Shown here: positions 1 through 43,009 of the stretch, piece by piece
Numbering within the stretch: the stretch's first letter is position 1
Layout of the letters: every line of letters begins with the position of its first letter
Made by a program: the position numbers and the translations under genes
The notes under the pieces: generated by a model
Seen by the model: only the letters and a program-made list of their open reading frames with translations
Told to the model about the DNA's origin: nothing
Databases searched by the model: none
Origin: a virus
Length of the DNA stretch: 43,009 nucleotides
IMG/VR virus record: IMGVR_UViG_3300037502_001819
Coordinates: 1 to 43,009 of that record
Direction: 5' to 3' (one strand)

Positions 1-102
1 GTGCAACACTTCTGCGCTAACGCTGGCTTCACTCTGAAGGTGAGCGCGGCGTTCACGACGACGACCTGAAGCTGAACCAGAGAATTGAGTTCTGCGTGTC
101 AT
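1..102 (-). pseudogene. Truncated second copy of the N antiterminator gene (cut by window edge)
   Basis: Leftward reading from the ATG at 102 gives 34 codons identical to the first 34 residues of the N protein at 42522-42842, including the arginine-rich RNA-binding stretch GRRRERRAHLQ. The copy is cut by the window edge. If the sequence were closed into a circle exactly as given, the next codon would be TAG, leaving a 34-residue peptide. It could be the 5' end of a full gene outside the window, a real truncated duplicate, or the same gene seen twice. Confidence 0.75.
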
Positions 103-120
103 AGATACCTCCTGAGTGAA

Positions 121-150
121 TTTTGGTGATGGTGTCTTTCCATCCCAAAA
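121..150 (-). promoter_or_regulatory. Leader hairpin upstream of the partial N copy (RNase III-type)
   Basis: In the leftward transcript TTTTGG plus GATGG pair with CCATC plus CCAAAA: 11 base pairs, one bulge and a 7-nt loop. The hairpin lies just before the AGGAGG ribosome site of the N start. Lambda has an RNase III-cleaved hairpin between nutL and N that controls N translation, and the position here is the same. All four differences from the right-end copy (127, 135, 136, 138) fall in the bulge or loop, so the stem is conserved. Confidence 0.6.
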
Positions 151-169
151 CTCACGCTTTGGTACTAAC

Positions 170-216
170 TGGCTTTTCAGCCACGTAGGTGATCCGTCAC
201 CGTTGTTAAAAGAGCG
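170..216 (-). promoter_or_regulatory. nutL-like site, left copy (boxA, spacer hairpin, boxB)
   Basis: Reading leftward: boxA CGCTCTTTTAACA at 216-204, then a hairpin GGTGA-CGGA-TCACC at 201-188, then boxB TGGCT-GAAA-AGCCA at 183-170. Lambda boxB likewise has a 5-bp stem closed by U-A and a GNRA-like loop, although lambda's loop has five bases. The right-end copy has GCAA in place of GAAA, so the GNRA pattern is kept. nutR at 1423-1467 has the same three-part layout and spacing. Confidence 0.75.
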
Positions 217-259
217 TGCTATCCGTTTCGTACTGCGTCAGCATCCTGCTGATGGGGTA

Positions 260-288
260 ACTATGCGCTAGAGAATAGTTTGAGTCAA
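260..288 (-). promoter_or_regulatory. Leftward early promoter pL
   Basis: On the minus strand TTGACT (288-283) is followed after 17 bases by CATAGT (265-260). It closely resembles pR: both share an ATTCYCTAGMGCATART block at the -10, and both are near a CCCTATTGA motif (leftward just upstream of the -35 here, 1176-1184 at pR). The -35 overlaps the small palindrome TTGAGTCAA (280-288), which resembles the pR operator, so CI and Cro probably bind here. It would transcribe the nut site and N. Confidence 0.7.
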
Positions 289-377
289 TAGGGATTAAAA
301 AGAAAAAGTCTAAAGAGACTTATTTTCTTCATTCTAAAAAGAATTTATTTTTGGTCGATTTTATGAATTAGATGCTT

Positions 378-398
378 ATACTGTATCTTTATACAGTC
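378..398 (+). promoter_or_regulatory. LexA (SOS) box and promoter for the gene at 428
   Basis: CTGT-N8-ACAG at 381-396 with consensus-like flanks (TACTGTATCTTTATACAGTC at 379-398). A -10-like TATACT (377-382) overlaps the box, as is usual for LexA-repressed promoters, although no good -35 at normal spacing is visible. The next gene downstream on the plus strand starts at 428 behind AGGAGGTGATC. The box is palindromic, but the leftward promoter pL lies about 90 bp away, so the rightward gene is the likely target. Confidence 0.8.
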
Positions 399-427
399 AA
401 GCATGGTTCTGGGCGCAGGAGGTGATC

Positions 428-628
428 ATGGGTATGATGCTTACAAGGAAAGGTGCTGGGGTTTACGAGGAAACCCCAGTAGGTAAAGAGGCATCTGATT
501 ATCTTGATAGGGTAGGGATGTATATCTGCTGCACAGGGCCGCGAATAGATGAAGGGTCAGACACCTTGGCTAAAGGTATCCTTTCATCATCGACAGATAA
601 AAATGATTCGCCTGCACCATTCAAGTGA
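428..628 (+). CDS. Small SOS-controlled protein convergent with cI; antirepressor candidate
   Basis: A 66-residue protein starting MGMMLTRKGAGVYEETP. I do not recognise a family. Two things support translation: a textbook ribosome site, AGGAGGTGATC, directly before the ATG, and a near-consensus LexA box 30 bp upstream. The last 130 bp overlap the 3' end of cI on the opposite strand, so expression would also make RNA antisense to cI and cause transcription collision. Since CI looks non-cleavable, an SOS-made antirepressor is needed for induction, and this is the candidate nearest to cI. That role is inference. The part antisense to cI could also be a chance open frame. Confidence 0.55.
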   Translation: MGMMLTRKGAGVYEETPVGKEASDYLDRVGMYICCTGPRIDEGSDTLAKGILSSSTDKNDSPAPFK

Positions 629-1095
629 TAGGTGAAGACAGATAGTGAGCCTGACACTTCCGCAACTACCAAATCGTTTGTCACCGGGTGACTTTCTGGA
701 TCAATAATGACGATTGAGCCTCGTGGAACTCTTGAGACGCCAGTATTACCAGACATAACATATGCTTGGAAATTAGGCGGGAGCTCAGAAAACCAGCTTA
801 TTTTGTTGCCGGTATTACCAGAGACATCCCAAACCGACACTTGCTTTGAGGCATCAATACTTTCAATTTTTGAATCACTCGATCCCCAAATGCTCCCCTG
901 ACCACTAATCAGCCAGTCAGCGCTAACGCCTAATGCTTTAGCTAACTTTCCTGTTTCTTTCGAAGTTTTATTCTCTCCCCGAAGAATTTTAGAAATGGTT
1001 GACTGGGAAACCTCAGACTTTTTCGCTAGGTCAGTCTGATTTTGGTTTCCGGTTTCTTGCATGGCATACGCCAGTCGTTCCGCTAGTGTTTTCAT
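499..1095 (-). CDS. cI: CI-like repressor without the autocleavage dyad
   Basis: 198 residues. The N-terminal helix-turn-helix (about residues 18-60, LAKKSEVSQSTISKILRGEN) binds operators at pL and pR to hold lysogeny. The C-terminal half has the LexA/S24 dimerisation fold (VPRGSIVIIDPE and VTNDLVVAEV). Aligned to lambda CI, the nucleophile motif GNS reads GNT, and the lysine of FKKL is replaced within VFTYHL. The linker has no Ala-Gly cleavage pair. Self-cleavage should therefore fail. The ATG at 1095 is preferred over 1104 because pRM would start transcription 1-3 bases before it. The 3' end overlaps the convergent gene at 428-628. Confidence 0.9.
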   Translation of the reverse strand: MKTLAERLAYAMQETGNQNQTDLAKKSEVSQSTISKILRGENKTSKETGKLAKALGVSADWLISGQGSIWGSSDSKIESIDASKQVSVWDVSGNTGNKISWFSELPPNFQAYVMSGNTGVSRVPRGSIVIIDPESHPVTNDLVVAEVSGSLSVFTYHLNGAGESFLSVDDERIPLAKVSDPSSIRGPVQQIYIPTLSR

Positions 1096-1132
1096 ATGCA
1101 GCAAAAATAATTCCGCAAAGAATATACGTCAA
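1096..1132 (-). promoter_or_regulatory. pRM, leaderless repressor maintenance promoter
   Basis: On the minus strand TTGACG (1132-1127) is followed after 17 bases by TATTTT (1109-1104). A start about seven bases downstream falls at 1096-1098, at or beside the cI ATG (1095). No Shine-Dalgarno sequence precedes that ATG. Lambda cI mRNA from pRM is also leaderless, so the arrangement matches. Confidence 0.6.
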
Positions 1133-1140
1133 AGTCTCTA

Positions 1141-1174
1141 TTGACTTGACCAAATCAATTCCCTAGAGCATAAT
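1141..1174 (+). promoter_or_regulatory. pR promoter with operator palindrome
   Basis: TTGACC (1146-1151), 17 bases, CATAAT (1169-1174). An 18-bp palindrome of form TTGAnTTGnnCAAnTCAA at 1141-1158 covers the -35 and sits between pR and pRM. It is the best operator candidate. A weaker related site with core TTATGTAA lies at 1180-1197, between the -10 and cro. A motif CCCTATTGA recurs at 1176-1184 and, leftward, beside pL. Confidence 0.75.
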
Positions 1175-1206
1175 CCCTATTGAATTATGTAAAAGGGAAT
1201 AACTCT

Positions 1207-1413
1207 ATGAACGCCGTCATTAAAAGAGCTATTGAGATTGTCGGCTCCCAGTCCGAGCTAGCTCGACGGGTAGGGACCGGGCAACCATCAATCAGTAAAT
1301 GGCTGAAAGGTTCAGAAATTAGCGCTCGATTCATTCCGTCAATTGTAATGGCAACTGATGGAAAGGTAAGCGCAGCTGAGCTGCTTAATTCGATCGCAAA
1401 AGCCAAGTCCTAA
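1207..1413 (+). CDS. cro: Cro-like regulator (YdaS/Cro type)
   Basis: 68 residues, mostly one helix-turn-helix: VGSQSELARRVGTGQPSISKWL at about residues 10-31. First gene from pR and divergent from cI, the position of cro in lambdoid phages. It should bind the same operators and shut off cI and the early promoters. The ATG at 1207 follows AAAAGGGAATAA, which acts as ribosome site and may be part of an operator. A TTG at 1180 extends the frame upstream but lies at the predicted transcription start and was not chosen. Confidence 0.85.
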   Translation: MNAVIKRAIEIVGSQSELARRVGTGQPSISKWLKGSEISARFIPSIVMATDGKVSAAELLNSIAKAKS

Positions 1414-1422
1414 GCAGTACCC

Positions 1423-1467
1423 CGCTCTTACACAACGGACATGAAGTCCTACGTCGCTGAAAAGCGA
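1423..1467 (+). promoter_or_regulatory. nutR site (boxA, spacer hairpin, boxB)
   Basis: boxA CGCTCTTACACA at 1423-1434 has the same CGCTCTTACACA as lambda nutR. It is followed by a small hairpin GGAC-ATGAA-GTCC (1437-1449) and boxB TCGCT-GAAA-AGCGA (1454-1467). It lies between cro and cII exactly as in lambda, in the direction of the rightward operon, and is the loading site for N and Nus factors. The 19-nt boxA-boxB spacer holding a hairpin is longer than lambda's and matches the leftward sites. Confidence 0.85.
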
Positions 1468-1478
1468 GATCTAAACGA

Positions 1479-1492
1479 AACAATAAATTGTT
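1479..1492 (+). terminator. Small hairpin after nutR, possible tR1-like element
   Basis: AACAAT-AA-ATTGTT is a perfect 6-bp AT-rich inverted repeat between nutR and cII, where lambda has the Rho-dependent terminator tR1. There is no U-tract, so intrinsic termination is unlikely. It may be only a local structure. Confidence 0.25.
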
Positions 1493-1543
1493 CGTGGCAA
1501 TAGCTGCGGCTTTGTCACGTCTAAACACTTAACCAACAAGGAA

Positions 1544-1576
1544 ATTATCCAACATGGACATTGCAAAACACAGCAA
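1544..1576 (-). promoter_or_regulatory. pRE, CII-activated promoter for cI
   Basis: The minus strand carries TTGC-TGTGTT-TTGC at 1576-1563, an exact match to the CII recognition pattern TTGC-N6-TTGC, with the -35 region between the repeats. Seventeen bases further is GATAAT (1549-1544). It overlaps the start of cII and points toward cI, as in lambda. The transcript would run antisense through cro and supply the establishment burst of repressor. Confidence 0.85.
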
Positions 1577-1841
1577 AAGGATTCGCGAGGTAGAAAGCGA
1601 ATTGCGATCCCGCCTGGTCACTATGGGGCAGGGCAATTTCGCGAAGATGGCCGGATGGGCTGACTCGAAAGTTAGCCGGTTAAACATCCACGACATGGCC
1701 GTGACGTTCGTACTTCTGGAGAAAGTATGGGAGACGAGCTTAATCAGGGAAGTGGCAAGGCAGGCTGTAGAAGCAGTGATGCCTAAAAAGCAAAAAGCCC
1801 CGGCGGCAACCGAGGCTTCTCAAATCACTATCGAATTCTGA
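1554..1841 (+). CDS. cII: CII transcriptional activator
   Basis: 95 residues, close to lambda CII in size. A helix-turn-helix lies at about 25-45 (GNFAKMAGWADSKVSRLN), followed by an oligomerisation helix. The end SQITIEF parallels lambda CII's QIQMEF. CII activates pRE to make CI, and the exact site is present at 1563-1576. It follows nutR and precedes the replication genes, the lambda order. Stability would depend on host FtsH and on CIII, encoded at 41113-41244. Start ATG at 1554 after AAGGAAATTATCC. Confidence 0.9.
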   Translation: MDIAKHSKRIREVESELRSRLVTMGQGNFAKMAGWADSKVSRLNIHDMAVTFVLLEKVWETSLIREVARQAVEAVMPKKQKAPAATEASQITIEF

Positions 1842-1861
1842 ACAAATTCACAGGAGACATT

Positions 1862-2554
1862 ATGCACTTGGAGCCTATAGAAAGGCAACATGGCGTGCTT
1901 AAGGAAATGAACATTCCTGCAAATTTCAGGATGGCTGGTTGGGTATACGTTCTTAGCAACGACTTTATGCCTGACATCTACAAAGTCGGCATGACAACGA
2001 CCAGCCCTGAAATACGCGCCAAAGAGCTTTCGTCTGCAACTGGGGTTCCGGCCCCCTTTAAAATAGTTGCTGCTTACCACTGCAATGACCCAGCACAGTC
2101 AGAGCGAGACGCTCACGAAGAGCTTGCCAGCTATCGCATAAATGAGTCGCGTGAGTTCTTCAAATTAGAAATTGAAGAGCTAACCGACGCTTGCGAAGCG
2201 TGCTGCGAAGCCAATGTGAATCGCTCTGTGCAAGACCTAGCTAATGACTACCACATCATCTCTTTTGAAAAGCTAGATCACCTCAATCTTGCATCTCTTT
2301 TTGAGGATATTGGGCTGAATGTGTTTGGCGACAAAATGGCAATTGCCGAAAGGCTAATCCGCCTTGGCGCCGAAAGGGTATTTAAGGTGATGACTGACAA
2401 TTATCAGTCTCTCGTCCTCAATGAAAACAAAGCATATGCCATAGAAAACAGCGATAGCCAGTTCTTCACCCTTATGGAGGAAGAACAAGCCAGGTATGAA
2501 GCTGAAAAGCTTGCAGCTGGAATCTATGGCCCTCAACTACCGGTGGACTTCTAA
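1862..2554 (+). CDS. GIY-YIG-like T5orf172/MUG113 domain protein
   Basis: 230 residues. Residues 26-100 match the T5orf172/MUG113 type of GIY-YIG-related domain: GWVYVLSN, then YKVGMTTTSPEIRAKELSS, then VPAPFKIV, a conserved histidine and ESREFFKL. Around 145-170 a helical stretch (LFEDIGLNVFGDKMAIAERL) resembles a SAP-type DNA-binding motif, which is tentative. A DNA-binding or nuclease role is likely but untested. It is inserted between cII and the O-like gene, which are adjacent in lambda. Its stop overlaps the next start (TAATG), so translation is coupled. Confidence 0.75.
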   Translation: MHLEPIERQHGVLKEMNIPANFRMAGWVYVLSNDFMPDIYKVGMTTTSPEIRAKELSSATGVPAPFKIVAAYHCNDPAQSERDAHEELASYRINESREFFKLEIEELTDACEACCEANVNRSVQDLANDYHIISFEKLDHLNLASLFEDIGLNVFGDKMAIAERLIRLGAERVFKVMTDNYQSLVLNENKAYAIENSDSQFFTLMEEEQARYEAEKLAAGIYGPQLPVDF

Positions 2555-3432
2555 TGGCCAGATCTCGAAACATCAAACCAGGCTTTTTCACAAACGATGA
2601 ACTGGCCGAATGCTCTCCGCTCGCTCGACTGCTTTTTGCAGGGCTGTGGACAATTGCTGACAAAGAGGGGCGCTTAGATGATCGCCCTAAGAAGATTAAG
2701 GCTCTCGTTCTGCCTTTCGATAATGTGGACTGCGATGAATGCCTGAAGCAACTTCATGACCGCCAGTTCATCAATCGCTATACAGTTGAAGGCAACGCCT
2801 ACATCCAGATTTCGAACTGGAAGAAGCACCAGAATCCACACTGCAAGGAAGCACCTAGCGAGATACCAGAACCATGCGCATCACAACCTGAACCGGAAGA
2901 AGCACCAGTAAAGCACGATGCTGAACCGGTAGAAGAAGCAGACATTAAGCCTCAAGTTATTGAAAATACAGAAGCACCAGAAAAGCACGGTGCAAGTACG
3001 GTGCAAGCATCAGACGAGAACAATTTAAATCCTGCTGATTCCCTTAACCTGATTCCTGATTCCCTTAACCTGATTCCCTATAACACCCAAGCCGCTGACG
3101 CGACTTGCGAAGGGGAAAGTCAGGCGACGGTTCATGCCATGTCAGGTCGCTATGCATTCGAAGGAAATATCGTTCGGCTAAATCACAAGGACTACGAAGC
3201 CTGGAAGCTGCTCTATCCGAACATCGATCTGAACTACGAACTGCAGAAGCTGGATATCGAGTTCACGCATGAGAAGCCCAAGAACTGGTTTATCACTGCC
3301 AGTCAGAAGCTCAGCTACCAGAACAAGCAAGCCGCATCACGACCTGCACAGCCAGCACGCCGCGCCGTGAACGAAAACTTCTCGTCTAAAAACTATGGCA
3401 CCACTGAAATGCCAGCCTGGATGGAGGGCTAA
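2554..3432 (+). CDS. O-like replication initiator protein
   Basis: 292 residues. Residues 1-95 (RNIKPGFFTNDELAECS, LLFAGLWTIADKEGRLDDRP, YIQISNWKKHQNPH) match a common phage replication family with a winged-helix N-terminus. The middle is Pro/Glu-rich and low complexity, encoded by repeated DNA, and the end is a separate globular tail. It sits directly before a DnaC-type loader, as O precedes P in lambda, so it is probably the origin-binding initiator. The repeats inside the gene (2823-3078) may be the origin itself. The function of the C-terminal domain is inferred from position. Confidence 0.8.
   Translation: MARSRNIKPGFFTNDELAECSPLARLLFAGLWTIADKEGRLDDRPKKIKALVLPFDNVDCDECLKQLHDRQFINRYTVEGNAYIQISNWKKHQNPHCKEAPSEIPEPCASQPEPEEAPVKHDAEPVEEADIKPQVIENTEAPEKHGASTVQASDENNLNPADSLNLIPDSLNLIPYNTQAADATCEGESQATVHAMSGRYAFEGNIVRLNHKDYEAWKLLYPNIDLNYELQKLDIEFTHEKPKNWFITASQKLSYQNKQAASRPAQPARRAVNENFSSKNYGTTEMPAWMEG
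2823..3078. repeat. Direct repeats inside the O-like gene; candidate replication origin
   Basis: A 21-bp unit beginning GATTCCCTTAACCTGATTCC is tandemly repeated at 3037-3057 and 3058-3078. A 23-bp unit beginning GAAGCACCAG occurs at 2899-2921 and 2971-2993 with two differences, and its first 10 bases also occur at 2823-2832. Lambda's origin is a set of iterons plus an AT-rich stretch inside O, so these could be initiator sites. They also encode a low-complexity linker, so a protein-level cause is possible. Confidence 0.4.
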
Positions 3433-3434
3433 CC

Positions 3435-4289
3435 ATGGACTACCCACGCGAAATCGAGAGACTGGAAAAATACCTGGCGGAAATTAGCCAGCCGCCAAAA
3501 GAAATCGAGAACACCAAGTTGTATATCAATCCTGCTATCTGCGATAAGCACGGCCAGTTCGAGCAGCGCATTCGTGAGATGCATGCAGGTCAGCGCGTCC
3601 TGACAACAAGCAAAAGCGAATGCCCTGAGTGCCTGAAAGACCGCATCAAGCAGTGCAGGGAAGATCACAAAGAGCAGGAGCGCCGGATTAAAGAGAACCA
3701 GATAGAGCGACTCATGAGCATGCTGCAGCTGCCGGAGCGCTTCGCCGGCTCAACGCTGGAAAACTACCAACCTGTCAACGATGAGGCTGCGCGCTGCCTG
3801 AAGCTGTGCAAAGCATATGCGACTAAGTGGCCGGAGCGCCTGAAGCAGGGTGGCGGGCTCGTAATGTGCGGCAAGCCTGGCACCGGCAAAAACCACTTGG
3901 CACTGGCAATCGCAAAACACGTTATCAACGAGCACCAAAACTCAGCGCTGTTCACAACAGCACTGCGTATCGCGCGCCTGTTTAAATCAACATGGTCAAA
4001 AAACTCTGAGCGCACCGAGGCCGAGGTGATCCGGATTTACACCGACCCTGAGCTGCTGATTATCGACGAAGTCGGCGTGCAGTTTGGCAGTGAGGCGGAG
4101 AAGCTGATCCTGTTCGAAATCATCAACACTCGATATGAACGCATGATGCCGACCATCCTGATTAGCAACCTGCCCAAAGACGAGCTGGCTGCTTTCATCG
4201 GCGAACGCGTCATTGACCGCATGAACGATGGCGGCGGTTGTACGCTGGCTTTCACATGGGACTCTTACCGCTCACGAGGTGCAGCATGA
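3435..4289 (+). CDS. DnaC-like replicative helicase loader (AAA+ ATPase)
   Basis: 284 residues. The N-terminus carries cysteine pairs (CDKHGQFEQRI and CPECLKDRIKQC) that could bind zinc, followed by an AAA+ domain: Walker A GKPGTGKN at about 139-146, Walker B LLIIDEVG, sensor 1 ILISN, and an arginine-containing end (GERVIDRM). DnaC and IstB-type proteins load the host DnaB helicase onto an initiator-bound origin. It takes the place of lambda P, two bases after the O-like gene. The C-terminus overlaps the next gene (ATGA). Confidence 0.9.
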   Translation: MDYPREIERLEKYLAEISQPPKEIENTKLYINPAICDKHGQFEQRIREMHAGQRVLTTSKSECPECLKDRIKQCREDHKEQERRIKENQIERLMSMLQLPERFAGSTLENYQPVNDEAARCLKLCKAYATKWPERLKQGGGLVMCGKPGTGKNHLALAIAKHVINEHQNSALFTTALRIARLFKSTWSKNSERTEAEVIRIYTDPELLIIDEVGVQFGSEAEKLILFEIINTRYERMMPTILISNLPKDELAAFIGERVIDRMNDGGGCTLAFTWDSYRSRGAA

Positions 4290-4489
4290 CACAGGTAACA
4301 CAGCTGATTATCCGGCCAACACAGGACCAGACGCGCAACCTCGTGCGGGCAATCATCGACATCGCGAAGAAGCAGCCGCCATCCCATGAGGCTCTGCTTC
4401 ACATCCGCACGCTGGCAGCCGAGGCGCTGGACATGATGAGCGATTCCCGTTCCGACAAAGGCGGCAAGAACAAAAAAGGTGGGTTCTGA
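4286..4489 (+). CDS. Small phage protein of unknown function
   Basis: 67 residues, helical and basic at the end (DKGGKNKKGG). No family recognised. Its ATG at 4286 overlaps the stop of the DnaC-like gene (ATGA), and it ends one base before the next gene, so it is part of the rightward replication operon. The frame is open further upstream only inside dnaC. Confidence 0.7.
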   Translation: MTQVTQLIIRPTQDQTRNLVRAIIDIAKKQPPSHEALLHIRTLAAEALDMMSDSRSDKGGKNKKGGF

Positions 4490-4490
4490 T

Positions 4491-4850
4491 ATGGCATTCG
4501 TATCTCAAATTGGACTTGCAACCAGCAAAGGGCGGCGAGGAGCTGTCAAGCTCGCGCCTTTCGTGGTTTTCAGGCGATCAAAATCTGGTGCCTGCTGTGG
4601 AAACCTGAATCGTTCTATGCCTTTTCGTGGCGAGCAGATTGATATTCAGATTGACGAAGAAGCTAGGCAGATTCGCATAGGCAGAGACGAAAACGGATAC
4701 CGGGTAGAACCTAAAGGCGGTCAGTTCTCATGCAGTATTCGCCTGCTCGAAATCCTTGGTTCCGAGCGCATTTTTCTGACGCTTGCTGATGATGGTTGGT
4801 GGTACGGCAGCTATGCACAAGAAGGAGTCGCCAATGAAAAAGCTAACTAG
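4491..4850 (+). CDS. Phage protein of unknown function
   Basis: 119 residues, beginning MAFVSQIGLATSKGRRG and containing a basic segment (RRGAVKLAPFVVFRRSKSG) followed by an acidic, beta-rich part with DIQIDEEARQIRIGRDENG. No domain recognised. It starts one base after the previous stop, is preceded by AAAGGTGGG, and overlaps the next start by 17 bases, which supports translation within the operon. Confidence 0.7.
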   Translation: MAFVSQIGLATSKGRRGAVKLAPFVVFRRSKSGACCGNLNRSMPFRGEQIDIQIDEEARQIRIGRDENGYRVEPKGGQFSCSIRLLEILGSERIFLTLADDGWWYGSYAQEGVANEKAN

Positions 4851-4998
4851 CGATACCGCTTCAGCACTTCTTGCAAGGCTCAAAGAGAACGCCTCATATG
4901 TCCAGCCAACCATCCATGAAGGATACATGATGCAAGCCCTTGAGATTGCCCTGCCAGCACTTGAGCAGCAGGAACGCGAGCGAGGAGAGGAAGAATGA
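4834..4998 (+). CDS. Small acidic protein of unknown function
   Basis: 54 residues from the ATG at 4834, preceded by AAGGAG. Helical with an acidic tail (EQQERERGEEE). It overlaps the 3' end of the previous gene and the start of the next by four bases (ATGA). The open frame extends upstream to 4783, but that start has no ribosome site. Confidence 0.65.
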   Translation: MKKLTSDTASALLARLKENASYVQPTIHEGYMMQALEIALPALEQQERERGEEE

Positions 4999-5204
4999 AA
5001 AATTTCGATGAAGCTGGATGTCGTGTACAGCTCAATCCCAATGGGAGCGACCTGCGCTGTGGAGACAAGCTAAATAATCTCAACTGGAATGCGAATGAAG
5101 GCGTTGTGCAGCTTTGCGAATTGTGTCGCCTTAAAAAGCAGAATAGCACCATGCTGGAAATGCTTAATCGCAGTCATGGCACCCGCAGTGAGGAACAACA
5201 ATGA
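4995..5204 (+). CDS. Small cysteine-containing protein of unknown function
   Basis: 69 residues with CGDKLNN and a later CELCRLKK, a possible but incomplete zinc site. It begins at an ATGA overlap with the previous gene after GAGGAAGA, and its own stop overlaps the next start. Unrecognised. Confidence 0.65.
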   Translation: MKNFDEAGCRVQLNPNGSDLRCGDKLNNLNWNANEGVVQLCELCRLKKQNSTMLEMLNRSHGTRSEEQQ

Positions 5205-5368
5205 GCGACAAAGATGAGCTGGAGCGGCATAAGTTTGAAGCGTGGTTCGAGGCGGAATGGCGCGAAATAGTTGAAAGTTATCCTCGAATGGAAAAGATAC
5301 GCTACAAAAATATCGCAAAGTCGGCGTGGCTAGCCCGCAGCAAGCAGGAGGGGAATGATGGACATTAA
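5201..5368 (+). CDS. Small charged protein of unknown function
   Basis: 55 residues (begins MSDKDELERHKFEAWFEAEW). Helical, rich in Glu, Lys and Trp, resembling short phage proteins with an ExWF...W pattern followed by an AWLAR segment. Start overlaps the previous stop (ATGA at 5201) and its end overlaps the next gene. Overlap on both sides and the absence of gaps support a real gene. Confidence 0.6.
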   Translation: MSDKDELERHKFEAWFEAEWREIVESYPRMEKIRYKNIAKSAWLARSKQEGNDGH

Positions 5369-5576
5369 CCGGACATCTCGCGCTCTCCATACCCTAAATA
5401 TCTCCTATCAGTACTACTACCACATGCTTGGCGTGTCAGATGGCGTTTTCGCCACTGGAGGTAAAAAGTGGCGGCATTGGGGTTTCAGATACCGGCGCTC
5501 AGCGATTAAGAAAAAATTAATCTCCCTTATTGAGCATGACCGGGTTCTCACCGGTAGAAGGAGCTGGTTTTTATGA
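5355..5576 (+). CDS. Small basic protein of unknown function
   Basis: 73 residues, rich in Tyr and Arg (YQYYYHML, RYRRSAIKKK). A strong GGAGGGG precedes two adjacent ATGs (5355, 5358), and the second has the better spacing. No domain recognised. The stop overlaps the next start (ATGA). Confidence 0.65.
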   Translation: MMDINRTSRALHTLNISYQYYYHMLGVSDGVFATGGKKWRHWGFRYRRSAIKKKLISLIEHDRVLTGRRSWFL

Positions 5577-5776
5577 GCAACGTAATCCCCCTCAAGAAAT
5601 CTACCTATCTCCTGCCAGATGACGAATTCGAAGCCCTCCTGCAGGAAGTAATCATCCACGGCCGCAAGTTCCACGACTTCACCTGCTATCCGGCGGTGAT
5701 GCGCAAGGTGCTTGGCGACGCACTGAAGAGAGACAAGCGCGATGGAGATACCGAAAGAGGGCCTTCGGCTTCATAA
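5573..5776 (+). CDS. Small protein of unknown function upstream of ninB
   Basis: 67 residues, beginning MSNVIPLKKSTYLLPDDEF, helical and followed by a basic end. ATGA overlap with the previous gene, and a 35-bp overlap with ninB. Unrecognised. Probably part of the nin-like block by position. Confidence 0.65.
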   Translation: MSNVIPLKKSTYLLPDDEFEALLQEVIIHGRKFHDFTCYPAVMRKVLGDALKRDKRDGDTERGPSAS

Positions 5777-6197
5777 GAGCAACTTCAACGCCATCGGGCA
5801 ACAGCTTCAACCTCTGCTCGAATCCGGCGAATGTTACCGGCTAACCCTTAAGCCGTGGAAAGACAAACGCAGCCTTTCACAGAACGCACTTTCCCATGTC
5901 TGGTACGAGCAGCTCAGCGAATACCTCATTCGCCGCGGCAAAACCATCGCTACCAAAGAGTGGGTAAAAGACGCCATGAAACACACCTACCTCGGCTATG
6001 AGCAGCGGGAAATGGTTGATGTTGTCACTGGCGAGAAAACCACAATCAACTCGCTTCGCCATACCTCAGATCTGGATACGGGAGAGATGCATTTCTTCCT
6101 GACGCAGGTAGAGGGCTGGGCATTAAACGTCGGCTGCAAGCTGATGGTGCCGAGCGACAGCGAATATCAGAAGCTGAAGGACAAACAAAACCAATGA
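5742..6197 (+). CDS. ninB: NinB-like recombination protein
   Basis: 151 residues. The signature RSLSQNALSHVWYEQL at about 46-61 corresponds to the LxQNxxxW motif of lambda NinB (Orf), and it ends in a helical region. In lambda, NinB binds single-stranded DNA and SSB and helps RecBCD-independent recombination by substituting for RecFOR. Placed early in the nin block between the replication genes and ninE/ninG, the expected order. The start at 5742 overlaps the previous gene and no better one is seen. Confidence 0.8.
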   Translation: MEIPKEGLRLHKSNFNAIGQQLQPLLESGECYRLTLKPWKDKRSLSQNALSHVWYEQLSEYLIRRGKTIATKEWVKDAMKHTYLGYEQREMVDVVTGEKTTINSLRHTSDLDTGEMHFFLTQVEGWALNVGCKLMVPSDSEYQKLKDKQNQ

Positions 6198-6388
6198 CCC
6201 CATTCACCGATATTGGCGCAGCCATCGAAGAAGCTGCGTGGCTCGCTTTCGTCCATAAGAAACCTCACTGCGTATACCAGCGCTTTGGCGGCCTGATGGA
6301 AGTGCAGCCAGAGAACCCCGATCGCAATCCAATGTACACAACCGGCGCGCCCGGCATCGTGACTACCGAATACAGGAGCGCAGCATGA
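6194..6388 (+). CDS. Small phage protein of unknown function
   Basis: 64 residues (MTPFTDIGAAIEEAAWLAFVHKKPHCVYQ in two parts, then an Asn/Pro-rich loop). Similar short proteins with an N-terminal helix followed by a HKxPHxVY segment are common in enterobacterial phages, but I know no function. Overlaps ninB and the next gene by four bases each (ATGA). Confidence 0.65.
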   Translation: MTPFTDIGAAIEEAAWLAFVHKKPHCVYQRFGGLMEVQPENPDRNPMYTTGAPGIVTTEYRSAA

Positions 6389-6675
6389 CCGGTAAGCGCC
6401 TCACAGAAAAAGAAATCAATGCAATACGCAAGATGGCTAAGACGATGTCGACGGCAGAAATAAGTCGCAAAACAGGTCGCTCTTATAGTGCGATTTACAG
6501 TGCTGCTGCGCGGCACGGAATTTCGTTCGAAGTCAGTTGTGTGCAGCACCACACTGGGTCAGAGGGAAGAGAGATTGTGCGTCTGCGCAACTCAGGCATG
6601 ACGTACCCTCAGATAGCAAAGACGACGGGCGTAAACGTTTCATCCTGCCGGTATCTGTACAGGACTTACGCATGA
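6385..6675 (+). CDS. Helix-turn-helix DNA-binding protein
   Basis: 96 residues with two helix-turn-helix-like segments: MSTAEISRKTGRSYSAIYSAA at about 20-40 and MTYPQIAKTTGVNVSSCRYL at about 72-91. The double layout suggests a small DNA binder or regulator. Target unknown. Coupled to both neighbours by ATGA overlaps and located just before ninE. Confidence 0.7.
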   Translation: MTGKRLTEKEINAIRKMAKTMSTAEISRKTGRSYSAIYSAAARHGISFEVSCVQHHTGSEGREIVRLRNSGMTYPQIAKTTGVNVSSCRYLYRTYA

Positions 6676-6848
6676 GCAGGCAAAGGAAGTCGCCAACGCA
6701 AATCATCATGGATCACATGATATTCCTGCCCACCAAAAGAACCCGCAGCAAACGCAAGCCCATCCCATCAGCCAGTGAGGTAGTCACCTATGACCACTGT
6801 TATCAGCTGCTGAAAGCTAAATGGGATCGCATGAGGAAGTCACGATGA
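6672..6848 (+). CDS. ninE: NinE family protein
   Basis: 58 residues. Strong visible likeness to lambda NinE: MSRQRKSPTQII against MRRQRRSITDII, and FLPTKRTRSKRKPIP against YLPTKR-R-KRKPIP, with the same length and basic character. Function of NinE is unknown. Lies within the nin block and shares ATGA overlaps with its neighbours. Confidence 0.88.
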   Translation: MSRQRKSPTQIIMDHMIFLPTKRTRSKRKPIPSASEVVTYDHCYQLLKAKWDRMRKSR

Positions 6849-7048
6849 AAGGTACAAATGCTTACGACCTATATCACCTGCACCGAAAAGAGATTGACCG
6901 GCAGCACTATGCCTATGCACGCAACATCAGGGGAAGGCATTACCGAAACCAACTGAGGCCTTTTCTGCGCGCGCTCGACGACCGAATCAGGGCAAAGGTT
7001 TGGCCGCGAGGAAGAGCGTATCTGCGAGTGCTGAGGTATCTGTCATGA
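6845..7048 (+). CDS. Small basic phage protein of unknown function
   Basis: 67 residues, strongly basic and aromatic (DRQHYAYARNIRGRHYRNQLR). No domain recognised. The basic character suggests a nucleic-acid-associated role, which is only a guess. ATGA overlaps with ninE and with the 27-residue frame that follows. Confidence 0.65.
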   Translation: MKGTNAYDLYHLHRKEIDRQHYAYARNIRGRHYRNQLRPFLRALDDRIRAKVWPRGRAYLRVLRYLS

Positions 7049-7128
7049 AAGAACGCTGCCAGCGCTGCTACACCATCCTCACAAGCGAAGATAAACATCA
7101 CTACGGAGAAAATCATGCTTCCAATTGA
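7045..7128 (+). CDS. 27-residue CxxC microprotein
   Basis: MKERCQRCYTILTSEDKHHY followed by GENHASN. It has one CxxC and two adjacent histidines, a possible minimal zinc knuckle. It begins at an ATGA overlap with the previous stop and overlaps the next gene by 14 bases. Very short, so it may be only a coupling leader for the gene at 7115, but tiny CxxC proteins are common in nin regions. Confidence 0.4.
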   Translation: MKERCQRCYTILTSEDKHHYGENHASN

Positions 7129-7354
7129 GACCCAATGCGCAGACGAGCTTGCCGATGTTTTAGATTCAATCGGGGAGCGAGGTGAGGAGCCAATGCTTTA
7201 CCTCCTGAGTTATCTGCATGGATACCTTGAGGCTGTAAGTGCTGGAGAGGAGAGAATCCCCTTTGTAATGGACCTAGGCGGGACCGGTCTTCGAATAGAA
7301 ATTATTGACGATATGGATGAGTACGGAGACGAGCAATTTGGGAGGCTGCACTAA
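7115..7354 (+). CDS. Small acidic protein of unknown function
   Basis: 79 residues, acidic (IEIIDDMDEYGDEQF at the end). Ribosome site GGAGAAAATC precedes the ATG at 7115. No family recognised. Stop overlaps the HNH gene start (TAATG). Confidence 0.6.
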   Translation: MLPIETQCADELADVLDSIGERGEEPMLYLLSYLHGYLEAVSAGEERIPFVMDLGGTGLRIEIIDDMDEYGDEQFGRLH

Positions 7355-7875
7355 TGGCTACTAATGCGAAAGAATGGAAATTGACTCATGACCGCTTAAC
7401 TCATCTGTTCACTTATGACCAAAAAACTGGTGAGTTCGTGCGAAGGGTTTATCTCTGGGGCCCGGCACAAGCTGGAATGAGGGTAGGATCAAAGCATTCA
7501 TGCGGCTATCTGGAATGCATGATTGATGGGGAGCGATACTTCCTGCACAGGCTGGCATGGTTTTACGTTCACAAAAAATGGCCAGATGGGGTGATTGACC
7601 ACATAAACCATGACAGAAAAGATAACCGGATCTCAAACCTTAGAGATGTAAGCCCGCAAGGTAACGTGGTCAACTCTTCATTAAAATGTACAAATAAAAC
7701 AGGACATAAAGGAATATATATATGCAGCAGGACTGGGAAATACGTAGCACAAATCACTTTCAATTATAAATGCAGGCATCTCGGAACTTTTGAGCTGTTA
7801 GAGCACGCCGTTCAGGCAAGGCAAGCGGCAGAAAAAGAAATCCATAAGCTGGTTTATGGAGGTGAAGATGACTGA
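7354..7875 (+). CDS. HNH homing-type endonuclease with AP2 domain (first copy)
   Basis: 173 residues. HNH_3-type core: FLHRLAWFYVHKK, then VIDHINHDRKDNRISNLRDVS with the DHINHD and N residues of the metal site, then an AP2-like DNA-binding segment (GIYICSRTGKYVAQITF, then HLGTFELLEHAVQARQAAE). Such free-standing enzymes are usually mobile genes that spread by cutting uninvaded relatives. It interrupts the block of small nin-region genes and is related to the second copy at 8841-9491. Confidence 0.88.
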   Translation: MATNAKEWKLTHDRLTHLFTYDQKTGEFVRRVYLWGPAQAGMRVGSKHSCGYLECMIDGERYFLHRLAWFYVHKKWPDGVIDHINHDRKDNRISNLRDVSPQGNVVNSSLKCTNKTGHKGIYICSRTGKYVAQITFNYKCRHLGTFELLEHAVQARQAAEKEIHKLVYGGEDD

Positions 7876-7942
7876 CTCCGACTGGATTGGGTTGTTTCTG
7901 CTGAGCATCATCATCGCTGGCTGCATGGGAGGGAGAAGGTAA
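7868..7942 (+). CDS. 24-residue single-span membrane microprotein
   Basis: MTDSDWIGLFLLSIIIAGCM then GGRR: a short polar start, one hydrophobic span and a basic tail. GGAGGT lies four bases before the ATG. Overlaps the HNH gene's end and the next gene's start (TAATG), so it is tightly packed. A similar microprotein (SDWI start, IAG, GG end) is encoded at 42108-42182. Function unknown. Confidence 0.6.
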   Translation: MTDSDWIGLFLLSIIIAGCMGGRR

Positions 7943-8139
7943 TGCTCAAAGCAAAATCGCTCGCAAAATTTCACCTGATTGCCGCTTTAGCCTGGGCCGT
8001 TCTGACGCTACCGACGCTGATTTGGTGGAAAGAGAGCATCCTCTGGGTTTCCCTGATGACCATCTACGCCATCGTTGTAGCTCACCTTGCGGCCTACAGT
8101 GCAGCGCACGCTGAGAAGGAGCAGAAGAGAAATGGCTAA
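7942..8139 (+). CDS. Two-span membrane protein of unknown function
   Basis: 65 residues with two hydrophobic segments (about 10-28 and 33-52) and a charged tail (HAEKEQKRNG). Predicted inner-membrane protein. The start overlaps the previous stop, and it overlaps ninG by eight bases. Similar short membrane proteins are found next to ninG in other phages. No function known. Confidence 0.7.
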   Translation: MLKAKSLAKFHLIAALAWAVLTLPTLIWWKESILWVSLMTIYAIVVAHLAAYSAAHAEKEQKRNG

Positions 8140-8758
8140 AGGCATCAAGCCGCCGAAGCCGAAGACCTGCCCCATATGCTCTACCGAATACACCCCTCGA
8201 AGTTCTCTCCAGAAAGTCTGCCACAACTACAAATGCGCCATTGCGTTCAACAAGAAACGCGATGAGGAACTTGCTGCGCGTGATAAACGCAAGCAGGAGC
8301 GTCTACAGCGCGATGATTTGCGGCAACGAAGGGAGAGGCTCAAGGGCAAGCCGGAATGGAACAGAGAGGCTCAGGCAGCGGTTAACAGGTACATATTCTG
8401 GCGTGATTACGGCAAGCCCTGCATCTCATGCGGCCGGCAGCTCAATTACGGCGTTCGTGGCGGAGCAGTAGACGCAAGCCATTACCGATCGCGTGGTGCA
8501 GCACCATGGCTCCGCTTCAACGTTTTCAACAATAACGCTAGCTGCGTTCCCTGCAACAGAGACTTATCAGGCAATCCGATCCCCTACCGCATCAACCTCA
8601 TCAAAAAGTACGGCATCGAGAGGGTTGAGCGCATCGAGCACGACAACACCGTACGCAAATTCGATATCGACTACCTGAAACGGGTGAAGAGCATCTTCAC
8701 GCGGCGGGCACGTCATTACGAAAAATTGCGTAAGCGCCAGATGGAGATAGCAGCATGA
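8132..8758 (+). CDS. ninG: NinG (Rap-like) recombination nuclease
   Basis: 208 residues. N-terminal zinc motif CPICSTEY...CHNYKC, a long basic helical region, then CISCGRQL and a C-terminal DASHYRSRGAAPWLRFN...CVPCNRDLSGN, the hallmark of NinG. Lambda NinG/Rap is a structure-specific endonuclease that cuts recombination intermediates. The ATG at 8132 is chosen because family proteins start MAK-KxP near the first zinc motif. It is followed by a small overlapping frame and the second HNH gene. Confidence 0.93.
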   Translation: MAKGIKPPKPKTCPICSTEYTPRSSLQKVCHNYKCAIAFNKKRDEELAARDKRKQERLQRDDLRQRRERLKGKPEWNREAQAAVNRYIFWRDYGKPCISCGRQLNYGVRGGAVDASHYRSRGAAPWLRFNVFNNNASCVPCNRDLSGNPIPYRINLIKKYGIERVERIEHDNTVRKFDIDYLKRVKSIFTRRARHYEKLRKRQMEIAA

Positions 8759-8844
8759 GTGAATCCCTCAGGAAGAAATGGAAAATGCTGCGGCTGATGA
8801 AGCTGCGCGGCATGTACGAAATCAGAATGGAGAAAGAGTCATGA
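8755..8844 (+). CDS. 29-residue basic microprotein
   Basis: Begins MSESLRKKWKMLRLMKLRGM and is strongly basic and helical. It bridges ninG and the second HNH gene with four-base ATGA overlaps at both ends, the pattern of coupled translation. Could be a real microprotein or only a coupling frame. Confidence 0.4.
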   Translation: MSESLRKKWKMLRLMKLRGMYEIRMEKES

Positions 8845-9491
8845 AGTTATGCGCAGCACCTGGTTGCGACCGAAAACATGCGGCACATGGATATTGCAAC
8901 ATGCACCGACAGAGGATGCTGAGGGAAGGGCATCTTGAGCTTAAATCAAGTCAGGTGAAAGAACTAAATCAACAAACGCTTCAGCAGCTTCTCCATTACC
9001 AAGCAGATACAGGAATATTTACTTGGAAGGTGAAGATAAAGGGGTGTGTAAATCCGGGAGATATTGCGGGGTGTATCGACAAACAGGGTTATAGGGTTAT
9101 CCGAATATTCAACAAAAATAGAAAAGCGCATCGATTGGCATGGCTTTACGTTTATGGGGAACAACCCAAGCTTCTTGACCATATTGACCGAAATAGGTCA
9201 AACAACGCCATTTCAAATCTCCGCATAGCAACGCAGCGAGAAAATACGATAAACCGTTCATCTCTGAGTAATAACGCCTCCGGATTTACAGGTGTTCTCT
9301 GGCATGCGAAGGCAAAAAAATGGGAGGCGATGGTTACCGTAAAGGGGCAGAGAATTTATCTGGGGCTTTTTACTGACCCTTTTGAAGCTGCACAGGCGCG
9401 CGAGCAGTACTGCCAAAAAAATCTTGGCGAGTTTTATAAATCCGATCTCCGCAACACAGCAAAACTACTGGGGGTTAAGCATGCAATCTGA
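8841..9491 (+). CDS. HNH homing-type endonuclease with AP2 domain (second copy)
   Basis: 216 residues. N-terminal zinc-like CAAPGCDRKHAAHGYCNMH motif, then an HNH_3 core (AHRLAWLYVYGE, LLDHIDRNRSNNAISNLRIAT) and an AP2-like C-terminus (GFTGVLWHAKAKKWEAM, YLGLFTDPFEAAQAR). Related to the enzyme at 7354-7875 but with the extra N-terminal domain. Probably a mobile endonuclease gene lying between ninG and the DUF1133 gene. Overlaps the latter by 11 bases. Confidence 0.85.
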   Translation: MKLCAAPGCDRKHAAHGYCNMHRQRMLREGHLELKSSQVKELNQQTLQQLLHYQADTGIFTWKVKIKGCVNPGDIAGCIDKQGYRVIRIFNKNRKAHRLAWLYVYGEQPKLLDHIDRNRSNNAISNLRIATQRENTINRSSLSNNASGFTGVLWHAKAKKWEAMVTVKGQRIYLGLFTDPFEAAQAREQYCQKNLGEFYKSDLRNTAKLLGVKHAI

Positions 9492-10095
9492 CGCACTCGC
9501 ACAGCTGGCGCAGGTAATGCGCAAATCAGACCTGAAGAAGCGATACCTCCACCCTGTAAAGCTCATCACTCCACTGCAGTCTGCATGGGTGCGCTGCCTG
9601 CTAGATATGTGGGGCGAGAAGTACGGCGGCCACGTTGGGCCCGACAGCGGCAAGGTAAGCGTGATAGGGCGGCTGATGATTCGTAAGGAGTGGAACGACA
9701 GGGAGTCAGAGCGAATTATGGAAGTGGTGGAGAGCTTACATCAGCAGGGATACCGCGGTGATGACCTGTTCATCAAGGCAAAGCAAATCATTAACCCGCA
9801 GAACTCAGTCAGCAATCTTCTCGAGCGCGCCAACGAGCAAGAAGATGCCGACCTGGTTGAAACTGTAATCTGCCGTCTCTTTGCACCAAATAACCCGATC
9901 CGACATGTAGCAATTAAATACTACTGCGAGCGCAAATGCTCGCAAGATATCGCGGTAGAGCTGGCGAGGCTCACCGGCATCGATAGTCAGTCAGCGTGGA
10001 GGCGCATTAAGTGGTGCAGAGAGCTACTTGAAGCAAGCGTATTTCACGCTATCGTGTTCGAACTGGAGGCTAACAAGCAGAAGATTGCAGCTTAA
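9481..10095 (+). CDS. DUF1133 family protein, putative late-gene antiterminator
   Basis: 204 residues. The central SAWVRCLLDMWGEKYGGHVG is typical of DUF1133, and the C-terminus has a helix-turn-helix-like region (CSQDIAVELARLTGIDSQSAWRRIKWCREL). It is the last gene of the early operon, directly before the late leader and lysis genes, exactly where Q sits in lambda, and no other Q candidate exists. A Q-like role is inferred from family and position. The ATG at 9481 is used because upstream codons lie within the HNH gene. Confidence 0.8.
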   Translation: MQSDALAQLAQVMRKSDLKKRYLHPVKLITPLQSAWVRCLLDMWGEKYGGHVGPDSGKVSVIGRLMIRKEWNDRESERIMEVVESLHQQGYRGDDLFIKAKQIINPQNSVSNLLERANEQEDADLVETVICRLFAPNNPIRHVAIKYYCERKCSQDIAVELARLTGIDSQSAWRRIKWCRELLEASVFHAIVFELEANKQKIAA

Positions 10096-10149
10096 ATCGG
10101 AGAACTCGCAAAAATAATTTGAAAACACAAAATGAAAGTGCTAGAGTTC

Positions 10150-10158
10150 TGATATGCT
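10150..10158 (+). promoter_or_regulatory. Candidate late promoter pR' (extended -10)
   Basis: TGATATGCT has the extended -10 form TGnTATxxT and lies 55 bp after the DUF1133 gene, followed about 65 bp downstream by an intrinsic terminator. No good -35 at 17 bp is visible, which an extended -10 can tolerate. Start would be near 10165. Confidence 0.4.
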
Positions 10159-10222
10159 CGCGGCAGTAGTCGTTGAGCAGTCAGTTCCATCACTATCTTG
10201 TGGATTCCAAAGAGCCTCACGA

Positions 10223-10247
10223 CCTCACCAGTCGGTGGGGCTTTTTT
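10223..10247 (+). terminator. Intrinsic terminator tR'-like
   Basis: CCTCACC-AGTC-GGTGGGG followed by CTTTTTT: a 7-bp stem, tetraloop and U-tract. It would stop the short transcript from the late promoter unless polymerase is modified by the Q-like protein. Confidence 0.75.
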
Positions 10248-10491
10248 ACGTTCTTCGCAACGGCAAGGGTTATTGGTGGGTGCTTTCGAGCGCCTTAGAG
10301 ACGCCGATTGCTCTTGGCCGTTGTGGTGAATTCGCAGGCTGATGCGCGGAAAGGAATGGCGACCTGTGCTCCTGCCATTTCAAATAATTGTCCATATGCC
10401 GGAGATCAGCACCGGCCACCACAACCAAATAAGCTCTGGGCAGACGTGCCAGGCCATTAATCGCAATTGCGTCAGAGCATCAAATTACAAG

Positions 10492-10515
10492 AGGTCGCCT
10501 ATGAGCGGCCTTTTT
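10492..10515 (+). terminator. Second terminator in the late leader
   Basis: AGGTCGC-CTATGA-GCGGCCT with a T5 tail: a 7-bp stem including one G-U pair. Probably a second stop that the antiterminated late transcript reads through. Confidence 0.6.
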
Positions 10516-10760
10516 CTGTTTAGCGACCTCCCGAATCCAAATCGTATTTCCCTGGCTGTGTGGGGAGGATCGCTCTTTTCTACGACGGATAGCCGCAATC
10601 GCGGCGTTCTCATTGTGATCAACTAAAGCTGCGTCGGGCATTTAGCGGCGGGAAGGCTCGAGGGGAGTTTCTCAGGTGACAGTGAGAAGTTTAACTCGGC
10701 TTGTTCTGTTCACAATGTCATCAATTCCTAAACAGAGTGAGCCTCCAGTTGGGGGATAGG

Positions 10761-11087
10761 ATGAAGCGACGCATGCCTTACAAATCAGATCCGGGCGTAC
10801 TGGCTGCAATGATAGCGCTGGGCATGACACTGCTTGGTGCAATAGCAGCATACGCCTACAAAGTTTTAAGCGGGGAAGCCTTCAGCTGGCGAACCCTGTG
10901 CCTTCAGGTAATTGTCTCTCTCTTTGCCGGCCTTCTGATGATGCTGCTCGCCAACTACTGGCAGTGGCCGCAAGAAGTGACTGGCGCTATCTGCGGTATG
11001 GCTGGCTGGTCTGGCTCATCGCTTATCAAGGCTCTTGAAAAGCGTTTCCTGCAAAAAGCAGCGGGGGATGCGGGAGTTGCAGAATGA
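10761..11087 (+). CDS. Phage holin (three-span type)
   Basis: 108 residues with about three hydrophobic segments (roughly 12-35, 44-66 and 72-90) and a charged C-terminus (KALEKRFLQKAA). The start MKRRMPYKSDPGV resembles the MPYKxDPG start of a common enterobacterial holin family. Holins form inner-membrane holes that release the endolysin. First gene of the lysis block, behind GGGGGATAGG, and overlapping the endolysin start (ATGA). A second ATG at 10773 is an alternative start and could allow dual-start timing control. Confidence 0.82.
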   Translation: MKRRMPYKSDPGVLAAMIALGMTLLGAIAAYAYKVLSGEAFSWRTLCLQVIVSLFAGLLMMLLANYWQWPQEVTGAICGMAGWSGSSLIKALEKRFLQKAAGDAGVAE

Positions 11088-11713
11088 TTACCCGTGACCA
11101 GTTCAAGAAAGCCACCGCAATTAGCGATGCGCTGGCGACCAGATGGTATCCGCACCTGACTGCTGCGATGGAGGAATTTGGGATCAACACTCCAAAGCGC
11201 CAGGCATATTTCATAGCCCAAATCGGAACGGAATCGGGCGGGTTCACTGTAGTGAGCGAAAGCCTGAATTACTCAGTCGCCGGGCTCGCCATCTTCGGCG
11301 CACGCCTCACTGCAGCTCAGCGAGAACAACTTGGGCGTAAGCCGGGAGAGCCGGCCCTTTCTCAGCAGCGTCAGGCAGCTATTGCCAATCTGGTTTATGG
11401 CGGGAGATACGGTAATAACCTGAACGGCGACGGATGGAAGTATCGCGGTCGCGGGCTGAAGCAAGTGACCTTCCATGATAATTACGAAGTGTGCGGAAAA
11501 GCCTTAAACCTTCCGCTGCTGACTAATCCTGATTTACTGCTGGAAGATGCTAATGCCGCGCGATCGGCTGGCTGGTTCTGGCATGCTAACGGCTGTAACC
11601 GATTTGCCGACGCTTCGGACATTACCGGACTGACCCGCAGGATTAACGGCGGGACAAACGGACTTCCTGATCGCATCGCGCGCACTAAGGTTGCAGAGCA
11701 GGTGCTTGTATGA
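11084..11713 (+). CDS. GH19 family endolysin
   Basis: 209 residues. Chitinase-class (GH19) lysozyme features: FIAQIGTESGGF with the catalytic Glu near residue 47, a second conserved part YGGRYGNNLNGDGWKYRGRGLKQVT, and FWHANGCNRFAD near the end. It cuts the glycan strands of peptidoglycan. No signal peptide or SAR segment is seen, so export depends on the holin. Lies between holin and spanin genes, with ATGA overlaps on both sides. Confidence 0.92.
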   Translation: MITRDQFKKATAISDALATRWYPHLTAAMEEFGINTPKRQAYFIAQIGTESGGFTVVSESLNYSVAGLAIFGARLTAAQREQLGRKPGEPALSQQRQAAIANLVYGGRYGNNLNGDGWKYRGRGLKQVTFHDNYEVCGKALNLPLLTNPDLLLEDANAARSAGWFWHANGCNRFADASDITGLTRRINGGTNGLPDRIARTKVAEQVLV

Positions 11714-12111
11714 CAGGAAAAGCAAGAATGGCCCGTTATCGCCGATTCATCCCAACTCTGTTTGCAGTGGTCATCATCGGCTTTGTGGGAAAGCTCTGGT
11801 ACGACAATGTGAACCTCACGGAGCGCAACAACCGCCTGCGTGAGCAATTCATTCTGGCGAATGAGCGGAACATGAAGTTTGCGGAAGGCATCGGTCCGAT
11901 TACGAAGCGGATCGACAGCCTGGCTACAACTCTGGATGAAGAAACCCGTCGCCGGTCAACAGCCGAAGCCCGTGCTAACTCGCTACAGAAAGAAAACGAG
12001 TTTCTGCGCAGCACCGGCAAGTGCTCTATCGCTATCGATCCGAACGCGGTGCAGAAGGGTGCTAAAGACCCCAGCGCCGTAATTATCCAGGCTGCGCCAG
12101 CGGAGCAGTGA
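11710..12111 (+). CDS. Membrane-anchored coiled-coil lysis-region protein
   Basis: 133 residues: one N-terminal membrane span (about 14-28, TLFAVVIIGFVGKLW), then a long coiled coil (NLTERNNRLREQF to KENEFLRS), then a short Ala/Pro-rich tail. This is the general plan of an inner-membrane spanin subunit. A second protein of the same plan follows, so this one may be an extra spanin-like factor or a lysis regulator. ATGA overlap with the endolysin. The later ATG at 11728 is an alternative start. Confidence 0.65.
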   Translation: MTGKARMARYRRFIPTLFAVVIIGFVGKLWYDNVNLTERNNRLREQFILANERNMKFAEGIGPITKRIDSLATTLDEETRRRSTAEARANSLQKENEFLRSTGKCSIAIDPNAVQKGAKDPSAVIIQAAPAEQ

Positions 12112-12112
12112 T

Positions 12113-12514
12113 ATGGACCTGACCCGGATTAAGTGGGGCGCGGTAACTGTCGGAGCACTGCTCCTGCTGGTCATCGCACTCTGCGTCACCGTAAAGCTCC
12201 AGTCCTCATCCAAAGCGCTGCTTACTCAGCAGAACGAGCAGCTGAAGCAGGAAAAGACATCAGCCGAAGCGATCACGACTAACGTCCTGAGGGCTACGGC
12301 ACTGTACAACGACATCGCCCAGGCAACCCACGATGATAATCAGGCCAGCAATGCAGAAAGCGAGCAAAGGGTGGTTGTCATCCGGGAGGCGCTTAAGGGC
12401 GACGGCTGCGCTGTGCAGCCTGTTCCTGCTGCCGCTGTTAACCAGCTGCGCGCGCACCGAGACAAAGTACGTTCAGGTTCCGCCAGTACAGATACCAGTA
12501 AGCCTGCTGGCTGA
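12113..12514 (+). CDS. Inner-membrane spanin (Rz-like, DUF2570 type)
   Basis: 133 residues with an N-terminal span (about 10-27, VTVGALLLLVIALCVTVKL), a coiled coil, and a periplasmic end GCAVQPVPAAAVNQLRAHRD typical of P2 LysB/DUF2570 proteins. I-spanins join an outer-membrane lipoprotein to fuse both membranes at lysis. The partner gene is embedded in the +1 frame at 12351-12653, the classic Rz/Rz1 layout. Confidence 0.8.
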   Translation: MDLTRIKWGAVTVGALLLLVIALCVTVKLQSSSKALLTQQNEQLKQEKTSAEAITTNVLRATALYNDIAQATHDDNQASNAESEQRVVVIREALKGDGCAVQPVPAAAVNQLRAHRDKVRSGSASTDTSKPAG

Positions 12515-12653
12515 CTGCGAAGTGCCGCTTATCCCTGACCCTTTTACATGGGGCGACAGCGTAGAGCTGAATGAGCGCCTTCTTAACTCGCTGGCTAACT
12601 GCAACCGCGATAAGGCGGCTATCCGCAAAATCGAACTGGAACGGCAGAAATGA
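12351..12653 (+). CDS. Outer-membrane spanin lipoprotein (Rz1/LysC-like), embedded
   Basis: 100 residues from the ATG at 12351. A basic start and hydrophobic stretch lead to the lipobox LLTSC, then CARTETKYVQVPPVQIPVSL and a longer tail with PLIPDPFTWGDSVELNERL, as in P2 LysC. About the first half lies inside the i-spanin gene in another frame, the rest extends beyond it. The upstream ATG at 12333 is possible but would lengthen the signal region. Overlaps the next gene (ATGA). Confidence 0.8.
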   Translation: MQKASKGWLSSGRRLRATAALCSLFLLPLLTSCARTETKYVQVPPVQIPVSLLADCEVPLIPDPFTWGDSVELNERLLNSLANCNRDKAAIRKIELERQK

Positions 12654-12907
12654 AAATCCTCGAATGGCTGAAAAGCCTGTTCATCCATCCCAAAGAAGAG
12701 AGCACCGAAATGTCAGAACCACTGAATGATGCAGCAACCGCACAGCCTGTAGCAGCAGCCGCAGCAGTAGCACCGCCCCCGGCAGCTGAAGTGAAAGCAG
12801 GTGTGCAGGACTTCGAAGCGGCACTGGCGTTTGTAGAGAGCGGCGTGTCTCAGTTGGGCGCAGCGGCTAAAGATGAATTGAAAGCTCTGGCAGTTAAATA
12901 TCTCTGA
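12650..12907 (+). CDS. Small Ala/Pro-rich protein of unknown function
   Basis: 85 residues: an amphipathic start (MKILEWLKSLFIHPKEES), a low-complexity Ala/Pro linker at about 30-48, and a conserved-looking helical end (DFEAALAFVESGVSQLGAAAKDEL split across the segment). Similar end segments occur in other phages next to lysis genes. Function unknown. Last gene of the lysis operon. Confidence 0.65.
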   Translation: MKILEWLKSLFIHPKEESTEMSEPLNDAATAQPVAAAAAVAPPPAAEVKAGVQDFEAALAFVESGVSQLGAAAKDELKALAVKYL

Positions 12908-12910
12908 TGC

Positions 12911-12947
12911 CATTACAGAAGCCACTCAATGAATGGCTTCGATAATG
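12911..12947. terminator. Long imperfect hairpin between convergent genes
   Basis: GAAGCCA-N9-TGGCTTC at 12918-12940, extended by CATTA/TAATG at the outer ends. No U-run on either strand. It lies between the lysis operon and the leftward gene at 12955-13224, so it may be a bidirectional pause or an mRNA end structure. Confidence 0.35.
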
Positions 12948-12954
12948 CTGTCAA

Positions 12955-13224
12955 TTAGGATTTTCTATCTGCTAACAGGTCGATGCCTGAAGCATTAATG
13001 CGAGTAAGGTGAGCGCTAACGGTCCAGCCCGGCGTGTAGGGGTCATATTTCATGTCTGTATCGATGATGCCTTTTTCCCAGAGATATAAAAGGTGAGCAT
13101 CAAGGATAACGTCTGAGCCGAGCTCTTCAGTTAACTCCCTGTACCCCTCGGATTCCAGCATTAATGGATAGACATCCTGTAGTTTTTCCAGAATGGTTTT
13201 GATGTGTTGCTTTGATAATTCCAT
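12955..13224 (-). CDS. DUF2513-like small protein on the opposite strand
   Basis: 89 residues from the ATG at 13224, which follows AAGGTTCATTACT. The pattern (helices, then LLYLWEKGIIDTDM, a short beta part, and SAHLTRINASGIDLLAD) resembles DUF2513-type winged-helix proteins, which end in an LTxxGxxFLD motif. The only leftward gene between lysis and packaging genes, so it is likely expressed on its own, perhaps in the lysogen (a moron). An AT-rich promoter-like stretch (TATATATT, 13270-13280) lies upstream. No LexA box is seen. Family call is tentative. Confidence 0.65.
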   Translation of the reverse strand: MELSKQHIKTILEKLQDVYPLMLESEGYRELTEELGSDVILDAHLLYLWEKGIIDTDMKYDPYTPGWTVSAHLTRINASGIDLLADRKS

Positions 13225-13304
13225 AGTAATGAACCTTGCTGTGTGAGATGCCAAATGCATCAGCATTAATATATATAAACGTGACTAACAATACAGGATA
13301 AAAA

Positions 13305-13799
13305 ATGGCCGCACCAAAGGGTAATCGGTTTTGGGAGGCCCGCAGTAGTCATGGGCGTGACCCAAAATTCGCGTCATCCGATGATCTGTGGGCTGCATGT
13401 TGCGAGTATTTTGAGTGGGTAGATGACAACCCGTTATGGGAAGGAAAGGCTTTCTCATATCAAGGTGAGATCATAAAGACAGATATGCCCAAGATGCGAG
13501 CCATGACTCTTTCGGGGCTTTGCATATTTCTGGATATAGCTCGTTCAACCTGGTCTGAGTACAGCAAGAAAGAAGATTTTTCGAATATCACCACGCGCGT
13601 CGAAGAAATCATATTCGACCAGAAATTCTCAGGCGCAGCTGCTGATCTGCTCAATGCAAATATTATTGCCAGAGACTTAGGGCTAAAGGATCAGGTTTCG
13701 AATGAGCATACAGGCAAAGATGGTGCTCCGGTAAGAATGGATGTAACCAGCATGACGCCGCAGGAAGCAGCAGAGCAGTATAAAAAACTAATGGGTTAG
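13305..13799 (+). CDS. Terminase small subunit
   Basis: 164 residues. The start [20 protein letters not shown], the central [17 protein letters not shown] and [20 protein letters not shown] segments fit a common DNA-packaging (small terminase) family with a helix-turn-helix-like DNA-binding core. It recognises phage DNA and hands it to the large subunit, whose gene begins two bases after its stop. Preceded by AGGATAAAAA. Confidence 0.88.
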
Positions 13800-13801
13800 A
13801 T

Positions 13802-15418
13802 ATGCCAATACCATTCCCTTTCGACTTCAAGAACCCGGATTACACTCAGGTTTTTGAGTGGCGGATGGAGAGGCTACAGCGCATCCGCGCCAACCCAGCG
13901 ATGCTGCCCGCGCTGAAGGCGTTTTACCGGGATAATCCAGCTCAGTTCATCATCGACTGGGGCATGACGACCGACCCGCGAAACCTCGACTACGGCCTAC
14001 CGGTAACCATTCCCTTTCTGCTATTCCCTAAACAGGAAGAGTGGATCGACTGGATAATGGATCGACGTCGCAGCATGGAGAACGGCATCACTGAAAAGAG
14101 CCGTGAGATGGGCCTCAGCTGGACATCTATTGGCCTTGCGTGCGCCCTGTGCCTGTTCAACAAGGAAATGGTGATTGGCTTCGGCTCCCGCAAAGAGGAG
14201 TACGTGGACAGCACCGGCGACCCAAAGGCTTTATTCTGGAAAGCCCGCAAATTTGTTGAGACGCTGCCTGTAGAGTTTCGCGGCAACTGGAGCGAGAAAA
14301 AGCACGCGCCTTACATGCGAGTTGAGTTTCCTGAAACAGGTGCGGTGCTCAAAGGCGAGGCTGGCGACAATATCGGGCGTGGTGACCGTACAACGCTTTA
14401 CTTCGTGGATGAGGCGGCGTTTCTACAGCGACCATTGCTGATTGATGCCGCACTGTCGCAAACCACGCGATGCCGTATCGACCTGTCATCAGTAAACGGT
14501 ATGTCGAACCCATTCGCGCAGAAGCGCCACGGCGGACGTATCCCGGTATTCACTTTCCACTGGCGCAGTGATCCGCGTAAAGACGATGCCTGGTATCAGA
14601 AAGAGTGCGCGAAAATCGATAACCCTGTTGTTGTTGCGCAGGAGCTTGATCTGAATTACAGCGCATCTGCTGAAGGTGTCCTGATTCCTAATGAGTGGGT
14701 ACAGGCCGCCGTGGATGCCCACATAAAATTGGGTATCACTCCAACCGGCCAACGGCTCGGAGCAATGGATGTTGCCGATGAAGGCCGGGACAAAAACGCA
14801 TTTTCACGCCGCCACGGTTTCCTGCTTGAAGAAGTGGACGAGTGGTCTGGTGTTGGCAGCGACATTTACAGCTCAGTTGTGAAGGTGTTCGGCCTGTGTG
14901 ACCACAACAATCTTGAAGCGTTCCGCTTCGACGAGGACGGTCTGGGTGCTGGCGTGCGCGGCGATGCAAAAGCTATCAACGAATTGCGACAGCCTGAGGG
15001 GCGACCCTATATTCTCGCAACTCCTTTCCGAGGTAGTGGCGCGGTATTCGATCCCGATGGTGAAGCAGTCAAAGGCGATAATGGTCAGCCATCGCGCCTG
15101 AACAAAGACTTATTTGCTAACGCTAAAGCCCAGAGCTGGTGGCACCTTCGGAAACTTTTTCGCAACACCTTCCGCGCTGTTCAGGGCATGGAATACAACC
15201 CTGATGAAATCATTTCTCTTAGCAGCAGCATAACCAATAAAGACAAGCTGATCGTCGAGCTATCCCAGCCGACCTACTCCATTAATGGGGTGGGTAAAAT
15301 CGTCGTGGATAAGCAGCCGGAAGGAACCAAGTCACCTAACCTGGCCGACTCGGTGATGATCAGTTACGCACCAATGGAAACATCACTCGATATCTGGGCG
15401 CAACTTGGCAGAGGCTGA
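13802..15418 (+). CDS. Terminase large subunit
   Basis: 538 residues. ATPase domain: Walker-A-like [10 protein letters not shown] at about 97-106 and Walker B LYFVDEAA near 200, with a following catalytic Glu. C-terminal nuclease domain with acidic residues in [23 protein letters not shown] and NLADSV. It drives DNA into the prohead and cuts the concatemer. I cannot tell cos from headful packaging from the sequence, since no cohesive site was identified. Confidence 0.93.
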
Positions 15419-15420
15419 AC

Positions 15421-16896
15421 ATGTCCGAAACACAAAACGTGTCGCAGCCTGTACCGACGCGTGACAGTTATGAAAATTTTGTCGCCCGCATGGGCGTTAA
15501 TGAATCGAACCAGTCCGGCGCTGGCACTTACCGTAACAACTGGACTTCGCGTAACAGGCTGCTGATTGAGCAGGCCTACCGCTCGTCCTGGCTGGTGGGT
15601 GCAGGCGTTGATGCGATTCCCGATGACATGACCCGTAAGGGCGTCACCATCACCTCCAAGCTGGAAGATGGTCGCAAGAAGCAGCTCGATAACGCATGGG
15701 ACGAGATGGCGCTCTGGGAGGCGCTCAACGACACGCTGAAATGGGCGCGCCTCTTTGGTGGCGCTGTGGGCGTCATCCTGATTGATGGTCAGAACTACTC
15801 AACGCCACTACGCATTGATGCTATCGAGCCAGGCGCGTTTAAAGGTGTCATGGTGATGGACCGCTGGATGTTGAGCCCAACCACAGAGCGTCGTGTTACT
15901 GAGATGGGGCCGGATTTCGGCATGCCAGAATTTTATAAGGTTGTGACGTCTGCCACCGGTATTCCACCATGGCGCATTCATCATTCCAGGCTGATCCGCT
16001 TCGACGGTATCCCATTGCCTTATCAGCAGCGCCTGACCGAAAACGACTGGGGCATGTCGGTTATTGAGCGCTGTTTCGATCGCCTGCTGGCTTTCGACAG
16101 CACCACTACCGGCGTTGCCCAGCTGGTATATAAGGCGCATCTGCGAACCTACAGCATTGATGGCCTGCGAAAGCTGCTGGCTATGGGCAAAGACAGCCCG
16201 ATGTTCAAAGGGCTAATGGCCCATATGGATATGATCCGCGAGTACCAGAGCAACGAAGGCATGACAATCATGGACGCGGCCGACAAATTCGAAGCGCACA
16301 CCTACTCGTATGCCGGGCTGAGCGATGTGCTGGCGCAGTTCGGGCAGCAGGTGTCCGGCGCGTTCGGCATTCCGCTGGTCCGCCTGTTCGGCCAGTCTCC
16401 GGCTGGTTTCTCAACTGGCGATACCGACCTGTCGAACTACTACGACAACGTGTCGACGCAGCAGGAGCGAAAGCTTCGCCGCCCGATTCGCAAGCTGTTC
16501 GAAGTGCTGCATATGAGCCTTTTTGCTCAGCCGTTGCCTGATGACTTCACGTTCGAATTTAACGAGCTGTGGCAGACGCCGGACAGCGAGCGCGCGGATA
16601 CGGCCAATAAGGTCGTCGACGCCACGGTGAAAGCCGTCGATGCGGGATTGATGACCGAGAAAGCCGGGGCGCAGCACCTGCAGGAAACGGCTCGTGTAAC
16701 CGGGCTGGGTGGCACCATCAGCGACGAGGATATTGATAATGCCAGTGACATCCCGGCGCCGACGGAGGCCGACCTCGATAACGTCGAAGCCACCGAACCT
16801 GAAGCGCGCCGAGACGCAGCTGCGAACACAGCTACGACAGATAGCGCGTACGGTGGGGGCAATCGTCGAGGGTTCCTACGATGGTTCAAACGATAG
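15421..16896 (+). CDS. Portal protein (DUF1073 family)
   Basis: 491 residues. Conserved DUF1073 features: WLVGAGVDAIPDDMTRKG, WARLFGGAVGVILIDGQ, SAFGIPLVRLFGQSPAGF-like segment and FNELWQTPDSERAD. Portals form the 12-fold ring for DNA entry and tail joining. Starts three bases after the terminase stop. The last 158 bases overlap the minor head gene in another frame. Confidence 0.92.
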   Translation: MSETQNVSQPVPTRDSYENFVARMGVNESNQSGAGTYRNNWTSRNRLLIEQAYRSSWLVGAGVDAIPDDMTRKGVTITSKLEDGRKKQLDNAWDEMALWEALNDTLKWARLFGGAVGVILIDGQNYSTPLRIDAIEPGAFKGVMVMDRWMLSPTTERRVTEMGPDFGMPEFYKVVTSATGIPPWRIHHSRLIRFDGIPLPYQQRLTENDWGMSVIERCFDRLLAFDSTTTGVAQLVYKAHLRTYSIDGLRKLLAMGKDSPMFKGLMAHMDMIREYQSNEGMTIMDAADKFEAHTYSYAGLSDVLAQFGQQVSGAFGIPLVRLFGQSPAGFSTGDTDLSNYYDNVSTQQERKLRRPIRKLFEVLHMSLFAQPLPDDFTFEFNELWQTPDSERADTANKVVDATVKAVDAGLMTEKAGAQHLQETARVTGLGGTISDEDIDNASDIPAPTEADLDNVEATEPEARRDAAANTATTDSAYGGGNRRGFLRWFKR

Positions 16897-17500
16897 CGTA
16901 ACGGACATCCTCGACAGGCTGGAGCGCTATGCCGACCTGATAGAGCCATGGGCGGAAGCAGTATCAAGCCGCCTGATAGGCACGCTGGAAGTGGCCGACG
17001 ATGCAATGTGGCGTGACAGGTCGCAGCGTATCTCTGCCGGGCTTCGTGACCTGATGAACTCCGGCACTGGTGCCGTTACGCGCAGTATCATCGACGAGCA
17101 GGTAAAACTGTTCAAATCGCTCCCCCTGCAGGCTGCCGATCGCGTTTACGACATCCACAATCAGGCGATTGAAGCTGTGGTGTCAGGTAAGCGCTCCAGC
17201 ACACTGGCGCAGGAAATCATGCGTACCGGCGAGGTTACTGAGGCGCGGGCGCGAACCATCGCCCGTACCGAGGTTGGCCGGGCATCAACTGCAATCACCC
17301 AGGCGCGCTCCACCGCCATCGGCTCCCGCGGCTATATCTGGCGAACGGCCGATGACAGCGACGTGCGCCACTCCCACAGGCAGATGGAAGGCCGGTATGT
17401 CGACTGGGCTAAACCGCCCACACTGGACGGAATGACCGGGCACGCTGGCCAGTTCCCCAACTGCCGCTGCTACTGCGAAGTTGTCGTCCCCGAGGACTAA
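16739..17500 (+). CDS. Mu gpF / SPP1 gp7-like minor head protein
   Basis: 253 residues. The C-terminal half has the Phage_Mu_F signature: ARTIARTEVGRASTAITQA, WRTADDSDVRHSHRQMEG and GQFPNCRCYCEVV. It is a head morphogenesis protein that goes with the portal. The start at 16739 (after GAGGA, nine bases away) lies deep within the portal gene, giving an unusually long 158-bp overlap in a shifted frame. An earlier frame-open ATG at 16709 has no ribosome site. Confidence 0.85.
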   Translation: MPVTSRRRRRPTSITSKPPNLKRAETQLRTQLRQIARTVGAIVEGSYDGSNDSVTDILDRLERYADLIEPWAEAVSSRLIGTLEVADDAMWRDRSQRISAGLRDLMNSGTGAVTRSIIDEQVKLFKSLPLQAADRVYDIHNQAIEAVVSGKRSSTLAQEIMRTGEVTEARARTIARTEVGRASTAITQARSTAIGSRGYIWRTADDSDVRHSHRQMEGRYVDWAKPPTLDGMTGHAGQFPNCRCYCEVVVPED

Positions 17501-17502
17501 CG

Positions 17503-18741
17503 ATGCAATATTTCTTCACTACGCGCCTCGGCAATACTCGTTTTGAGATGGCCGATGGCTCGCTGCTGTGCAAAGACGTGCCGATCGCCCGCACCGGCGC
17601 GCAGGTCTACGACGAGAGCGAACTCGAAGGGCTAATCGGCGATGAGGATGGCGAGATCGTCGTCACCCGCGACGCTGACGAAGTGTTCCGCCCCGAAACG
17701 CTCGCCTCGTTCGAAGGCATGGCCTTCACGCTGGGCCACCCGAAAGACATGGTTAATCCGGGCAACTGGAAAGACTACGCCCACGGGCATATTCAGAACG
17801 TCCGCCGCGGCACCGGCGACCAGTCGGATTTAATGCTGGGCGACATTCACATCAAAACCGCCGAAGCCATCCTGCAGGTAATGAACGGCCTCGAGCAGAT
17901 TTCTATGGGCTACGACGCCGACTACGAGCAGAAGGGGCCGGGTCAGGCGCGACAGCACTCAATTATCGGTAACCACTGTGCGGGCGTCCCCAATGGTCGC
18001 GCAGGCATTCGCTGTTCAATTGGAGATAGCAATACAATGGCAAAAACAAAACAGGGCTGGCTTACCCAGCTGAAACGGGCGATTAAAACCAAGGACTCTG
18101 CAACCGTGGAAGACCTGGTGGCAAACGCACCTGACGAACTGATTGAGCCGGAACTGGACTTGCCACGCGAGCTCAATATCACGATCAACCCCGCGCAGCC
18201 GCTGCCACCGAATAAAGAGCTCGGCGGCCTGACCACCGACGAAGGCGGCGAAGGCGGCGCGCAGACTACCAGCGAGCTTGAAGCGAAAGTCGATGCGCTG
18301 ACAATGCTGGTTCAGCAGCTGATCAACCCGACTTCTACGGCAACCGTCGACAGCGACGATCCGGAGGAGAAGGAAGAGAAAACCCGCGCAACTACCGATG
18401 CTGCTTATCATCAGGGCGTCGTGGCGCGCGCTGAGCTTATTCTGCCTGGCGTAAAGCTGCCGGAAGGCGGCAAGCTGGCTGCGTTTAAGCGCTCCACCAT
18501 GGACGCGGCATTCAAAACGCCGGAAGGTCAGGCGCTGCTGGCTCCGTTGGTAGGCGCTTCGCCTGACTTCGCCAAAATGCCGAAGGCAACGCTGGACGCG
18601 GTGTTCGTATCCGCCAGTGAAATCGCCAAGGCACGCAACAGCGCGCCAGCCTCTGCTCCGCGCGCATCGTTTTACGATGCCTCTAACAAAAACTCTCCGG
18701 CTGCTCTGAACAAAGCATTCGCCGCCCACTGGAATAAATAA
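17503..18741 (+). CDS. DUF2213 prohead protease fused to scaffold
   Basis: 412 residues. Residues 1-175 form a DUF2213 domain, thought to be an assemblin-like serine protease: His in TLGHPKDM, Ser in ISMGYDADYE, and a second His in GNHCAGVPNGRAG. The rest is acidic and helical with coiled-coil potential, as in internal scaffolds. A second in-frame start at 18037 with its own ribosome site probably makes the scaffold part alone. Precedes decoration and capsid genes, the usual order. Confidence 0.88.
   Translation: MQYFFTTRLGNTRFEMADGSLLCKDVPIARTGAQVYDESELEGLIGDEDGEIVVTRDADEVFRPETLASFEGMAFTLGHPKDMVNPGNWKDYAHGHIQNVRRGTGDQSDLMLGDIHIKTAEAILQVMNGLEQISMGYDADYEQKGPGQARQHSIIGNHCAGVPNGRAGIRCSIGDSNTMAKTKQGWLTQLKRAIKTKDSATVEDLVANAPDELIEPELDLPRELNITINPAQPLPPNKELGGLTTDEGGEGGAQTTSELEAKVDALTMLVQQLINPTSTATVDSDDPEEKEEKTRATTDAAYHQGVVARAELILPGVKLPEGGKLAAFKRSTMDAAFKTPEGQALLAPLVGASPDFAKMPKATLDAVFVSASEIAKARNSAPASAPRASFYDASNKNSPAALNKAFAAHWNK
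18037..18741 (+). CDS. Nested in-frame scaffold protein
   Basis: 234 residues starting MAKTKQGWLTQLKRAIK, in the same frame as the protease-scaffold fusion. TGGAGATA lies about 11 bases before the ATG, and the start falls exactly at the junction between protease and scaffold parts. Lambda Nu3 inside C and similar nested scaffolds set the precedent. Inference from sequence; protein data would be needed to prove it. Confidence 0.5.
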   Translation: MAKTKQGWLTQLKRAIKTKDSATVEDLVANAPDELIEPELDLPRELNITINPAQPLPPNKELGGLTTDEGGEGGAQTTSELEAKVDALTMLVQQLINPTSTATVDSDDPEEKEEKTRATTDAAYHQGVVARAELILPGVKLPEGGKLAAFKRSTMDAAFKTPEGQALLAPLVGASPDFAKMPKATLDAVFVSASEIAKARNSAPASAPRASFYDASNKNSPAALNKAFAAHWNK

Positions 18742-18751
18742 GGGATAACCC

Positions 18752-19246
18752 ATGACCGCATATCTGTACCGGATGCCAGTCGGCATCGCCGGGGCTATCT
18801 CACGCCCGCAGGATCTGACCACTGAGCCGGTAATTCTGGACTCAACCAACACTTTCATCGCTTACGGCCTGGTTGGTAAAGACAGCGCGGATGGAAAATT
18901 CATCCCGCTGGCTGCTTCTGACGCGGCAACGGTTATCACCGGCCTGTACGTGCGTCCTTACCCGACCACCTCAACGCCTGACATGGTTCGCCAGGTCGGT
19001 ACTGGCAAGAACTTCACCGGTGACGTGATGAAACGCGGTTACATGACCGTGAACATTGGCAGCACCGCAGTTGGCCTGACCAAAGGCGCGCCGGTTTACG
19101 TACGCAACGCCAACCCGACCGACGCCAGCCCGCTGGGCGCAATTCTGGGCGCGGCTGTTACCGACGAAACCGTCGTGCTGCCGAACGCTGTTTTCACTGG
19201 CGCAGGCGATGCCGCTGGCAACGCTGAAATCGCATACAACATCTAA
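18752..19246 (+). CDS. Head decoration / structural cement protein
   Basis: 164 residues, beta-rich with repeated Gly/Thr turns (ATVITGLYVRPYP, GYMTVNIGSTAVGLTKGAPVYVRN). Position directly before the DUF2184 major capsid gene and the size fit a capsid-stabilising decoration protein (Gp24-like cement). No cysteines or signal peptide. Preceded by AGGGATAACC. Confidence 0.75.
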   Translation: MTAYLYRMPVGIAGAISRPQDLTTEPVILDSTNTFIAYGLVGKDSADGKFIPLAASDAATVITGLYVRPYPTTSTPDMVRQVGTGKNFTGDVMKRGYMTVNIGSTAVGLTKGAPVYVRNANPTDASPLGAILGAAVTDETVVLPNAVFTGAGDAAGNAEIAYNI

Positions 19247-19260
19247 GGGAAACGCTAAAT

Positions 19261-20199
19261 ATGTACACTTTTGACCAAGCCACTCTCGACGGCACTGGCG
19301 CTTTCCTGGTTGGCGAGCTTGAGCGCCTCGATCAGGAACTGAATATGCCCCTGGTTGGGTATACGTGGTCGCGCGACATTCAGCTGCGTGAAGACGTGTC
19401 GATCGCCGATGACATCAGTTCTTTCACCAACTCTACTTTCGCTGCTGCTGGTACGCCGAATCCGAACGGTAAAAACTGGATCGGCAAAGACTCCACCGCC
19501 ATTGCTGGCCCGAACGTCGACATCGCAAAAACCGGCTTCCCGCTGACCCTGTGGGGCATGGAACTGGGCTGGACTGTTGTCGAGCTGGCCGCCGCCGCAA
19601 AAGTCGGTCGCCCGATCGACACCCAGAAGTTCGATGCGATGCAGCTGAAATGGAACATGGACACCGACGAGCAGGTTTATCGCGGTGACAGCCAGCTGGG
19701 CGTGAAAGGTCTCGTTAACTACAACGGCGCCGCAGTAACCAACGCTCCGAAGACGTGGGCAACCTCCACGCCTGACGAAATCCGCGCGTCAATCAACCTG
19801 CTGCTCTCGAATGCATGGGCTGCGTCTGGTTACACCATCGTCCCGCGCGACCTGCTGCTGCCTCCTGAGCAGTTTGCTCTGCTGTCCAGCATCATCGTTT
19901 CGTCAGCCGGCAACCAGTCACTGCTGACCTACCTGCGCGAAAACACGATCGCATTCCATCAGAACGGCGTTCCGTTGAATATCCGCGCGGTGAAATGGTT
20001 GAAAGGCGCAGGCGTTGGCGGCACTGACCGCATGATGGCTTACACCAACGATAAGAAGTTTGTTCGCTTCCCGATGGTTCCGCTGCTGAGCGTGCCGGTG
20101 CAGTACCGCGGCATTTATCAGCTGACCACCTACTACGGCAAGCTGGGCGCTGTTGAGTCTCCGTACCCGGAAACCATGGCGTATCTGGACGGCATCTAA
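19261..20199 (+). CDS. Major capsid protein (DUF2184)
   Basis: 312 residues. DUF2184 features: GTGAFLVGELERLDQELN, an IGKDS/NVDIAKTGFPL segment, DEQVYRGDSQLGVKGL, and RDLLLPPEQFALL. This family has the HK97 fold. Follows protease/scaffold and decoration genes, with an AAGGGAAACGC ribosome site. Ends just before a strong hairpin at 20207-20222 that may protect the highly expressed mRNA. Confidence 0.92.
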   Translation: MYTFDQATLDGTGAFLVGELERLDQELNMPLVGYTWSRDIQLREDVSIADDISSFTNSTFAAAGTPNPNGKNWIGKDSTAIAGPNVDIAKTGFPLTLWGMELGWTVVELAAAAKVGRPIDTQKFDAMQLKWNMDTDEQVYRGDSQLGVKGLVNYNGAAVTNAPKTWATSTPDEIRASINLLLSNAWAASGYTIVPRDLLLPPEQFALLSSIIVSSAGNQSLLTYLRENTIAFHQNGVPLNIRAVKWLKGAGVGGTDRMMAYTNDKKFVRFPMVPLLSVPVQYRGIYQLTTYYGKLGAVESPYPETMAYLDGI

Positions 20200-20206
20200 C
20201 CGATTC

Positions 20207-20222
20207 GGCCCCGAAAGGGGCC
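20207..20222 (+). other. GAAA-tetraloop hairpin downstream of the capsid gene
   Basis: GGCCCC-GAAA-GGGGCC, a perfect 6-bp GC stem with a GNRA loop, without a U-tract. It is too strong to be chance. It could stabilise the capsid mRNA 3' end or attenuate downstream expression. Confidence 0.6.
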
Positions 20223-20236
20223 AACAGGAGCAACAA

Positions 20237-20617
20237 ATGGCTAAGAAGACGATCCGCGTCCACACCCCGTTTAACTTCACCTCTGAAGACGGCACCAGTC
20301 AGCACTTTGCGGCAGGCGAACATACCGTTGACGATAAAGTGGCAGATCACTGGTTTGTCACTGCGCACTCTGACGTGACAGGCAAAGCGAAAGCCAGCGC
20401 TGACGCGAAAGAGTTCCAGGCGCAAATCGACAGCCTGAACACGCAGCTGGAGGAGAAAGACAAAGCGAATGGCGATCTGCAGCAAGCGCTGGCGGATAAA
20501 GACCAGGCTATCGCCGACCTGACCGCGCAGTTGGCAGCTCTGCAGGCGCCCGTAATTGACCCGGCAGCGGAAGGTGATGCTGATGGCAAGAAACCGAAAC
20601 CTGCCGACAGCAAGTGA
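20237..20617 (+). CDS. STY1053-like phage protein with coiled coil
   Basis: 126 residues. N-terminal IRVHTPFNFTSEDGTSQHF and GEHTVDDKVADHWFV match small phage proteins known as STY1053 family, followed by a coiled coil (DSLNTQLEEKDKANGDLQ) and a charged tail. It sits between capsid and neck genes. Function unknown, probably head assembly. The ATG at 20237 follows AGGAGCAACAA. Confidence 0.75.
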   Translation: MAKKTIRVHTPFNFTSEDGTSQHFAAGEHTVDDKVADHWFVTAHSDVTGKAKASADAKEFQAQIDSLNTQLEEKDKANGDLQQALADKDQAIADLTAQLAALQAPVIDPAAEGDADGKKPKPADSK

Positions 20618-20987
20618 TTTCCGCCGCGACTTCCCGCAGTTCGCTGACACCACTAAGTACCCTGACGCAGTAATCCTGTTCCGCCTTAACCTCGCCGATA
20701 TGCTGATTGATGGCTCCGCCATGGGGGACATGTTCCCTTATCTGGCGGAGCTTTTTGTCGCGCATTACATGGTGCTGAATGCGGCGGATACGGCGTCCAG
20801 TTCGCTGGGTGGTGCTGGCGGCGCTACGAGTGGTGTAGTTGCTTCCAAGTCGGTGGATAAGGTCAGTGTGAGTTATGACAACAGCTCAACGCTTAACGCT
20901 GATGCGGGATTCTGGAACTTCTCGCGCTACGGCGCTGAGTTCTGGCAGCTGCTGATGCTCTTCGGATATGGCGGTATTCAGCTATGA
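20583..20987 (+). CDS. DUF4054 head-tail connector protein
   Basis: 134 residues. SDFRRDFPQFADTTKYPD at the start and a helical core with LAELFVAHYMVLN and an end GYGGIQL are typical of DUF4054 adaptor proteins that dock under the portal. Overlaps the previous gene. The ATG at 20583 is better spaced from GGAAGG than the one at 20577. Confidence 0.82.
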   Translation: MARNRNLPTASDFRRDFPQFADTTKYPDAVILFRLNLADMLIDGSAMGDMFPYLAELFVAHYMVLNAADTASSSLGGAGGATSGVVASKSVDKVSVSYDNSSTLNADAGFWNFSRYGAEFWQLLMLFGYGGIQL

Positions 20988-21478
20988 AATCAGGCCTGAC
21001 CATTCGCGCCGATTCCGCGCAAAGCATTCTGGACGCCCTTAAAACCCTCGCTAACAAGGATGTTCTGGTGGGCATCCCGGAATCGAAAGACGAGCGCGAT
21101 GATGGTGATATCGGAAATGCGGCGATCGGCTACATCAATGAGAACGGCTCACCGGCGCAGAACATTCCGCCGCGGCCCCATCTCAAGCCCGGCGTGAAGT
21201 CGGTTGAGCAGGATTTCATGCCGCACCTGAAGGCAGCGGCGCAGAAAGCGCTGGAAGGCAACGAAGAAGGCGCGGTGACGTCGCTCGACCGGGCCGGGAC
21301 GGTAGCAGCCAACGGGGTAAAGCGATACATCACCATCACCGGCTTTACCCCCCTGGCGGATGCCACGATCGCCAACCGTCTCCGGCGCGGCCGTACCGGC
21401 AACAAGCCGCTCATCGATACCGGGGAATACCGCCGCTCAATCACGCACGTTGTGAGGGATAAAGATGCCGACACTTGA
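20984..21478 (+). CDS. Neck / tail-completion protein (HK97 gp10-like)
   Basis: 164 residues. Contains IPPRPHLKPGVKSVEQDF and, near the end, NKPLIDTGEYRRSITHVV, the two landmarks of gp10-type head-tail joining proteins. ATGA overlaps on the 5' side, and a 14-bp overlap with the next gene. Assignment by pattern and place in the neck block. Confidence 0.72.
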   Translation: MKSGLTIRADSAQSILDALKTLANKDVLVGIPESKDERDDGDIGNAAIGYINENGSPAQNIPPRPHLKPGVKSVEQDFMPHLKAAAQKALEGNEEGAVTSLDRAGTVAANGVKRYITITGFTPLADATIANRLRRGRTGNKPLIDTGEYRRSITHVVRDKDADT

Positions 21479-21848
21479 TGTCAGTGACGTGTTGCTGTCG
21501 CCGGAATTTTACGATCCTAACCTCTGGTACAGGCGCAATAGTCAAGTTGTTGATGATGATGGGTTTCCCACAAACACACCAGTAAGGCGTCAGTTTGGCG
21601 GAGTAGTAACTGTTGATCGTTCACTTGAAGCTAAGCGTATGCAGGCAGGTCAGGTTGTGGCGGGGGCGATATTAATCGTAACTCAGACTCGATTGATTAA
21701 CGGTAAGACCTCATTTGATGCCGACATTGTCGAATATGAAGGGGCTGATTACCGCGTCACCTTTGTAGACCCTTACCCGAGATACGGCGCTGGCTTCGTC
21801 CAGGCACATTGCGAACTGCAGCCATTCGATGGAGGTCCGGGTGAGTAA
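21465..21848 (+). CDS. Head-tail joining (neck) protein of unknown fold
   Basis: 127 residues, mostly beta strands (FGGVVTVDRSLEAKRM, YRVTFVDPYPRYGAGFVQAH). Lies between the gp10-like and neck-terminator genes, so it is probably a head-closure or neck component. The DNA here has a noticeably lower GC content than its neighbours at 21540-21740. No firm family. Confidence 0.6.
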   Translation: MPTLDVSDVLLSPEFYDPNLWYRRNSQVVDDDGFPTNTPVRRQFGGVVTVDRSLEAKRMQAGQVVAGAILIVTQTRLINGKTSFDADIVEYEGADYRVTFVDPYPRYGAGFVQAHCELQPFDGGPGE

Positions 21849-22386
21849 CAGCAGCACATCAGCCGGTTACCTGACGCCCATCAGCGCGCCGCAGGCTTAC
21901 GACGAGGCGCTGGAGCGCGAACTCAGCCAGTGGGTGCGAGCATTGTCGGGCCTTCCGGCAGGCATGGTTCGCCCGCGCTGGACAGCGACACAGGCCGCTA
22001 TTCCTGCTGCCGACGTGAACTGGTGCGGGTTTGGCATTATCGGTTTCACTGCCGACGATGGCCCCTCATTCGTGCGGCAGACCGATGACAGTAATCAGCT
22101 GTGGCGCCATGAGGTGATCGAAACGCTCGCCTCGTTTTACGGTCCGCAGAGCCAGTCCATCGCGACGCTGTTCCGTGACGGGCTGACGGTTGAGCAGAAC
22201 AACGAAACCCTCAAACAGAACGAGCTGTCTCTCGCTGATTACAGTGAACTGACCGCTTTTCCCGAGCTCATCAATAACCAGTGGGTGCGCCGGTACGACA
22301 TCACCGTGCGCCTGCGCCGCAAAGTTATCCGCGATTACGGCATCAAATCTCTGGTCAGCGCGCCAGTATCATTCTTTGGAGATTAA
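21841..22386 (+). CDS. Neck/tail terminator protein
   Basis: 181 residues. The pattern (WCGFGIIGFTADDGPSFV, LWRHEVIETLASFYGPQSQ and NNQWVRRYDITVRLRRKV) fits the phage neck-terminator (LIC_12616-like) group that caps the tail before joining. The GTG at 21841, with GGAGGT four bases upstream, is preferred over the ATG at 21829, which is inside that ribosome site. Directly precedes the sheath. Confidence 0.75.
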   Translation: MSNSSTSAGYLTPISAPQAYDEALERELSQWVRALSGLPAGMVRPRWTATQAAIPAADVNWCGFGIIGFTADDGPSFVRQTDDSNQLWRHEVIETLASFYGPQSQSIATLFRDGLTVEQNNETLKQNELSLADYSELTAFPELINNQWVRRYDITVRLRRKVIRDYGIKSLVSAPVSFFGD

Positions 22387-22389
22387 TCT

Positions 22390-23535
22390 ATGGCACAGGG
22401 CTTACCTGTATCCAACGTTGTAAACGTTGATGTGATCATGTCGCCTACCGCGGCGACGGGTCGTAATTTCGGTTCACTGCTCATTCTCGGCACATCCACT
22501 GTTATCCCTGTGTCAGAGCGCATCCGCCTCTATACCGGATCGGAAGATATCGGCACTGACTTTGGCGAAGACAGCCCGGAGTATGCTGCCGCGCTGGTGT
22601 ATTTCTCTCAGTCACCGCAGCCGACGCAGGTTTATGTGGGTCGCTGGGCCAAAACTCTGGCTACCGGGGAAACCGGCAGCGTAGAGACGCTGGCGCAGGC
22701 TATAAGCGCAGTTCTGCAGTTCACCAACTGGTATGGGCTGGGCATTGCCGATGACGAAGACCTCACCGCAGCCGAGATCACCGCGACCGCCGCCGCAATT
22801 CAGGCATCAAGCCTCAGTCGCGTGTTTGCCGTAACGTCTGACGATTCCGGAATTATCGACTCAGCGTCTACCACTGACATCGCATCAACGCTCAAAGCCG
22901 CTGGCTACGGCCGCACCTTTGTTCAGTATTCGACGAAGAGCAAATATGCGGCGCTGTCTGCATTCGGGCGCGCGTTTACCGTCAACTTCACCGGCAACAA
23001 CACCACGATCACGCTGAAGTTCAAAACCGAGCCGGGCGTGACGTATGAAACCCTGACCAGCTCGCAGGCGGCAGCGGTCGATGCGAAAAATGCCAACGTT
23101 TACGTTTACTACGCGAATGACACGGCAATCCTGCAGCAGGGCGTGATGGCTAACGGTGATTTCTTCGATGAACGCCACGGCCTGGACTGGCTGCAGAACT
23201 ACGTGCAGACCAATCTCTTCAACCTGCTGTACACCTCAACCACCAAAATACCGCAGACAGAGGCCGGTATTACGCGCCTGCTGTCGAATGTCGAGCAGTC
23301 ACTGGATCAGGCTGTGTCGAATGGTCTGGTCGCTCCAGGTGTATGGAATGGCGGCGATATCGGTCAGATCACTGCAGGCGACACGCTGACGAAAGGCTAT
23401 TACGTATATGCGCAGCCGCTGTCTTCTCAAGCGCAGGCTGACCGGGAAGCACGCAAGGCTCCGCTTATTCAGGCGGCAATCAAACTGGCTGGCGCGATTC
23501 ATTACGCCGACGTTCAGATCAACGTTGTTCGCTAA
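22390..23535 (+). CDS. Contractile tail sheath protein (DUF3383)
   Basis: 381 residues. DUF3383 landmarks: [17 protein letters not shown] at the start, [12 protein letters not shown], and the end [20 protein letters not shown]3383 is the sheath of a set of myoviruses, so this gene identifies the tail as contractile. Followed by tube, chaperone and tape-measure genes in standard order. Confidence 0.9.
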
Positions 23536-23545
23536 GGGGACATAA

Positions 23546-23986
23546 ATGGCGACTTATTCTTTTATGGACGTCGTCGCGTCCCTTACCGGACCGACTGGCT
23601 CTATCGACCTCGGCTATGGCTCTGCTAACTCCGAGGAAGGCATTACCGTCACCATGACGGAATCCAAAAACACCATGACGATCGGCGCTGATGGCGAGGT
23701 GATGCACAGCCTCCACGCAGGTAAAAGCGGCACCATGACAGTTACGCTGCTTAAAACCTCCCCGGTCAACAAAAAGCTGTCCCTGATGTACAACGCACAA
23801 AGCCAGTCCTCGGCACTGTGGGGCAACAACGTCATCGTTCTGCGTAACCATGCGTCAGGCGATATCACGACTGCACGCTCGGTCGCGTTTCAGAAGCAGC
23901 CAGACCATGCAGACGCCAAAGTGGGCAATACCAAATCTTGGGTGTTCGACTGCGGCAAAATCGACCAAGTTCTCGGGGAGTTCTAA
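23546..23986 (+). CDS. Tail tube protein (DUF3277)
   Basis: 146 residues. YSFMDVVASLTGPTGSIDLG, a beta-rich core and GKIDQVLGEF at the end match DUF3277, the inner tube of DUF3383 myoviruses. The ribosome site AAGGGGACATAA precedes the ATG. Stops three bases before the chaperone gene. Confidence 0.88.
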   Translation: MATYSFMDVVASLTGPTGSIDLGYGSANSEEGITVTMTESKNTMTIGADGEVMHSLHAGKSGTMTVTLLKTSPVNKKLSLMYNAQSQSSALWGNNVIVLRNHASGDITTARSVAFQKQPDHADAKVGNTKSWVFDCGKIDQVLGEF

Positions 23987-23989
23987 CGG

Positions 23990-24406
23990 ATGGAATTTGA
24001 AATCAAAGGCCTGCAGTACCGCACGGCAAAGCTCAGCGTATTCGATCAGCTCAAAGTTTCCCGCAAACTGCTACCGGTTCTGGCCGGGATGCTGGCTGAT
24101 TTTCAGAGCATCAAAGCCGCAGCAGAAGGCGGTGACGTTTATAAGGCGATGGAAACCGCGTTGCCGAAAATCGCAGACTCACTGGCGGACATGTCAGAAG
24201 AGGATACCAACGCGATCATCTTTCCCTGTCTGTCGGTAGTATCCCGACAGAACGGTAAAGGTTGGTCGCCTGTTATGTCGCAGGGAACCCTGATGTTCGA
24301 CGACATCGACCTGATGAGCATGTTGCAGATGGTTGGTCGGGTGGTAGGCGACAGCCTGGGAAATTTTTTGCCCGCACTCCCCGCCAGCGAGACTGCGCCC
24401 CAGTAA
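23990..24406 (+). CDS. Tail assembly chaperone (gpG-like, 0-frame product)
   Basis: 138 residues, helical, lying between tube and tape-measure genes, the site of tail chaperones in long-tailed phages. FEIKGLQYRTAKLSVFDQL and MLADFQSIKAAAEGG match the Phage_TAC type. Near its 3' end is a slippery sequence A AAT TTT TTG at 24361-24370, from which a -1 slip gives a longer product ending at 24603. Confidence 0.8.
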   Translation: MEFEIKGLQYRTAKLSVFDQLKVSRKLLPVLAGMLADFQSIKAAAEGGDVYKAMETALPKIADSLADMSEEDTNAIIFPCLSVVSRQNGKGWSPVMSQGTLMFDDIDLMSMLQMVGRVVGDSLGNFLPALPASETAPQ

Positions 24407-24603
24407 GCGGCCTGACGCTGGAATCACTTCCTGATGGCGAAGATTTTCTGATGCGCCCGGTCGATGCCGGGTACATCAGCTATTCCGCCCTGAAGGATGG
24501 CTCAGTTGACCTTGCAGACATCGCCCGGATGAACGACTGGCTCGACCTTAAGGCAGACAACAATAACCGCATAGAGCGCTGGAGAGAGGCAAATGAACGC
24601 TGA
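24361..24603 (+). CDS. -1 frameshift extension of the tail chaperone (gpGT-like)
   Basis: In the -1 frame, translation continues about 80 codons after A AAT TTT (24361-24367) with GLTLESLPDGEDFLMRPVDA and WLDLKADNNNRIERWREAN. The extension has no good start codon of its own, and its end overlaps the tape-measure start. T TTT TTG at 24364-24370 is a second overlapping slip site. This matches the conserved lambda G/GT programmed frameshift, in which the fusion recruits the tail tube to the tape measure. Confidence 0.78.
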   Translation, partial: KFFARTPRQRDCAPVSGLTLESLPDGEDFLMRPVDAGYISYSALKDGSVDLADIARMNDWLDLKADNNNRIERWREANER

Positions 24604-26572
24604 GACTATCAAGGATTTTCTGGTAAGCCTCGGCTTTCAGGTTGATGAGGCTGGTGCTCGAAAATTTGATGCGGTCATCGCCGGAACAACCGCTCAGGCA
24701 GTAAAACTGGGTGTGGCTGTAGAGGCAACAGCTCTTTCAGTCGTCGCCTTTACTGCGAAAATCGCCAGCGGCCTCGACCAGCTTTACTGGGCTTCTCAGC
24801 GCACAGGAGCGACGGTCGCTGGCATTCAGGCGATTGGATATGCCGCGTCTCAGGCAGGGTCGAGTGCAGAAGCCGCGCGCGGCTCGCTGGAAAGCCTCTC
24901 GCGCTTTATGCGTAACAACCCCGGCGCCGAAGGTTTCCTGAATCGTCTGGGCGTACAGACGCGTGATGCCAGCGGCAACATGCGGGATATGGCGTCCATC
25001 TTCACTGGCGTCGGCCAGCAGCTGAGCAAAATGCCTTACTACCGCGCAAATCAGTATGCGCAGATGCTGGGCATTGATGAAAACACCCTGATGGCAATGC
25101 GGCGCGGGCTGGGCCAGTTCAGCGCTCAGTATACGCAGATGGCAAAGGCTATCGGCTTTAATGCTGACCAGGCTGCTGTCAGCTCTAACCGCTTTATGAC
25201 GTCTCTGCGCGCATTCGGCCAGATGGCAGGGATGGCGCGCGACAAGATCGGCTCTAACCTGGCTGAGGGGCTTGCTGGCTCAATCGACACGCTCCGCAAG
25301 CAAATCGTCGACAACTTCCCGAAGATTGAGCAGACGATTACCAGCGGCGTGAAGGGCATCCTGTGGCTTGCTGAGGTCATCGGTCGTGTCGTGTACCGGC
25401 TGATACAGGCTGGTGGTGACATCATGCAGTGGTGGTCGTCGCTGGACAAGTCGACGCAGCGCCTGATTGAAGTATTCGGCGCGCTCGTCATCGCCTGGCG
25501 CATCCTGAATGGTGCGTTCCTGATGTCCCCGATAGGGATTATTACTGCTCTCGGCCTTGCCATTCTCGCGCTGTACGATGATTACAAAACGTGGAAGGAA
25601 GGCGGACAGTCGCTTATCGACTGGAAGGAGTGGGAGCCTGATATCAAGGCCGCCCAAAAAGGTATTGAAAACTTCGCTAACAGCGTAAAAGACCTCGCTA
25701 AAGAAGTGGCGAACCTTTTTGGCATTGATCCAAAGGAATGGAGCCTTAAATGGGACTTCAGCAACCTTACCCATAACCTCGATGAAATGGCCAAGATGCT
25801 GAAGATGATCGGCGACTTGCTTCATGCAATTGAGGATGGGCGCTGGTCGGACGTATCGTCTATCGGCAAACAGTTGCTGAAACAGGGAAGCGATCAGCCT
25901 GACGCGCTACCTGGTGTAACCAAAAATGCATTAGAAACACGACAAAAAGCAATTGGCTTTTGGGATCAGGTCAAGGAACGCTGGAGCGCAGGTGGTTGGT
26001 ATAATGCCAAAAATGCACCTAAGCCTACCAAAGATGGCGCGGCACTCCTTGGATGGATGAAGCCTGCACTGGATAAACTTGAGCAGGTCTATCGCTTACC
26101 AGAGGGGCTGCTGCGAAGCGTTGCGATAACCGAATCCGCAGGAAATCCTAATGCCATGTCTGGCGCTGGCGCACAGGGTCTGTTTCAGCTGATGCCCGGC
26201 ACGGCTAAGGATTTGGGGCTGCGTGGCAATGATGCATTCGATCCGATGAAATCGGCCCAGGCTGCGGCGAAATATCTTTCTCAGCTGCTTAAAGCCAGTA
26301 ATGGCGGCCTTCCCAAAGCGCTCGCGTCTTATAACTGGGGTATCGGTAACGTGCAGAAGCATGGCATGGCGCTAATGCCGGAGGAGACCCGGAACTATAT
26401 TCCGCGTGTTCTCAGCAATATGCCATCTGCCGGCGCACCGACAATCAGCCAGGAAACCAATATTCATATTCACGGCGTGAGTGATCCGGGTCAGGCTGGC
26501 AAAGCCGTAGCTGACCAGCAAACCTCCGTTAATTCTCGCCTCAGTCAAACACTGGCTACAGGTCCGCGCTAA
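24593..26572 (+). CDS. Tail tape measure protein with lytic transglycosylase domain
   Basis: 659 residues. N-terminal half helical with Ala-rich segments; two hydrophobic stretches (about 285-325) typical of tape measures; C-terminal SLT domain at about 485-600: AITESAGNPNAMSGAGAQGLFQLMP in two parts with the catalytic Glu in ITESAG, and YLSQLLKASNGGLPKALASYNWG. Sets tail length and opens peptidoglycan at infection. The C-terminus has a His-rich NIHIHG. Length would suit a tail of about 100 nm by the usual 1.5 A per residue. Confidence 0.9.
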   Translation: MNAETIKDFLVSLGFQVDEAGARKFDAVIAGTTAQAVKLGVAVEATALSVVAFTAKIASGLDQLYWASQRTGATVAGIQAIGYAASQAGSSAEAARGSLESLSRFMRNNPGAEGFLNRLGVQTRDASGNMRDMASIFTGVGQQLSKMPYYRANQYAQMLGIDENTLMAMRRGLGQFSAQYTQMAKAIGFNADQAAVSSNRFMTSLRAFGQMAGMARDKIGSNLAEGLAGSIDTLRKQIVDNFPKIEQTITSGVKGILWLAEVIGRVVYRLIQAGGDIMQWWSSLDKSTQRLIEVFGALVIAWRILNGAFLMSPIGIITALGLAILALYDDYKTWKEGGQSLIDWKEWEPDIKAAQKGIENFANSVKDLAKEVANLFGIDPKEWSLKWDFSNLTHNLDEMAKMLKMIGDLLHAIEDGRWSDVSSIGKQLLKQGSDQPDALPGVTKNALETRQKAIGFWDQVKERWSAGGWYNAKNAPKPTKDGAALLGWMKPALDKLEQVYRLPEGLLRSVAITESAGNPNAMSGAGAQGLFQLMPGTAKDLGLRGNDAFDPMKSAQAAAKYLSQLLKASNGGLPKALASYNWGIGNVQKHGMALMPEETRNYIPRVLSNMPSAGAPTISQETNIHIHGVSDPGQAGKAVADQQTSVNSRLSQTLATGPR

Positions 26573-27147
26573 TGGATATTCTCTCTACGCTGTTTTCACT
26601 GCAAAGCCGCAAGATAGGGCTGATAGTGCCTGACGTGGTTATTTCGGAGAAACATAGTGACACGCTTGAAATCACCGAGCATCCGGTAGAAGACAAGGCG
26701 CCAGTGGCTGACCATGCTTTCCGGCGCCCTTCGGATTTGGTGATGGAAGTTGGCTTTTCCGGTGGTGGCTCGTTACTCGATTTGCTCGATACATCATCAA
26801 TTGGCCTTAGCCTTGGACTGAGCCCGAAGGAAGTGTACAAGGAGCTTCTCGACCTGCAGCGCAGCCGTGTTCCGTTCAGCGTCACAACCGGCAAGCGGAT
26901 TTACAGCAATATGCTTATTCGCGTTCTGGACGTGACCACCGATAAAACGACAGAGAATGTATTGTCAGCAACACTGACGCTCAGGGAGGTTTTAATCACC
27001 CAAACCCAGAGTGTAAACGTTGCAGACAAAGGAAAAATGACGGAGGGAGTTAGCACCTCTGAAGTTCAAAATTCCGGCGTTAAATCCACTATCCCTGGAG
27101 ACGATGCTTCGTTCCTTCAAAAAGTGGCCTGGTGGTGGAGCCTATGA
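26572..27147 (+). CDS. Baseplate Dit-like / hub-adjacent protein
   Basis: 191 residues. ADHAFRRPSDLVMEVGFSGG, YKELLDLQRSRVPFSVTTGKRIYSNMLI and SATLTLREVLITQTQ fit a Dit-like or gp53-like baseplate protein that attaches the tube to the baseplate. Its ATG overlaps the tape-measure stop (TAATG). First baseplate gene. Confidence 0.75.
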   Translation: MDILSTLFSLQSRKIGLIVPDVVISEKHSDTLEITEHPVEDKAPVADHAFRRPSDLVMEVGFSGGGSLLDLLDTSSIGLSLGLSPKEVYKELLDLQRSRVPFSVTTGKRIYSNMLIRVLDVTTDKTTENVLSATLTLREVLITQTQSVNVADKGKMTEGVSTSEVQNSGVKSTIPGDDASFLQKVAWWWSL

Positions 27148-27449
27148 AAATTTCTGAAATCCCACTCACGCCTGATAACCAGCAATTCAACACGGCGATC
27201 AATGGCGTCAATTATTCAATTCTGACGCTGTGGCGTGATGATGCGGGCTGGATTATCGATTTACGTGACAGCAGTGGCGCGGACATTGTCACCGGAATTC
27301 CTCTGGTGACCGGCGCAAACCTTCTGGCGCAATTTTCATACCTCAATCTTGGCTTTGGTCTGGCCGTAGTTTGTGATGATCCGGCACAGGATTACCCCAC
27401 CAAAACTGATTTAGGCATTAGCAGCCATTTGCTGGCAGTAACGGAGTAA
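27144..27449 (+). CDS. Baseplate plug protein (DUF6983-like)
   Basis: 101 residues. IPLTPDNQQFNTAINGVNY, LTLWRDDAGWIIDLRD and YLNLGFGLAVVCDDPAQDYP are typical of the small baseplate plug family found between Dit and hub genes. ATGA overlap with the previous gene and a two-base gap to the hub gene. Confidence 0.78.
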   Translation: MKISEIPLTPDNQQFNTAINGVNYSILTLWRDDAGWIIDLRDSSGADIVTGIPLVTGANLLAQFSYLNLGFGLAVVCDDPAQDYPTKTDLGISSHLLAVTE

Positions 27450-27451
27450 GC

Positions 27452-28456
27452 ATGTCTCAGAACTGGATGCGACATTTCGAGCTGCAAATACTGTCCGAAA
27501 AGGGCGAAGGCATCAGCCTGAGTGATTTCAAGGTAGTGTTTAACATTACCTGGACAGATACCCGCTGGCCCCGTGTAGCGATGGTGCGGATCTATAACCT
27601 GTCGAAAGACACGGCCTCTCGCATTCTGGGGCAGGAGTTCGCGAAAATTAAAATCATCGCTGGCTATGATGGGATGGGATACTCAACCGATCAGAACTTC
27701 GGGGAAATATTCAGTGGAGATATTCGCTTTACTGTGACCGGTCGTGATAATCCCACCGATACCTGGGTGCTAATTCAGGCGATTGACGGCCATCAGGCAT
27801 TCATGAACGCCAGCGTTACCACAACGCTGGCTGCCGGATATACGGTTGCAGATGTTCACTCTGCTGCCATGGATAGCTTTAGCCCGTATGGCGTGACGAA
27901 AGGCATCACCGGCGACGCGCCTGCGACGGTCTTCCCCCGAGGGCGGGTGATTTACCAGTCAACGCGCGATGTAATGGACAATGTAGCCGCGCAGTGTGGT
28001 GCTACCTGGCAACTTGTTGATGGTCAGGCGCAGATGGTGCCGACCGATAAATATGTTCAGGAAGCGATATTGCTGAACAGCGATACCGGCCTGATCGGGA
28101 TGCCTCAGCAGACCATGGGCGCCGGCGTGAACGTGCGCTGCCTGATAAACCCGAATATTAGGTTGAAAGGTCTGGTGCAGATTGATCAGGCGTCGGTGTA
28201 CCGGGCCAGCCTGTCAGCAGACGAGGTTAAAGCCCTGCCGGGTAGGGCCAGCGAAGACAACACAAACGGCAACCTGAGCGTGAATGGAACACTGCAACAA
28301 CCTGCAAGTATTGCGGCTGACGGCGTGTATATCGTATCGGCTATAGATTATACTGGCGATACCAGAGGTCAGCCGTGGTACATGGATCTGATGTGCATAG
28401 CGCGCGGGTCTGCTGACCTGCAGAATAGCTCCTACTTACTCAAATCTTCAGGATGA
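27452..28456 (+). CDS. Baseplate hub protein (gpD/gp27-like)
   Basis: 334 residues, mainly beta. MSQNWMRHFELQILSEKGEG, VRIYNLSKDTASRI and IFSGDIRFTVTGRDNPTDTW suggest the hub protein that joins the tube and spike. Lies before the spike gene but is separated from it by the lipoprotein gene at 28464-29180, which looks inserted. Confidence 0.8.
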   Translation: MSQNWMRHFELQILSEKGEGISLSDFKVVFNITWTDTRWPRVAMVRIYNLSKDTASRILGQEFAKIKIIAGYDGMGYSTDQNFGEIFSGDIRFTVTGRDNPTDTWVLIQAIDGHQAFMNASVTTTLAAGYTVADVHSAAMDSFSPYGVTKGITGDAPATVFPRGRVIYQSTRDVMDNVAAQCGATWQLVDGQAQMVPTDKYVQEAILLNSDTGLIGMPQQTMGAGVNVRCLINPNIRLKGLVQIDQASVYRASLSADEVKALPGRASEDNTNGNLSVNGTLQQPASIAADGVYIVSAIDYTGDTRGQPWYMDLMCIARGSADLQNSSYLLKSSG

Positions 28457-28463
28457 ATTATTG

Positions 28464-29180
28464 ATGAATAAGTTATTTGTGTTGTCAGTTCTGTCTACCA
28501 TTTTTCTGTCAGCATGCAGTTGGGACCCCGGTGGATTTAAAGCTCAAGATAAATGGTTGGCTGATAAAAAGTCAGAAGAAATAGCATATAAGAAAAAAAT
28601 TCTTGAAGAACAAAAAGAAAGAGCTGAAGAACAAAAACAACGAGAAACTGACTTTTATAAAAACCACCCAGAGGTACTGGTGCCAAAAATTGAAGTTAAG
28701 TCCTCTACTAACGAGCAGTTGGCGTCAGCAATTAATTCTCTAGATTTCGTTACAAGATTTCCTAACGACCAAACACTGGATAACGTTTATGTCAAAGTGG
28801 GAGGGTTTCCACTTACATTAAGACGTTTTCAGCTCTCCATTAAACAGTTCGCGGATGAATGCCAGAGAGTGTCAGCATATAACAATGCTGATTATAAAAG
28901 GCTTTGCGCTTACAGCTTAACAAATGGCCTACAAGATTTTGCGTCGGTGATAAAAAACCCAAGTATACCGGATAAAACAAAAAGCTCCGCGCTTAGTGAG
29001 GCATCGTACGGTAGCTACATTGACTTCGAACACGCAGCAAAGCTTGCACAGATGCATTTTAAACTATGTGAGAACAATCATAATAAAGGTTATGTTGAAA
29101 TGGTTACAGTTGCTGTTCCATGCGATGGTAAATCAGATGTATTAAATATTTATGCTGCAAGGAAAATTGGCGTAATTTAA
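28464..29180 (+). CDS. Lipoprotein moron inserted in the baseplate operon
   Basis: 238 residues. Signal peptide MNKLFVLSVLSTIFLSAC with lipobox LSAC; Ser at +2 after Cys suggests the outer membrane. A coiled segment (KKSEEIAYKKKILEEQKERAEE) follows, then a globular part with four Cys. No family recognised. The DNA is clearly AT-richer than its neighbours, it splits hub and spike genes, and it ends in its own terminator (29211-29232). This is the profile of a lysogenic-conversion or superinfection-exclusion moron. The first codon may be the TTG at 28461, but the ATG at 28464 is preferred. Confidence 0.82.
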   Translation: MNKLFVLSVLSTIFLSACSWDPGGFKAQDKWLADKKSEEIAYKKKILEEQKERAEEQKQRETDFYKNHPEVLVPKIEVKSSTNEQLASAINSLDFVTRFPNDQTLDNVYVKVGGFPLTLRRFQLSIKQFADECQRVSAYNNADYKRLCAYSLTNGLQDFASVIKNPSIPDKTKSSALSEASYGSYIDFEHAAKLAQMHFKLCENNHNKGYVEMVTVAVPCDGKSDVLNIYAARKIGVI

Positions 29181-29210
29181 ATATATATCATACTTTTTAA
29201 ATCTAATTAA

Positions 29211-29232
29211 AACCCGCTCCGGCGGGTTTTTT
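29211..29232 (+). terminator. Intrinsic terminator after the lipoprotein gene
   Basis: AACCCGC-TCCG-GCGGGTT followed by TTTT: a 7-bp stem, tetraloop and U-tract. It sits in the middle of the late operon, so the late transcript must pass it (antitermination), while transcripts that start near the lipoprotein gene would stop. Confidence 0.85.
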
Positions 29233-29248
29233 ATTGGCCGGAGTAAAC

Positions 29249-30001
29249 ATGTCCGTCAATCCTCAGTCGCTGGCTGGCGGCGAACAGCAGGCGATGAAGG
29301 TTCTTTCTGACACCATCTTCTCTATGCTGCGCGTCTCAATGCCTGGCATCATCCAGTCTTTCGACCCTATAGCGTGCACCTGCACTGTTCAGCCGGCCAT
29401 TTCAGGTCAGGTTGCAGACGAAACAGGCGAATTTAAATCTGCGCCGCTGCCGTTACTCGTTGACGTGCCGGTGGTGTTCCCGCGCGGCGGCGGCTGCACC
29501 ATTACTTTCCCTGTGAAAACAGGCGACGAGTGCCTGGTGGTGTTTTCCGATCGCTGCATTGATTTCTGGTGGCAGAACGGTGGTGTACAGGAGCCGGTTG
29601 ATCCTCGTCAGCACGACCTGTCAGACGCCTTTGCATTCATCGGCCCGCAATCGCAGGCGGAAGTGATAGGCAATATCAGCACCTCGACGCTTCAGATGCG
29701 CACCGATGACGGTGCGGCTTATATCGAGCTCGACCCAAACAGCCACGCCGTAAATATCGTGGCGCCGGGCGGCCTGAACGTTACGACGCCTCTCGCAAAA
29801 TTCAGCGCGGCCGTAACCATTAACGGATTGCTGACGTGGATGGGCGGCATGGTGGGTAGCCTGGCAACCGGAACCGCGGCGAAAATTACTGGTGCCATTG
29901 AGTTTATAGGCTCCCTCAAATCCAACGGCAAAGACATCAGCGACAGCCACACGCATAGCGGCGTGCAGTCTGGCACTGGTAACTCTGGCAAGGTGAACTG
30001 A
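29249..30001 (+). CDS. Gp138-type membrane-puncturing spike protein
   Basis: 250 residues. N-terminal OB-like domain (FDPIACTCTVQPAI, VPVVFPRGGGCTITFPVKTGDECLVVF, IDFWWQNGG) matches Phage_Gp138_N, followed by a beta-helical stalk and a tip ending DSHTHSGVQSGTG. The HTH histidines are typical of iron-binding spike tips. Pierces the outer membrane at infection. The ATG at 29249 follows CCGGAGTAAAC. Confidence 0.88.
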   Translation: MSVNPQSLAGGEQQAMKVLSDTIFSMLRVSMPGIIQSFDPIACTCTVQPAISGQVADETGEFKSAPLPLLVDVPVVFPRGGGCTITFPVKTGDECLVVFSDRCIDFWWQNGGVQEPVDPRQHDLSDAFAFIGPQSQAEVIGNISTSTLQMRTDDGAAYIELDPNSHAVNIVAPGGLNVTTPLAKFSAAVTINGLLTWMGGMVGSLATGTAAKITGAIEFIGSLKSNGKDISDSHTHSGVQSGTGNSGKVN

Positions 30002-30354
30002 TGCGATACAGACGCGAAGATGATGATGGTGATTACACCTTCGGGCAGGGCGATGATACCTGGCTGATTAACTCCCCGGAGACGGTGGCGCAGGCAATAA
30101 AAACGCGCTTCCTGCTGTGGTACGGGCAGTGGTTCCTCGACACGACAGAAGGCACGCCTTGGATTCAGTCTGTGTTGGGCAAGCAGAAGCCAGAAACCTA
30201 TAACCTCGCCATTCGCCAGCGCATCCTTGAGACGCAGGGCGTTAACTCTATCAAGTCGTTCGATACGACGCTAAACACCTCATCCCGCCGCGTAGTGTTT
30301 ACCGCGACGATCGACACTATCTACGGAACGACGACAGTCACAAGCGAGGCGTAA
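30001..30354 (+). CDS. Baseplate wedge protein (gp25/GpW-like)
   Basis: 117 residues. LINSPETVAQAIKTRFLLWYGQWFLDTTEGTPW resembles the N-terminal part of gp25/DUF2634-type wedge proteins that nucleate the sheath. Coupled to the spike and J-like genes (TGATG and TAATG overlaps). Confidence 0.82.
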   Translation: MRYRREDDDGDYTFGQGDDTWLINSPETVAQAIKTRFLLWYGQWFLDTTEGTPWIQSVLGKQKPETYNLAIRQRILETQGVNSIKSFDTTLNTSSRRVVFTATIDTIYGTTTVTSEA

Positions 30355-31553
30355 TGGCTCTCAATTTAGACACGCTGGGGTTATCGGCAACGGTAACAGC
30401 CCAGGGTATCAGCGCGCCTGATTACCAGACAATTCTGAGCACTATCACCGAATATTTTCAGCAGATTTACGGCACCGACGCTTATCTCGAGCCAGACAGC
30501 AAAGACGGTCAGATGGTCGCGGTTTTTGCGCTGGCGGTACACGATGCCAATAACACGGCGATTCAGGTTTATAACTCCTTCTCCCCGTCATCTGGCATGA
30601 CTGACGCCCTGACGCGCAACGTCAAAATTAACGGCATCGCGCGTAAAGCGGCTACCAATTCCACGGTTGACGTAACGCTGACCGGCACCGCAGGCACGAC
30701 GATCACAAATGGTTCGGTGAAGGATGCTAACGGCATCATCTGGAACCTGCCAGCAACTGTGACCATCGATACCAGCGGCGCTGTCACAGTGACGGCTACG
30801 TGCGCTAATTCAGGCGCAGTTGCTGCTGTAGCAGGCAGCATCACCAAAATAAACACGCCAACGCGCGGCTGGACGGCAGTTTCAAATGCAAATGCGGCCA
30901 CCGTTGGGACCGCAGCAGAAACGGATGCTCAGTTGCGCATACGGCAGGCGCAAAGTGTTGCAATACCGTCGCTAACGCCATTCGAGGCAGTCGATGGTGC
31001 GATCGCAAACGTAACTGGCGTGACCCGTCACAAGCTCTACGAGAATGACACTGGCTCTGTAGACAGCAATGGCATTCCTGCGCATTCGATCGCGGCAATT
31101 GTTGATGGCGGGGACGTCACGGATATTGCGCAGACCATTCGTGGCAAGAAAGGTCAGGGTGTAAGCACCTATGGTTCGACGACGGTAACCGTGCCGGATA
31201 AATACGATAACCCGCATGCCATCAGTTTTTCACGGTCAACCGACGTGCCGATATATATCGCCATGACGCTGAAAGTTTTCACCGGTTACACGACACAAAT
31301 TGGCGAGCAGATAAAACAGGCGATTGCTGATTACATTAACGGCCTGACGATAGGTGATGATGTGCTACTCAGCCGCCTTTACTCTCCCGCCAACCTTGGG
31401 GTCGTGAGCGGCGGCAATGCGAAATACTATGACATCAACGCGATGGCGATTGGTAAGTCGGCCGGAACGGTGGCGGCCTCTAATATCGTAATCGCCTTCA
31501 ACGAGTCTGCATCCTGCAGCACGGAAAATATCGCGCTCACGGTGACATCATGA
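30354..31553 (+). CDS. Baseplate J-like wedge protein
   Basis: 399 residues. Typical Baseplate_J features: YGTDAYLEPDSKDGQMVAVFA at the N-terminus, WTAVSNANAATVGTAAETDAQLRIR, GVTRHKLYENDTGS and VDGGDVTDIAQTIRGKKGQG. Forms the wedge around the hub (Mu gp47, P2 gpJ relatives). Overlaps the next gene. Confidence 0.92.
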   Translation: MALNLDTLGLSATVTAQGISAPDYQTILSTITEYFQQIYGTDAYLEPDSKDGQMVAVFALAVHDANNTAIQVYNSFSPSSGMTDALTRNVKINGIARKAATNSTVDVTLTGTAGTTITNGSVKDANGIIWNLPATVTIDTSGAVTVTATCANSGAVAAVAGSITKINTPTRGWTAVSNANAATVGTAAETDAQLRIRQAQSVAIPSLTPFEAVDGAIANVTGVTRHKLYENDTGSVDSNGIPAHSIAAIVDGGDVTDIAQTIRGKKGQGVSTYGSTTVTVPDKYDNPHAISFSRSTDVPIYIAMTLKVFTGYTTQIGEQIKQAIADYINGLTIGDDVLLSRLYSPANLGVVSGGNAKYYDINAMAIGKSAGTVAASNIVIAFNESASCSTENIALTVTS

Positions 31554-32230
31554 GCAAATACACCGACCTGATTACTAATTACCACAGAGGGAACCCTCTG
31601 TTTGTGAATCACGTCGACCTGTCAACGCGCCCGCTAACCGACACCTCTACAGCCCTGCAAAATTTACTAACCGCTTTCGACATCGACAGCGCGGTGGGCG
31701 TGCAGCTGGATGTGTTGGGAGAGTGGATAGGTCGAACGAGAATCGTCAGCCAGCCTATTGCCGGGGTGTATTTTACGTTTGATACCGATGGCCTTGGTTG
31801 GGATCAGGGAGTCTGGCAGGGGCCATATGACCCTGACGCGGGCTTCACAAGCCTCAGCGATGACACTTACCGCATCATTCTGAAGGCGAAAATCGCCATC
31901 AACAACTGGGACGGACAAAACGACTCACTGCCATCGATTCTGGAAACGGCACTTGAAGGCTCACGCCTGAAAATGCAGATAGTCGACAATCAGGACATGA
32001 CTATTTCGGTTTGGGTATTTCCAGAGGTCGATATTGGTCAGGTTTCGCTTGAGCTTCTTGCTGCTATTCGGCAGGGATACCTCACCGTTAAAGCGGCCGG
32101 AGTATGGGCCGGAGATATTCAAACCCCCTCAATTTTAACCCCGTCCGTCGGGAGTCGTTTTTTTGGCTTCGATATGGATAACGAATATATCGCCGGATTT
32201 GATGAAGGCGCTTGGGAGAAAACATTGTAA
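31550..32230 (+). CDS. DUF2612 baseplate/tail protein (gpI position)
   Basis: 226 residues. LDVLGEWIGRTR, YFTFDTDGLGWDQGVWQGPYD and YRIILKAKIAINNWDG identify DUF2612, which occupies the place of P2 gpI/Mu gp48 between gpJ and the fibre gene. It likely connects fibres to the baseplate. Stop overlaps the fibre start. Confidence 0.85.
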   Translation: MSKYTDLITNYHRGNPLFVNHVDLSTRPLTDTSTALQNLLTAFDIDSAVGVQLDVLGEWIGRTRIVSQPIAGVYFTFDTDGLGWDQGVWQGPYDPDAGFTSLSDDTYRIILKAKIAINNWDGQNDSLPSILETALEGSRLKMQIVDNQDMTISVWVFPEVDIGQVSLELLAAIRQGYLTVKAAGVWAGDIQTPSILTPSVGSRFFGFDMDNEYIAGFDEGAWEKTL

Positions 32231-33171
32231 TGGCTACCAATAATTTCAAGTCGTTTGGTATTGGCGCAGGCGCAAACGTTACCAGCCAGTCAGATTATGA
32301 GGCACTGGCCGCGCTACTCACCGGCTTCCAGTCCGGAAAGGCCTCATCTGCCCAGATTAACAAAGCTTTACGTCAGTCCTCAACAATGGCGTATGTGCTG
32401 GCACAGTTCATTTCGGACTCTGCATCGGTTGATGTGCTGGATAATGGTGCTCCTGCCACAATCCTCGCAAACCTAAAATCCGCCATGACAGCACTAACAC
32501 CGGGGCGGCTACTTAATGTTCAAGTTTTCACCTCAAGCGGGACGTATACGAAAACTTCCGGGGCAAAAAAAGCGATTGCTAAAGTTCAGGCAGCAGGAGG
32601 AGCTGCAGGCGGTATCGCAGCAACCAGTGGGGGATCTAACTACGTTGCCTCTAGCTCAGGAGGCACTGCGGGCGCGTATGGAGAAACCAATCTAATTGAT
32701 TTGAATAGTGTTTCTACAATACCAGTGACTGTAGGGGTTGGAGGTCAATCTGCCGTAAATACCGATGGCGCAGCAGGAGGGTTGAGTGCATTTGGCAGCT
32801 ATCTTTCCGCTCCAGGTGGTGCGGGATCATCAGCAGGCCCTGCCAATGCTACGCAAGTAGCATATGGAACAGACCTGCCTGCAAGTGGGTCCTGCACCGG
32901 TACTTCTGTAGCCTTTAACATTCCTGGCAAGGGTGGAAGCGGCGCGCTTGCTTCCACCAGTTCTTCATCAGCAGGGATTAAATCTGGTGCAGGAGGTGAT
33001 TCATTCATGGGGCGAGGGGGTAGGTCCAAGTCTGGCCTAGGAACCATTGCTGAGAATGGGTCAGGATATGGTTCAGGCGGCGGCGGTAATGCTTCAGGTT
33101 CAGGCGCAACAACTGGTTTTGCAGGTGGTAATGGTGCAAATGGAATTGTAATTGTATTGGAGTATGCTTAA
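32230..33171 (+). CDS. Short tail fibre with glycine-rich receptor-binding end
   Basis: 313 residues. Residues 1-95 are a conserved attachment part (MATNNFKSFGIGAGANVTSQ, YEALAALLTGFQSG). The rest is dominated by Gly, Ala and Ser with GGAAGG, GGAGSS and GSGGGGN stretches, then ends NGIVIVLEYA. This resembles adhesins with polyglycine-rich sandwiches such as phage S16/T2-type tips, and is the likely host-range determinant. The ATG at 32230 couples to the DUF2612 stop. Confidence 0.85.
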   Translation: MATNNFKSFGIGAGANVTSQSDYEALAALLTGFQSGKASSAQINKALRQSSTMAYVLAQFISDSASVDVLDNGAPATILANLKSAMTALTPGRLLNVQVFTSSGTYTKTSGAKKAIAKVQAAGGAAGGIAATSGGSNYVASSSGGTAGAYGETNLIDLNSVSTIPVTVGVGGQSAVNTDGAAGGLSAFGSYLSAPGGAGSSAGPANATQVAYGTDLPASGSCTGTSVAFNIPGKGGSGALASTSSSSAGIKSGAGGDSFMGRGGRSKSGLGTIAENGSGYGSGGGGNASGSGATTGFAGGNGANGIVIVLEYA

Positions 33172-33596
33172 TGAACAGTTACGCAATTATTGATAAGAAT
33201 GGTTTGGTTATTAATACCATATTGTGGGACGCGGAAGATCAGCCTGATTATGATTATGGGATTAGTTCTGGAAATAAACCCATCAAACTACAGGATGGCG
33301 ATATCGTTAACGCGGGCTATACATATAATGATGGTAACTTTTCCGCCCCTGCGCCCACGCAAGATGAAATTAATACCCAAAAAGAATTATCCATTAGCAG
33401 AAACATAGCCACTAAAGATGCTCTCATGGCTTATGCAACCCTAATCCGGGATACCCTTCAGGACGCGGTTGACATAGGAGGGGCAACTGACCAAGAAGCG
33501 GCAGCCTTACCACTATGGAAAAAATATCGCGTCCTTTTAAATCGTGTTGATGCTAACACTGAAGAAGATATTGACTGGCCGGTTCAACCAGCTTGA
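33171..33596 (+). CDS. Tail fibre assembly chaperone (Tfa family)
   Basis: 141 residues. N-terminal variable part recognises the fibre tip; the C-terminal LPLWKKYRVLLNRVDANTEED and IDWPVQP is the common Tfa end. Starts at the fibre stop (TAATG). Lower GC than upstream structural genes, as usual for exchangeable fibre cassettes. Confidence 0.85.
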   Translation: MNSYAIIDKNGLVINTILWDAEDQPDYDYGISSGNKPIKLQDGDIVNAGYTYNDGNFSAPAPTQDEINTQKELSISRNIATKDALMAYATLIRDTLQDAVDIGGATDQEAAALPLWKKYRVLLNRVDANTEEDIDWPVQPA

Positions 33597-33617
33597 AAAA
33601 AGCCCCGGCGACGGGGC
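33596..33617 (-). terminator. Leftward intrinsic terminator after the fibre genes
   Basis: On the minus strand GCCCCG-TCGC-CGGGGC is followed by TTTTTT. On the plus strand the same stem has no U-tract. It would stop leftward transcripts that pass attP and the SOS gene pair before they enter the late operon antisense. Confidence 0.65.
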
Positions 33618-33744
33618 AGGCACGTACCGCTCCCATCTGAGCAGACTTCGGGGTGAGTGACTACAGTTTAGCCGCTCACGCCGACACCTTCCGAAAAAAT
33701 CCCTTTCGCATCATGCTCCTTACAAAAGTCACAAACGCAGCGGC

Positions 33745-33787
33745 TTGCCAAAAAACCTTCTCGATATTACTGTGTTTATATACAGTA
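33745..33787 (+). promoter_or_regulatory. LexA box and SOS promoter upstream of the 33808 gene pair
   Basis: TACTGTGTTTATATACAGTA at 33768-33787 is nearly the LexA consensus (CTGT-N8-ACAG with TA flanks on both sides). A promoter overlaps it: TTGCCA (33745-33750), 17 bases, TACTGT (33768-33773). GGAGGG and an ATG follow within 25 bp. Confidence 0.9.
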
Positions 33788-33807
33788 ATTTTATGGAGGG
33801 TAAAATC

Positions 33808-34044
33808 ATGGCGCGCGGGTACGAAGTAGGCTGGGCATTTCGGGACGCTATCAAGCTGGACAGTCGCAGCAGACGGATGGTGACAACGAACGATTTCCGC
33901 CTGGCGCTGGCAAAGTACAACCACATCTGGACGATGGAGCAGTGCAACGAGTATATCCTGCGTTATCAAAGCAACTTCTTTGAGATTGACGCTGTGAAGG
34001 AAAACAAGACGTGGGCGCTGCGCAACATGGGGTACGTGATGTGA
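33808..34044 (+). CDS. SOS-controlled protein 1; antirepressor candidate
   Basis: 78 residues from the ATG at 33808, seven bases after GGAGGG. Begins MARGYEVGWAFRDAIKLDSR, helical with a YNHIWTMEQCNEYILRYQ segment. I do not recognise a named family, though similar reading frames occur near phage ends. A LexA box lies 20 bp upstream, so it is silent in the lysogen and induced by DNA damage. Ends in ATGTGA, overlapping the GTG of the next gene, so the two are translated together. An ATG at 33793 lies inside the ribosome site and was rejected. Confidence 0.78.
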   Translation: MARGYEVGWAFRDAIKLDSRSRRMVTTNDFRLALAKYNHIWTMEQCNEYILRYQSNFFEIDAVKENKTWALRNMGYVM

Positions 34045-34352
34045 CAGCCTCATTTGAGCCGTACGACCTAAACCAGGAGAAACCGGACTACACGCCTTTC
34101 ACATCGAGCAGCTTCCGCATCGAAACGCATGATGGCTTTGTCATCGTGGACAGCGCGGAACGGGCGAAGCCTGGTGACGAAGTGGCGTTTCAGTATGATG
34201 GTTATCCCATGATCGGGATTCTGTTCGCGTCCGGGCTAATCACGCCAGACGGTGAAACGCTGGAAGGCGAGGTAATGGAGAGGATTATCGTTCTGGGGAA
34301 AGTGACCGCGACAATTCTGGACGATGCCGAAGAGAGCCGACCGACGATTTGA
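34041..34352 (+). CDS. SOS-controlled protein 2 with S24-like fold features
   Basis: 103 residues from the GTG at 34041. The segment FRIETHDGFVIVDSAERAKPGD then EVAFQYDGYPMIGILFASG and VMERIIVLGKVTATI follows the strand order of a LexA/UmuD (S24) C-terminal domain (PGDxV...GxL...LGKV), without an evident Ser-Lys dyad and with no DNA-binding part. It could dimerise with CI or be an antirepressor, which is inference. Expressed with the 33808 gene from the LexA-controlled promoter. Confidence 0.7.
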   Translation: MTASFEPYDLNQEKPDYTPFTSSSFRIETHDGFVIVDSAERAKPGDEVAFQYDGYPMIGILFASGLITPDGETLEGEVMERIIVLGKVTATILDDAEESRPTI

Positions 34353-34413
34353 ATGGAATGCTGAATGTGGTCTGGGGCAGTAAAGTATAGATGCCCGACA
34401 TGCTGCAGAGATG

Positions 34414-34435
34414 AAAAAGCCCGCTTAAAGCGGGC
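34414..34435 (-). terminator. Leftward terminator downstream of int
   Basis: On the minus strand GCCCGCT-TTA-AGCGGGC is followed by TTTTT: a perfect 7-bp stem and U-tract. It would end the leftward int transcript after attP and protects the SOS gene pair from antisense reading. Confidence 0.88.
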
Positions 34436-34615
34436 AATCATGAAGGTGTGTTACTTTATGGTTGTTTGTGCTGCTGTGTGCGGGAAAATCATATGATGTT
34501 GCAGTAGGTATTTTAAGCATCCGCTTCGAATATAGAATAACCTTATTGCTGTAGCGCCATTCATAGCTAGCGACCTGCCACCGCCCAACTTGATTCCATG
34601 TGAGACAGATTTGGG

Positions 34616-34655
34616 ACACGCAAAGGTTTGTGACCTTTAACAAGCCTTTGCGTGT
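34616..34655. repeat. Inverted repeat in the attP region
   Basis: ACACGCAAAGG (34616-34626) and CCTTTGCGTGT (34645-34655) form a perfect 11-bp inverted repeat that can extend to 15 bp (including one G-U) around a 10-base loop. No U-tract. It may be a protein site for the recombination complex, a small RNA structure or part of a transcript end. Confidence 0.6.
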
Positions 34656-34720
34656 TAAGTTATGAGTGTGTCGTGATTGTGGCGCGAGCGGATGAAGGTA
34701 AAAGTCAATGGAATGCATTT

Positions 34721-34740
34721 AACGACACAGAACGACACAG
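34721..34740. repeat. Arm-type integrase sites, P arm
   Basis: AACGACACAG occurs twice in tandem (34721-34730, 34731-34740), about 60-80 bp from the core. The same motif appears inverted twice on the other side (34894-34913) and once at 34668-34674. Paired motifs on both sides of the core are the layout of arm-type sites bound by a tyrosine integrase's N-terminal domain. Confidence 0.6.
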
Positions 34741-34800
34741 TCATCAGCGCGAGCATGGGTTTCTGGTCTTAAATCAGTGTGTTAAATAGTGATCTACTAT

Positions 34801-34845
34801 CTTCTAAGCCGTAGGTCACAGGTTCGAATCCTGTAGGGCGTGCCA
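34801..34845. other. attP core: 3' part of tRNA-Arg(TCT)
   Basis: The 45 bp equal the anticodon loop (CTTCTAA) to CCA end of an enterobacterial tRNA-Arg with anticodon TCT (argU type), including the T-arm GGTTCGAATCC. The bases before it (ACTAT) do not complete the anticodon stem and no D-arm is present, so it is not a functional tRNA. Integration here would rebuild the host tRNA. It lies 16 bp from the int stop. Phage DNA on both sides shows this is attP. Confidence 0.88.
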
Positions 34846-34860
34846 TTTATTTTCAACTAG

Positions 34861-36024
34861 TTACGCTAGCTTTAATCCCACCTGATTTCCTCCTTGTGTC
34901 GTATTTGTGTCGTCACTCCCCAAAAGTGAGTCAATTTTGCGCGCATGCTCGGTCAGATGGTTGGGTGCCAGGTGAGCATACCTGCGAACCATTTCTATGC
35001 TTTCCCATCCTCCCATTTCCTGCAGCGCAGACAGAGGGACACCCGACTGGATTAGCCAGCTTGCCCAGGTGTGCCTCAGGTCGTGGAAGCGGAAGTCTTC
35101 TATGCCCGCGCGCTTTAGACCGATATTCCATGCCGTGTTATCATCGCTACGCATTTTCCTGCCTGCCGGTGCCAGCGTTCCATCATTTCGGTGCTTTGGC
35201 TTGGTGTGAGCGAATACCCAGCGTGAATGCTTTCCTATCTGCCCCTTCAGTACCTTGCATGCCGTATCATTCAGAGCCACGCCAATAGCCTTGCCCGCTT
35301 TGGCGTTCTCTGGATTTATCCAGGCTACCTTTCTTTGCATATCAACCTGAGTCCATTCCAGATCCAGGATGTTAGAGCGCCTCAGCCCGGTAGACAGCGC
35401 GAAGATGACCACTGGCTTAATGCTCTCTGGCATACACTCAATTAACCGGCTAGCCTCATCCTTAGTAAGCCAGCGGATGCGTTTGCTTACCGGCTTCTTC
35501 GTCTTGATGACTGGGGCAGCTTTTATCCATCCCCACTCGTTGGCAGCGGCACGCAGCAGGGATCGCATAAAGGAAAGGTAATGACTCTTCGTTCCTGCGC
35601 TTACACCTTTCTCTTTGTATACGGGTATCGGCTTATCATCCCTGATGGCCGCGTCACGCTGAATTTCCCATTTGCGGCGATGGTTGCGGTCGATCATCTT
35701 GCTGACAATCTTCTGCACCTCTTCGCCAGTAATGGTTGAAATATCCCGCCCCGAAAAATGCTGGAGGAAGAAGCCAATCTTAACCTTGTCATCATCAAGG
35801 CTGCGTTTGTGATCCTTCTCATCTAGCCATCGCATGCAGGCCTCCTCAAACGATCGGGCCGGCAGGTCGCCTAACTCTTCTACACGCCATGCCTCAGCCT
35901 TCAGCTTGTCGTGCAACTCCTGAGCTTGCTTCTTGTCCGCTGTCCCAAGCGATCGCCTAACTCTTTTTCCATTCGGGGTAAAGAAATGACAGTGCCATAC
36001 TCCGCCCCTGAGGGTGATTGACAT
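34861..36024 (-). CDS. int: Tyrosine-recombinase integrase
   Basis: 387 residues. N-terminal arm-binding part ([23 protein letters not shown]), a SAM-like core-binding domain, and a catalytic domain with Arg in [24 protein letters not shown] (His-x-x-Arg-His), a [15 protein letters not shown] end with His/Trp and the nucleophile Tyr. Integrates the phage into a tRNA-Arg gene; attP lies directly after its stop. Last gene of the leftward early operon, and the excisionase-like gene overlaps its start by 124 bp. Confidence 0.95.
34894..34913. repeat. Arm-type integrase sites, P' arm
   Basis: TTGTGTCGT occurs at 34894-34902 and 34905-34913, the reverse complement of the ACGACACA core of the repeats at 34721-34740. 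It lies within the last codons of int on the opposite side of the attP core. Confidence 0.55.
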
Positions 36025-36248
36025 GATGGTCCTCCTGCTTTGCCATCACCCATGCTCGCCGGGCGATTCTGTGTCGGATTTGAAAGATAAGCAATACAAG
36101 CTGAACGGAGTACCAGGTACTTGCCGCAATCTCCGCCGGTACGACGCCCAACAAGGTCGCCTCTTTTAATCATGTTGCTGACCGTTCTCGGCGAAACCTT
36201 CAGGTAATCTGCCGCCTGAGCCAGCGTTAAGGGCTCATCGTTTTCCAT
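35901..36248 (-). CDS. Excisionase-like helix-turn-helix protein
   Basis: 115 residues. The first 55 ([33 protein letters not shown]) are a MerR/AlpA-like winged helix seen in excisionases. The rest is basic, low in order, and encoded over the int start in a shifted frame. Upstream of int in the operon, where xis usually lies, so a directionality factor is likely. Start after AAGGAGTAGGT. The overlap of 124 bp with int is unusually long. Confidence 0.75.
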
Positions 36249-36250
36249 AC

Positions 36251-36349
36251 CTACTCCTTATACGGCCAGTTCCAGGCCACAAAAAGGGCAATAAAAACGG
36301 CGAGCCATATGAAGAACTCGCCGGAGGAGATGTCGCTGATGGTGTTCAT
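36251..36349 (-). CDS. 32-residue single-span membrane microprotein
   Basis: Begins MNTISDISSGEFFIWLAVFI and goes on ALFVAWNWPYKE. One hydrophobic span. ATGA overlap with the upstream gene's stop, and its own end carries the ribosome site for the excisionase-like gene. Unrecognised. Confidence 0.6.
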   Translation of the reverse strand: MNTISDISSGEFFIWLAVFIALFVAWNWPYKE

Positions 36350-36654
36350 GCGTCTGTCAGCATTTTACTGAAACGGTCGTCCATCTCCTTCTTATGTCGG
36401 TAGATGTCGTCTTCCATATTTTTGAAGGGGACTTTCTTTCGGCTGCGCTGCAATGTGTATCCGCAGCGGGCCATGTACCAGAGAAATGTGTCGACTACGT
36501 AGATATGACCATCACGCGCATTGCCATTCTCGTTCGCATTTTGGATTGTGTTGTGCATTGCTTTAAACAGGTCTTTCTGGTTATGAAAATCGCGAAACTC
36601 AGGCGGCATATATTCCCCGCTGCTAAGCCAGGCATAAAGCGGATCATTAGACAT
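36346..36654 (-). CDS. Leftward-operon protein of unknown function
   Basis: 102 residues (begins MSNDPLYAWLSSGEYMPPEF), helical with a basic end. No domain recognised. Starts after GAGGAGTTGTT and is coupled to the next microprotein by an ATGA overlap. Belongs to the block of accessory genes between int and the recombination genes. Confidence 0.7.
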   Translation of the reverse strand: MSNDPLYAWLSSGEYMPPEFRDFHNQKDLFKAMHNTIQNANENGNARDGHIYVVDTFLWYMARCGYTLQRSRKKVPFKNMEDDIYRHKKEMDDRFSKMLTDA

Positions 36655-36706
36655 AACAACTCCTCACGCAGGGCGCGATAGTGAAATTGAATAGGGTGAG
36701 CGGGGG

Positions 36707-37078
36707 TTACTTCAGGGTGATGTGGGGGATTTTGCCTGCAGCGATTTTGTCGTACAGCCCGCTTATATTGTAGAGCCCGGCACCATGACCGAAATGTTCA
36801 CTAAGCGCGTTAACTGCTTCCTCGCGCTTACGCTCTGCTTCCGTGCTTAACGGCTCAAAGCAGCCAGAGGTGAGGGCGTGATAATCGAACTCCTCACTAA
36901 AATCATCAATCTTCATCCTAAAGACCGCAACGTTCTCGCCATCAATTCGGTCATGGGCAACCACAGTGACTTCCTTACCAAGGAACCGATCAAATCGCGG
37001 GTGATTATATCCAGGCCTTTTTACTCTGACCTCCAAACCAATTGGAGGCAGCCCTCCGCCATTCCATTCAACGCTCAT
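36707..37078 (-). CDS. Phage protein of unknown function
   Basis: 123 residues from the ATG at 37078, which has AGGAGG six bases upstream. Beta-rich middle (KEVTVVAHDRIDGENVAVFRM) and a helical end (KREEAVNALSEHFGHGAGLYN). Similar proteins with an N-terminal WNGxGLPPxGxEVxV motif are common in lambdoid leftward operons. No known function. Confidence 0.72.
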   Translation of the reverse strand: MSVEWNGGGLPPIGLEVRVKRPGYNHPRFDRFLGKEVTVVAHDRIDGENVAVFRMKIDDFSEEFDYHALTSGCFEPLSTEAERKREEAVNALSEHFGHGAGLYNISGLYDKIAAGKIPHITLK

Positions 37079-37293
37079 ATAAACCTCCTTTGCTTCTTGG
37101 CCCACTGCACGCGCTCAAAGTCTTCTCTGCACTCGCTGCAGCAGAAGAAACCCTTCGTTATCTTCTCGCCGCAGTCCCCGTTATGGCATACGCCGGTAAA
37201 CGTCATACTCGGCTTCGGCCTGTTCGCCAGCGCCACCTCTATCAGCTGCTGCTCTCTTGCTGCTGCTTCATCTGCTGCATCTGGAAAGTTCAT
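37075..37293 (-). CDS. TraR/DksA-type zinc-finger protein
   Basis: 72 residues. The CHNGDCG...CCSECREDFE pattern is a C4 zinc finger as in TraR/DksA relatives, preceded by an acidic helix (DAADEAAAREQQLIEVALAN). Such small phage proteins may bind RNA polymerase's secondary channel, though this is not shown here. ATGA overlap with the following gene. Confidence 0.8.
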   Translation of the reverse strand: MNFPDAADEAAAREQQLIEVALANRPKPSMTFTGVCHNGDCGEKITKGFFCCSECREDFERVQWAKKQRRFI

Positions 37294-37303
37294 GGTAATC
37301 TCC

Positions 37304-37621
37304 TCAGAAATTCACCTGTATACGCGGGATTTTATTTTCTCTTGCGGCTCTAAGAATCGCCTCGATAAGTTCTCTTGGCTGGTATGCATCATGCATAGCT
37401 TGTTCGATATCCATCATTGCTTGAACTGCCTCAGCCTCTCGCTCCGCCTGCCGCTCTTTTTTGATATCGACAAGCAAGTCAATGCAACCAGGGCAAACCA
37501 TTATTTCATCCCTGCAACTAACCAAGTCATGCTCACCTACATTCCCTCCGCATAACGAACAGATGTCCTTTTTGTCAGGAACATACTCTTGAAACTTAAA
37601 AGTTGTCATATTCGCCGCCAT
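37304..37621 (-). CDS. Zinc-knuckle phage protein of unknown function
   Basis: 105 residues. CSLCGG and CPGCIDL form a four-cysteine site followed by a charged helix (KKERQAEREAEAVQAMMDIE). GGAGGTAATC precedes the ATG at 37621. Function unknown. The gene follows a terminator at 37645-37667 that N-modified polymerase would pass. Confidence 0.7.
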   Translation of the reverse strand: MAANMTTFKFQEYVPDKKDICSLCGGNVGEHDLVSCRDEIMVCPGCIDLLVDIKKERQAEREAEAVQAMMDIEQAMHDAYQPRELIEAILRAARENKIPRIQVNF

Positions 37622-37644
37622 GATTACCTCCGGATTTTTGCAAT

Positions 37645-37667
37645 AAAAAACCGCCTCAATGGGCGGT
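37645..37667 (-). terminator. Leftward terminator after the SOS cistron at 37679
   Basis: ACCGCC-CATTGA-GGCGGT followed by TTTTTT on the minus strand. It lies 12 bp after the stop of the LexA-boxed gene, so that gene forms its own unit, while the N-antiterminated operon transcript reads on. Confidence 0.85.
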
Positions 37668-37678
37668 CATCTCTGTAA

Positions 37679-37936
37679 CTATTTTCGTCGCGCTCTGTCC
37701 TGTTCATCGCAGAACTTCTCATACGCGAACACGAATGCCTCATTCTCCGTGTCGAAGAGCCTGTCGGTTAACCGAACCCACTCATTCCCGACGCGCTCGA
37801 GCACGTCCCACTTATCGCGACGGGGCCAGATGACGAAACGGACAGGGTCGTAGAGGTGAAATATCTCGTGCTTAGTGAGCTTCTCACCCTTATCGAGCAT
37901 GTAGAACGCTGCGCCGGCGCTAACGAATTTGCGCAT
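37679..37936 (-). CDS. SOS-controlled small protein in the leftward operon
   Basis: 85 residues (begins MRKFVSAGAAFYMLDKGEKL). Contains a KWDVLERVGNEWVRLTDRLF segment and a basic end; no family recognised. A LexA box (37953-37968) with an extended -10 overlapping it lies just upstream and a terminator just downstream, making an independent SOS cistron. Another candidate antirepressor or SOS effector, by regulation only. AGG at seven bases before the ATG. Confidence 0.72.
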   Translation of the reverse strand: MRKFVSAGAAFYMLDKGEKLTKHEIFHLYDPVRFVIWPRRDKWDVLERVGNEWVRLTDRLFDTENEAFVFAYEKFCDEQDRARRK

Positions 37937-37950
37937 ATACCAACCTGATG

Positions 37951-37975
37951 AACTGTATATGCGAACAGTATATCA
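37951..37975 (-). promoter_or_regulatory. LexA box and promoter for the 37679-37936 gene
   Basis: CTGT-ATATGCGA-ACAG at 37953-37968, an exact CTGT-N8-ACAG LexA pattern. On the minus strand the extended -10 TGATATACT (37975-37967) overlaps its edge. The downstream gene starts at 37936. Confidence 0.8.
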
Positions 37976-38293
37976 GAGGTGGTCAGATGGAGTAGGTGCT
38001 GCTGCAAGCATTGCTTGATAGATGCGGCGAAACTTCCCTCTATCAGTTCCTGCCATAGCAAAATGACCTTGGGACATCATCTGTCTCGTCGGCTCAACCG
38101 GCACCAGTTTCCAGCCTTCAGGCACAGGCTGCGGGGCGCTGGCGTCAACCAGATGATGCGCTGCATTCATTACCCACTGGAAAGCATCTTTCCATGCCCC
38201 TGTTTCTACGGCAGGGTTATCTTCAATAACTTTCCTGTTGAACTCCACTGCGGCGCGCAGGTCTGCAAGCGCCTCTTCAAAGGACTTTTCCAT
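37973..38293 (-). CDS. Phage protein of unknown function (Ea-type)
   Basis: 106 residues from the ATG at 38293, seven bases after GGAGG. Includes VPEGWKLVPVEPTRQMMSQG and a Met/Ala-rich end, a motif common among early-left phage proteins. Function unknown. Its stop lies at the upstream edge of the LexA promoter. Confidence 0.72.
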   Translation of the reverse strand: MEKSFEEALADLRAAVEFNRKVIEDNPAVETGAWKDAFQWVMNAAHHLVDASAPQPVPEGWKLVPVEPTRQMMSQGHFAMAGTDRGKFRRIYQAMLAAAPTPSDHL

Positions 38294-38295
38294 AA

Positions 38296-38694
38296 TCACT
38301 CCTCCACCTGGTATCCAGCGGCGCGGCAGGCGTTCCAGCCCTCTCGCCAGTCGTCGAATTCGTTATGTATGTGTTCTGCATCCGGCACCAGCTCCGCAAG
38401 GTTGATGGCTGGCGCGGGGCGCAGGAACAGTTCAGTGCCATCCTGAAAGTTTTCCCAGTCAGCTTGCTCATGCAGGCAAACTACGCGAGCATCGGGATAT
38501 TCGTTAGAGTCCGACACCTCGCCACGGTCAACACGTCCGATAGGCTCAGCCGTCAGCCCTGCCAAGGCAGTTTCCATCAGCTCGACCATGTATCGCATAT
38601 TAGGGTCAGACTCTGATGCAGCCTTCCAGCGTTTAATCTCAATTCTGCACAGTCCAGCAAGCGCCTTCCGCTGCTCTTCGGTAAGTTGCATCAT
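38296..38694 (-). CDS. Phage protein of unknown function
   Basis: 132 residues from the ATG at 38694 (or 38691). Helical start (TEEQRKALAGLCRIEIKRWK), a DREGWN-like end (DDWREGWNACRAAGYQV) typical of ead/Ea22-type early phage proteins. ATGA overlap with the upstream NinX-like gene. Confidence 0.72.
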   Translation of the reverse strand: MMQLTEEQRKALAGLCRIEIKRWKAASESDPNMRYMVELMETALAGLTAEPIGRVDRGEVSDSNEYPDARVVCLHEQADWENFQDGTELFLRPAPAINLAELVPDAEHIHNEFDDWREGWNACRAAGYQVEE

Positions 38695-39080
38695 TTGGCC
38701 TCCTGCATCATCAGAAAAACAATCATGGCGGCGCGGAGTGGGTTCTGATCGTGATGATATTTTTTTGGTTCTAATTCCATATCCCAACCAGCTTTATCGA
38801 ACCGAAATTCCGAAAAAGCTACCCACTCCTGCTCGAATTCATCAAATGCAATCGCGATTCCGTGCTTGTGAATAATCGGGCCGGCATCACACCATGATGA
38901 TAGGTAGTCCTTGAATTCTTTGTCGTAATGATTGCGCAAAGTTTCTAAAACTCTACCAGTCTCTCTATCTTTCCAGGTGACCTTGTAGCCTTCCACCTTC
39001 AGGTCGTACTTTCCTTCGCATGCAAGGGCGTTATGGAGATGGTTATTGATTTCATAACCACTCATTTCGCTGTAATTCAT
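38691..39080 (-). CDS. DUF2591 (NinX) family protein
   Basis: 129 residues. NYSEMSGYEINNHLHNAL at the start and NPLRAAMIVFLMMQ at the end are the marks of DUF2591, with WAFxEFRFxxAG-like middle. Function unknown. The ATG at 39080 is spaced six bases from AGGAG; the upstream ATG at 39086 touches it. Confidence 0.82.
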   Translation of the reverse strand: MNYSEMSGYEINNHLHNALACEGKYDLKVEGYKVTWKDRETGRVLETLRNHYDKEFKDYLSSWCDAGPIIHKHGIAIAFDEFEQEWVAFSEFRFDKAGWDMELEPKKYHHDQNPLRAAMIVFLMMQEAK

Positions 39081-39113
39081 CTTCATCTCCTGTGCCGCTG
39101 AGCGGCGAAATAG

Positions 39114-39299
39114 TTAAGCCGCCGTCAGGCTCAACGCAGCGGCAAGTAGCTTTAGCTTCTGGTTCTGGCGCTCAGCTGCTAATTGCGCCTTGATGGGGTT
39201 GGTTGTCAGCGTGTTATCTGGAAGCAACCAGGCTTTTTTCGCCCACAAAAAAGGGAGCGTTACGCTCCCGACACGGATAGGGCTGTAGGGTTGCCTCAT
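39114..39299 (-). CDS. Small protein containing a terminator within its frame
   Basis: 61 residues (MRQPYSPIRVGSVTLPFLWA then KKAWLLPDN and a helical end). A GGGGGTAGC ribosome-like site precedes the ATG. A perfect intrinsic terminator (39247-39269) lies inside the frame and encodes GSVTLPF. It could be a real gene expressed only from antiterminated transcripts, or an open frame laid over the terminator. Confidence 0.45.
   Translation of the reverse strand: MRQPYSPIRVGSVTLPFLWAKKAWLLPDNTLTTNPIKAQLAAERQNQKLKLLAAALSLTAA
39247..39269 (-). terminator. Leftward intrinsic terminator
   Basis: On the minus strand GGGAGCG-TAA-CGCTCCC followed by TTTTTT: a 7-bp stem and clear U-tract. It separates the recombination genes from the accessory genes, and N-modified polymerase would read through. 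Confidence 0.88.
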
Positions 39300-39301
39300 T
39301 G

Positions 39302-39868
39302 CTACCCCCGGCCTTCAAGCTCTGATTTGCGAATCTCAAAGACTTCACCCAACTTGGCAAGGTCTTCGCTATTACCTGAAAGAGCATTCCTTGCGCGGTC
39401 GTATGCCGTTTGCAGCTTGGTTAAATCCATTGCGCCAGCGTTTGCCGTGAACCATGCCAACGGGCCGTCAGAGTTTTTCGGCATAATGAGTTTCTCTACA
39501 AAATGCTCAACTCGTTTACCGCGGGAAACAGAAAGCATCATGGAGAAATTGGCGTCTATGCCGCTCATGGCCTTCACCTTGATACCGCCCACCTTCACGC
39601 CGCCGAATTTAACGTTCGGATCGCCTACCAGCGTCAGATGCTTACCAACCCAGTCCTTTCCGTCATTGCCCCAGCCGCCAACGAGTACGCGTCGCATAGA
39701 GAGCGACGGCTTATATGGTCGGCCTTCATATCCTTCCAGGTCGATGAAAACGGGCTGCTCTTTGTTTCCAGCGCGAACAGACTTAATCAGCGCCGTAATG
39801 CTGTTGGTCTGAACATCCTCAAAGTTAATTTGGTCAGACTTGGGGATAATGGTTCTTGAAAGGTCCAT
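39302..39868 (-). CDS. Recombination-associated phage protein next to exonuclease
   Basis: 188 residues from the ATG at 39868. [40 protein letters not shown] and NVKFGGVKVGGIKVKAMSGID belong to a widespread phage family found beside PDDEXK exonucleases, with a beta-rich, OB-like look. No single-strand annealing protein is otherwise seen here, so it may act as the exonuclease's DNA-binding partner; this is inference. TGATG overlap with the exonuclease gene. Confidence 0.75.
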   Translation of the reverse strand: MDLSRTIIPKSDQINFEDVQTNSITALIKSVRAGNKEQPVFIDLEGYEGRPYKPSLSMRRVLVGGWGNDGKDWVGKHLTLVGDPNVKFGGVKVGGIKVKAMSGIDANFSMMLSVSRGKRVEHFVEKLIMPKNSDGPLAWFTANAGAMDLTKLQTAYDRARNALSGNSEDLAKLGEVFEIRKSELEGRG

Positions 39869-40689
39869 CACAGAAATACCTCATCATTGAATTCTTCATC
39901 AAACAGATATGACGGGATGTTTATCTCTGCGGAAGGCAGCACAATCCCCTCAGTTTTTATCGTTTCGTCCTCAAGGCACTCGGCTATTTTTTCCAGAGCT
40001 GCAAACATCGATTTCCGGCCTGCATCCAGCGACTCTTCGCCGATGTAATACATGCAGTTCCGGTATGGCGGTTTGTTCTCGATAGCGAAGAAGCAAAACT
40101 GGTCAACGGTTTTGCCAGTAACCAGCTTGAGAACGTGTAAGTAGAAAGCAGCCTGAATGTGGTAATGAAACTTGCCGAATGCCTGGCTAAATCCTCTGGG
40201 CGAGGCGTCATTGCAGCTTTTCACATCAAGCGGGTAGGGATAGCTATCTGAGAGCCTGTCGAATCTGCACTTCAGCGGCAGGCCTGTGATGTCGCATTTT
40301 GCGAACATCGATACCTCAGAATTTCCTGCTGAACGCATGTAGTCGACAAAGTCTTCATTCATGCGCGCTGTTTCTATCATCCGTGAAACGGTATCAACTT
40401 CATGCCCTACGAGTATTCGCTCGCTCTCATACTGAGATAACGCTTCCTTGTACTCCTTAGATCGCCTGTCGGAAGCAGCTGAGAGCATCAGGAACTGGCT
40501 TTTGAAAAGCTGAGGCTCCAGCAGTGCTGCGTGTATTGCCGTTCCGATGTGGGCTGATTTGCTTCCCTTAAATGGGTTGAAGTAGAGGTTTGCTGGGCTG
40601 ACGCTGATTGCCTTTACTGACGTAGACCCGATAGCTGGTTCGGCGTGATAATCCTCATTGCTGAGGTAGAAGTAGATGCCAGGCTCCAT
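39868..40689 (-). CDS. Exonuclease VIII-like PDDEXK nuclease
   Basis: 273 residues. [20 protein letters not shown] at the start, [11 protein letters not shown], and a nuclease core [17 protein letters not shown] with the Asp/Lys motif, then [13 protein letters not shown]. Matches RecE/exonuclease VIII-like (DUF3799) nucleases that resect DNA for recombination. Precedes the 39302 gene in the operon. Confidence 0.88.
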
Positions 40690-41000
40690 TAAGCAGCCTC
40701 CATATTTCCGTGTCTGCGGCAGTAAATACCAATTGCCATGTCCCGCTTAGCCACCTTCACCAGCGCATCGCGCAGAAAGTTTTCGGCTGCTTCGTACTGC
40801 TCGTCGTCTTCATCGACCAGCTCGACAGCGGGGTAATCGAAATGCTTCGGCAGGAACGCGCACAGAGCCGTCATCAGCGGGTTAATCTTGTGCTGGTCCA
40901 TCCGCGCGTCGACTTCTTCGCCAATGCGCTCTAAATCGGTCTCGGAAAGGTTTTTCATGATCTCTTCGACTTCCTGTTTTGCTCGCCATGAAAGTTTCAA
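40689..41000 (-). CDS. Phage protein of unknown function (TTG start)
   Basis: 103 residues from a TTG at 41000, with GGAGG seven bases before. [18 protein letters not shown] then a helical acidic part ([19 protein letters not shown]). The stop-start TTGA overlap with the 37-residue gene upstream supports this start over the ATG at 41039, which lacks a ribosome site. Stop overlaps the exonuclease start (TAATG). Unknown role. Confidence 0.72.
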
Positions 41001-41110
41001 TGGTGCGCCCTCCGTAACAACAGCATTGCCATAGCCCACTTGGCGCTGTCGCCGAACAGATGGGCCTCTCGTGAAAGCTCCTGAGCCTTCGTGAAGTAAC
41101 GTGATTTCAT
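40997..41110 (-). CDS. 37-residue helical microprotein downstream of cIII
   Basis: MKSRYFTKAQELSREAHLFG then [17 protein letters not shown]. Amphipathic and basic. It starts two bases after the cIII stop and its own stop overlaps the next start (TTGA). Lies near the usual position of kil in lambdoid phages, but no similarity to Kil is evident. Confidence 0.65.
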   Translation of the reverse strand: MKSRYFTKAQELSREAHLFGDSAKWAMAMLLLRRAHH

Positions 41111-41112
41111 GA

Positions 41113-41244
41113 TTAAGGTCTCCCTGGCTGGTTTAGGGTGTCGATGAGGTTGCGCCAGCCAGTGCGGAGGCGGCGTGTGATGGTGTCGAGTAAAGATTCA
41201 GAGCAGCCAGCAACGGGCCACCCTGCAACGGCGTAATGTTGCAT
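41113..41244 (-). CDS. cIII: CIII, protector of CII
   Basis: 43 residues: MQHYAVAGWPVAGCSESLL then DTITRRLRTGWRNLIDTLNQPGRP. Nearly parallel with lambda CIII (YAIAGWPVAGCPSESLLERITRKL), including the amphipathic helix that inhibits host FtsH protease. It raises CII levels and favours lysogeny. The longer open frame from 41301 crosses a terminator and was rejected. In the leftward operon between N and the recombination genes, as in lambda. Confidence 0.95.
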   Translation of the reverse strand: MQHYAVAGWPVAGCSESLLDTITRRLRTGWRNLIDTLNQPGRP

Positions 41245-41272
41245 GGCTATTCCTGTGAATTTGGTTGGTGTC

Positions 41273-41301
41273 AAAAAGATGGGCACCATTGCGGCGCCCA
41301 T
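41273..41301 (-). terminator. Leftward terminator upstream of cIII (tL-like)
   Basis: On the minus strand ATGGGCGCC-GCAAT-GGTGCCCAT (nine pairs with one G-U) followed by CTTTTT. It separates the N-proximal genes from cIII, so cIII expression should depend on N. Confidence 0.82.
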
Positions 41302-41392
41302 AGGGAGAGTACTACTGCCTGGTTATTTCAAGCCCTCTAAAGGCGTTGGTGACTAGCACCGAAATGCCAACCGGGTGGAAGGCATTGCGCTG

Positions 41393-41737
41393 CTATTTAC
41401 CTACTGCTGCGATTTCCTCCTCGGTGAATCCCGCTTCACGCATTTTTCCAATGACTCTTTTGCGTTCCTCGTTGGCGGCGCGCACCATCTTGTCGGTGGC
41501 GTTTTCAATCTCAATTCTCGCCGGTACGTGCCACCTTCCATTGACCTTCACTGCCCATGCTCGCTGCACAGGGCAGTTGCTACCCATCACGTATTTCCCC
41601 TTACCCAGGCGAACAGCTGTTTCTTCATACCAGCACACGTGAAGCACTACCTGTTCACCTCGACCATCTGTCAGGTTTTCATTGGTCATGGTCAGCCATA
41701 CCGGTTTCTCTTCTGTAATTTCCAGTCTCGAAGCCAT
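41393..41737 (-). CDS. Phage protein of unknown function
   Basis: 114 residues from the ATG at 41737 behind AAGGAG. Begins MASRLEITEEKPVWLTMTNE; a beta-rich centre (GEQVVLHVCWYEETAVRLGKG) and a basic helical end (MVRAANEERKRVIGKMREAG). No family recognised. Followed by a 90-bp gap and then the tL-like terminator. Confidence 0.7.
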   Translation of the reverse strand: MASRLEITEEKPVWLTMTNENLTDGRGEQVVLHVCWYEETAVRLGKGKYVMGSNCPVQRAWAVKVNGRWHVPARIEIENATDKMVRAANEERKRVIGKMREAGFTEEEIAAVGK

Positions 41738-41753
41738 ATCTCTCTCCTTGCGG

Positions 41754-42107
41754 TTACTGGCCCAGAGTTTTCTTATCCAGCAGGCCAATGTCGTAATATT
41801 CTTTAGCCTCACGATGATCAACGAGTCGGCCATTAACCGTGTTAGCTACATCGCTAACAGGACTTCCCGGCTCAAACCATCCGGTCTCTTTTTCCCTTTC
41901 GGTAAGCTCGCGGGTATCAAGGCTGCTTATTTCCGACGCCTCACAGACAGGGCAGTGATAAGGCCCGCACTGAACCAATCCAATGCCAACGTCACAATGG
42001 TCCGCTTCGCAGTGCTCGTAGTTGCAGTACGGGCAGATGGCCTCATCAGGGCTCCAGACGCTGCGATGGCTAGTGCTGAATTTGTGTTTACCTATGCCGG
42101 TGCTCAT
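41754..42107 (-). CDS. Zinc-finger phage protein of unknown function
   Basis: 117 residues. Several Cys/His pairs: CPYCNYEHCEADHCD and CGPYHCPVCEAS suggest two zinc sites, followed by an acidic helical part. The TGA of the preceding microprotein is directly followed by its ATG, and TTAGGAGGGTGA acts as ribosome site. Role unknown. Confidence 0.75.
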   Translation of the reverse strand: MSTGIGKHKFSTSHRSVWSPDEAICPYCNYEHCEADHCDVGIGLVQCGPYHCPVCEASEISSLDTRELTEREKETGWFEPGSPVSDVANTVNGRLVDHREAKEYYDIGLLDKKTLGQ

Positions 42108-42182
42108 TCACCCTCCTAAATAACCCGCCACCATAAGCCCGGCTATCACTATCCAGCAGATAATCCAGTCTGAATTGCTCAT
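42108..42182 (-). CDS. 24-residue single-span membrane microprotein (second of its kind)
   Basis: MSNSDWIICWIVIAGLMVAG then YLGG. Same length and plan as the microprotein at 7868-7942 (SDWI start, IAG in the span, GG at the end). Its 3' end supplies the ribosome site for the next gene. It follows a terminator at 42195-42219. Confidence 0.6.
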   Translation of the reverse strand: MSNSDWIICWIVIAGLMVAGYLGG

Positions 42183-42194
42183 GTTGGCTCCAGT

Positions 42195-42219
42195 AAAAAG
42201 GCTGCGGGTTAGGCAGCCT
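42195..42219 (-). terminator. Leftward terminator downstream of lar (tL1-like)
   Basis: On the minus strand AGGCTGC-CTAACCC-GCAGCCT followed by TTTT: a perfect 7-bp stem. It is the first stop after N and lar, so it should be the first block that N antitermination relieves. Confidence 0.88.
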
Positions 42220-42299
42220 CAGTAGTCGTAGTCGTACGGATAATCCTGGTACTGACTCATATCGTCATCAGGATGTTCTTCGAACTCGTCTTCACCCAC
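42219..42299 (-). CDS. 26-residue acidic microprotein
   Basis: GTG start at 42299 with GGAGG five bases upstream, overlapping the end of lar. Sequence GEDEFEEHPDDDMSQYQDY then PYDYDY: almost all acidic and tyrosine. The stop abuts the terminator. Such a DNA-mimic-like composition is striking in so short a peptide, but it may not be a functional protein. Confidence 0.45.
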   Translation of the reverse strand: MGEDEFEEHPDDDMSQYQDYPYDYDY

Positions 42300-42519
42300 G
42301 CTCACCTCCCGCCGTTGATCGACTGTTCCATTTGCTCAGTGCCGATTCAGGCGTATCCAGCATGTAAATCTTAGCTGTGCAGCCCACGCACTGAACGCCA
42401 TAACTGCTATCAGATGCTTTGCTTACTGCGGGAGTCATTACCCATCGTTTCAGTTGGGCTCGTGCTCCACAGAAAGGGCATGCCGAAATGCCATGCTCAG
42501 TGATTAAAGTCGCCGACAT
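42292..42519 (-). CDS. Lar family restriction-alleviation protein
   Basis: 75 residues from the ATG at 42519 (GAGGGG six bases before). ACPFCGARAQLKRW and YGVQCVGCTAKI form the four-Cys site, and TPESALSKWNSR is the typical end of Lar/Ral-type proteins, which modulate host type I restriction-modification to protect unmodified phage DNA. Directly after N in the leftward operon, as ral lies near N in lambda. Overlaps the next microprotein. Confidence 0.88.
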   Translation of the reverse strand: MSATLITEHGISACPFCGARAQLKRWVMTPAVSKASDSSYGVQCVGCTAKIYMLDTPESALSKWNSRSTAGGERG

Positions 42520-42521
42520 GC

Positions 42522-42842
42522 TCAACCCCTCGCCGTTACGATGTCTTTAGATTTGCGATGTCCTGCTGCGTAGACAGCAACATGCGGTAAGCACATGCCG
42601 TCCTGCACCTCACCGCCCATGTATTTCGCGGCGCCGGCCAGAATCTGCTTGTGATACTCCGTCTCTGTCTCAACCGCTTTAACTACGCGGTCAGCTGCCG
42701 GCCGTTTGCACTGCAACACAACACGGCTTGGAGTAGGGCGGTGCAACACTTCTGCGCTAACGCTGGCTTCACTCTGAAGGTGAGCGCGGCGTTCACGACG
42801 ACGACCTGAAGCTGAACCAGAGAATTGAGTTCTGCGTGTCAT
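42522..42842 (-). CDS. N: N-like early antitermination protein
   Basis: 106 residues, the length of lambda N. An arginine-rich motif GRRRERRAHLQSEA at 13-26 parallels lambda's TRRRERRAEKQAQ boxB-binding helix, and a later TEYHKQILAGAAKY parallels AEYHKQIESNL. With host Nus factors it turns polymerase into a terminator-resistant form at nut sites. First gene from pL, behind AGGAGGTATCT and a leader hairpin. At least four intrinsic terminators downstream need it. Its first 34 codons are repeated at 1-102. Confidence 0.92.
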   Translation of the reverse strand: MTRRTQFSGSASGRRRERRAHLQSEASVSAEVLHRPTPSRVVLQCKRPAADRVVKAVETETEYHKQILAGAAKYMGGEVQDGMCLPHVAVYAAGHRKSKDIVTARG

Positions 42843-42860
42843 AGATACCTCCTGAGTGAA

Positions 42861-42890
42861 TTTTGGAGATGGTGCTTATCCATCCCAAAA
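42861..42890 (-). promoter_or_regulatory. N leader hairpin (RNase III-type), right copy
   Basis: TTTTGG-GATGG paired with CCATC-CCAAAA with one bulged base and a 7-nt loop, directly before the N ribosome site. Same stem as the left copy with different loop and bulge bases. Confidence 0.6.
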
Positions 42891-42909
42891 CTCACGCTTT
42901 GGTACTAAC

Positions 42910-42956
42910 TGGCTTTGCAGCCACGTAGGTGATCCGTCACCGTTGTTAAAAGAGCG
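42910..42956 (-). promoter_or_regulatory. nutL site upstream of N, right copy
   Basis: boxA CGCTCTTTTAACA (42956-42944), spacer hairpin GGTGA-CGGA-TCACC (42941-42928), boxB TGGCT-GCAA-AGCCA (42923-42910). The loop is GCAA here against GAAA in the left copy, both GNRA. This is the site from which N would act on the leftward operon. Confidence 0.78.
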
Positions 42957-43009
42957 TGCTATCCGTTTCGTACTGCGCCAGCATCCTGCTGATGGAGCAA
43001 ACAATACTA

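Follow-up and report, generated by a model that had tools for sequence, protein, structure and literature searches.

Candidate SOS-controlled antirepressors, a family overlapping the cI 3' end in antisense beside uncleavable lambdoid repressors

Introduction

To our knowledge, it is understood in only a few phages how DNA damage is sensed by a prophage whose repressor is uncleavable.

One class of antirepressors, which includes Tum, GfoA/GftA, and AntC, is made from promoters that carry a LexA box. Tum of phage 186 prevents CI from binding to its operators (PMC3121763), the Gifsy prophages pair the small LexA-controlled antirepressors GfoA, GfhA, and GftA with the lambdoid repressors GfoR, GfhR, and GtgR, which are not cleaved (PMC3121763), and AntC of phage N15 is an SOS-regulated antirepressor as well (cited in PMC3121763, PMC10432266). 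In linear plasmid-like phages, TF-smORF modules encode an unannotated small protein that inactivates CI without proteolysis (Silpe et al. 2023, PMC10432266), and these modules do not depend on the SOS response but are switched on by a transcription factor whose gene is adjacent and divergent (PMC10432266). The locus described here contains a 66-codon open reading frame (ORF) that stands behind a LexA box, as the genes of the first class do, and converges on the gene of a CI with a dead S24 domain. This ORF, at 428-628, probably encodes a small SOS antirepressor acting on the uncleavable CI.

Organization of the window and its immunity region

The window, by which we mean the whole 43-kb stretch of IMG/VR DNA analysed here (43,009 nucleotides), is a lambdoid phage. 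Its gene order is lambdoid, with cI, cro, cII, and the replication genes first and the tail genes reaching to ~33.6 kb, beyond which an integrase is followed by the left operon, whose last gene encodes an N-like antiterminator. The window was opened between N and cI, and the CI/ORF locus therefore corresponds to the rex/PL interval of lambda. The surroundings of the ORF consist of N (phrog_271), cI, and non-coding sequence only. The immunity region has the following features outside cI and the ORF.

260-288, minus strand: PL-like promoter TTGACT-17-CATAGT, from a consensus scan, pointing away from the LexA promoter
285-297: operator-like 13-bp TCAATAGGGATTA on the OL side, read from the sequence
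1146-1174, plus strand: PR-like promoter TTGACC-17-CATAAT, from a consensus scan, codirectional with the LexA promoter
1207-1413, plus strand: Cro-like HTH gene (YdaS family / phrog_35)
1554-1841, plus strand: gene of a CII-like activator

The exact reverse complement of TCAATAGGGATTA is found at 1171-1183 on the OR side, so that copies flank cI on both sides. The two ends of the window (1-260 and 42741-43000, which hold the leader and the first part of the N-like gene) are identical at 252/260 positions, and this imperfect terminal overlap is that of a circularly permuted phage genome, perhaps with two variants in the population behind it.

A CI repressor with a dead S24 domain

499-1095, minus strand: CI repressor of 198 aa with an HTH and a catalytically dead S24/LexA-type domain (Pfam, AlphaFold, alignment to LexA)

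A Pfam search with the window CI gave a significant match to HTH_3 (E 6.8e-10) and a sub-threshold one to Peptidase_S24 (E 0.042). In its AlphaFold model (mean pLDDT 84.7), the HTH is joined to an S24-type beta fold, as in the S24/LexA-fold repressor superfamily, and the structural matches include the lambda-186 hybrid repressor, 186 CI (rank 3), lambda CI, and LexA. A sequence-only reading of this DNA had proposed that CI keeps the S24 fold, with GNT in place of the nucleophile Ser, no Lys at the general-base position, and no Ala-Gly site. The model bears out the first point and the alignment to LexA the other three: the Ser119 column holds Thr (GNTG), the Lys156 column holds Phe/Thr, and the cleavage-site region reads VSG (Ser-Gly) where LexA has AG. 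Neither the Ser-Lys dyad nor the Ala-Gly or Cys-Gly site of self-cleaving S24/LexA/CI proteins was found in the window CI. Across the wider CI family, the Ser column is occupied by Ser or Thr, and no member has Lys at the K156 column. Judged from these columns, the dead-type CI should be unable to self-cleave by any known route, and the absent Lys and the change from Ser to Thr predict that it stays uncleaved after DNA damage.

The convergent ORF and its LexA box

379-398: LexA box, core at 381-396 (CTGTATCTTTATACAG) with 0 mismatches to CTGT-N8-ACAG, 20.7 bits
417-424, plus strand: ribosome binding site AGGAGGTG (AGGAGG), read from the sequence, SD-like in most relatives
428-628, plus strand: ORF of 66 aa, proposed SOS-controlled antirepressor (comparative evidence, AlphaFold, profile tests)
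456-479, minus strand: perfect 9-bp hairpin CTGGGGTTT-N6-AAACCCCAG directly past the cI stop, read from the sequence and folded

The same reading had described a LexA box at 381-396 driving a 66-codon gene with a perfect ribosome site that runs into the 3' end of cI, and each element holds. The core lies in the 20-mer TACTGTATCTTTATACAGTC, AGGAGGTG precedes the ATG, and the N-terminal part of the ORF (428-498) lies outside cI, with 499-628 antisense to the cI 3' end in a convergent overlap of 130 bp. For the score of the box, 20 locally shuffled copies of the window served as a control and gave maxima of 10.6 to 20.2 bits; a consensus scan scored no good sigma-70 promoter at this box. The hairpin, which lies inside the ORF, is possibly the cI terminator, as most relatives have a hairpin at the corresponding place, followed in several by T-rich sequence.

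The window carries two further LexA boxes, one at 33768 (28.8 bits) and one at 37951 (20.5 bits). The former, the strongest of the window, precedes a two-gene unit (33808-34352) past the tail genes.

33808-34044: phrog_3893, function unknown, first gene behind the 33768 box
34011-34352: UmuD-like gene, phrog_3469, second gene behind the 33768 box
37679-37936, minus strand: phrog_17759, function unknown, in the left operon with the 37951 box directly upstream

Since it includes a UmuD-like gene, the operon at 33.8 kb is probably SOS repair cargo.

Relatives of the locus and pairing with dead CI

When viral contigs were scanned with the ORF or CI as a single sequence, nothing matched, and a CI alignment was needed. 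Alignment-based scans of viral contigs and genomes yielded a family of 76 loci in enterobacterial prophages, with 55 distinct CIs and 19 representatives at <80% CI identity. In the annotated phage collection, the CI relatives were two Yersinia phages (43% identity) and the Flyfo siphovirus Tbat2_3 (34%), all of which have a convergent small ORF and a LexA box past cI. The ORF is unannotated in these records, having been missed because it overlaps cI on the opposite strand. Among 392 Enterobacteriaceae genomes, the ORF profile found the same 20 as the full-length CI profile (E below 1e-50), plus one decayed copy. In two of the 20 genomes (G180 and G289), the profile matched in its antisense part only and the match contains stops, an indication of how far this part reflects cI. 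E. coli genomes gave matches only to the HTH of a cleavable CI. More distant CI matches, from plasmids, Mannheimia, Pseudomonas, Providencia, and Proteus, were rejected as relatives, having intact S24 sites and no box with an ORF.

In nearly all relatives, a LexA-like box lies 100-190 bp past the cI stop and a convergent ORF occupies the same antisense phase. Counted as at least 14 bits within 250 bp, the box accompanies ~50/54 distinct dead CIs (two family members misfiled by the length rule were added back by hand, and L084 is at the threshold) and 1 of ~55 catalytically intact CIs. Catalytically intact CIs lack the ORF with its box, also where their HTH resembles that of the dead type. In Yersinia phage vB_YenM_21.09, the only strong LexA box of the genome is the one at the convergent ORF (19.1 bits, the next scoring 12.6), and this phage was isolated after mitomycin C treatment (PMC9224151). 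Because the gene adjoining the LexA box is conserved, the arrangement is more than chance, and this comparative evidence strongly supports the earlier proposal, with a LexA-controlled gene that serves the non-cleavable CI.

Several loci depart from the common pattern. In CIs of one HTH class, the C-terminal domain can be a live S24 domain, with no LexA-controlled gene (L161, from E. coli 99RCEF), or a dead domain accompanied by that gene (L106), the two CIs sharing 63% identity in the HTH and 22% in the C-terminal domain. The window and L083 are almost identical over OR/PR and the part of cI that codes for the HTH (window 918-1206) but differ clearly more in the CI C-terminal domain, the ORF, and the LexA region, which looks like the exchange of one block. 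L162 and L163 have a dead CI and a LexA-like box at +55 (17.3 bits) without the family ORF, and a different SOS-controlled partner may be present there. As to protein versus RNA function, the natural variants give opposite indications. In L125, a natural test of the two, the ORF is frameshifted near its start and the LexA box is intact (25.2 bits). L134, L138, and L197 keep an intact ORF without a LexA box, with a pN/pS of 0.09 for the L134/L138 pair, and the ORF start codon of L134 has an inverted repeat ahead of it (CCCTGTG...CACAGAGGG type), possibly the site of another regulator or a terminator. The trigger may have been exchanged in these three loci, which fits a protein whose trigger is exchangeable.

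Selection on the N-terminal hairpin

The ORF proteins of the family (52 distinct) all lie in one antisense phase relative to cI. The part outside cI, ~20-25 codons long, carries the motif M-x5-R-x3-G-x-Y, in which R7, G11, and Y13 are invariant across 39 aligned ORF sequences. In 49/52 proteins, Arg follows the start at a spacing of 6 residues; the spacing is 5 in L084, 7 in L003, and 3 in L123, where the start chosen by the script is probably too late. Pooled pN/pS for this part is 0.25, with a range of 0.09-0.34 over the groups with synonymous changes. An HMM of the outside-cI part, built with the tested lineage left out, placed the true frame first among 150-260 frames in 21/21 lineages (E 3e-11 to 0.04). 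The AlphaFold model of the ORF is confident only for an N-terminal beta-hairpin (residues 1-20, pLDDT ~74), the tail being disordered. Pfam, PHROG, and NCBIfam searches with the ORF gave no match, and Foldseek on its model returned only noise. By sequence comparison, the family is translated and under purifying selection, and its N-terminal hairpin (~24 residues, outside cI) is under selection at the protein level.

The antisense overlap was considered separately. In the ORF phase, 19/19 representative cIs have an open frame of at least 33 codons, and random synonymous recoding predicts ~9/19 (joint P 3.6e-9, if lineages are independent and codons are used as in the remainder of cI; a Fisher combination of the P values gave 0.43 but is unsuitable for such discrete probabilities). 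An internal control stretch of cI was open in 10/19. An antisense overlap of at least ~100 nt is kept in all lineages. No extra amino-acid constraint on the tail was found, as 176 of the 202 third-position changes silent in cI were silent there too, with 175.8 expected, and the idea of selection on the tail residues was rejected, their conservation being no more than cI imposes. With conservation outside cI and a freely varying tail, the selected core is the short hairpin, with an open tail. For the window/L083 pair, all 18 differences in the overlap fall at third positions; the idea drawn from this pair, that the overlap adds constraint on cI, was rejected, since nonsynonymous change in cI is not generally lower there.

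Proposed mechanism and alternatives

The uncleavable CI, the LexA control, the tie to the CI type, and the case of vB_YenM_21.09 together indicate an antirepressor. In a lysogen, the ORF would be kept off by host LexA bound at 379-398, and the phage would be silenced by its uncleavable CI. Upon DNA damage, LexA would be cleaved and the 66-aa protein made, and its conserved N-terminal beta-hairpin could then bind CI, most likely at the dead S24-type C-terminal domain that it always accompanies. CI would thereby be inactivated and PL and PR would open, possibly with a contribution from antisense transcription across the cI 3' end. The absence of the ORF beside intact CIs with similar HTHs suggests that the C-terminal domain is its partner. 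From the conservation in about twenty lineages, we infer that the ORF is likely the trigger that wakes the dormant virus; the occupancy of the box by LexA, the binding of the ORF protein to CI at this domain, and the ensuing induction are parts of the same inference.

The trigger could instead be RNA. SOS transcription from the LexA promoter would then act against cI, by collision or as antisense, or would continue through cI into cro and the lytic operon. This would agree with the overlap and open frame that all lineages keep over residues that are not themselves selected. From the ORF to PR, a plus-strand terminator scan of the window gave one weak site (1003-1016) and no strong one, the hairpin past cI has no T-tract on the plus strand, and cro and the lytic operon run in the direction of PR, the same as that of the LexA promoter. 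However, the part outside cI is conserved as protein, by its pN/pS, its invariant R/G/Y, the leave-one-out test, and the SD, all of which would be needless for an antisense RNA, and we consider RNA as the trigger improbable. Conservation at the protein level favours the protein, with room for an antisense or read-through contribution. A broader scheme, in which one SOS transcript acts at three levels (antirepressor, antisense or collision on cI, and read-through to cro and the lytic operon) and the C-terminal domain, ORF, and box form an exchangeable induction cassette replacing the self-cleaving domain on the same HTH, is put forward tentatively, as rather unlikely.

The remaining alternatives concern the identity or target of the protein. 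The gene behind another LexA box (33808-34352 or 37679-37936) might be the real antirepressor, leaving the ORF an accessory SOS role; the two boxes score 28.8 and 20.5 bits, and the Gifsy and 186 antirepressor genes do sit away from cI (PMC3121763). Yet the 33.8-kb unit looks like repair cargo, vB_YenM_21.09 has the same CI type with its sole strong box at the convergent ORF, and this ORF tracks dead CI across lineages, which makes such a role for either gene quite improbable. That the ORF is an SOS protein with some other target (host division, RecA modulation, or lysis), placed beside cI by chance, is very improbable given its strict association with dead CI and its absence beside intact CI; the function is unproven by database matches and 186 Tum has a DinI domain, but the ORF lacks DinI similarity. 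Finally, the ORF is short, overlaps cI and the hairpin, and is unannotated in the Yersinia and Flyfo records, as a chance antisense frame over the cI terminator would be. An untranslated frame is nevertheless hardly credible in view of the conservation outside cI, the ribosome binding site, the start spacing, and a frame held in ~20 lineages.

If the ORF is the antirepressor, about twenty enterobacterial prophage lineages contain a ready-made and unannotated trigger, which would predict in which prophages DNA-damaging antibiotics elicit a response without cleavage of the repressor. The comparisons also suggest that one induction mechanism replaces another by exchange of a C-terminal-domain cassette. 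These predictions are directly testable in the published mitomycin-inducible Yersinia phages.

Comparison with known antirepressor systems

Similar to CI/Tum of phage 186, the locus combines a repressor with a dead S24/LexA-like C-terminal domain and a LexA-controlled antirepressor candidate. However, Tum has 146 aa, and its gene lies ~6 kb from cI (29082-29522 versus 22433-23011), whereas the ORF has 66 codons and overlaps cI convergently. No Pfam match pointed to Tum/DinI similarity of the ORF, and its profile found nothing significant in phage 186. The Gifsy antirepressors resemble the ORF in being small, LexA-controlled, and directed against non-cleaved lambdoid repressors, but those repressors are ~150 aa long without an S24 domain, unlike the CI here, and their antirepressor genes lie in the dinI operon outside the immunity region, whereas the ORF lies inside it, adjoining cI. 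The ORF profile had no significant match in the Gifsy-1 (LT2) stretches 1-15000 and 28000-48491, no family member was found in N15 20000-46375, and no sequence link was found between the ORF/CI system and the 186 or N15 proteins. In contrast to the TF-smORF modules, the ORF has a LexA box, and the window has no divergent transcription-factor gene between N and cI. In the open-access literature, to which the search was confined, neither a description of the CI/antisense-ORF arrangement nor experimental work on the family was found. The best reading is that the ORF works like Tum and GfoA/GftA, with no homology by any test made here. With this functional likeness, no detected similarity, and no earlier description, the locus would hence represent a known kind of switch in which both the family and the gene arrangement are new. 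It is best read as a family of SOS-controlled antirepressors, so far unannotated, whose genes lie inside the immunity region and run antisense to the cI 3' end.
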